Source: a virus. From it: a stretch of DNA of 29,943 nucleotides. The notes below the pieces were generated by a model. The model saw only the letters and a list, made by a program, of their open reading frames with translations. It was not told the DNA's origin and did no database searches. Position 1 is the stretch's first letter. Every line of letters starts with the position of its first letter. The position numbers were made by a program, and so were the translations under genes. Shown here piece by piece: positions 1 to 29,943 of the stretch. The stretch lies in the IMG/VR virus record IMGVR_UViG_3300050821_004976, positions 1 to 29,943 of that record; one strand, given 5' to 3'.

Positions 1-156
1 AACGAAGAAGCCAACAAAGCAGATTTAGCAATGGTTAAAAAAATGAATGATCGAAACAGGGCACGTAACTCACCCGCTCATGATATCGCTATATATACAG
101 AAGGCGGCACTCATTTTAGTTGGGATTCAAAGGTAAGACAGCTAGAAGCCCGATAA
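1..156 (+). CDS. C-terminal fragment of an unknown phage protein
   Basis: The frame is open from the first base and ends at TAA 154-156, giving the last 51 residues of a gene that starts to the left of the window. The fragment is hydrophilic (ends KVRQLEAR) and I do not recognise it. It lies upstream of the packaging genes on the same strand, so it probably belongs to the same late operon. Confidence 0.6.
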   Translation, partial: NEEANKADLAMVKKMNDRNRARNSPAHDIAIYTEGGTHFSWDSKVRQLEAR

Positions 157-216
157 CTTGCACTAAGTTCTAATTTTCCAGTATATTATTGATGTTCCCA
201 CAAGGAGAAAGAAATT

Positions 217-501
217 ATGCCAGCAAGTATGGAAGGGCCAATATCAGGTGCAGAGCCGCTAGATTATGGATATAGAGAGAAAGACCTCACCACTAAAGAA
301 AGTAAGCAATCAGGCGTTTGGGGTAAACATTCCGAGAGCCATGACAATGCCGCTAGTTGCCCACATCCAGCAGCTAATCAAAACGAAGGGCCAGCAGGAC
401 GCAAAGACGAAGAAATGGGTAGTAAGATGCACGGTGTTAAAGAAGGACACTTCAACGAAGAGCGGGCCCGCGCTTCTAACCTCGGTCGGGGTCGTAAATA
501 A
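217..501 (+). CDS. Small hydrophilic phage protein, unknown function
   Basis: This 94-residue protein starts at an ATG preceded by a clear AAGGAG ribosome site about 9 bases upstream. It is rich in charged residues, Gly, Ser and Asn, has no membrane segment, and ends in a basic tail (RARASNLGRGRK). That composition suggests a mostly disordered protein, perhaps nucleic-acid binding, but this is inference. It is the first complete gene before the terminase, so a packaging accessory role is possible. No family is recognised. Confidence 0.65.
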   Translation: MPASMEGPISGAEPLDYGYREKDLTTKESKQSGVWGKHSESHDNAASCPHPAANQNEGPAGRKDEEMGSKMHGVKEGHFNEERARASNLGRGRK

Positions 502-503
502 AT

Positions 504-998
504 ATGCAAACTGAGAATTTAAGTCTTCTGCCATCTATCCAAATATGGTGGAATGATGGTCGTGCTATATATCCAGGTTGGGTTACTAGAATATACAAAG
601 GCGCACAAGCTGACCTAATCATCACTAGCAATGCATGGGGAGACAGGCTAGAAAAGACAGAGATCCCTTATGGCAAAGATAAGTCTTTTCATTGGTACTT
701 CCATACTGTCACCGAAGCTACTTTCTTGTTTCTAAAACAACTCGGCTACACAATGACTGAGAAAGAGAAGTTGTCTGCCGACCATAACGCTCTAGATACT
801 CTCAAGAAGATATTGCATCAGCAAGCAGAAGATGCAAAGAAAAATGCTCCTGCACCAACGGATGAAGATATAGTCGCAGAAGCCTTGGAAGAAAATCCTC
901 TTCTGAAAAAGGAGGGCAAGAATGGACAGCACGACTCCACTCATCCAAAGGCCAACGCTAGTCTTCCCGGAAAGTCTCACGCCACCTCAGCCGCCTGA
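504..998 (+). CDS. Unknown protein upstream of terminase (small-terminase position)
   Basis: This 164-residue gene starts 2 bases after the previous stop, with only a weak ribosome site, so it may be translationally coupled. Residues 10-85 are rich in aromatics and look folded. Residues 85-140 are acidic and probably helical (many A, E, K, D). Its last 77 bases overlap the start of the terminase gene in another frame. Small terminase genes commonly sit just upstream of the large subunit, so that role is possible, but I see no HTH and do not claim it. Confidence 0.7.
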   Translation: MQTENLSLLPSIQIWWNDGRAIYPGWVTRIYKGAQADLIITSNAWGDRLEKTEIPYGKDKSFHWYFHTVTEATFLFLKQLGYTMTEKEKLSADHNALDTLKKILHQQAEDAKKNAPAPTDEDIVAEALEENPLLKKEGKNGQHDSTHPKANASLPGKSHATSAA

Positions 999-2610
999 TG
1001 CAAATTACTGGATCGCACAGCGCTCCAAAATGATTGCTTTAACGATCAGAAGTGACGACGAGAAAAGATATCAACGCAAGAAATGTTATGAGGACTGTCT
1101 TCACTTCATTCAGTACTTTACTTTCTTGCATGAGCCTCGGACAATAGATACGCCAGAAAAACCCTTTATTCCATATGACTTCCAAATTAAAGAAATCCAA
1201 TACCTTGTCGAAACGCTCCAAAGATGTGGTGAAAGCGCCCAAGGCTCCAAAGAAAACGTTCTCTACGAAAAGTCCAGAGATATGGGGGTATCATGGTTTA
1301 TCCTCTATGTCTTCTTGTGGTTTCTGCTCTTCCATGGAGCCAACTTTCTTATCGGCTCTAGAAAAGAAGAGGAAGTCGACAAGACAGGTGATATGGATAC
1401 TCCATTTGAAAAACTTAAATTTGCTCTTCGTACCCTCGAACGAACATTCCCCTGGCTACTCCCTCTCGGTTTCGAGTCAAAAAAGCACACTGGACATCTT
1501 ATTATTAGAAATCCCAACGGTGGACAAATTGTCGGAGAATCCGCCAACCCAGAGTTTGGACGGGGCGGCAGAAATCTCGCAGTACTCCTTGACGAGTTTG
1601 CCAAATGGCCCTTTGCCCCAGAATCTTGGCGAGCCTGTTCAATGTCAACCAAAGTTAGAATCCCAGTCTCAACCCCTGGAGAATCCAATACCGACAAGTT
1701 TGCTAGGTTGCGATTCGGTATGGACGGAGACGTCGTCGTCAGGACTCTCCACTGGACAATGCACCCCGAAAAAGCCGCCGATCTCCAAATTGTTAACGGA
1801 AAACCTACAAGTAGTTGGTACAGGGAAGAACAAAGGACGAATAGTCCTGACGACGTAGCCAAAGAAATAGACATATCTTACCTGAACACAATCAAGGGAA
1901 AGATATTCGATACATATGGATTTGGTCATCAGGTGCGCGGTCTTAAACCAATGGGCGGAGATAAGATTATCCGCGCGTGGGATCCTGGCTTGCACTTCTG
2001 CGTTGTCTGGGGACAGGTAGATAGCTATGGCAGATTACTCTTTCTAAAAGAGTTATATATGGAAAATGCACATCTAGACCATATGGCAGAGACAGTATTG
2101 GCTATATCTGAGAAATATTTCCCTGATCATGAATTTGAAGACGTAGGTGATCCTTATGGTGCGTTCAGGCAAGTGTCGGCACAAAGAGAGCCGGAATTTG
2201 GTGTACTTCAAAATGATTACGGTATATCTGTGCAAACCCGTTTCCTGGGGACTATGCCTGCTAAAGATAGAGTTAGAGCCAGAATCCAGATATTGCGCCG
2301 TAAGATGGAGGAGTATATTGGCGTTACCAATACGCCAGCTCTCCTTATCGATCCAGACGAATGTCCCATACTGGATAGGGGCTTTGGTGGTGAATACAAG
2401 TACAAAGCTGATATAAATGGAACGGTATTGCCAATCGTTGACGAAGTCCACCCGATTGAAGATGCGGTGGACGATGCTGGAATGATAGCCTTGTATAAAT
2501 TCCCCTGGGGGATTAAAGGGCTTGTGAAAGATAGACTTCAAGTGAGAGAATCAAACACGAAATGGTCAAGCCATAAAGCTATGGGACTGAGAAGGAATAG
2601 AAATGCCTAA
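922..2610 (+). CDS. terL: Terminase large subunit (ATPase and nuclease)
   Basis: This 562-residue protein is the DNA-packaging motor, which docks on the portal and cuts the concatemer. Visible signs are a Walker-A-like segment EKSRDMGVSW (residues 116-125), the hydrophobic Walker B strand ending in DE (219-225), and an RNase-H-like nuclease part. Candidate metal ligands in the nuclease are D354 (RAWDPG), D410 (DVGDPYG) and the acidic cluster after H510 (E513, D514, D517). A GGAGG ribosome site precedes the ATG at 922. The length is normal for the family. The stop overlaps the portal start by 8 bases. The Walker A is the variant without a classical GKT/GKS, as is common in phage terminases. 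Confidence 0.93.
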   Translation: MDSTTPLIQRPTLVFPESLTPPQPPDANYWIAQRSKMIALTIRSDDEKRYQRKKCYEDCLHFIQYFTFLHEPRTIDTPEKPFIPYDFQIKEIQYLVETLQRCGESAQGSKENVLYEKSRDMGVSWFILYVFLWFLLFHGANFLIGSRKEEEVDKTGDMDTPFEKLKFALRTLERTFPWLLPLGFESKKHTGHLIIRNPNGGQIVGESANPEFGRGGRNLAVLLDEFAKWPFAPESWRACSMSTKVRIPVSTPGESNTDKFARLRFGMDGDVVVRTLHWTMHPEKAADLQIVNGKPTSSWYREEQRTNSPDDVAKEIDISYLNTIKGKIFDTYGFGHQVRGLKPMGGDKIIRAWDPGLHFCVVWGQVDSYGRLLFLKELYMENAHLDHMAETVLAISEKYFPDHEFEDVGDPYGAFRQVSAQREPEFGVLQNDYGISVQTRFLGTMPAKDRVRARIQILRRKMEEYIGVTNTPALLIDPDECPILDRGFGGEYKYKADINGTVLPIVDEVHPIEDAVDDAGMIALYKFPWGIKGLVKDRLQVRESNTKWSSHKAMGLRRNRNA

Positions 2611-4609
2611 GCTCGTTTACGACTATAAAAAGCTAGAGCCATATAACAGCGATTTTATGGTCTCCTTAGCTCAACGTCTTTGGCAGACCAAGATGTATTA
2701 CGAATGGGCAAGACGTCCTTTAATTGAGTATTGGAGAGAATCTGATGACGCCTATCTTTGCTACAGAGAATTACCTCATAACGCAGGTATGCAGTGGACT
2801 GACAAGTCTGACTTTGGCAGCACTGATATTTTCGATGGCGTTAATATGCTTGCTACCAAGCTTAGTCTTGCAATCATGCCTAAAGATGCTTCCTGGCTTA
2901 CTGTTGTCTCACGCCAAAATGATGATCCGAAGATCGTTAATGCTATACAGTCGCAGCAGCTGTGGATGCATACCAGGGCTCAATCTAGACGTATGTGGGC
3001 ACGTCACTTCAAGCAGCTTATGGTGCGTGGAACATCGGCTATGTTTGTGGATTGGGAGGACAGAAGAAAGCGTCGCAAAATATCTACTCCCGAAGGTAGA
3101 CGCAGACTAAAACAACTAATGAAAGCCGGAGGCGCTAAGCAAGAAGCCTTAGACCAAATTGATAAATACTATGTGGAGGATGTTGAATATGTTGGGCCAA
3201 GAGTCAGGGTTATCGATTCTCTGGATCTGTACTTGGATCCTGCTCACGATCTTTCTGTCGATAGGCGTAGTGCGTATATTATCGGGACATATAGACGACT
3301 GGAAGAACTTAAATTAGAGACAGATAGAGAAGACAAGCCGCTCTACGAGAATCTGGATAAACTGCGCCCCTGGACAGCTACTGAAATCTATATGAAAGAT
3401 ATTGAGGGCAGCAATCGCATCCGCAATCTCAATACTATGGGTGTATTCCCACAGAATCAACCTTATCGCAATGAGGGCTATTGCCCTATCTACATCTGCT
3501 ACATGCCTTATTATGAGCATCAAGGGGAGAAGTTTTTTGATTGCTATTTCCACGTAGCAGAGTCTAAAGCAGCACCCTTAGCCCAGATTATCCGCATTGA
3601 ACAGAATCCTAGTCGTGATGGGCATCAATTCATGATTAAAGACACGATGGTGGATTGGTTCGGTAATACAGCTTATGGCATCTCATTAGTTGAGAAGCTG
3701 ATCTCTAAATATAATCAGAAGCAAGTATTAGAAGCTCTTGTTTTAGAAGCAGGCATAACATCAGTATTTCCAGCATATAATATTATGGCTGGTACAGTGA
3801 GAGATGATACTGGTGTCTCATTCTCACCAGGGGATATTAATGAGGTCGCCCAAAATCCTCTGGGACTACAAATCATGGCGCCTGTACCAGCACCTGCTCA
3901 AGGCTTGCAATTAGGCATGGAATCAGTACGCTGGTGGGGTGAAAACATTCAATCTGGCTTTGGTGAATGGGGCGCAGTATTAGATAATCCTACTCGTACA
4001 ATATCATCTAGAGAAACAGCCACAGCAGCCAATATCAAAGCCACTACCGGCACAATGGCCACAGATGAATTAGTAGAGAAATTCTCTCCAAGTCTTCAAG
4101 AATTTGCACAGCTTTGCTTTGATTTATCCAGGCAAGAAATGGAACCAGATAACGGCAAAGTATCTTTCCCTGAAATGACTGGTGTTGGTGGTGCTAAAGC
4201 AGCAGAAATTAGTTGGAATGATTTTAATCAACCACGTGACATCATTGTAAGTGGCTTGCACGGTCAGTTTAATAAGTCTGAACAAATCCAGACGATGACA
4301 GAATTTGTAAAAGGGTTGGCGCAGATAGCAAACATTCTTCCAAACGCAGCCGGTTATGCCACTTCTGTTGTTGAGCAACTGGCTAACAAGCTTGGTATTG
4401 TGGTTCCTGATGTTGTGAAAGCAGATCCAAATCAAGTGGCGGCAATGAATCCGCAAGTACAACAAGCTGTCATGCAACAGATGGCACAAGCTCACCCGGA
4501 CATTGCTCAACTTGTTGGACAGATGCTTCAAGCGAAGCAGGGACAAACGAAGGGTGGCAATAATGGCAGACCTCCGATGCCTGGTGCTGGCGCTCAGGCG
4601 TTAGGCTAA
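2603..4609 (+). CDS. Portal protein (podovirus head-tail connector type)
   Basis: This 668-residue protein is the dodecameric ring at the capsid vertex through which DNA enters and to which the tail binds. The N-terminal region has the pattern of T7/P22-like connector proteins: a YYEWARRPLIEYWRESDDAY helix, then DIFDGVNMLATKLSLAIMPK near residues 75-94 followed by SWLTV. The central part is alpha/beta. The C-terminus (about 600-668) is Gln/Ala-rich with Gly and Pro, probably flexible. The start overlaps the terminase by 8 bases, the usual arrangement of packaging genes. The last 140 bases are overlapped by a gene on the other strand. Confidence 0.9.
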   Translation: MPKLVYDYKKLEPYNSDFMVSLAQRLWQTKMYYEWARRPLIEYWRESDDAYLCYRELPHNAGMQWTDKSDFGSTDIFDGVNMLATKLSLAIMPKDASWLTVVSRQNDDPKIVNAIQSQQLWMHTRAQSRRMWARHFKQLMVRGTSAMFVDWEDRRKRRKISTPEGRRRLKQLMKAGGAKQEALDQIDKYYVEDVEYVGPRVRVIDSLDLYLDPAHDLSVDRRSAYIIGTYRRLEELKLETDREDKPLYENLDKLRPWTATEIYMKDIEGSNRIRNLNTMGVFPQNQPYRNEGYCPIYICYMPYYEHQGEKFFDCYFHVAESKAAPLAQIIRIEQNPSRDGHQFMIKDTMVDWFGNTAYGISLVEKLISKYNQKQVLEALVLEAGITSVFPAYNIMAGTVRDDTGVSFSPGDINEVAQNPLGLQIMAPVPAPAQGLQLGMESVRWWGENIQSGFGEWGAVLDNPTRTISSRETATAANIKATTGTMATDELVEKFSPSLQEFAQLCFDLSRQEMEPDNGKVSFPEMTGVGGAKAAEISWNDFNQPRDIIVSGLHGQFNKSEQIQTMTEFVKGLAQIANILPNAAGYATSVVEQLANKLGIVVPDVVKADPNQVAAMNPQVQQAVMQQMAQAHPDIAQLVGQMLQAKQGQTKGGNNGRPPMPGAGAQALG

Positions 4610-4781
4610 GTGCCTTCTCATACAAATTCTTTATCACTATCTCTTTCTCTTTGATTATATTTTCTGCCCATATAACCTCTTGTAAGAGCTTAGCTATGAG
4701 CCTGATATAGAAATGATTTGGTGATAGGGTGATATCCGTATTAGCCCAGTCATCTATTTGCTGGAGTAATGATTCATTCAT
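4470..4781 (-). CDS. Small unknown protein, last gene of the XRE operon
   Basis: This 103-residue gene begins at an ATG preceded by AGGAG on the minus strand. Residues 1-60 are helical and amphipathic (LLQQIDDWAN, then IKEKEIVIKNLYEKAL). The last 45 or so residues are encoded antisense to the 3' end of the portal gene and are less protein-like, with Cys and His clusters. It follows the 112-residue gene by 10 bases, so it belongs to the leftward operon. Function unknown. The true stop could be affected by a frameshift or sequence error. Confidence 0.6.
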   Translation of the reverse strand: MNESLLQQIDDWANTDITLSPNHFYIRLIAKLLQEVIWAENIIKEKEIVIKNLYEKALSLTPERQHQASEVCHYCHPSFVPASLEASVQQVEQCPGELVPSVA

Positions 4782-4790
4782 TTGACTCTC

Positions 4791-5129
4791 CTAACCTAGT
4801 TTCATAGAGTTTGTTTCTAACGTGAGCAATCTTTCTTCTATCGTTTTCATTTTGCTTGGAACATTTCTTACTTCGCTAATAATAGGATCTTGCCATTTTT
4901 GATTCTCTGTAACAAGCGATAAATTACCTTTCAATTCATTCACGCTTTTGATAAGCGAATCATTGGAATAAGTAAGCGCTTGCATCCGGTGATGAAATTG
5001 CAAAGCATTCGTTAAAAGTCCAAGAGATTCAAGAATGAAAAATTCTTTCTCTTTAGTTGGAGTGACTATCTTCTTGACAGATTGTAGTTTTTGTGGTTTC
5101 TTTACGGATGTTTTTTTTCTTGGTTTCAT
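4791..5129 (-). CDS. Basic coiled-coil protein, unknown function
   Basis: This 112-residue protein has a very basic N-terminus (residues 1-28, mostly K, T, V, P) followed by two helical stretches (about 30-70 and 88-112, ending RLLTLETNSMKLG) with heptad-like Leu/Ile spacing. A DNA- or RNA-binding tail on a coiled coil is a reasonable guess only. The ATG overlaps the stop of the 255-residue gene by 4 bases (ATGA), which indicates translational coupling in the same leftward operon. Confidence 0.7.
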   Translation of the reverse strand: MKPRKKTSVKKPQKLQSVKKIVTPTKEKEFFILESLGLLTNALQFHHRMQALTYSNDSLIKSVNELKGNLSLVTENQKWQDPIISEVRNVPSKMKTIEERLLTLETNSMKLG

Positions 5130-5893
5130 AATTTCCTCAGCAGTTCTGCTATTTTGTCTTTTAGTTCAGCATTTGGATCTTGTGCGGATTCTTCTATAAG
5201 GGCATGAATAAAGTTGGTTAATGCTTGGATTAAATGTTGTGCTTCACTTCCAGTAGTCAATCTAGCTCTAGAGATTTTCTGATCTAAAGGAATTGGGGGA
5301 TCTTCAAACGGCTTGCCGTATTCATCTTCCAAATTGTCAATTGCTTTCTGTTGAAATGGAAATGGCTTTAAAGGAACTTCTGGCGCAGTACCGATTTGCA
5401 AATAACTGGCAACAAATTCTTTTTTATCTTCTGCAAGGGGTGGATATTCAATCTTTGCATAAGTGTTTTTTAGTGCATTAACAGCATTAATCAATGCTCT
5501 ATCTTTATCATCACCATAAACAATCATTGGAGTCTTTGAGATTTCATTCCAAGGCAGCACATTATTTCCATCATTATCAACAATGATGCAACTAGCTTTC
5601 TTGCCATAGTTAGTGAATACTGGTTTAAGTCTTTGCTTATTCAAGAATGACATGCAGTCAAAGACTTGTTTCTCGGCTATCTGTGCTAATTCTTTTGGTT
5701 GCTCTTGTGCCATTGGTTTTGGTTTCTCTTCTTCTTTCTCTCGCAAAGCCAATGATTGTGCTTGTCCAAGAGTAGGGCTAGTTTGTTTAGCAGGCGACTC
5801 AATAAGAGTGCCGGTGATATCGGCAACACTATTTTCTTGCTCTTCTGTTGTTATTGTCACGTTGTCTTGCTTGACGGTTTTTTTTCTTGCCAT
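5126..5893 (-). CDS. Unknown 255-residue protein with disordered N-terminus
   Basis: Residues 1-75 are charged and of low complexity (Lys, Glu, Gln, Pro), probably disordered. Residues 76-170 look like a compact alpha/beta domain (RLKPVFTNYGKKASCIIVD, then TPMIVYGDDKDRALINAVNAL). Residues 205-255 are helical. A GGGA-type ribosome site lies just upstream of the start. The first 65 bases overlap the end of the XRE regulator. No family is recognised. As the largest member of the operon it is the best candidate effector of the island, but that is inference. Confidence 0.72.
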   Translation of the reverse strand: MARKKTVKQDNVTITTEEQENSVADITGTLIESPAKQTSPTLGQAQSLALREKEEEKPKPMAQEQPKELAQIAEKQVFDCMSFLNKQRLKPVFTNYGKKASCIIVDNDGNNVLPWNEISKTPMIVYGDDKDRALINAVNALKNTYAKIEYPPLAEDKKEFVASYLQIGTAPEVPLKPFPFQQKAIDNLEDEYGKPFEDPPIPLDQKISRARLTTGSEAQHLIQALTNFIHALIEESAQDPNAELKDKIAELLRKL

Positions 5894-6137
5894 TTTCCCA
5901 AATTCCTATTGCTCTTAATCCGATACCCCGTAATTCATCTTGTTGGCTTACTAAAATCTTTAAAAGGTGACATAAATAAGCCCATCTAAAAGTATGAATA
6001 AGGATGGATGGCGATGCTTTGCTATTCTCTATCCTACTTAAAGCAGAATAATTCATACTTAGGCATTTTCCGGCATACCTTAATGAAATGCCTTCCCGTA
6101 CTCTTATTCTTCTGATTACTTGCCCAAATGTAGCCAT
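5829..6137 (-). CDS. XRE-type helix-turn-helix regulator
   Basis: Residues 4-45 show a Cro/CI-like HTH: GQVIRRIRVREGISLR, then a second helix, then NYSALSRIENSKASPS, where the SRIE(N) recognition helix is typical of XRE repressors. The 102-residue length fits a small DNA-binding protein without a protease or large dimerisation domain. The C-terminal 30 residues are basic and overlap the next gene. The gene is divergent from the rightward gene at 6189. No ribosome site is visible, and the start codon lies inside an inverted repeat (6126-6148), which suggests autoregulation or leaderless translation. Confidence 0.82.
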   Translation of the reverse strand: MATFGQVIRRIRVREGISLRYAGKCLSMNYSALSRIENSKASPSILIHTFRWAYLCHLLKILVSQQDELRGIGLRAIGIWENGKKKNRQARQRDNNNRRARK

Positions 6138-6148
6138 ATGCTACAATT
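6126..6148. promoter_or_regulatory. Inverted repeat over the XRE start codon (candidate operator)
   Basis: TGTAGC and GCTACA form a perfect 6-bp inverted repeat around a 5-base centre (6129-6145). One more outer pair beyond a mismatch extends it to 8 of 9 matches. The regulator's ATG (6137-6135, minus) is in the centre. Binding here would block the regulator's own transcription or translation start. The link to the XRE protein is inferred from position. Confidence 0.5.
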
Positions 6149-6159
6149 GAATCATAAGT

Positions 6160-6183
6160 GTTGAGAATTTGTCAACTAGAGGA
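6160..6183 (+). promoter_or_regulatory. Leader element, copy A of the TTGTCAACTA repeat
   Basis: This leader contains TTGTCAACTAGA (6169-6180), which is exactly complementary to 7319-7330 in the candidate small RNA. It runs into the ribosome site AGAGGA (6178-6183) of the gene at 6189. A local inverted repeat GTTGA/TCAAC (6160-6164 and 6172-6176) overlaps it. On the minus strand the same bases give TTGACA, a possible -35 box for the XRE gene. Confidence 0.5.
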
Positions 6184-6188
6184 CTGTT

Positions 6189-6605
6189 ATGCCAAGAAAG
6201 AAAAAGCAAGATCCATGGGACATGAGGGAGTTTGAAACTCCTATTAATGTCGATATTCGCACTGGCGCACCTATTGAAAGAGACAAGCCTAAAGAGGCTG
6301 ATAAAAAAGATATCGTTGAACGACAGCGCCAGAAGATGCTTTATAAGACATTCATTGAGCATCCTGCTTATCCTGAGTTTAGAAAGCAGGCTTTTGCCTC
6401 TTGTTATTGTCCACCCCCAGCAACTATTAATAGTCTGATAACCTGGTTATTCGCTAATGCCATGAGAACGGGAATATCTGCTCTGTTTGATGCAGTTGAA
6501 CAAACAGCCAAATCCCCACTACCAGAGGAGCAGCCAGTAGTGAATAAATATCGTCCATCATTCTTTAGCGATAATACCGGACTTGCAGAAAAGGATATTG
6601 ATTAA
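6189..6605 (+). CDS. Unknown protein, first gene of rightward island operon
   Basis: This 138-residue protein has a basic N-terminus (MPRKKKQDPWD), a charged helical region (about 35-65), a hydrophobic helix around residues 80-100 (TINSLITWLFANAM), and an acidic C-terminus. An AGAGGA ribosome site precedes the ATG. The gene overlaps the next one by one base (TAATG). It diverges from the XRE gene, so its expression is probably under that regulator. Function unknown. Confidence 0.72.
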   Translation: MPRKKKQDPWDMREFETPINVDIRTGAPIERDKPKEADKKDIVERQRQKMLYKTFIEHPAYPEFRKQAFASCYCPPPATINSLITWLFANAMRTGISALFDAVEQTAKSPLPEEQPVVNKYRPSFFSDNTGLAEKDID

Positions 6606-6910
6606 TGAATAATGATAAACATAATCCCGAACCTTGGAAAGACTGGACAGAAGATGAAGATATTTGGATAGATTTAGTTGATGGCGAGAATAATCACGTA
6701 GAACTAATCTCTCCGCGAAACAGGCCGCGTATCATAGCCTGCATTAACGCTTGTGCTGGAATACCCACAGAAGATTTAGAAGCAGTAATAGACTGTGGAA
6801 AGTACAGAAGAGTTCAGTTTACTCCTCTGAAATATAAAGTTACCGACATTCACGAATGGATGGTAAAAAAAGTCTTTAATACGGTAATGCCCGAATCAGA
6901 GAATCCCTAG
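6605..6910 (+). CDS. Small acidic phage protein with NACAGI motif
   Basis: This 101-residue acidic protein contains RIIACINACAGIPTEDLE (about residues 42-59), a short motif that recurs in many small uncharacterised phage proteins. Its start overlaps the previous stop by one base, so the two are co-translated. Its end overlaps the leftward gene at 7255 by 15 bases. The function of this motif family is not known to me. Confidence 0.75.
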   Translation: MNNDKHNPEPWKDWTEDEDIWIDLVDGENNHVELISPRNRPRIIACINACAGIPTEDLEAVIDCGKYRRVQFTPLKYKVTDIHEWMVKKVFNTVMPESENP

Positions 6911-7255
6911 TAAATCCATCAATTTTTCATCTACAGATAGAAGAGATTTTTTGCCCCAGTATTCCTTGGATATGATTTTAGCCAAATGATAGAAATACTT
7001 TCTGGCTAATTGTAGAAACTCTTTGACTGGCCATTCAATAGCTGTCATATCTTCCCACCAAGCTATAGTTTCTTCCTTGGTTGTCATATAAGACAGGACT
7101 TCTAGATTTTCTTGGACTGTGCCACAAGACTCGCTCCAGTCTCTGCGATTCTTCTTCTCTTGTATGCAGATCCCACAATAATCCCCCTTAAAAGGATTAA
7201 CCGGGGGCTTGCTTTCAGCCTTAGACGGACGCCATGTTATATATTTCTCTTCCAT
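6896..7255 (-). CDS. Unknown leftward protein of the island
   Basis: This 119-residue protein starts at an ATG with GAGG a few bases upstream on the minus strand. It contains a Cys pair (CGIC near residues 27-30) and a further Cys at WSESCG, then Trp-rich helices (TIAWWEDMTAIEWPVKEFL). A single zinc site is possible. It converges on the rightward pair 6189-6910. Copy C of the TTGTCAACTA repeat faces it from 65 bases upstream. Function unknown. Confidence 0.65.
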   Translation of the reverse strand: MEEKYITWRPSKAESKPPVNPFKGDYCGICIQEKKNRRDWSESCGTVQENLEVLSYMTTKEETIAWWEDMTAIEWPVKEFLQLARKYFYHLAKIISKEYWGKKSLLSVDEKLMDLLGIL

Positions 7256-7268
7256 ATATCCTCAAGCA

Positions 7269-7296
7269 TTGACAGATGATTCATTACAGGTATGAT
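7269..7296 (+). promoter_or_regulatory. Sigma-70-type promoter for a candidate small RNA
   Basis: A perfect -35 box TTGACA (7269-7274) and a -10 box TATGAT (7291-7296, five of six to consensus) are separated by 16 bases. Transcription would start near 7303, with no open frame before the terminator at 7370-7399. This is the best-matching housekeeping promoter I saw in the window. Confidence 0.65.
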
Positions 7297-7318
7297 ACAC
7301 GCAGGTTGGCAGTGTATT

Positions 7319-7335
7319 TCTAGTTGACAATTCGC
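7319..7335 (-). repeat. Copy C of the TTGTCAACTA repeat (inverted)
   Basis: The minus strand reads GCGAATTGTCAACTAGA. It shares 15 bases with copy B (7476-7490) and 12 with copy A (6169-6180). As DNA it points toward the leftward gene at 7255. As RNA it is the antisense of copies A and B. Confidence 0.6.
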
Positions 7336-7369
7336 ACTTTTCGACGCTGAAATCTTGCAAGCCTCATTA

Positions 7370-7399
7370 AGCCCTTTATCTTCGGATAGAGGGCTTTTT
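7370..7399 (+). terminator. Rho-independent terminator with UUCG tetraloop
   Basis: An 11-pair stem (AGCCCTTTATC with GATAGAGGGCT, one G-U pair) is closed by C(UUCG)G and followed by TTTT. This is a strong intrinsic terminator on the plus strand. The nearest upstream plus-strand gene ends at 6910, so the short RNA from the 7269 promoter is its most likely client. Confidence 0.85.
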
Positions 7400-7466
7400 G
7401 TATTGGATTAAATCTGGCTCACTTATCCAAAAGTAGACTAGAAGGCATGCTCCCAAACTCCTTATT

Positions 7467-7496
7467 GTTGAGATAGCGAATTGTCAACTATAGGGA
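7467..7496 (+). promoter_or_regulatory. Leader element, copy B, before the scaffold gene
   Basis: It holds GCGAATTGTCAACTA (7476-7490) directly followed by the ribosome site AGGGA (7492-7496). A local inverted repeat GTTGA/TCAAC (7467-7471 and 7484-7488) could form a small hairpin. The string ACTATAGGGA resembles the core of T7-type polymerase promoters, so a phage promoter is an alternative. No phage polymerase gene is in this window. Confidence 0.45.
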
Positions 7497-7502
7497 ATAT
7501 AC

Positions 7503-8267
7503 ATGCCAGCCGAAGTTTTAGACGGAAATGCAACCACAGTTGCAGCGCCTCAAGTCAATGCCCAAGAATTTGGTCAAGCCTTTGCTAGAGAGTTTGCAAG
7601 TGCCTTTAAGCAAAGCACTACCAAAGAAGAAAAGATAGATGAAATCAACGAAGTCGTTGCCGCTTTAAAAGCTGGTGGACGCTCGGACGAAGAAATTCAA
7701 GGTTTCATTACCACAGCTTTAGGTGTTGAAAAGAAGAATAGCCGCATCCTTAAAGAGAAGATCGACGAGACCAAAGGTCAATTCCTTCAATACCAAAACG
7801 AGAAAGAGCTAGCTTCTGCCATCCGGCGCATAACTAAAAGTTATAGCAAAGACGATGATTTGATATCCGAAGTCTCCGGCTCTATTAGAGATTTTGTCCG
7901 CAGTGAATTTATCAATAGTTCCAATGCTGAGATTGCTGTAGCAAGAAGCAAGTTTTATGCAAGCGGTGATCTTGATGAAGACATTATTGAAGATTTGATT
8001 GCCAAAAAAGTTGAGCGTATTCACGAAAAGAGTTCCGGCAAAAAAGGTACTGCCGCTCCTTCTGTGAAACCTTCTGATATGGCTTCTCGTCCTCCGCAAA
8101 ATGGCGAGGATCGCAATGCCGTGTCTTCTAGAGATGACATGAATGAGATTGAGCGCTCTGTTTATGATGCTTATAAAAGCACAATGCGTCATACGCTGTC
8201 GCCCGAAGACTTAGAAAAACATGCAGTGATTGCGGCTAATCAAGCCACAAAAGGTATTAAACGATAA
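7503..8267 (+). CDS. Probable capsid scaffolding protein
   Basis: This 254-residue protein is hydrophilic, highly charged and almost wholly helical. Its N-terminus is Ala/Gln-rich, its middle charged (about 45-170), a Ser/Pro/Gly linker spans about 175-205, and a basic helical C-terminus ends in KGIKR. This composition and its place two genes before the major capsid protein match phage scaffolds, which template procapsid assembly and use a basic C-terminus to bind coat. No protease motif is seen. The call rests on position and composition, not on a conserved motif. AGGGA precedes the ATG. Confidence 0.72.
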   Translation: MPAEVLDGNATTVAAPQVNAQEFGQAFAREFASAFKQSTTKEEKIDEINEVVAALKAGGRSDEEIQGFITTALGVEKKNSRILKEKIDETKGQFLQYQNEKELASAIRRITKSYSKDDDLISEVSGSIRDFVRSEFINSSNAEIAVARSKFYASGDLDEDIIEDLIAKKVERIHEKSSGKKGTAAPSVKPSDMASRPPQNGEDRNAVSSRDDMNEIERSVYDAYKSTMRHTLSPEDLEKHAVIAANQATKGIKR

Positions 8268-8280
8268 GGAGTAAAGCAAG

Positions 8281-9051
8281 ATGACCGCAGCAACTACAGG
8301 TTTAGGCTTTCAACCATATAGCGAAACTATTTCAACATCGAATATTTTGCAGCGCTATATGCTTACTGCAAGCACGCAGTTTTATGAAGGCGATGCTCTT
8401 ATCCTGACTGATGGGATTGCTGGACAGACAGCCAGTCAAACCGCACTACCTACGCATATCTTTCAGGTAATGATTACTCCGTATACTCTATTGCGTCCAG
8501 CAGCTACTAATCTGACCACAACTCTTGGTGAAAAGGGTTTGATGGTGCCTGTAACTAGCGGTGTAGCTGGTGGGCTGCCTGCTTTGACATGGCTTACTCC
8601 CTTGGCTGCTAATTCTGGTATTCCGCCATTTAACGGCACAGCTTGTAATGCAAACAGTTCAACAACCAGCGTAGTCTTTACGGGCGCTGGCTCTACAAAC
8701 GACTTTGCCACAGGTTCTGTCTATATTCCAAGCCTTGGTCAGCAAAGGACAGTCACTGCTGATGTGGTTTCTGGCGGTGTGCATACATTTACTGTGACAC
8801 CTGCTTTCTCTCGCGCTCCAACGACTGGAGACACTCTGATTGCTGTTCCATTTAGCGCTGGTTCTATTGGCGTCAAGCTAGATGCCACAAATAGCTATCA
8901 GGGTATCAGTGCTGCTGTTGCTGATAAGACTGGTGGCCACGTTGATATTGTCGCTGTTGTTCTTGGTGCTATCCAAGAAGGTGGCGATCTGGGCTACACG
9001 CTAAATAGATTCGCTGGCGGCATCCCCTACGCAGTCGTATATTTCGCATAA
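8281..9051 (+). CDS. Putative head decoration protein
   Basis: This 256-residue protein is rich in Gly, Thr, Ala and beta-forming residues, with no charged helices. It lies between the scaffold and capsid genes, the usual place of decoration or capsid-stabilising proteins. An AAGGAG site precedes the ATG. Its whole length aligns without gaps to the last 256 residues of the 752-residue protein at 17856-20114 (about 173 identical by hand count, strongest at residues 131-200). The copy carrying Ig-like domains suggests this module anchors to the virion surface. Decoration is an inference from order and composition. Confidence 0.7.
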   Translation: MTAATTGLGFQPYSETISTSNILQRYMLTASTQFYEGDALILTDGIAGQTASQTALPTHIFQVMITPYTLLRPAATNLTTTLGEKGLMVPVTSGVAGGLPALTWLTPLAANSGIPPFNGTACNANSSTTSVVFTGAGSTNDFATGSVYIPSLGQQRTVTADVVSGGVHTFTVTPAFSRAPTTGDTLIAVPFSAGSIGVKLDATNSYQGISAAVADKTGGHVDIVAVVLGAIQEGGDLGYTLNRFAGGIPYAVVYFA

Positions 9052-9067
9052 TAAAGGAGTTTAGAAA

Positions 9068-9991
9068 ATGGCTCAAACACTTACCCGCGACCAGTTTATC
9101 GAGAATATGGAGCCTACGCTCCATCAAGAGTTCTCGGCGGGCTTTAATGCTGGCATGGCATGGAAGAGCGTCTGGGTCGAAGAAAAGTCCGAGAAAAGAC
9201 GTGAAGAAACTGTTGAATTTGTCACTCCGGACGTCGTGGTAGAAACACCGGAAGGTGGGCCATATGTCAGATTGCAAGTACGCAAGGCATATAATGCTTC
9301 TGTCGTACATGCCAAATTCACAGGTGAAGTACGTGTATCTCATGAGTTCATAGAAGATAACTTCTATCAACAAATCATGAAAGACATCTACGGTCTTGGC
9401 GATGCCATGGCCCGTAAGATGGACAGAGATGCTTGCTCTAACTTCTACAATGGCTTTGGTGCTGTCGTAACTCCTGATGGTGCATCTTTATTCGGTACTC
9501 ATACTTTGAAGTACAGCACAAGCACTTATGCCAACTTTGCTACCGGTGCCCCACTTAATTCAGATAACTTGAACGCTGGTATCACTAATCTTTTGAAGAC
9601 ACTAGATGAAAATGGCTCCGTGTCGCCTTTTGGTAAGCAGAAGATTCAATTGATTGTACCGCCTGACAGTGTTCGTATTGCTACTCAACTATGTATTTCG
9701 CCTTATGAGCCTGATACTTCTAATCGCGCAGTTAACGTCTTCAATAACCCCAAAGGTTTCGAGATTGAAGTAGTTACTTTGCCGCTATTGGCAGAAAATC
9801 CCAATTCATGGGCAGCCAGTTTCTGGATGCTGAGAGATGCTACCAGAGCTAATAATATTTTCTTCTCTCGCGAAGAGCCAAAGACTGAAGTAGTCAAAGA
9901 TCCACATTCTCCTGATGTGTTGTACCAAGTGTTGTTGCGGTACAGCTTCCTGATACCCACATGGCGTGGTCTATATGGCGCTCACAACTAA
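9068..9991 (+). CDS. Major capsid protein (HK97-fold type, Mu gpT-like pattern)
   Basis: This 307-residue protein has an N-terminal charged region with TRDQFIENMEP, a beta segment YVRLQVRKAYNASVVHAKF (about 66-84), a spine-helix-like stretch DAMARKMDRDACSNFYNGF (112-130), and the motif DGASLFGTHTL (137-147), which resembles the FSTAH-like signature in Mu-type coat proteins. The C-terminal half holds IQLIVPPDSVRIA and WMLRDATRA, as expected of the A-domain. The length is typical of a mature coat without delta domain. AAGGAG precedes the start. Its place after scaffold and decoration genes supports the call. Confidence 0.85.
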   Translation: MAQTLTRDQFIENMEPTLHQEFSAGFNAGMAWKSVWVEEKSEKRREETVEFVTPDVVVETPEGGPYVRLQVRKAYNASVVHAKFTGEVRVSHEFIEDNFYQQIMKDIYGLGDAMARKMDRDACSNFYNGFGAVVTPDGASLFGTHTLKYSTSTYANFATGAPLNSDNLNAGITNLLKTLDENGSVSPFGKQKIQLIVPPDSVRIATQLCISPYEPDTSNRAVNVFNNPKGFEIEVVTLPLLAENPNSWAASFWMLRDATRANNIFFSREEPKTEVVKDPHSPDVLYQVLLRYSFLIPTWRGLYGAHN

Positions 9992-10002
9992 GGAGTTAGA
10001 CA

Positions 10003-10419
10003 ATGGCTGCTGCAACACCTTCTTATCCAAGTACCTGGCTCCCAGTTATTCTCTCGCTGCCGCTCATGGGAGCCGGGGCTAATGGCATCCTTGCCATATC
10101 CTCAACTTATAACTTTGTTATAGCAACAATACCTCCTGCCATAATCACCTCTATAGAGGCTAATGCTATTACTCCACCGACCGTTGCCAGCAGTGTTACT
10201 GTCCAATTTTTCAAAAGTGGCACAACTAATGCCATAACCGGGGTCTACGATCTAAATAGCTTAACTGCTGGTGTTGGTGCTTCCATACCAATAACTGGCA
10301 ACCAGACTTTATCGTCTACTGATTTTATAGTGTGCCAGGTAGTAACCGGTGGGGCTTTAAATAGCGCGGCTGGATTGAATGTTACTGTTGGAACTAGAAA
10401 CGCAGCACAAAGGTATTAA
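10003..10419 (+). CDS. Small beta-rich structural protein
   Basis: This 138-residue protein is composed mainly of Ala, Thr, Ser, Val, Ile and Gly with almost no charge, suggesting a beta sandwich. AAGGAG precedes the ATG. It lies between the capsid and adaptor genes and is probably a virion component such as a second decoration or head-completion protein. No motif identifies it. Its stop codon lies inside the hairpin that covers the next gene's ribosome site. Confidence 0.7.
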   Translation: MAAATPSYPSTWLPVILSLPLMGAGANGILAISSTYNFVIATIPPAIITSIEANAITPPTVASSVTVQFFKSGTTNAITGVYDLNSLTAGVGASIPITGNQTLSSTDFIVCQVVTGGALNSAAGLNVTVGTRNAAQRY

Positions 10420-10433
10420 GGAGGAATCTCCTT
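10418..10433 (+). promoter_or_regulatory. Hairpin hiding the adaptor ribosome site
   Basis: AAGGAG (10418-10423) pairs perfectly with CTCCTT (10428-10433) across a GAAT loop, and the ATG follows at once (10434). The stem contains the ribosome site of the next gene and the last two bases of the stop codon (10417-10419) of the previous gene. A ribosome ending the upstream gene would melt it. Translational coupling is the likely purpose. Confidence 0.6.
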
Positions 10434-11264
10434 ATGCCTACTACCAACGTCAATTCGACATGGTTGCAGACTACCAACAAAATCTTGGAATTACGTGGGC
10501 AGTTACAGATAACCAGCTCTAATAATTTCAACAATCCAACTCAATTGCTAACCAGAGTGCAGAGCTTAGCGCGCGCTTTTGTAGATATGTGCGACAGGAT
10601 GCTGAATCTCAGGCGCAATAACAGAGACACGCTGCAAGAGTTTCAAATAATCACTCAAGTTGGCGTACCAACCAACATTAACAGCTACATGTATCAGTTA
10701 GATCCAAGCATCCATGTAGAGAATATACGCTATCTAAGTTTCTTCAATGTAACCCCACAAGGTACAGGCAGCATTGTTGTGGCACAGCCTTTATACAATA
10801 TTGAGTATAGGGAATTTAGACGACTCTATCCTGACTTCTCACAAATAGCGATAGCTCCACCAGATAATTGGATCATCTTGCCTAAGACGGCAGTGCAGCC
10901 AGGCCCAGGCTTGTATGCAGATACAATCATGTTTTACCCTATCCCTGACCAAGTCTATAAGATTAATTACCAAGCAAAGACTGATGCCACGCCATTAACG
11001 AAAGACACTGACCAGATACTCTGGGCACCCGCCTACGAGCATATTCTCTGGCACTGGGCAGGGATGTACCTAGAAGATGCTTTAGGGGAAGGCAAAGGGC
11101 AGCTAATGAGCGCTTATGCAGAGAAGGCGTTGAGTGAATATCATTTTTGGGTTGATAGAGGGCCAGAAGAAGAAGCTCATTGCATCAGGACTGGACTTGC
11201 TATTACCGGATTACTTAAAGGCAGAAGGGTTGGTTACTGGGGCGGGCCTTATAATGGTACATAG
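10434..11264 (+). CDS. Head-tail adaptor / tail tubular protein A-like
   Basis: This 276-residue protein is placed after the capsid genes and before the large tail protein, as with T7 gp11 or P22 gp4-type adaptors that bind the portal and start the short tail. Residues 35-65 are helical (VQSLARAFVDMCDRML). A beta region follows with NIEYREFRRLYPDF (about 123-136), which is typical in phage adaptor and tail tubular A proteins. Later comes YEHILWHWAGMYLEDAL (about 200-216). The ribosome site AAGGAGG is sequestered in a hairpin. Family assignment is from pattern and gene order. Confidence 0.72.
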   Translation: MPTTNVNSTWLQTTNKILELRGQLQITSSNNFNNPTQLLTRVQSLARAFVDMCDRMLNLRRNNRDTLQEFQIITQVGVPTNINSYMYQLDPSIHVENIRYLSFFNVTPQGTGSIVVAQPLYNIEYREFRRLYPDFSQIAIAPPDNWIILPKTAVQPGPGLYADTIMFYPIPDQVYKINYQAKTDATPLTKDTDQILWAPAYEHILWHWAGMYLEDALGEGKGQLMSAYAEKALSEYHFWVDRGPEEEAHCIRTGLAITGLLKGRRVGYWGGPYNGT

Positions 11265-11275
11265 GGAGAAATACA

Positions 11276-11773
11276 ATGCCAAAAAAACCAAACACTAAGG
11301 AAGAATTATTAGCACTCTTATATAGAGAAAGTATAGTCGATGAAAAAACAGAGTGTCGAGTATGGACGGGACATCGAGTAGGCAAAGCTGACGGTAAAGG
11401 ATATGGAGGTATAGTCTTATCTGAGCCTGATAAAAGAACGAAATGGCGTGTTCATCGATTAATGTGGGAAATCCATCATGGGGATATTCCAGAAGGATTA
11501 TTAGTAAGACATTTTTGCCACAATCGCCTATGTATCAATATTGATCATTTGGGAATTGGTACTCACAAAGATAATTATGATGATGCACGTAAAGCAGGCA
11601 GACATACTCATGGAGAATTAGCTTCTTGGCTTACCGAAGAACAAGTCAAAGAAATCAAGCGCCTTGGTGCAGAAGGTGTCCCACAAAGAAAGATAGCCAA
11701 GCAATTTGGTATTGCTAGCAAAAGCACTGTCGGACGCATCTTGCGCGGACAAGCTTGGAGCCATGTAACTTAA
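11276..11773 (+). CDS. HNH homing endonuclease with C-terminal HTH
   Basis: This 165-residue protein has the HNH core: VHRLMWEIHHG (59-69) then RHFCHNRLCINIDHLGIGTHKDN (78-100), where the His/Cys/Asn/His residues form the metal and active site. Residues 119-165 carry an HTH that ends WSHVT and probably binds DNA. Such genes are selfish elements that cut copies of the genome lacking them. It sits between two tail genes, has its own GGGAGA site, and its TAA is immediately followed by the next gene's ATG. It is a paralogue of the gene at 24197-24625. Confidence 0.9.
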   Translation: MPKKPNTKEELLALLYRESIVDEKTECRVWTGHRVGKADGKGYGGIVLSEPDKRTKWRVHRLMWEIHHGDIPEGLLVRHFCHNRLCINIDHLGIGTHKDNYDDARKAGRHTHGELASWLTEEQVKEIKRLGAEGVPQRKIAKQFGIASKSTVGRILRGQAWSHVT

Positions 11774-14359
11774 ATGCCAAGACAATCAGCAGTACCACTT
11801 ACCCAGTCTCAAATATCTCCCTTAATGCAAGAGGGGAAAGATATTCAATGGGGGCAGCAATTACTTACAGATGGCATGGCGAGCTATCCGGCGGATTATC
11901 TCCGGGCGCAGACTGTAGCCAAACTTCTAAGCAATCTTATGCAGTCTCGTCGACAAGGTGTATGGACAAGTCGAGACAATGGGATAACCAAATATTTAAG
12001 CACTCAATTTAATAGTGGTGCTGTGATGAATAGCTTTGGGCAGTTTATAGACACTCAAGGTATTCAGCAACTTATTTTGCAAGTAGGCAGTCATCTTACT
12101 TGGTTGAATCTGGCAACTACAATAGCGACTAATTTAAGTACAAGTCTGCCAACTGATCACTCAAATAACAGCGATCCACTTTATCCATTATTTTGTTGTA
12201 TTAGAGAATTTCAGACCATAGTTGCTGGAACGACTCTTTATTCTGTAATGACTCATCCGCAGAACTTAGCTGCCAGCACTATTAATGCTTCTGGCACATT
12301 GGCGACATTCCAATTGAATCCTGCAAACACTGCTGTTGCTGGCACGTGGGGATATATTGGGGCACCTATGGTAGGGACTGGTATTGGTATTCCTTATGGC
12401 TTCCCTGCTTTGTGTGAGCCATTTTTAAATAGCATGGCATATGCAGGCTTCCCGATTAGCTTCCAGACTAATCCGCCTTCTTTAGGCACTGTTAGTCTTA
12501 CTGCTCAGCCTTTGAGTGTCTATGACATTCTAATAACTAACTATGGGCTTTATAACACAGTGACGCAAAGCAGCACGTTGCTTGCCACTGATGGGGTGCG
12601 GCTCCAGGTGCCTGCTATTTGTGGCAGACCTACAGCACTAAAGACTATCCAATTAAACAATCAGAGCAATTCACAAGCATTATTAGTCGGATGTGAGAAA
12701 GCTGTTTGTTTAATCCAAGGCACAGGGGCTAATGATTTTGGACTTATCATTCTTACCACTGAATTTGGCATACCAAGCAATAGAGCCTTATTGCAAATCC
12801 AGAATGATATTGTCTTCTTGGCTAATGATGGCATTAGGACATTCTCGTCATTAGTTATTAATGCCAATCTACTTACTTCTGCTATTAGCTATTGCCTACA
12901 AGATTATGTCCAACAATGGGATCAGACATGGCTTAATCAGGCTTTTGCAGTCAGGCATAGAGTGACTAAGGATATTCAATTCTGGATGCCTGAATTAAAT
13001 GAAGATGGCAGCAGCACAGGGCAATTTTCTGTTTCTAATCAAGGTGCTGTGTTTAATGGCACTAATGCTTATTTGAAACATGCTGATAATGCCAGTCTTG
13101 AAACTGGCAATATTTCTTTTACTTGGGCTGGATGGCTTAATTTGGCTTCTGTTAGTGGCTCTCCAATGATGGCGACCAAATGGGATGGAAGTAAAACGGG
13201 CGATTATGCCTTGTATTATTCCAACATCAATAATGCAATGGAATTTTTGGTGATGGACGGTGTGCATGTTTCTAATGGTGTTTTAGCATCAAACTTTGGG
13301 CCATTCAGTACCAATACTTGGTATTTCGTTGTTGCCTGGTTTGATGCTGGGACTGGATTATGCAATATTTCAGTTAATAACGGCGCAGTAAATAGTTTTA
13401 ATCCCGGATATACTCCGGCTTCTTCTACTCAAGAATTTGACATGGGTGCAACTACAGGTAGTAGTCCTGCTGATTTTCTTGATGGCGTCTTGCAGTGCAT
13501 TGGTTTCTGGAAGCGCACATTAACAACAGCAGAAATCACACAGCTTTATAATAGTGGCACTCCATTGCTTTATGCCCAATTGCCTGCTGCAATGCAATCT
13601 GAATCAGCTACTACCTTTATCAGCTACTGGAATTTGAATGAAACTTCCGGCACAAGAAATGATAGCCGCAGCACTGGCAATAATTTAACGGATGCCAACA
13701 GCAATGTCGGTACAAGTACTGGCGTTACTGCATACGTGCCTGCATTAGTGAATCTGGCTTTTGTCTTTAATTACGGTGATTCTAGTCCTAATGTCCAAGC
13801 TATCCCGCAATTGAAGTTCGCTCCTTCCATCAGACAGCAATTGACACAAGCGGCAGCCATTGAAGTGCAAGACCCGCATAACAACTTTGCTTGGACAATG
13901 TTGGGGGGCGGATATAACGGCTATCTCTATACACATTATTCCGGCAATTTGAATGACGGTATGTCATTGCCTTGGACTGCTACCTTCCCGCTTTTCAACA
14001 CTGGCAATGATATGGTGGGGATGACTTCAAACAAGATAAATATCATATGCGAAGGGATAGGGCAGAATATATATGCCAATGCTATCTTCCTGGAGATGAT
14101 GGCAAATGGCACTATCGTGCCGCAAAATGCTCAGCAAGGCCCATTCAATCTAATTTCAGGGGCTAATCTGGAGACAATTTTAGGGCAATGGATATTGGGA
14201 CAATCGGCTTTCCCTGGGACTTTCGTTCAGCTTCTAGAATACACACCGACGGGTGAGGCGAGATTTTTCGAGTTGCAATTACAAGGCTATAGCGGCAATA
14301 ATGTAATAGATTTGATTGGCGCTGATTTTGATTGTTCGACAGGTTCGACGAGAAGATAA
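11774..14359 (+). CDS. Large tail protein (tubular B-like) with inserted LamG domain
   Basis: This 861-residue protein is a candidate tail nozzle protein. Residues 1-415 carry repeated beta patterns of a propeller-like tail protein, such as VPAICGRPTALKTIQLNN, LLQIQNDIVFLANDGIRTF and VTKDIQFWMPELNEDG. Residues about 417-658 form a laminin-G/concanavalin-type domain: AVFNGTNAYLKHADNASLE, FTWAGWLNL, then DGVLQCIGFWKRTLTTAEI with LYNSG, a classic LamG ending. The propeller resumes at LAFVFNYGDSSPN (659). The start abuts the HNH stop codon with no good ribosome site of its own apart from GGAG 13 bases upstream. Confidence 0.8.
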   Translation: MPRQSAVPLTQSQISPLMQEGKDIQWGQQLLTDGMASYPADYLRAQTVAKLLSNLMQSRRQGVWTSRDNGITKYLSTQFNSGAVMNSFGQFIDTQGIQQLILQVGSHLTWLNLATTIATNLSTSLPTDHSNNSDPLYPLFCCIREFQTIVAGTTLYSVMTHPQNLAASTINASGTLATFQLNPANTAVAGTWGYIGAPMVGTGIGIPYGFPALCEPFLNSMAYAGFPISFQTNPPSLGTVSLTAQPLSVYDILITNYGLYNTVTQSSTLLATDGVRLQVPAICGRPTALKTIQLNNQSNSQALLVGCEKAVCLIQGTGANDFGLIILTTEFGIPSNRALLQIQNDIVFLANDGIRTFSSLVINANLLTSAISYCLQDYVQQWDQTWLNQAFAVRHRVTKDIQFWMPELNEDGSSTGQFSVSNQGAVFNGTNAYLKHADNASLETGNISFTWAGWLNLASVSGSPMMATKWDGSKTGDYALYYSNINNAMEFLVMDGVHVSNGVLASNFGPFSTNTWYFVVAWFDAGTGLCNISVNNGAVNSFNPGYTPASSTQEFDMGATTGSSPADFLDGVLQCIGFWKRTLTTAEITQLYNSGTPLLYAQLPAAMQSESATTFISYWNLNETSGTRNDSRSTGNNLTDANSNVGTSTGVTAYVPALVNLAFVFNYGDSSPNVQAIPQLKFAPSIRQQLTQAAAIEVQDPHNNFAWTMLGGGYNGYLYTHYSGNLNDGMSLPWTATFPLFNTGNDMVGMTSNKINIICEGIGQNIYANAIFLEMMANGTIVPQNAQQGPFNLISGANLETILGQWILGQSAFPGTFVQLLEYTPTGEARFFELQLQGYSGNNVIDLIGADFDCSTGSTRR

Positions 14360-15237
14360 TGCAAAAGAAATTCCCAGCACTTATATTCAGTCTCTTGCTA
14401 ATCATTGGTTTAGCGCAGCCCCTGTTGGGACAGCCATTTATAGCTCTTCCTGCCTTCCAAAACAAGACCGATGGAACCATTGTCTACGCAGCGGATTGGA
14501 ACAACACCATAGGTGGACTCTATGTCTACATAACTAATAGTCTCTTGCCTCAGTTAAATGCTCTTACTCAAAAGGGCGATTTATATGGCTATACTGGGAG
14601 TTCTATAAGCAGATTGCCTGTCGGCAGCAATGGACAAGTTTTAACTGCTAATGCCGCAGCTCCATTAGGAATAAATTGGGCGGCGGGTATTGGTCTACCT
14701 ATTACCACCAAAGGCGACATTGTGGTGGGCAATGGTAGTGGTGTTGCAGCAAGACTTGGTGTTGGTACCGATGGCAAAGTTTTAACAGCAGACTCTACTC
14801 AAACTAATGGGCTTGCTTATGAATCTGTAGTCAATCTCAATCCGCCGAGTGGAGCAATTATTATTTGGTATCAGACATATGGAGGCACTCCACCGGTTGG
14901 TTGGCACCTATGTGATGGCACTAATGGCACGCCTAATCTTATCGGCATGGTTGTGATGGGCGCTCAATATACTGGTGGCTCTGCAACAGCTAATGCTAGT
15001 GGTTATGGCAATTCATTTGAAGGGACTGTTTATAGTACTCCCACGATTTCTCATAACCATAATTATTCAGGAACAAGCAGCAATCCTAGCTCAGCAGTGA
15101 CGGCACAAGCTGGGACAACAGTGCCTGTTGGTGCAGCATCGTCTAGTATGACGGTGAATTATTCGGGGGGCACTACTAGCGCCAATGTGAGTACGCAGCC
15201 TGCAAGTCTTGGCTTGCAATATATAATGAAACTTTAG
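14359..15237 (+). CDS. Tail fibre with signal peptide, repeats and tail-collar domain
   Basis: The ATG at 14359 overlaps the previous stop by one base and gives 292 residues. An in-frame ATG at 14332 would place 9 hydrophilic residues before the hydrophobic stretch and is less likely. Residues 1-24 form a Sec-like signal (charged QKK, then a Leu/Ile-rich core, then LLG-QP). Two related repeats at about 72-108 and 118-154 share GD, RLPVGSNGQVLTA or RLGVGTDGKVLTA. Residues 163-205 match a phage tail-collar domain (GAIIIWYQTYGGTPPVGWHL, then DGTNGTPNLIGMVVMGA). The C-terminus is Ser/Gly/Asn-rich with HNHNYSG. It probably binds the host surface. Confidence 0.82.
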   Translation: MQKKFPALIFSLLLIIGLAQPLLGQPFIALPAFQNKTDGTIVYAADWNNTIGGLYVYITNSLLPQLNALTQKGDLYGYTGSSISRLPVGSNGQVLTANAAAPLGINWAAGIGLPITTKGDIVVGNGSGVAARLGVGTDGKVLTADSTQTNGLAYESVVNLNPPSGAIIIWYQTYGGTPPVGWHLCDGTNGTPNLIGMVVMGAQYTGGSATANASGYGNSFEGTVYSTPTISHNHNYSGTSSNPSSAVTAQAGTTVPVGAASSSMTVNYSGGTTSANVSTQPASLGLQYIMKL

Positions 15238-15250
15238 AGGAGATATAAAA

Positions 15251-15658
15251 ATGTCAGGTGGATTTACAAGAACGGCGGATAAAGCGGCCAATGGGCTACG
15301 CAGGAAAATAACAGTGGCGCTTGGCACAACCAAAGCTACTGTCGCTAATACACCTCCGGCTAATGCTCATGGACGATCTGGATCACAATGTTTGCTTACG
15401 GTAGCTTTAGATATAAGTGCTTCTGATACTTCCATTACTTGCCAATTCTGGAGTGAGACAGCCAAGCAATGGTTTTTGGCTGGTACTGGTCAAGTTGGTG
15501 GAGGGCAAATAGTAGACTTAGCGCCTGGCGGAGTAACCACATTTGTTCTACCAGAACAAACCTTGTATTTCTTATATGGCAGCGCCACAGTAGCTGCTAA
15601 TCTAATATGGACAGACGGTGAAGATGTACCAGCGATACCACAAACAGGGACTCAATAA
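15251..15658 (+). CDS. Small beta-rich virion protein, unknown
   Basis: This 135-residue protein is preceded by GAGGAG. It is rich in Ala, Thr, Val and Gly, with beta-pattern stretches such as SITCQFWSETAKQWFLAG and VTTFVLPEQTLYFLYG. It probably folds as a small beta sandwich and may be a fibre chaperone, cap or decoration. It sits between the collar-domain fibre and the lysine-rich mini-genes in the late operon. No family is recognised. Confidence 0.7.
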   Translation: MSGGFTRTADKAANGLRRKITVALGTTKATVANTPPANAHGRSGSQCLLTVALDISASDTSITCQFWSETAKQWFLAGTGQVGGGQIVDLAPGGVTTFVLPEQTLYFLYGSATVAANLIWTDGEDVPAIPQTGTQ

Positions 15659-15672
15659 CAAGGAGAAAAACA

Positions 15673-15756
15673 ATGAAGCACAGCGCGAAGAAAGAAGAAA
15701 AGAAAGAAGAAAAGAAAGAGAAGAAAAAGATGAAGAAGAAAAAGGAGAAAAAGTAG
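15673..15756 (+). CDS. 27-residue Lys/Glu-only-like peptide
   Basis: An AAGGAG site lies just before an ATG that opens a 27-codon frame ending in TAG. Sixteen residues are Lys and six are Glu, an extreme composition encoded in a purine-only stretch of about 70 bases. The overlapping frame that includes the same purine run lacks such a well-placed ribosome site. It could be a DNA-condensing peptide packed in the head, or a low-complexity spacer. Its reality as protein needs mass-spectrometry proof. Confidence 0.5.
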   Translation: MKHSAKKEEKKEEKKEKKKMKKKKEKK

Positions 15757-15758
15757 TA

Positions 15759-15923
15759 ATGAATCGAGTTAGAAAACAATTGGACGAGATGGAAAAAGCC
15801 AAGAAAAAAAGCAAAGGGCGCGACAACAAAGAAGGCAAGAAAGTTATGTCCGAAAGAAAGCAGATGGGCAAGAATCCTTCTGCTAGCGATAAAGGACGTG
15901 GCTTAAAGGGTGGTAATTACTAA
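15759..15923 (+). CDS. Small basic protein, unknown
   Basis: This 54-residue gene starts 2 bases after the previous stop, with GGAG upstream inside the preceding purine tract. It is strongly basic (KKKSKGRDNKEGKK near residues 17-30) and ends RGLKGGNY. Its stop overlaps the next ATG by one base. Basic small proteins beside tail genes may bind DNA or aid packaging. The frame also extends further upstream, to 15618, but the internal start fits the spacing better. Confidence 0.6.
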   Translation: MNRVRKQLDEMEKAKKKSKGRDNKEGKKVMSERKQMGKNPSASDKGRGLKGGNY

Positions 15924-16081
15924 TGCCAGCTAAGACAGCACGCCAACAGCGTTATATGGGTTTTGAATTATCCCAAGCCAGAAAAGGCAAAGCTACAAAA
16001 GTCCCTGAAAATGTAGCAGAAGAATTTGCCCATAAGCCTGCTGGTGGTTATGCAGGAAAGAAGAAGAAAAAAAAGAAATGA
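15923..16081 (+). CDS. Small lysine-tailed protein
   Basis: This 52-residue gene starts on the last base of the previous stop (TAATG). It begins MPAKTARQQRYMGFELSQAR and ends in a run of seven lysines, and its stop overlaps the tailspike start (ATGA). The tight one- to four-base overlaps across three mini-genes and the tailspike suggest coupled translation. Function unknown. The basic tail suggests binding to nucleic acid or an acidic protein. Confidence 0.65.
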   Translation: MPAKTARQQRYMGFELSQARKGKATKVPENVAEEFAHKPAGGYAGKKKKKKK

Positions 16082-17844
16082 AAAAGATAATTCCTTTTAT
16101 CTTATTCTTAATTGTATTGATACTCCTGCCTGCTAGGGCGCAGACAACCGCCAATCCTCAAGTGGGCATTGGTGCTTGGACCGGTTCTGGCAGTAGCAGT
16201 AGTGGCAGTGTAAAGGTTATTTATGCTTCTGCTGCCGGTGTACCAGCAATTGCAAGTATTGCAGCACCTCAATCTGGCCCTGATGGAACAGCAGCATTAC
16301 AAGCTGTTTTGAATACTAATGCTAGTAGTGGTGTTGCGCTTAGAGTAATCATAGACGAGCCTATATTAGCTGGTAATTTAGCTATCAATTCTAATACAAC
16401 AATAGAAGGCTTAGGGTCTTTCGCTGGTACTCCTGCTAATCCTACTATTTTAGCTCCTTCTGGATTATGGCAGCGGTCAATTACTAATGGCACAGATACG
16501 TGCATACTAACAAATACTCACCGAATTTCTCCGTATCAAGGTGGCACAATTACTGACCATGATATTTATATCAGGCATTTGCATCTTGATGGACAAAGAC
16601 GGTATCCTTCTAACCCTGGCGCACCAACTCCACAAACAAATGCTAACGGGCAGATATGCTCACCTATTCAAATCTATGGCTGTAATGGTGGGGCGATAGA
16701 AGATGTTTTTAATTATGACCCCATTGCTTTTGGTATTCACGAAGCCAATATTTTTAATTTCGATTATCACAATATAGGAGTTTGTGATCCTAATTTTTTG
16801 GCTAATCCAACCATATCACCAACAGGCAAAGCATGTATACAATTTTGTGGCCCGTGGGATAACATCACTATTGACGGATTATATGGCACTGCTGGTGATG
16901 ATTTTTTAGCTTTCAACATGGTTGACGCTAATCTTTCCCAAACAATAGTATCTGGAGCAACCGGCCCCGGTATTTATGGTAATTTTAATACTGTTTATTA
17001 TGGTTCAGGTGGTTCTACTATTGTTAAAAATGTGCGTCCGTATAGATGTTTCAATGTTCTACGAGTGCTTAATGGTAGCGATGGTCGGAATAACGGAGTT
17101 AACCCAACATTTTTATCGAGTTTGATTGTTGATAATGTAGTTGGTACAACAGTTATCGGGCCACTTTTATTGCAGCCAGGGGCTAATGTAGTTATAAGCG
17201 GTAATCCTATTACTGGAACTGGTGGCGGAATTACTTTTTTAGATATTAGTAATTGGCAAGTAGGATCTACTCCTGGCGTCACTCCTGATTATACTAACTT
17301 CCCTGGTGGACTGCTATTAACGGCAACCACACAAGCACGATTTTCGCATTTTCGTTTTAATGGTTTAAATTTTAATACTCTTATTCATCAAGTATCCTTA
17401 TTAGGTAGCGTAAATATGCTAACTCTTGATGATTTTCAAATTATAGAAGGTTCTGGAGAGGCATCCTCACCTAACCCCATGTTGCTTATTAATGGCAACT
17501 TTACTGTCAATACTTTAATAGCGAAAGATTGCCAATGGCTGAGAGCGTCTACTAGTTCCGGTGCGGCTATGTTCTCGATGACAGGTAGCACTGTCAATAC
17601 TTTCAAGATAGAAGGAATTGCGGCCGCTTACTTCAATAATATTTTGTCGTATACAGGAGGCACTTTAACTAACCTTGATTCTTTTGGACTAACGCATTTA
17701 AACGCTGGTGGTAATCCTTCAATTAATGTAGGATCTGGAAAGACTCTTGCTCGATTAAGAGCCTCTTGCTCAGATACAGTACAATTACAAGCGGGTTCAG
17801 GTACAGTGACTTCTAAGAAGACTGATAGCACGGAAGATTCCTAA
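16078..17844 (+). CDS. Tailspike with signal peptide and pectate-lyase-like beta-helix
   Basis: This 588-residue protein has a textbook signal peptide (MKKIIPF, a hydrophobic core to about residue 19, then ARA-QT as a cleavage site near 22). After a Gly/Ser linker, residues 60-130 match the start of pectate-lyase-superfamily tailspikes (DGTAALQAVLNTN, then TTIEGLGSF). Parallel beta-helix rungs follow (HDIYIRHLHLDGQRR, AIEDVFNYDPIAFGIHEANI, ITIDGLYGTAGDDFLAF). It probably recognises or degrades host polysaccharide. A signal peptide on a tailspike is unusual. It overlaps the previous gene by 4 bases. Confidence 0.82.
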   Translation: MKKIIPFILFLIVLILLPARAQTTANPQVGIGAWTGSGSSSSGSVKVIYASAAGVPAIASIAAPQSGPDGTAALQAVLNTNASSGVALRVIIDEPILAGNLAINSNTTIEGLGSFAGTPANPTILAPSGLWQRSITNGTDTCILTNTHRISPYQGGTITDHDIYIRHLHLDGQRRYPSNPGAPTPQTNANGQICSPIQIYGCNGGAIEDVFNYDPIAFGIHEANIFNFDYHNIGVCDPNFLANPTISPTGKACIQFCGPWDNITIDGLYGTAGDDFLAFNMVDANLSQTIVSGATGPGIYGNFNTVYYGSGGSTIVKNVRPYRCFNVLRVLNGSDGRNNGVNPTFLSSLIVDNVVGTTVIGPLLLQPGANVVISGNPITGTGGGITFLDISNWQVGSTPGVTPDYTNFPGGLLLTATTQARFSHFRFNGLNFNTLIHQVSLLGSVNMLTLDDFQIIEGSGEASSPNPMLLINGNFTVNTLIAKDCQWLRASTSSGAAMFSMTGSTVNTFKIEGIAAAYFNNILSYTGGTLTNLDSFGLTHLNAGGNPSINVGSGKTLARLRASCSDTVQLQAGSGTVTSKKTDSTEDS

Positions 17845-17855
17845 GGAGATTTATT

Positions 17856-20114
17856 ATGGTTTGGGCTAATGTACAAAATGCTAATAATACTGATCCTTCT
17901 GGTGGCGCAGGAACTATAGCAGTTACTTTGCCTGGTGTAGCAGCAGGCAATCTTGTAATTGTTGGACTTGAGCATATCTCGTCAAGTACGATAAGCAGTT
18001 TTTCCGATTCGGGGGGAAATACTTGGACAAAGGACGCCACTATTACTAATTCTGGTGGGGTAGTAATATGTGATATTTACAGGTCTGTTATTACAACAGG
18101 CGGCTCGCTTATTATAACTTCTGTGGCTAGTGTTAATCCAGCATATCAATCCATATCAGCAAGTGAATATTCACACAGCGCTGGAATCGTATCTAAACTT
18201 ACTTCGAGTGCTGGAGCTATTGCTTCTTCCTCAGGATCTTGGTCATGTGGAGCTATGACCTTTAGCGGGCCAGCTTTAGTCATTGGCGCAGTCGCATGGT
18301 CTCAATCTGTCTCAGGCAACACTGCGGCGATGGGCGGGGGATTTAATGTAAGAACAAACATTCCTTGTGCAGCTACTACTAGTCCCAGTGGGGGATTAGG
18401 GTTAATTGTTGGAGATTTATTAAATAGCAGCACTAGCCCAGTTACTCCAGCAGGTACGTTTGGCGGTAGCACAAGTTTGGGTAATTCTGCCGGCACGGGG
18501 GCTGTCTATCAAGCAACTGGTGACGTTGATACTTTTGCAATAAGCCCGACATCTGTAACAGCTAGCAGTACAGGCAATGCAATTACTGTTACTGGAACAG
18601 GCACAGCATGGACAGCGGGTACTCCAGGTAGTCCTACATTTACTGCAAGTACAGGCACGATAACGGGTCAAGTAGTTGCTTCGACTACTTCAGGTACGCT
18701 AACTTACAATGCTCCTGCTAGTGGGCCGGTAACTATTAAAGATCCAAGTACCGGCTTGACTGCCACATTAACTATTACTGGTGGTCAAAGTATGGCGGCC
18801 GCTCCTTCAACAAGTACGAATGGTCAAACTGTTACTTACACTTTGACTGGTACTGGAACAAGTTGGCTTACTGGAACAACTTTCAGCATTTCTGGAGTAA
18901 CAGGCGCTTCGATTACTTCTCAGTCTTGCAATGCTGGTACTCAAGTTGGTACAGTGACAATACTGCTAGATAACACGCATACAGGTACTTTGACCTTTAC
19001 TGATTCTGTTGATTCAGCATCGGCTACTTCTGGGGTTACTCTTGGCACTCCAGGCGCTCCACAAGCTCCTTCTTGCACTGCCGGTAATAATCAGAATGTA
19101 CTTAATTGGTCAGCACCTAATACTGGTGGATTGGTTGCTACTTATAGTGTATTTAGAGGCACCAGCCCTGGTGGAGAATCTGGGACAGCCTTAGCAACTG
19201 GAATAACACTATTAACTTACACTGATTCAACTGCTGTTAATGGCACAACATACTACTACACCGTTAAAGCCGTTAATACCACTGGAACAAGTGTGGCTTC
19301 TTCTGAGGTTTCGGGCACTCCTGGTGTTGTTACCGGGGTTATAAATATAGGTCTTCCTAATAACTTAGGATTTGCATTGTGGAGCGAAAATAGATCAACA
19401 AGTGATATTTGTCAGCAATATAGATTAGCTGCAAGCACACAATTCTATGATGGGGACGCATTGATATTAACAGACGGCATAGCTTCTCAGGTGACTACTC
19501 AGACAGCGCTGCCGACTCATATTTTTATGAATGTTGTGACAGATGCCAAAATGAATCGTCCTCCAGCGCAGAATCAAACTACTGCTGCTGGACAGAGAGG
19601 GCTAATGACTCCTGTATCTAGTGGTGTAGCTGGTGGATTGTCTGCTTTGAACTTCACAACTCCGTTAAGAGGTGCGTATTCAGCTCCAACATTCAATGGG
19701 ACAGCGTGTAATACCAATGCTTCCGCCACCTCTGTGGTCTTTACTGGCGCTGGTAGTACCAATGACTTTGCTACCGGCACGGTTTACATACCAAGTTTGC
19801 AGCAAATACGGACAATTACAGCGGATACAGTGAGTGGTGGGGTGCATACTTTCACAGTAACGCCAGCCTTTTCTAGAGCGCCAACAACAGGTGATACTTT
19901 AATAGCTGTGCCATTTAGTCCAGGCTCTGTTGGTGTGAAGCTAGCTCCAACTAATCCATTCCAAGGAATTAGCACAGCAGTGGCTGATAAAACTGGCGGT
20001 CATGTCAACATCGTAGATGTTTACCTTGGTGCGGTTTGGGAAGGGGCGCAAATAGGCCAGACTCTTAGCTTGATCCAAGGCGGTACACCGTTTGCAGTAG
20101 TCAATTTTAGTTAG
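17856..20114 (+). CDS. Ig-like/FN3 protein fused to a second decoration module
   Basis: This 752-residue protein is preceded by AAGGAG. Residues 1-215 look like a beta sandwich (GNLVIVGLEHISSS, then SISASEYSHS). Residues 228-398 contain two Ig-like repeats rich in Thr, Ser and Gly. Residues 399-490 form a fibronectin type III domain (NQNVLNWSAPNTGG, then YSVFRG, TYYYTVKAVNTTG). Residues 497-752 duplicate the 256-residue protein at 8281, with about 68% identity by hand count. Phage Ig-like domains often aid adhesion to cell surfaces or mucus. The fusion suggests an adhesion arm carried on a capsid or tail docking module. Confidence 0.8.
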   Translation: MVWANVQNANNTDPSGGAGTIAVTLPGVAAGNLVIVGLEHISSSTISSFSDSGGNTWTKDATITNSGGVVICDIYRSVITTGGSLIITSVASVNPAYQSISASEYSHSAGIVSKLTSSAGAIASSSGSWSCGAMTFSGPALVIGAVAWSQSVSGNTAAMGGGFNVRTNIPCAATTSPSGGLGLIVGDLLNSSTSPVTPAGTFGGSTSLGNSAGTGAVYQATGDVDTFAISPTSVTASSTGNAITVTGTGTAWTAGTPGSPTFTASTGTITGQVVASTTSGTLTYNAPASGPVTIKDPSTGLTATLTITGGQSMAAAPSTSTNGQTVTYTLTGTGTSWLTGTTFSISGVTGASITSQSCNAGTQVGTVTILLDNTHTGTLTFTDSVDSASATSGVTLGTPGAPQAPSCTAGNNQNVLNWSAPNTGGLVATYSVFRGTSPGGESGTALATGITLLTYTDSTAVNGTTYYYTVKAVNTTGTSVASSEVSGTPGVVTGVINIGLPNNLGFALWSENRSTSDICQQYRLAASTQFYDGDALILTDGIASQVTTQTALPTHIFMNVVTDAKMNRPPAQNQTTAAGQRGLMTPVSSGVAGGLSALNFTTPLRGAYSAPTFNGTACNTNASATSVVFTGAGSTNDFATGTVYIPSLQQIRTITADTVSGGVHTFTVTPAFSRAPTTGDTLIAVPFSPGSVGVKLAPTNPFQGISTAVADKTGGHVNIVDVYLGAVWEGAQIGQTLSLIQGGTPFAVVNFS
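19344..20111 (+). repeat. Second copy of the decoration module (paralogous, in-frame)
   Basis: These 256 codons match codons 1-256 of the gene at 8281 with no gap. Protein identity is about 173 of 256 by my count, while the DNA differs at many third positions. That points to an old duplication kept under protein-level selection. Confidence 0.85.
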
Positions 20115-20137
20115 TAAGTTAAACAAGGAGTATCAAA

Positions 20138-20428
20138 ATGATAAATGTAGTAGATGTCCAGTCCATTAGCCTTATTGCCAAGGAAGTGCAGAACGTATCG
20201 AAAGATCCGCAAGTGCAATCCAAGGTAACGGCTTTGTTGGATGCAGAGAAGGGTGTTGCCGAGCAAGTTGCTAAGGTGCTTAAACAAGCACAAGACACCC
20301 AAGCATTTGTAAACTATGTGCGGATTCATGGAAAGCCGCCAGTAGAAGCACCCATAAAAGTTGTACCTGTTGTTCCAGTTGCTGGTGTTAAAAATCCTGA
20401 CCATGTGGTCACACAAGCACATCTTTAA
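20138..20428 (+). CDS. Small helical protein, unknown
   Basis: This 96-residue protein is preceded by AAGGAG. Residues 1-60 are helical (IAKEVQNVSKDPQVQSKVTA, then EKGVAEQVAKVLKQA) and residues 68-82 form a Pro/Val-rich linker (PPVEAP, VVPVVPVAGV). It begins a run of small genes leading to the lysis cassette. I do not recognise it. Confidence 0.68.
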   Translation: MINVVDVQSISLIAKEVQNVSKDPQVQSKVTALLDAEKGVAEQVAKVLKQAQDTQAFVNYVRIHGKPPVEAPIKVVPVVPVAGVKNPDHVVTQAHL

Positions 20429-20442
20429 TCAAGGAGAAAACA

Positions 20443-20757
20443 ATGGTATTTGGAATAAATATTTTGGGGCTAGTGAAAGCGGAGTTATTGAAGTTCAAAG
20501 ATAAGTCAGGTAATCCTTTGGCTATTGATGTCTTGGATGATTTGGAAAAAGGATTGGTAATTGTAGATGGTTTTGCAAGCAGGCTTACCCCGGCAGATAT
20601 TCAAGCTGTTCTTGATTTGCTGCCCGTTGTAGTGCGTGCTAAATTTACTCCCACAGAACTAGCCAGCATAGCCGCGCTTGTTGCTAATTTGCCTAAAGAA
20701 TTGAGTAATTTAGAAACCGCCGTGCTTGAAGCAGTAGCAGACTTAAAGGAAAAATGA
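20443..20757 (+). CDS. Small amphipathic helical protein, unknown
   Basis: This 104-residue protein is preceded by AAGGAG. It is a series of amphipathic helices (LVKAELLKFKD, DIQAVLDLLPVVVRAKF, LASIAALVANL, NLETAVLEAVADLKEK). There is no clear membrane span. It overlaps the next gene by 4 bases (ATGA), so it is translated together with the two-span membrane protein. It may assist lysis or be a virion protein. No family is recognised. Confidence 0.7.
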   Translation: MVFGINILGLVKAELLKFKDKSGNPLAIDVLDDLEKGLVIVDGFASRLTPADIQAVLDLLPVVVRAKFTPTELASIAALVANLPKELSNLETAVLEAVADLKEK

Positions 20758-21134
20758 ACAAAGAATTACTATTATTAGTAATATCTACAATTGCTTTAAT
20801 TGGTTTGGGGTTAGGAACAGTCATTGTTATAACAGTAATTCGTCCTTCTGAAAATAATACTCAAATAGTAACTGCTACTCTTTCATTTTTAGGCCCAACA
20901 ATTATGGCTTTCATAGCAGTATTTAAAGGCATACAAAACAGCAATGATTTGAAAGATATAAAAATAACAACTAATGGACAAACAGAACACGCAATTGACC
21001 AAGCAGCTAAATTAGCCACTCTAACAGAGCAAGTAACTTCAACAAAAGTAGCAGCAGAGGTGGCTGCTGTCACGGCAGCAAATACCGCTACCGCTTTGGC
21101 TGTCAAGCAGAATATAATAGACAAGAGCAGTTAG
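20754..21134 (+). CDS. Two-span membrane protein, candidate holin
   Basis: This 126-residue protein has a first membrane span at about 4-28 (LLLLVISTIALIGLGL and on) and a second at about 40-60 (TATLSFLGPTIMAFIAVF). A soluble helical C-terminus follows, rich in Ala, Thr and Val (about 80-126). Holins make holes that release endolysin, and often have two or three spans and sit just before the endolysin. Here the endolysin is 230 bases downstream. The C-terminal half is longer than in many holins, so the call is moderate. Confidence 0.62.
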   Translation: MNKELLLLVISTIALIGLGLGTVIVITVIRPSENNTQIVTATLSFLGPTIMAFIAVFKGIQNSNDLKDIKITTNGQTEHAIDQAAKLATLTEQVTSTKVAAEVAAVTAANTATALAVKQNIIDKSS

Positions 21135-21144
21135 GAGAAAAATT

Positions 21145-21213
21145 ATGAATAACCATCCAAAACCCGAACCCAAACCAGTCCCGCCAAAGCCAGAACCGGC
21201 ACCGAAGCCTTAG
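21145..21213 (+). CDS. 22-residue proline-rich peptide
   Basis: A good ribosome site (TAGGAG) precedes an ATG opening a 22-codon frame ending in TAG. The sequence is a Pro-Lys/Glu repeat (pattern PKPEPKPVPPKPEPAPKP). Nothing resembles an Rz1 lipobox. It lies between two membrane-protein genes of the lysis cassette. It might be a periplasm-spanning tether or merely a leader peptide for coupling. Translation is unproven. Confidence 0.45.
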   Translation: MNNHPKPEPKPVPPKPEPAPKP

Positions 21214-21215
21214 TT

Positions 21216-21359
21216 ATGATAATTGATTGTATTTTTTGGTTACTCTTGCTATTGGCTTTTCTTGGCTATTTTGTCCCGGAGCCTTACATTCGATATCGGG
21301 GATATATAGACTTAGTGTTAATAGCCATTTTAGGTTTTAAGGTTGTAGCTTTCCATTAG
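21216..21359 (+). CDS. 47-residue two-span membrane protein, second holin candidate
   Basis: This short ORF has two hydrophobic spans (CIFWLLLLLAFLGYFV, about 5-20, and YIDLVLIAILGFKVVAF, about 30-46) separated by a loop with Pro, Arg and Tyr. It starts 2 bases after the proline-rich peptide stop and ends 1 base before the endolysin ATG. No ribosome site is obvious, so coupling is likely. Small two-span proteins beside endolysins are commonly holins or antiholins. Confidence 0.55.
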   Translation: MIIDCIFWLLLLLAFLGYFVPEPYIRYRGYIDLVLIAILGFKVVAFH

Positions 21360-21360
21360 A

Positions 21361-21954
21361 ATGGCGCCCTTAAATCCAGAGCAAGTCAAGAAAATTGTTA
21401 GCGTCAAGAATATTTTAGAGCGGGCGCAGCATTTTACAGATGTGCCGTGGCAAGCTGTCGCTGCTGTCTGGTATCGAGAATCATTTTCCATTGCCTCACC
21501 AATAACCCCCGGCGGCCCTTTTCAGTTTGATCCTAGGCCGCCAGTCTTGATATTGGGCGATTGGCTAGTAGTTTATGCTGGGCTTAATCCTGACAGTAAA
21601 TCAGACTCAATCATCATGCATAACCTATGTACGGGCGGAGTGAATGATTTTGCGTGTGCTGCAATCTTTGCTGCATGTTGGCTATGTCATCAATGCCGGT
21701 ACAGTCTTAAAATAGATCATAGTGACGTAGCAATCAAAGATGCCTTTTATGGATATAACGGGCGAGCGTGGGGGCCGCATCCTGAATCCTCGCCTTATGT
21801 TTATAACAATTTTGACTTATTGCACACCAATATGACGATTCGGGGCAGTATCCCAGATCCGCATAGTAAAACAGGACGTCGATTTATCTCAATGATAGAT
21901 AGACGCCCTGGGGCTTTTACTGTTTATCGTCAGCTTATTGACGAGAAGGTCTAA
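21361..21954 (+). CDS. Lysozyme/transglycosylase-like endolysin
   Basis: This 197-residue protein has the lysozyme-superfamily pattern: VPWQAVAAVWYRESFSIA with the likely catalytic Glu at residue 40, GGPFQFDP (51-58), a Cys/Ala-rich helix DFACAAIFAACWLCHQC, and YGYNGRAWG, which resembles the substrate-binding YNG motif of GH23-type transglycosylases. It should cut peptidoglycan glycan strands at the end of infection. There is no signal peptide, so it needs a holin. It follows two candidate holins. No strong ribosome site is visible. Confidence 0.8.
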   Translation: MAPLNPEQVKKIVSVKNILERAQHFTDVPWQAVAAVWYRESFSIASPITPGGPFQFDPRPPVLILGDWLVVYAGLNPDSKSDSIIMHNLCTGGVNDFACAAIFAACWLCHQCRYSLKIDHSDVAIKDAFYGYNGRAWGPHPESSPYVYNNFDLLHTNMTIRGSIPDPHSKTGRRFISMIDRRPGAFTVYRQLIDEKV

Positions 21955-22316
21955 GCGTTTGGATCGGCAGCGATAACATTAGCGGTGTCTGTAGCGACGT
22001 TACCTGCTTGCGTGGCAAGATTAGCAGCATCAGTAGAGGTTGAAGCAACCATGCTGGTTACAGCAGCCAGAGGAGCTGTTAAATCAGTACCATTTTTGGC
22101 CGCATAGTCAGAAATGAACTTAGTCAATGCTGCGCCAATATTAGTGACATTATTTGCCAGAGTTGCAGCATTAGTTTCGATAGAGGTAATGTTAGTTTGC
22201 AGAGATGCCAGTCCGGCATTAAGATCGTCTATTTGAGCCATAATTTTATCCACCTTTTCATGTAAGAATTGTATTTCACAGAGAATTTGACGCTGTAGTG
22301 TCTTCGAGCAAAACAT
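21951..22316 (-). CDS. Coiled-coil protein, unknown
   Basis: This 121-residue protein is a long heptad-patterned helix (about 10-50, then 60-115) rich in Ala, Thr, Asn and Asp and ending in a flexible Ala/Asp tail. It converges on the endolysin with a 4-base overlap. It starts 4 bases after the stop of the membrane gene, so the two form an operon. A second start at 22241 has a better AAGGTGG site and would give 96 residues. The heptad pattern continues through the longer N-terminus. It may be a fibre trimerisation or accessory protein. Confidence 0.65.
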   Translation of the reverse strand: MFCSKTLQRQILCEIQFLHEKVDKIMAQIDDLNAGLASLQTNITSIETNAATLANNVTNIGAALTKFISDYAAKNGTDLTAPLAAVTSMVASTSTDAANLATQAGNVATDTANVIAADPNA

Positions 22317-22320
22317 TGTA

Positions 22321-22686
22321 CTAAATTTTCACCAATGACAATACGGTTAATACCAACGACCCAATCTCTGCAACAAATAGTATACGCCGAAACTGGGGAT
22401 GTTTTGTCAGGTAATCTCTTCGGTCAGGCAATGTTTTTAGAAAGGCTTTGTTTGCTTTGTAGTCAGCCTTATAGATTGTCAGCGGGTAAGTAGAATCAAG
22501 TTGTTTGTAGACCCAAAATTCAGGTTCATGTCTATACCAACGGTTGTTGTGGTCAATCAATTCAATTAGCTGATAATTCTGTCCCCTGACTGTTATATTA
22601 ACCACACTTGGAATCTGAGCAAAAACAGTAGTTGTTAGACAGATTGCTAATATCAGAGTTAATAGTATAATTCTCCAAAGTTTCAT
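22321..22686 (-). CDS. Exported protein with signal peptide and C-terminal membrane span
   Basis: The chosen ATG gives 121 residues: a signal-like segment (MKLWRIILLTLILAICLTTT, then VFAQ as a cleavage site), a 75-residue soluble part rich in Tyr, Arg and Trp (about 24-95), and a hydrophobic C-terminal span (ILFVAEIGSLVLTVLSLV). It is leftward, opposite to the lysis genes. This layout could be a spanin-like or superinfection-exclusion protein made by the prophage, but no motif decides. A start at 22728 would run into the divergent gene, so it is less likely. Confidence 0.65.
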   Translation of the reverse strand: MKLWRIILLTLILAICLTTTVFAQIPSVVNITVRGQNYQLIELIDHNNRWYRHEPEFWVYKQLDSTYPLTIYKADYKANKAFLKTLPDRRDYLTKHPQFRRILFVAEIGSLVLTVLSLVKI

Positions 22687-22704
22687 TCTTCTACAATACT
22701 CCCA

Positions 22705-23235
22705 TTGAGCCTCTTGGAAAATCCACAATTAGATGATTTAGCCGTTGCTGCTTTAAGAGAGAAGCGGATAAGAAAGCCGAAGCTAGATCCAGACAAGCTG
22801 CTTAAAAGTGCTATTTGCGGTACGTGTGGCTTTCCTAAGCTGCCTTTGGGCAAATGCACGTATTGTGTGCGTAGGAAGCAGCGAGAGACTGCTATCCGCC
22901 GCCAGAAAGAACTACAGCAGGTATATAAGCCGGAATTAGGACAAATTGAGCGAGAGTACCAGAAATTCTTTGAGACTAATTTTCATGGCAGGAACAGCCT
23001 GGAAGAGTACAAGTTTCAGACCCTTCTAATAACCCTGATAGAGATAACAAGAGCGATAGATATTGACAATGGGAGTGTGCAGGTGCTGCCGCATAACATT
23101 CCTCGTCTGATTCGAGTGTTAGAAGCAGCGACTCAATTAACCGCAAAGTGGGGTTACTTAAATCAAAAGAGGAAAGAGGATCTTCGTGTTCTTCTTGGCC
23201 CATTAATTGCTGGCTCTTTTGGACTTACGATTTAG
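22705..23235 (+). CDS. Cys-pair (zinc-ribbon-like) protein, TTG start
   Basis: The only possible early start is TTG at 22705 (176 residues). No upstream ATG or GTG is in frame. Residues 35-60 carry CGTCGFPKLPLGKCTYC, two CxxC knuckles typical of a zinc ribbon, followed by a basic helix (RRKQRETAIRRQKELQQ). The rest is helical (IPRLIRVLEAATQLTAKWGYL). It may be a DNA-binding protein. No recognised small terminase occurs elsewhere in the window, so that role is one possibility. The end overlaps the leftward HTH gene by 33 bases. Confidence 0.6.
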   Translation: MSLLENPQLDDLAVAALREKRIRKPKLDPDKLLKSAICGTCGFPKLPLGKCTYCVRRKQRETAIRRQKELQQVYKPELGQIEREYQKFFETNFHGRNSLEEYKFQTLLITLIEITRAIDIDNGSVQVLPHNIPRLIRVLEAATQLTAKWGYLNQKRKEDLRVLLGPLIAGSFGLTI

Positions 23236-23412
23236 TGCCCGGTGGACTATTTTATCAATCTTCTTGTCGTCTTCTATTGAAGTTGCATTAACGATTTGGT
23301 GGATACGTTGGCGAGTGATGCCGAAGTCTTTAGCGATTGTGGTCAAAGTTTCACCGGCTAGATATTTATCTAGGATAGCTTGATTACGTTGTGAGGATTT
23401 AGGATAGCTCAT
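23203..23412 (-). CDS. Small HTH DNA-binding protein
   Basis: The start at 23412 has GGAGAAGG upstream and gives 69 residues. Residues 6-40 form a helix-turn-helix (NQAILDKYLAGETLTTIAKDF, then GITRQRIHQIVNAT), similar to sigma-region-4 and resolvase-type HTHs. The C-terminus is basic. It is the last gene of the leftward early operon and may regulate late transcription. An earlier in-frame start at 23445 would overlap its neighbour by 47 bases and is not favoured. Confidence 0.72.
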   Translation of the reverse strand: MSYPKSSQRNQAILDKYLAGETLTTIAKDFGITRQRIHQIVNATSIEDDKKIDKIVHRALNRKSKRASN

Positions 23413-23584
23413 CTTGCGCCTTCTCCAGCCAGTAATCCGGATCACCTAATTGTGTGGCATGATTATCTTTATTGATTGAATCAAAGAAGACACACATATC
23501 TTCCAGCGCTTTAACCAGCAATATCGCATCAGCACTGCGATGTAGCATCTTGTTTCGCTGCTTAATTTCTTCAAGTTTAGTCAT
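23399..23584 (-). CDS. Small helical early protein
   Basis: This 61-residue protein ends with DPDYWLEKAQDELS. Very similar wording (VPDYWLQEAAKALE) occurs in the protein at 29265. The first 35 residues are charged helix. It overlaps neighbours by 14 and 8 bases, so it is co-translated in the leftward operon. Function unknown. Confidence 0.65.
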   Translation of the reverse strand: MTKLEEIKQRNKMLHRSADAILLVKALEDMCVFFDSINKDNHATQLGDPDYWLEKAQDELS

Positions 23585-23780
23585 TCCGATTCTCCATCGC
23601 CCATTGATGCCACTCCTCTAAATGTCTCATCGCTTGAATTGGATTAGTAAGTCTATCTCGCGGAACATACGGACGACAGATTGGGTGCATACATTCGTAT
23701 TCATAAGTCTCATTTCCTAGACAATTCTTTCCATGGCCCCAGACGATGAAGTGCTTTTTTAAGTATTCGTTATTTGTCAT
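23577..23780 (-). CDS. Small Cys/His-rich early protein
   Basis: This 67-residue protein contains several Cys and His (CLGNETYEYECMHPICRPY, then HLEEWHQW). The spacing could bind zinc, though it is not a standard ribbon. It overlaps the upstream gene by 11 and the downstream by 8 bases. It is a small host-interaction candidate of unknown function. Confidence 0.65.
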   Translation of the reverse strand: MTNNEYLKKHFIVWGHGKNCLGNETYEYECMHPICRPYVPRDRLTNPIQAMRHLEEWHQWAMENRND

Positions 23781-23994
23781 CCGGTGGGTATCCTAATTCT
23801 CCCTCTGTGCAATCACAAGGAAAATTGTTATAACAAGTCTTGCCACTTCTCTTCTGGTCTTCGACTAACTCCGCAATGGTTTCTTCTCTTTCTGATTCCC
23901 AGCCACTGGGGGAAAAGGTAACTGATTTGGAATTATTTCCACACAGATAAGCGTGGCGCAGTATATTACGTAAGCTCTTTTCTGTTATTTCCAT
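23770..23994 (-). CDS. Small acidic early protein with Cys cluster
   Basis: This 74-residue gene has GAGGA before its ATG. Residues 1-20 are a basic helix, 30-50 are acidic, and the C-terminus contains CYNNFPCDCTEGELGY. The three close Cys could hold a metal. No family is recognised. Confidence 0.68.
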   Translation of the reverse strand: MEITEKSLRNILRHAYLCGNNSKSVTFSPSGWESEREETIAELVEDQKRSGKTCYNNFPCDCTEGELGYPPDDK

Positions 23995-24010
23995 TAATCC
24001 TCAAGTGCTG

Positions 24011-24196
24011 TCATTGTGGGTCATTCTTCTCTTTCTCTTTTACTTCTAACATACATTTCCTGTGTACTCTATAAAGAAAGTCCTTTGTTTTGTGCTCCAA
24101 TAATCCGATAGTTTGATTGCGCCTAATTAGCTTTGTGCAATAAGCACAATAATATTTGTTGTCATCGGGCTGATAAGGTATTTTATGTATTATCAT
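24011..24196 (-). CDS. Small zinc-finger-like early protein
   Basis: This 61-residue protein holds YYCAYCTKLI near residue 17 and HRKCML near residue 47, a CxxC plus HxxC set suited to one zinc ion. Its ATG follows the HNH stop codon with no gap, and there is no good ribosome site of its own apart from sequences in the HNH gene end. Function unknown. Confidence 0.65.
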   Translation of the reverse strand: MIIHKIPYQPDDNKYYCAYCTKLIRRNQTIGLLEHKTKDFLYRVHRKCMLEVKEKEKNDPQ

Positions 24197-24625
24197 TTAC
24201 TTCAAATGTGCCCAGGCTGTGCCTTTCGAGATGCGTCCGATAATTGTATGTGATACTCCAAATCGTCTTGCTAAGCTAATTTTTGTTGTTCCTTTTTTCA
24301 ATTCTTTTCTTATGTATTTCACTTGCCAATCCTCTAATTTAGACAGTCCGTGTGCTTCACCTTGTGCCCATTTTCCCCGCTTTCTTCTTATCATGTCATC
24401 TGAATTAGTTTGAGGATTGCCAGCATATAGATGGGTAATCTCATAACAAGAACGCACATCGCAGTGGTGGCAAATATGAATATCTTTTGTTAATTGAACG
24501 CCATAAAATTCTTCCCAAGCCAATCGATGCACAAGCCGTAATGAGCGCCTGCCCTTGTAAATTATCCATCGCATCCCATAGCCGTTGCGGTCTTTGTAGC
24601 CAGTCCATATTTTGCATTTTGTCAT
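24197..24625 (-). CDS. HNH homing endonuclease, second copy
   Basis: This 142-residue protein has the HNH pattern LVHRLAWEEFYG (31-42), then HICHHCDVRSCYEITHLYAGN (50-70). A C-terminal HTH follows (KISLARRFGVSHTIIGRI) and it ends AWAHLK. It is related to the gene at 11276-11773, whose end is AWSHVT. No ribosome site is visible before its start. The stop TAA abuts the next ATG, exactly as at the other copy. It is a selfish element inserted in the early operon. Confidence 0.88.
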   Translation of the reverse strand: MTKCKIWTGYKDRNGYGMRWIIYKGRRSLRLVHRLAWEEFYGVQLTKDIHICHHCDVRSCYEITHLYAGNPQTNSDDMIRRKRGKWAQGEAHGLSKLEDWQVKYIRKELKKGTTKISLARRFGVSHTIIGRISKGTAWAHLK

Positions 24626-24674
24626 TATATAAGTATATCATGTTTCACCAACGTCTTATAATCTCGGTTATGTT

Positions 24675-24947
24675 TCATTTGAGTAAAGCCAATTCATCGT
24701 AATCCCACCAGGCTGCGGCTTTATCGTACATTTCGCATACGTGGCTTTGGATTGTCTCCATCACTTCTTTGTCTTTTAAAGATTCTGGTTTTAAATGACA
24801 GGATTCTAATTGCATTAAAATGCAAGCCTTTTTCCAAGTACAAGCACTTTCTGTCATTTCTTCAGCGTCGTATTCTAAGTCTTTAGCCGCTTGGATAGCT
24901 GCATCATCGTCTTTTAACATGCAATTTAAGTACATCGATAATTTCAT
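24675..24947 (-). CDS. Small helical acidic early protein
   Basis: This 90-residue protein has GGTGAG upstream of its ATG. It is helical and acidic with several Cys and Met (DAAIQAAKDLEYDAEEMTE, ACTWKKACILMQLESCH). It ends DKAAAWWDYDELALLK. It lies upstream of the HNH gene in the leftward operon, with a 49-base gap. No family is recognised. Confidence 0.68.
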   Translation of the reverse strand: MKLSMYLNCMLKDDDAAIQAAKDLEYDAEEMTESACTWKKACILMQLESCHLKPESLKDKEVMETIQSHVCEMYDKAAAWWDYDELALLK

Positions 24948-24978
24948 ATACTCACCGTCCGATAATATATGTTATGCT

Positions 24979-25188
24979 TCATTCTCCCTCTTGGCACACT
25001 CTATTCCATTGAGATATAAATTCATTCCACCGTTCTCTTTCCGCTTCAAAAGAACTCCACGGATAAGGCAAATCAGAGGGTGATGCATCTTGCAGAGGCG
25101 CATCACTCATGATGCATTGATATGCTTTCACAAATTCAGAACTTTTGTTAGCAATGCGCCAAAGTATTTTGGCTTGTTCTTTTGTCAT
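24979..25188 (-). CDS. Small helical early protein
   Basis: The ATG at 25188 overlaps the upstream stop as ATGA and gives 69 residues. A GTG at 25200 is an alternative. The sequence TKEQAKILWRIANKSSEFVKAYQ forms one helix and FEAERERWNEFISQWNRV another, with a Pro/Ser-rich turn between. It may be a small protein binder. Function unknown. Confidence 0.66.
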   Translation of the reverse strand: MTKEQAKILWRIANKSSEFVKAYQCIMSDAPLQDASPSDLPYPWSSFEAERERWNEFISQWNRVCQEGE

Positions 25189-25271
25189 AACTCTATACAC
25201 TCTCCCGTTTGATGATCAATCAAAATCGGACACCATGGACAACACCAAAGAGTGTATATAAAAACTTTCAT
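25185..25271 (-). CDS. 28-residue Cys-rich peptide
   Basis: A GGGGGGAG ribosome site precedes an ATG that opens a 28-codon frame. It has CCPWC, a thioredoxin-like Cys pair, and ends ECIEL. Its stop overlaps the next start (ATGA). The good site and the coupling support translation, but a peptide this short could be only a coupling leader. Confidence 0.5.
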   Translation of the reverse strand: MKVFIYTLWCCPWCPILIDHQTGECIEL

Positions 25272-25284
25272 TTCTCCCCCCTTT

Positions 25285-25641
25285 CTAATACTCAGGATTG
25301 CACCAATTGCTGATGTCTACTGGTTTATCCTGAGATTTCTTCCATTCCTTAATCGCTGCTGCAATTGCTTTACGTGAGGTTGCGCCTTTACTTAAATCAT
25401 CTACCGTGAATTGTCCATTATTATCTTCTTCGGCCATCACGATAAAGCTTTCTAGTGTTCCTATGTCTGTTATGTGAAAATACCGGTTATCTTGCCTCAT
25501 CATTTCAATCAAATCATCTAACATCTGAGAGTCGGATTCTAGCTTGCGAAAATCCGCAAGCGGCAAAGTGATGCACAGTTGCCCATCATTTGCCTGCTGC
25601 ATCATTCGATTTAGTTCATCCTCACTCATTTGCTGGTTCAT
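25285..25641 (-). CDS. Acidic helical early protein
   Basis: The ATG at 25641 overlaps the previous stop as ATGA and gives 118 residues. A longer start at 25686 would overlap the neighbour by 49 bases and is not favoured. It starts NQQMSEDELNRMMQQANDG, has an acidic middle (ESDSQMLDDLIEMMRQD), and ends with KEWKKSQDKPVDISNW. No known family. It belongs to the tight early operon. Confidence 0.68.
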   Translation of the reverse strand: MNQQMSEDELNRMMQQANDGQLCITLPLADFRKLESDSQMLDDLIEMMRQDNRYFHITDIGTLESFIVMAEEDNNGQFTVDDLSKGATSRKAIAAAIKEWKKSQDKPVDISNWCNPEY

Positions 25642-25841
25642 ACCTCTACGCCCTTCACCTTCAAATAGCTTTCTACTAATTCCCAATCCTTCTTGCTATG
25701 TGCCTTTTGCCATTTCTTAATAGCTTTTTCTTTAGCTAATCTTCTCTCAAAGTCGTCTTGTTGTTGTTTGCACCGCAATCCTTCTTTTATCCAATATATT
25801 TGCTCTAGAGCTGCATATTCTGCCCCAAATGGATGTGTCAT
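25638..25841 (-). CDS. Small charged helical early protein
   Basis: This 67-residue protein has a 4-base ATGA overlap at both ends. It is mostly one charged helix (LRCKQQQDDFERRLAKEKAI, then KKWQKAHSKKDWELVESYL). Function unknown. It lies two genes downstream of the ERF gene. Confidence 0.65.
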   Translation of the reverse strand: MTHPFGAEYAALEQIYWIKEGLRCKQQQDDFERRLAKEKAIKKWQKAHSKKDWELVESYLKVKGVEV

Positions 25842-26200
25842 TTGTCACTTCCATTCCTTGTCACTATCAGATTAGGCAACTCAGCCACTTTATGGACTGG
25901 AGCAGTCTGGATATTCACACAGCTAACGGCAAGACTATTGATTAGCTCTTTGGTTAGAAAGAAAGCATATTGTTTGCCCTCTTTATCTTCTAATCCCAAG
26001 ATAGGGATGCAGGATTTATCTGGAGCGTAATAATCCGGGAAGCCGTCATTAGGCTTAAATGGCAAAGTAAATATCAACAGCTTTACTATGTATTTAATAG
26101 CAGCGTCGCTATTAATATCTTTCAGGAATTGATTTATAGCTTCTTCTTTATATTTTTCCATGAAACCCTGTCCTAGATTTGTTGTTGTTTCGTCTGTCAT
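25838..26200 (-). CDS. Unknown early protein after ERF
   Basis: This 120-residue protein overlaps the ERF stop by 4 bases (ATGA). Residues 1-45 are helical, and the middle is mixed alpha/beta with hydrophobic strands (IKYIVKLLIFTLPFKPNDGF, then CIPILGLEDKEGKQYAFFLT). It may act with ERF in recombination, but no motif shows it. I do not recognise its family. Confidence 0.68.
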   Translation of the reverse strand: MTDETTTNLGQGFMEKYKEEAINQFLKDINSDAAIKYIVKLLIFTLPFKPNDGFPDYYAPDKSCIPILGLEDKEGKQYAFFLTKELINSLAVSCVNIQTAPVHKVAELPNLIVTRNGSDK

Positions 26201-26919
26201 GCCATCTCCTTTTCTGGTACATGTTTCACTAATTCCGCAACAAGCTTAGCTTGCATTGTTGGGGTAAATCTCTCATTGATATCAGTCAATGTAATGCCGC
26301 AAGTTTGAGTTAATTGTTTAAGGATGAAAGATTTAGCTAATCCTTTGTCTGCCCATTCTCGTAAGAAAGCAGTCATTTCAGCGGATGTTAAAGGCTTTTC
26401 TTCAGATTGAGTAACTTCGCCGGTATCAACGTCGATGAAGGAGTCATCAATAATAGGGATTCTTTTTATTGTTTCCGCTTTGTGAGTTTGTCCATTTCTT
26501 GGACTGGCGCTTTGTCCGTCGTCATCAGTTTGATGAATACCCAACATAGCAGTTAATCCATAGCGTCGAGCATAGGTAATAGCGGAACCTTGTCCTTGTG
26601 GGTCTTGTGTTTTGAGCAACAATGGCATTTCGCCTGATTTCCATTGTCCAGAAGTATGCATCAGAGTTGTGATTAAAGTGGTTATTGGAGTTTCCCCGAC
26701 AATGAAATACCCCATAGTCTGGGTTACTGCCAACCCATTAGGCTTTAATAATGGTCTAGCAGCCTCCCAGACAGCCTCTAAGTCGGCGTATTTGCTTTTA
26801 AAGTAAGGATTAGTGCTGTCTTTCTTTGCGCCCTCTAGGGCGGTTTGTAGGCTACTTAAAGCAGTAGCCAATTCGTTTATATTGTCTGATTGAGTTATTT
26901 TAGTAAGTGATTCATTCAT
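26197..26919 (-). CDS. erf: ERF-family single-strand annealing protein
   Basis: This is a phage recombinase that anneals complementary single strands, as P22 Erf does. Visible family marks are NPYFKSKYADLEAVWEAARP near residues 37-56 and the conserved DPQGQGSAITYARRYGLTAML (about 106-126). The N-terminal 130 residues form the catalytic domain and the rest is a variable C-terminus with acidic and helical parts. The start at 26919 has GAGG eight bases upstream, while the start at 26925 is too close to it. It supports recombination-dependent replication. It sits inside the leftward early operon. Confidence 0.92.
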   Translation of the reverse strand: MNESLTKITQSDNINELATALSSLQTALEGAKKDSTNPYFKSKYADLEAVWEAARPLLKPNGLAVTQTMGYFIVGETPITTLITTLMHTSGQWKSGEMPLLLKTQDPQGQGSAITYARRYGLTAMLGIHQTDDDGQSASPRNGQTHKAETIKRIPIIDDSFIDVDTGEVTQSEEKPLTSAEMTAFLREWADKGLAKSFILKQLTQTCGITLTDINERFTPTMQAKLVAELVKHVPEKEMA

Positions 26920-26932
26920 TTTCATTTCCTCT

Positions 26933-27142
26933 TTATGTGATGGCTTCCTCTATTTCTTTCTCAAAGCTATTGTTAGGTTGTTTTGGTGTAGGTTTAATTC
27001 TTGTCCTTTTATAGTTGTCTGTATAACGGCGTAAGGCTTCCCTGATTAAATCTGAGCGGCTTCTGTGTTCATCTATTGCTATGAAATCAATTTCCTCTAA
27101 CATTTTAGATGGCAGTGCAACTAATACCTTTTTTGGACTCAT
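26933..27142 (-). CDS. Ribbon-helix-helix regulator
   Basis: The start at 27142 has AAGGAG upstream and gives 69 residues. An earlier in-frame start at 27172 lacks one. Residues 4-42 match the CopG-type ribbon-helix-helix: KKVLVALPSKMLEEIDF, then a turn, then SRSDLIREALRRYTD. The first strand would contact DNA as a dimer. A basic and acidic tail follows. It is immediately upstream of ERF and preceded by its own -10-like box, so it may tune that part of the operon. Confidence 0.78.
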   Translation of the reverse strand: MSPKKVLVALPSKMLEEIDFIAIDEHRSRSDLIREALRRYTDNYKRTRIKPTPKQPNNSFEKEIEEAIT

Positions 27143-27161
27143 GATTTTTCTCCTTGTAGAA

Positions 27162-27192
27162 TGCAGGTGCAATCATGCCATATCCAATTATA
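27162..27192 (-). promoter_or_regulatory. Candidate internal promoter and RHH operator
   Basis: The minus strand has a perfect -10 box TATAAT (27192-27187) in an AT-rich stretch, without a good -35 box. Between it and the RHH ribosome site lies the near-palindrome TGCACCTGCA (27171-27162). An RHH dimer binding here could repress its own gene and ERF. This is inferred from position. Confidence 0.35.
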
Positions 27193-27211
27193 AATACTAT
27201 GTAAATATATA

Positions 27212-27400
27212 TCATATTTCTGCTTGGATACTTTGTATATCTTCTTCGGTTACTATAGGAATATCATTGCCTTCCAGCCAGTCAGCGATAGCGAGTCTGA
27301 TAATGTCAGGAAATTTCATACCCAATAGTTTCTCGGCGCATTTAAGGCGCAGGAAGATTGAGTAGTCGATGATGATGTTATTAAGGGATTTAGTTTTCAT
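27212..27400 (-). CDS. Small helical early protein
   Basis: The ATG at 27400 overlaps the previous stop as ATGA and gives 62 residues. It is helical (NNIIIDYSIFLRLKCAEKLL, then FPDIIRLAIADWLEG) and ends acidic. It may be a DNA-binding or antitoxin-like partner, but nothing decides this. Function unknown. Confidence 0.65.
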   Translation of the reverse strand: MKTKSLNNIIIDYSIFLRLKCAEKLLGMKFPDIIRLAIADWLEGNDIPIVTEEDIQSIQAEI

Positions 27401-27603
27401 TCTGTCCAATCAATTCCATTTTCATTAAGTAATTTAGTTAGACGTTTAATAAGCTGATTTTTAGGTTTCATCAAACTTTGAAGGTATGTATTTCTTTGTC
27501 TAGCTGCATCAAATATTGGAGATGCCTGTAATCCGTAACCACAGTTAGGGCAATTAAATATATATTTCCCATTTTCACATTTGACTTTAATTTCACTTTT
27601 CAT
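27397..27603 (-). CDS. Small zinc-ribbon-like early protein
   Basis: This 68-residue protein carries CENGKYIFNCPNCGYG, with three Cys in the first 25 residues forming a half ribbon. A helical basic C-terminus follows (LMKPKNQLIKRLTKLLNENG). Both ends overlap neighbours by 4 bases (ATGA). Function unknown. Confidence 0.68.
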   Translation of the reverse strand: MKSEIKVKCENGKYIFNCPNCGYGLQASPIFDAARQRNTYLQSLMKPKNQLIKRLTKLLNENGIDWTE

Positions 27604-27845
27604 GAGACTTTCCCGCTGTTTATCTTTTCTGCTTCTAATTGTTTAAGAGCGCGGTGATAGCACAATTGAGCATCCATTTTTACGGCTTCTGATGAGCGAC
27701 GATCTCCTTCAAAATCAATCATCAAAGCATTTTCCAATGCGCGTTTATAGCCATCTCTTTGCTCAATAAGTGCTTGAGCTTCTTGGAGCAATTCAACTTG
27801 GCCGGATTCAGGGTCAGTAATCTTGGCAATGATTGGTTCGCTCAT
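27600..27845 (-). CDS. Small helical early protein
   Basis: The ATG at 27845 has TAGGAG upstream and gives 81 residues. A start at 27902 would add 19 residues and overlap the neighbour by 25 bases. The sequence is a long charged helix (LLQEAQALIEQRDGYKRALE) followed by more helix. No family is recognised. Confidence 0.62.
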   Translation of the reverse strand: MSEPIIAKITDPESGQVELLQEAQALIEQRDGYKRALENALMIDFEGDRRSSEAVKMDAQLCYHRALKQLEAEKINSGKVS

Positions 27846-27877
27846 AATTTTGAGTACTCCTAATTTTTGTTGGGTAA

Positions 27878-28135
27878 TTAAGCCGAATGTTTTTCTTTCC
27901 ATTTCTTTTCCCTACAGGTTATGTATAGGCAGTCATCGATAGTGCAAGGATTGGCGAGATGATCGTCGAGGAATGTATTGAAGGCTAGATTGGCAAGGTA
28001 ATTAGCTATTTCAATTTCTTCCTCACTCCTATATGGTAATTTCCAGTAGGGATCATGGAAAGTGGGATAATCTTTGAAAGAGTTATCTCTGTCGTAGGTG
28101 TAGCCATTAGGGGAAGTAGCAAGTCCGTCTAGCAT
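27878..28135 (-). CDS. Small early protein, unknown
   Basis: The ATG at 28135 has GAGG eight bases upstream and gives 85 residues. An earlier TTG at 28168 would overlap the neighbour. It has an aromatic region (YTYDRDNSFKDYPTFHDPYW), a helix (IEIANYLANLAFNTFLDDHL), and Cys pairs (CTIDDCLYITC) near the end. A zinc site is possible. Function unknown. Confidence 0.65.
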   Translation of the reverse strand: MLDGLATSPNGYTYDRDNSFKDYPTFHDPYWKLPYRSEEEIEIANYLANLAFNTFLDDHLANPCTIDDCLYITCREKKWKEKHSA

Positions 28136-28148
28136 GTTAATAACCTCA

Positions 28149-28337
28149 TTAGAAAGGGACGTAGCCAAAATCAGCGGGGTTTTTGCCGGTTAATAGGCAA
28201 TCCACCAGCCTATGGACATTAAGTGCCAACGAAGTCTCTATAAACGTGCCTGAGTAATACTTATCAGGGTCTTTGTACTCCACGTAGTAAGTAGGTGGGT
28301 CTTGGTCAGCGAGTTGGATAGTGATAGTGGCTTTCAT
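28149..28337 (-). CDS. Small beta-rich early protein
   Basis: This 62-residue protein starts on the last base of the upstream stop (TAATG). It begins ATITIQLADQDPPTYYVEY, a beta hairpin pattern, then a helix (LALNVHRLVDCLL). It looks like a small alpha/beta protein and may be an inhibitor of a host enzyme. No family is recognised. Confidence 0.66.
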   Translation of the reverse strand: MKATITIQLADQDPPTYYVEYKDPDKYYSGTFIETSLALNVHRLVDCLLTGKNPADFGYVPF

Positions 28338-28582
28338 TATGTAATCTCCCGTGCTTCAATGCGGGTATTCCATTTGTTAATAGCATCATTAACTGTATTT
28401 CCTTCAGGCCCAGCTCCATTACAGGTAAGACATCTAACAAACCAAAAGTTTGGGCCGCCGTCCCAAGGCTGTAATTCCACAGGTTGGCCAAACTCAGCCC
28501 CACAGAAAGGGCAAGTCCAAAAGCTTGGTACTCCCATCATGGGTGGCGGGGGAGGCATAAAGTGGGCAGGCGGTTTATTCAT
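28337..28582 (-). CDS. Lar-like zinc-ribbon protein
   Basis: This 81-residue protein has a Pro-rich N-terminus followed by CPFCG (C24, C27), VRCLTCNGAGPEG (C51, C54) and AINKWNTR. That order matches the Lar (restriction alleviation) family, short zinc-ribbon proteins of phages. Lar proteins are linked to escape from host restriction. The fit here is by pattern only. It overlaps the upstream gene by 4 bases and the downstream gene by 1 base. Confidence 0.72.
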   Translation of the reverse strand: MNKPPAHFMPPPPPMMGVPSFWTCPFCGAEFGQPVELQPWDGGPNFWFVRCLTCNGAGPEGNTVNDAINKWNTRIEAREIT

Positions 28583-28788
28583 TTCTTAGCTTTCAGCTCC
28601 TGTGGGAATTGGTTAGTGATGCGATTAACTTCGAGGGCACATTTAGGGCAGAGGTAGCGATAGAAGATGTAGCCACCGGTGTAGTCTTTCAAGATAGATT
28701 CTTCTTTGGGGACAGCAAATTTAACCTGGACAAAGCGGCCGTGTTGCCAGTCAAGCGCGGAGCAGATTGTGCATTTATTTGGTTTCAT
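28579..28788 (-). CDS. Small zinc-ribbon early protein
   Basis: This 69-residue protein has CTIC near residue 6 and CPKC near residue 47, a four-Cys zinc ribbon, with aromatic strands between (GGYIFYRYL). It overlaps the upstream membrane peptide and the downstream gene by ATGA. Function unknown. Confidence 0.7.
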   Translation of the reverse strand: MKPNKCTICSALDWQHGRFVQVKFAVPKEESILKDYTGGYIFYRYLCPKCALEVNRITNQFPQELKAKK

Positions 28789-28883
28789 TGTCCAGTCACC
28801 GTGAGAACATCAAAATGACCAACAGTACCCAGGACAAGAAAAAAAAAGGCAAGAGCGATAACGGCAATAATAGTTTTATTCAT
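28785..28883 (-). CDS. 32-residue single-span membrane protein
   Basis: GGAGTAA precedes an ATG that opens a 32-codon frame, overlapping the next gene by 4 bases (ATGA). Residues 4-21 form a membrane span (TIIAVIALAFFFLVLGTV), and the rest is polar. As the first gene of the leftward operon it is made early. Such short membrane peptides may act on host membrane enzymes. This is inference. Confidence 0.6.
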   Translation of the reverse strand: MNKTIIAVIALAFFFLVLGTVGHFDVLTVTGQ

Positions 28884-28937
28884 TTCATTTACTCCATTCT
28901 AACTATTAACACTGTAAACCCTTGGATGAACAAAATC

Positions 28938-28955
28938 AAGCCTTGAGCAAGGCTT
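28938..28955. promoter_or_regulatory. 18-bp palindrome in divergent control region
   Basis: AAGCCTTGAGCAAGGCTT forms an 8-bp inverted repeat with a two-base centre. Its right end overlaps the -35 box (28954-28959) of the rightward promoter. It lies between the leftward early operon (starts 28883) and the rightward gene at 29020. It is probably an operator or a bidirectional hairpin. Which protein binds is unknown. Confidence 0.6.
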
Positions 28956-28982
28956 TACACTTTATTTAATCTGGGGGATAAT
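28954..28982 (+). promoter_or_regulatory. Sigma-70-type promoter for rightward genes
   Basis: TTTACA (28954-28959) and GATAAT (28977-28982), each five of six to consensus, are separated by 17 bases. Transcription would begin near 28989 and read the genes at 29020 and 29265. The palindrome overlapping the -35 box suggests repression. Confidence 0.6.
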
Positions 28983-29019
28983 GTATAGGTGATTGGAGGG
29001 AGATGAAAAGGGGGAATGA

Positions 29020-29268
29020 ATGACAAATAAACTCGATTACAACAAAGTGGATGAATGGCTAGGACTTGTTTTTAGCAATCAATTCCTAAAAGGCTATGCG
29101 GCTGGAATGGGAGCGCCTATAAAATTACTCGGAGGCGAGCCAGATTTCTACGATTTTAATTGGTGGGAAATGGCTGATTTTCTTATAGCAATGGGTGAGG
29201 TTATTAAAGAAGCTAGACTTCCGCATGGAATATTGAGGGATGATGTTAAACCAGAGGCAGATGAATGA
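29020..29268 (+). CDS. Small early rightward protein, unknown
   Basis: This 82-residue protein follows a G-rich ribosome site. It contains hydrophobic helices (VDEWLGLVFSNQFLKGYAAG, then WWEMADFLIAMGEVIKEA) and an acidic end. It overlaps the next gene by 4 bases (ATGA). It is transcribed opposite to the main early operon from a promoter of its own. Function unknown. Confidence 0.68.
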   Translation: MTNKLDYNKVDEWLGLVFSNQFLKGYAAGMGAPIKLLGGEPDFYDFNWWEMADFLIAMGEVIKEARLPHGILRDDVKPEADE

Positions 29269-29510
29269 CTGATATTAAAGAGATTAAGGAACACTTTAAA
29301 AGTCATTACTGGGATCAGACATGCGGGTTAGATTGTGGCACATGCGCCGTTAAAACTATTATTGATAGGTTAGACAAAGCATTAGAATTAGCCTGTGCAG
29401 ATTACCCTATTGTTCAAGATGATAGAAAGAAGGGAAAAGATTTTGATGTACCAGACTATTGGCTACAAGAAGCGGCAAAAGCACTTGAAGCCGACAAAAC
29501 AAGTTGCTAG
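29265..29510 (+). CDS. Small Cys-rich rightward protein
   Basis: This 81-residue protein contains CGLDCGTC (about 20-27) and a second half with VPDYWLQEAAKALE, similar in wording to the leftward protein at 23399 (DPDYWLEKAQDELS). A metal site is possible. The ATGA overlap couples it to the gene before. Function unknown. Confidence 0.66.
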   Translation: MTDIKEIKEHFKSHYWDQTCGLDCGTCAVKTIIDRLDKALELACADYPIVQDDRKKGKDFDVPDYWLQEAAKALEADKTSC

Positions 29511-29715
29511 TATTTGCAGTTGGGGCAGTGTAGTCGTTACTACTTCCTTCCTTCTTACTCTCTTGAGTACCCCACACCAAACAGCCTGTGCATTCCTATC
29601 CTAGAGCTTTTATAAGTAACCTGTTTCTTGTCTTAGACATTTAAGATTACTGACTAGACTGATGTACTATGTCAGGCCCGCCTGTGACTGACCTCTTTCA
29701 TTTATATCCATCGTA
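29511..29715. other. Non-coding stretch without recognised signal
   Basis: No protein-like frame with a ribosome site was found in these 205 bases on either strand. There are small inverted repeats (for example GTAG/CTAC near 29530) but no confident promoter, terminator or tRNA. It leads into the structured RNA region at 29716-29909. Confidence 0.4.
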
Positions 29716-29724
29716 TGGTATAAA
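29716..29724 (+). promoter_or_regulatory. Extended -10 promoter of the right-end RNA
   Basis: TGGTATAAA matches an extended -10 box (TGn plus TATAAA). The -35 region is weak (TTTCAT). Transcription would start near 29731, the exact base where a long hairpin begins. Confidence 0.45.
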
Positions 29725-29811
29725 GAGCTTAGGGAGCAATTGTACAACCCAGCGGTCAGCACTCTGTATTGTATAACAGCTCCCTTTCATTTGGCTAGAT
29801 TTAACAGCAAC

Positions 29812-29836
29812 AAAAAACCAGCCATTACAGCTGGTT
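29812..29836 (-). terminator. Rho-independent terminator on minus strand
   Basis: On the minus strand a 7-bp stem (AACCAGC with GCTGGTT) and a 7-base loop are followed by a run of T. It would end leftward transcripts entering from right of the window. Confidence 0.65.
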
Positions 29837-29877
29837 ATGAGATTTAGTGCGTCGAGGTTGTACAAGCTATTCTCATT

Positions 29878-29909
29878 CCCGCTTGTATACTACGCGCGGG
29901 TTTTGTTTT
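29878..29909 (+). terminator. Rho-independent terminator on plus strand
   Basis: CCCGC (29878-29882) and GCGGG (29896-29900) form a 5-bp GC-only stem with a 13-base loop, followed by TTTTGTTTT. It should end rightward transcripts of the 29020-29510 operon or of the candidate RNA. Confidence 0.6.
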
Positions 29910-29943
29910 CGGCTGATGAGGCCCGAAAGCTATTTATTAGCAA

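Follow-up and report, generated by a model that had tools for sequence, protein, structure and literature searches.

A decoration-like protein encoded beside a phage capsid gene recurs as the C-terminal module of an adhesin-like protein: a possible mixed coat

The phage head protein Hoc carries Ig domains at its N terminus and a capsid anchor at its C terminus, and phages Muldoon and PG7 each encode two versions of it (PMC10385173). Phage phi29 bears a head fibre, gp8.5, with a beta-tulip base on the capsid and a projecting fibre (PMC7602432); its N-terminal part resembles the TW1 protein by HHpred (PMC11476376), and TW1 gp56 itself has been catalogued as a trimer of the beta-tulip type, placed at quasi-threefold axes (PMC7602432). 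The capsid of Sf14 combines gp33 and gp20, that is, a lattice of plain beta-tulip proteins with a decoration protein that bears an Ig domain (PMC11821841). In the SPP1 tail tube, gp17.1 and FN3-bearing gp17.1* are present at ~3:1 by frameshifting, about a quarter of the subunits carrying FN3 (PMC6316719). SHP of phage 21 and gpD of lambda form chimeric oligomers at only 49% identity (PMC7602432).

Here we describe a 29.9-kb virus record (the window, all 29,943 nucleotides of IMG/VR record IMGVR_UViG_3300050821_004976) in which a plain 256-residue protein, P1, encoded next to the capsid gene, recurs as the C-terminal module, P2C, of a 752-residue adhesin-like protein, P2. The pair resembles the Hoc pairs of Muldoon and PG7, in which one phage has two versions with different appendages, and the original prediction overstated the case in calling such an arrangement unusual, since phages whose two Hoc proteins differ in domain load have been published (PMC10385173). 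In its order of parts P2 resembles Hoc, whose capsid-binding module lies C-terminally behind Ig-like domains; in P2 the FN3 domain is supported, the Ig-like repeats are weak and capsid binding is putative. Hoc is a monomer at hexamer centres that forms no cementing lattice, and we found no sequence relation between it and the P1 module; both Muldoon Hoc proteins bear appendages, whereas P1 is plain. The phi29 head fibre matches our model of P2 in its capsid-bound beta-tulip base and projecting fibre (PMC7602432), but gp8.5 is a single protein with an N-terminal anchor and without a plain paralogue. In SPP1, as in the coat proposed below, a single kind of structural subunit comes both plain (gp17.1) and with FN3 (gp17.1*); the SPP1 proteins differ in belonging to the tail tube, in carrying FN3 C-terminally and in arising by programmed frameshift of one gene, where the window has two. 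The Sf14 proteins have different folds, whereas here the plain protein and the anchor are paralogues. Related cases are known (paired Hoc proteins, phi29 gp8.5, SPP1 gp17.1*); in the open literature we found no description of a plain cement protein and an adhesin anchor that are paralogues. The genes of the window are as follows.

922-2610, large terminase, first in the gene order
2603-4609, portal-like gene, directly after the large terminase gene
7503-8267, plus strand, scaffold-like protein adjoining P1 upstream (by position, with a weak match to a PHROG of virion structural annotation, E=0.005)
8281-9051, plus strand, P1, the plain 256-aa copy, decoration-like (capsid-stabilising) by its slot and TW1 gp56 match, with identity to P2
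9068-9991, plus strand, HK97-type major capsid protein, 307 aa (Pfam Phage_capsid_4, E=1.3e-11; PHROG major head protein)
10003-10419, plus strand, plain protein of 138 aa whose slot follows the capsid gene (profile match, E=1.7e-5)
10434-11264, SU10-type adaptor
11276-11773, HNH endonuclease
11774-14359, large nozzle-like protein, so named from its position
14332-15237, collar fibre
16078-17844, fibre-like protein of 588 aa, directly before P2
17856-20114, plus strand, P2, adhesin-like fusion of 752 aa with the second module copy at its C-terminal end
21361-21954, probable lysin by position, with small proteins between P2 and it

Clear Shine-Dalgarno sequences accompany P1, the capsid gene, the gene at 10003-10419 and P2 (AAGGAG for P2). 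Two minus-strand open reading frames, 4791-6137 and 6896-7255, lie between the portal and scaffold genes, while the rest of the head cluster is on the plus strand. The nozzle-like tail protein contains, at 13055-13537 (residues 428-588), an inserted Laminin_G_3 domain of the concanavalin-like lectin kind (E=7.8e-13), so that adhesion-type domains occur in a second structural protein of the phage.

Both open reading frames on which the original prediction was built are present, at 8281-9051 and 17856-20114, and its gap-free, end-to-end alignment was reproduced: residues 1-256 of P1 match residues 497-752 of P2 with 173/256 identities (67.6%). A search of the record returned exactly two copies of the module, the second at E=6.5e-107, and a chance likeness is excluded. 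The shared parts are:

19344-20111, plus strand, P2C, second copy of the P1 module, P2 residues 497-752 (173/256 identity; clade with P1)
8620-8856, plus strand, compact beta subdomain of P1, residues 114-192 (AlphaFold pLDDT; dN 0.15)
19683-19919, plus strand, the compact subdomain in P2C, equivalent to P1 114-192 (87% identity to P1; confident in the P2 model too)

At the DNA level the copies are far less alike. Their DNA identity, 61.7%, is lower than their protein identity; the longest identical run is 14 nt; and of 172 identical amino acids that have degenerate codons, 62 use the same codon, where independent draws on the window's codon usage would give 58.9. Randomised codon choice, together with DNA identity below protein identity, indicates an old duplication. 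Nonsynonymous divergence is 0.30 overall, with dS saturated or nearly so, and both copies have been kept by selection on the protein; that the copy runs end to end despite saturated synonymous sites indicates that the entire module is needed in both places. The two genes are also too diverged in DNA for easy recombination. We discarded a recent duplication or an assembly artefact, given the saturated synonymous sites and the lack of any shared DNA run above 14 nt. Divergence is uneven along the module: dN is 0.43 for residues 1-113, 0.15 for 114-192 and 0.29 for 193-256, with identities of 57%, 87% and 62%, so that residues 114-192 are the most conserved part.

We compared the window with six related phages, four of them in Obscuribacterales genomes. 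Two IMG/VR phages (L007, L008), along with L054, which is part of a metagenome-assembled genome from the Obscuribacterales, were reached through their terminase and capsid genes, and a profile search of 53 Obscuribacterales genomes gave three further relatives; in all, the head cassette occurs in 4 of these 53 species genomes (L054, L061, L063 and L064, in genomes G004, G097, G117 and G121). This Obscuribacterales phage family with its head cassette is apparently undescribed. All six relatives have a P1 homologue, of 207-245 aa, and a P1-type gene lies directly before the capsid gene in 7/7 genomes, window included; an open reading frame equivalent to the scaffold-like 7503-8267 precedes the P1 homologue in relatives. 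Each relative has one convincing copy of the module (6/6, several records being fragments), which makes the duplication look specific to the window's lineage. The phylogeny called for in the original prediction supports a genuine duplication, grouping P1 with P2C as a clade (97/100 support); both contain stretches, at residues ~92-112 and near the C terminus, that are reduced or absent in the relatives. For the same reasons, acquisition of P2C from a distant phage is not favoured. Beyond this family, P1 had no match in 50,697 phage records, direct searches did not find the module in GenBank phages, and neither P1 by itself nor profiles of two or three rows detected it among viral and genome contigs.

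The relatives offer several further observations. P1 is nearer to L054 (47%) than to L007 (33%), whereas the capsid protein is nearer to L007 (53%) than to L054 (40%); such a conflict suggests that genes were exchanged or that rates differed. The contig carrying L054 is 279 kb long, and the 20 kb past the tail side encode a type II secretion protein, a glycosyltransferase and a TPR protein, so that this phage is probably integrated. Beside it, L066:9713-10408 (minus strand) matches the capsid profile a second time, weakly (E=4e-5), which may be a chance hit or a remnant. Sec-like signal peptides, judged by eye and unexpected on virion proteins, start several fibre, nozzle-like and cement-slot proteins (e.g. 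MKKIIPFILFLIVLILLPARAQ, MHKRLLNALLVALLVATPAFA): in the window at 14359-15237 and 16078-17844, and in relatives at L007:16437-17564, L054:10942-11715, 14181-14996 and 15436-18564, and L061:18077-19786. Judging from the relatives alone, the host of the virus is probably an uncultured, non-photosynthetic relative of cyanobacteria (Obscuribacterales). A search for a CRISPR-spacer link from bases 1-18000 of the window to a host gave a 33-bp, 91% match in genome G055, with no repeat array in the stretch examined.

With these relatives as outgroups, the first part of the module stands out. Within residues 1-113, losses of shared residues in P2C and P1 number 13:4, 12:3 and 11:3 with outgroups L054, L007 and L008, and 4:4 with L061, the counts across outgroups not being independent. 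Outside residues 1-113 there is no asymmetry. Branch lengths in the tree (P2C 0.37, P1 0.13) agree with the loss counts. The fused copy has thus changed faster than the plain copy, only within its first ~113 residues.

The module itself is best compared with TW1 gp56, a lambda gpD-type beta-tulip decoration protein. A five-sequence profile searched against 177,635 PDB sequences gave as its best match 5wk1_X, a capsid-stabilising protein with the sequence of TW1 gp56, at a suggestive E=0.0068. The main stretch aligns profile positions 169-214 with chain residues 73-119, and a second, non-significant stretch in the same order aligns 21-53 with 18-50. The match scores 18.9 bits with this profile, where the best of 1949 shuffles reaches 9.5 bits; with a broader eight-sequence profile it drops to 10.2 bits, equalled by 1 of 1961 shuffles, and hhalign of the module against gp56 gives P=7e-5. 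The likeness extends to the genome: gp56, annotated "head decoration", directly precedes the capsid gene gp57 (a virion structural protein in the TW1 record), and the TW1 terminase is related to that of the window. Against this, gp56 has 148 aa and P1 256 aa, P1 containing a large extra stretch that includes subdomain 114-192, and the similarity is borderline. We know of no adhesin-bearing paralogue in TW1.

Other searches were less informative. Neither P1 nor P2C belongs to a Pfam or PHROG family, and no Hoc chain is among the PDB matches of the module. AlphaFold predicts the compact beta subdomain of P1 with pLDDT mostly 64-90 across ~114-192 and gives values <50 elsewhere. Foldseek found no significant match for the P1 model in the PDB or BFVD; the non-significant matches of the compact subdomain include tail fibre and pectate-lyase-type proteins as well as T5 Dit. 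In distant capsid relatives, 6 of the 7 proteins in the slot before the capsid gene belong to phrog_37556 (whose members include HTVC027P gp58, DSL-LC04 and CRP-901), and hhalign of the module against these slot proteins aligned N-termini only (P=0.024, probability 2%), so homology is not established. The decoration-like identity originally proposed for P1 is supported by its slot in all seven genomes and by the TW1 match; sequence and gene order together are moderate evidence that P1 is a decoration protein of the capsid-stabilising kind, enlarged by a long additional stretch.

Ahead of the module, P2 was originally described as carrying a beta-sandwich, two Ig-like repeats and an FN3 domain. 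The two that drew matches are:

18528-19049, plus strand, two possible Ig-like repeats, P2 residues ~225-398 (weak)
19056-19313, plus strand, fibronectin type III domain, P2 residues 401-486 (Pfam fn3; PDB 3mpc)

The FN3 domain is confirmed, by Pfam fn3 at E=0.0036 (below its cut-off) and by the Fn3-like PDB entry 3mpc at E=5.9e-5. The Ig-like repeats are more doubtful: antibody light chains in the PDB match at E=0.006, and the repeat-to-repeat score is reached by 7 of 1000 shuffles. For the beta-sandwich, residues 1-215 found no database support, and AlphaFold is without confidence there; save for the compact subdomain, the P2 model is too poor to interpret. The adhesin part of P2 had no match in the 53 Obscuribacterales genomes and, against GenBank phages, only a weak one in the FN3 region. 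By analogy with FN3 and Ig domains on other phages, the N-terminal part of P2 may act as an adhesin.

A comparable layout occurs on the other side of the capsid gene. The window protein at 10003-10419 matches a profile of the C-terminal module of proteins from L008, L054, L061 and L064 (E=1.7e-5 in a ten-sequence set, synteny agreeing). The gene that follows the capsid gene in L008, L054 and L061 encodes a fibre-like N-terminal extension and then this homologous ~134-aa module, whereas the module stands alone in the window (138 aa) and in L064 (158 aa, two genes after the capsid gene). The L054 extension carries a BppL_N repeat that is also present in the long fibre of L054. The order, appendage ahead of module, is that of P2, and thus recurs at two genes of this phage family, the ~134-aa module being presumably capsid-located. 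Appendages ahead of head-slot modules at two genes make it more likely that P2C is a head anchor.

We consider a mixed coat plausible, with a probability of about one half: P1 would be a decoration protein that was duplicated, and P2C the anchor of an adhesin-like protein on the same capsid. In this scheme the P1 gene would have been duplicated in this lineage, the copy becoming the C-terminal anchor of a protein bearing an FN3 domain and probably Ig-like domains. Plain P1 would fill most capsid positions, with P2 as a minority, either in mixed trimers with P1 or in separate trimers. P2 would thus dock on the capsid and co-assemble with P1, and its N-terminal domains would project from the head and help the particle to grip polymers of the cell surface or matrix ahead of receptor binding by the tail. 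The scheme is favoured by the position of the P1 homologues directly before the capsid gene and the gp56 match, by the P2-like layout of the head-slot proteins of L008, L054 and L061, and by the precedents of Hoc (Ig first, anchor last) and of chimeric SHP/gpD oligomers. Weighing against it are the location of the P2 gene in the fibre/lysis region, outside the head cluster; the faster divergence of P2C residues 1-~113; and, for the module, a TW1 match that weakens with the broader profile and the lack of a confident fold outside 114-191. Identical docking of P2C cannot be assumed, given its gene's position and this faster divergence. The first domain of gp56 reportedly clamps capsomers and the second makes the trimer. 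If the TW1 homology holds, P2C may have retained the portion that builds the trimer while its capsomer clamp relaxed, a combination suited to mixed trimers with P1. A less likely extension of the scheme is a mosaic display evolved in nature, in which plain and adhesin-bearing cement paralogues would form mixed trimers on a single head; their ratio would be set by the expression of two genes whose DNA has diverged too far for recombination, in a family that would repeatedly place fibre-like parts ahead of head-slot proteins.

The same evidence allows other arrangements. P2 could be a tail-associated fibre or spike, off the capsid, in which the recruited module at the C terminus serves for trimerisation, attachment or receptor binding. 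Its gene, between the 588-aa fibre-like gene and the lysis genes, fits this, as do the faster evolution of residues 1-113 in P2C than in P1 and the non-significant Foldseek matches to tail fibre and pectate-lyase-type proteins and to T5 Dit. Fibres, though, usually keep their virion anchor at the N terminus, whereas in P2 the shared module is C-terminal and the rest is varied. All 256 residues are kept in both copies with zero indels, which exceeds what a spare trimerisation motif needs. Nor is gene position decisive for location: the Ig-like domain of T5 pb10 led to its initial assignment to the tail (PMC7602432). On balance we regard a tail location as somewhat unlikely.

Alternatively, P2 might sit on the head at another site or as its own homotrimer, for instance at vertices or neck, so that the coat would not be a random mix at one site. 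The Ig-bearing decoration protein of Sf14, found only on pentamer-proximal hexamers (PMC11821841), sets a precedent, and the rate difference in the first 113 residues, with the remainder symmetric, fits this reading; a new site is unnecessary, however, at 68% identity without indels, and we hold this to be improbable. It is more doubtful still that P1 is some other head protein, such as an assembly factor, a protease partner or an internal protein, whose module P2 uses differently. That P1 has neither a Pfam or PHROG family nor a confident fold, and that its TW1 similarity is borderline, would allow this, but the gene slot and the PDB profile match agree independently. The lambda gpD gene occupies the same slot, before the capsid gene. 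Phage GP4 has its cement protein as gp1 and its capsid protein as gp2 (PMC9698820).

If the mixed coat is true, the locus would be a natural counterpart of laboratory gpD display: a cement gene would have been duplicated, one copy would anchor adhesion domains, and a partial coat would be obtained with no ribosomal frameshift involved. The shift of a phage from capsid stabilising to capsid-based adhesion could be put to the test here, and the phage family enlarges the set of structural genes from viruses of the Obscuribacterales, bacteria that have hardly been studied.
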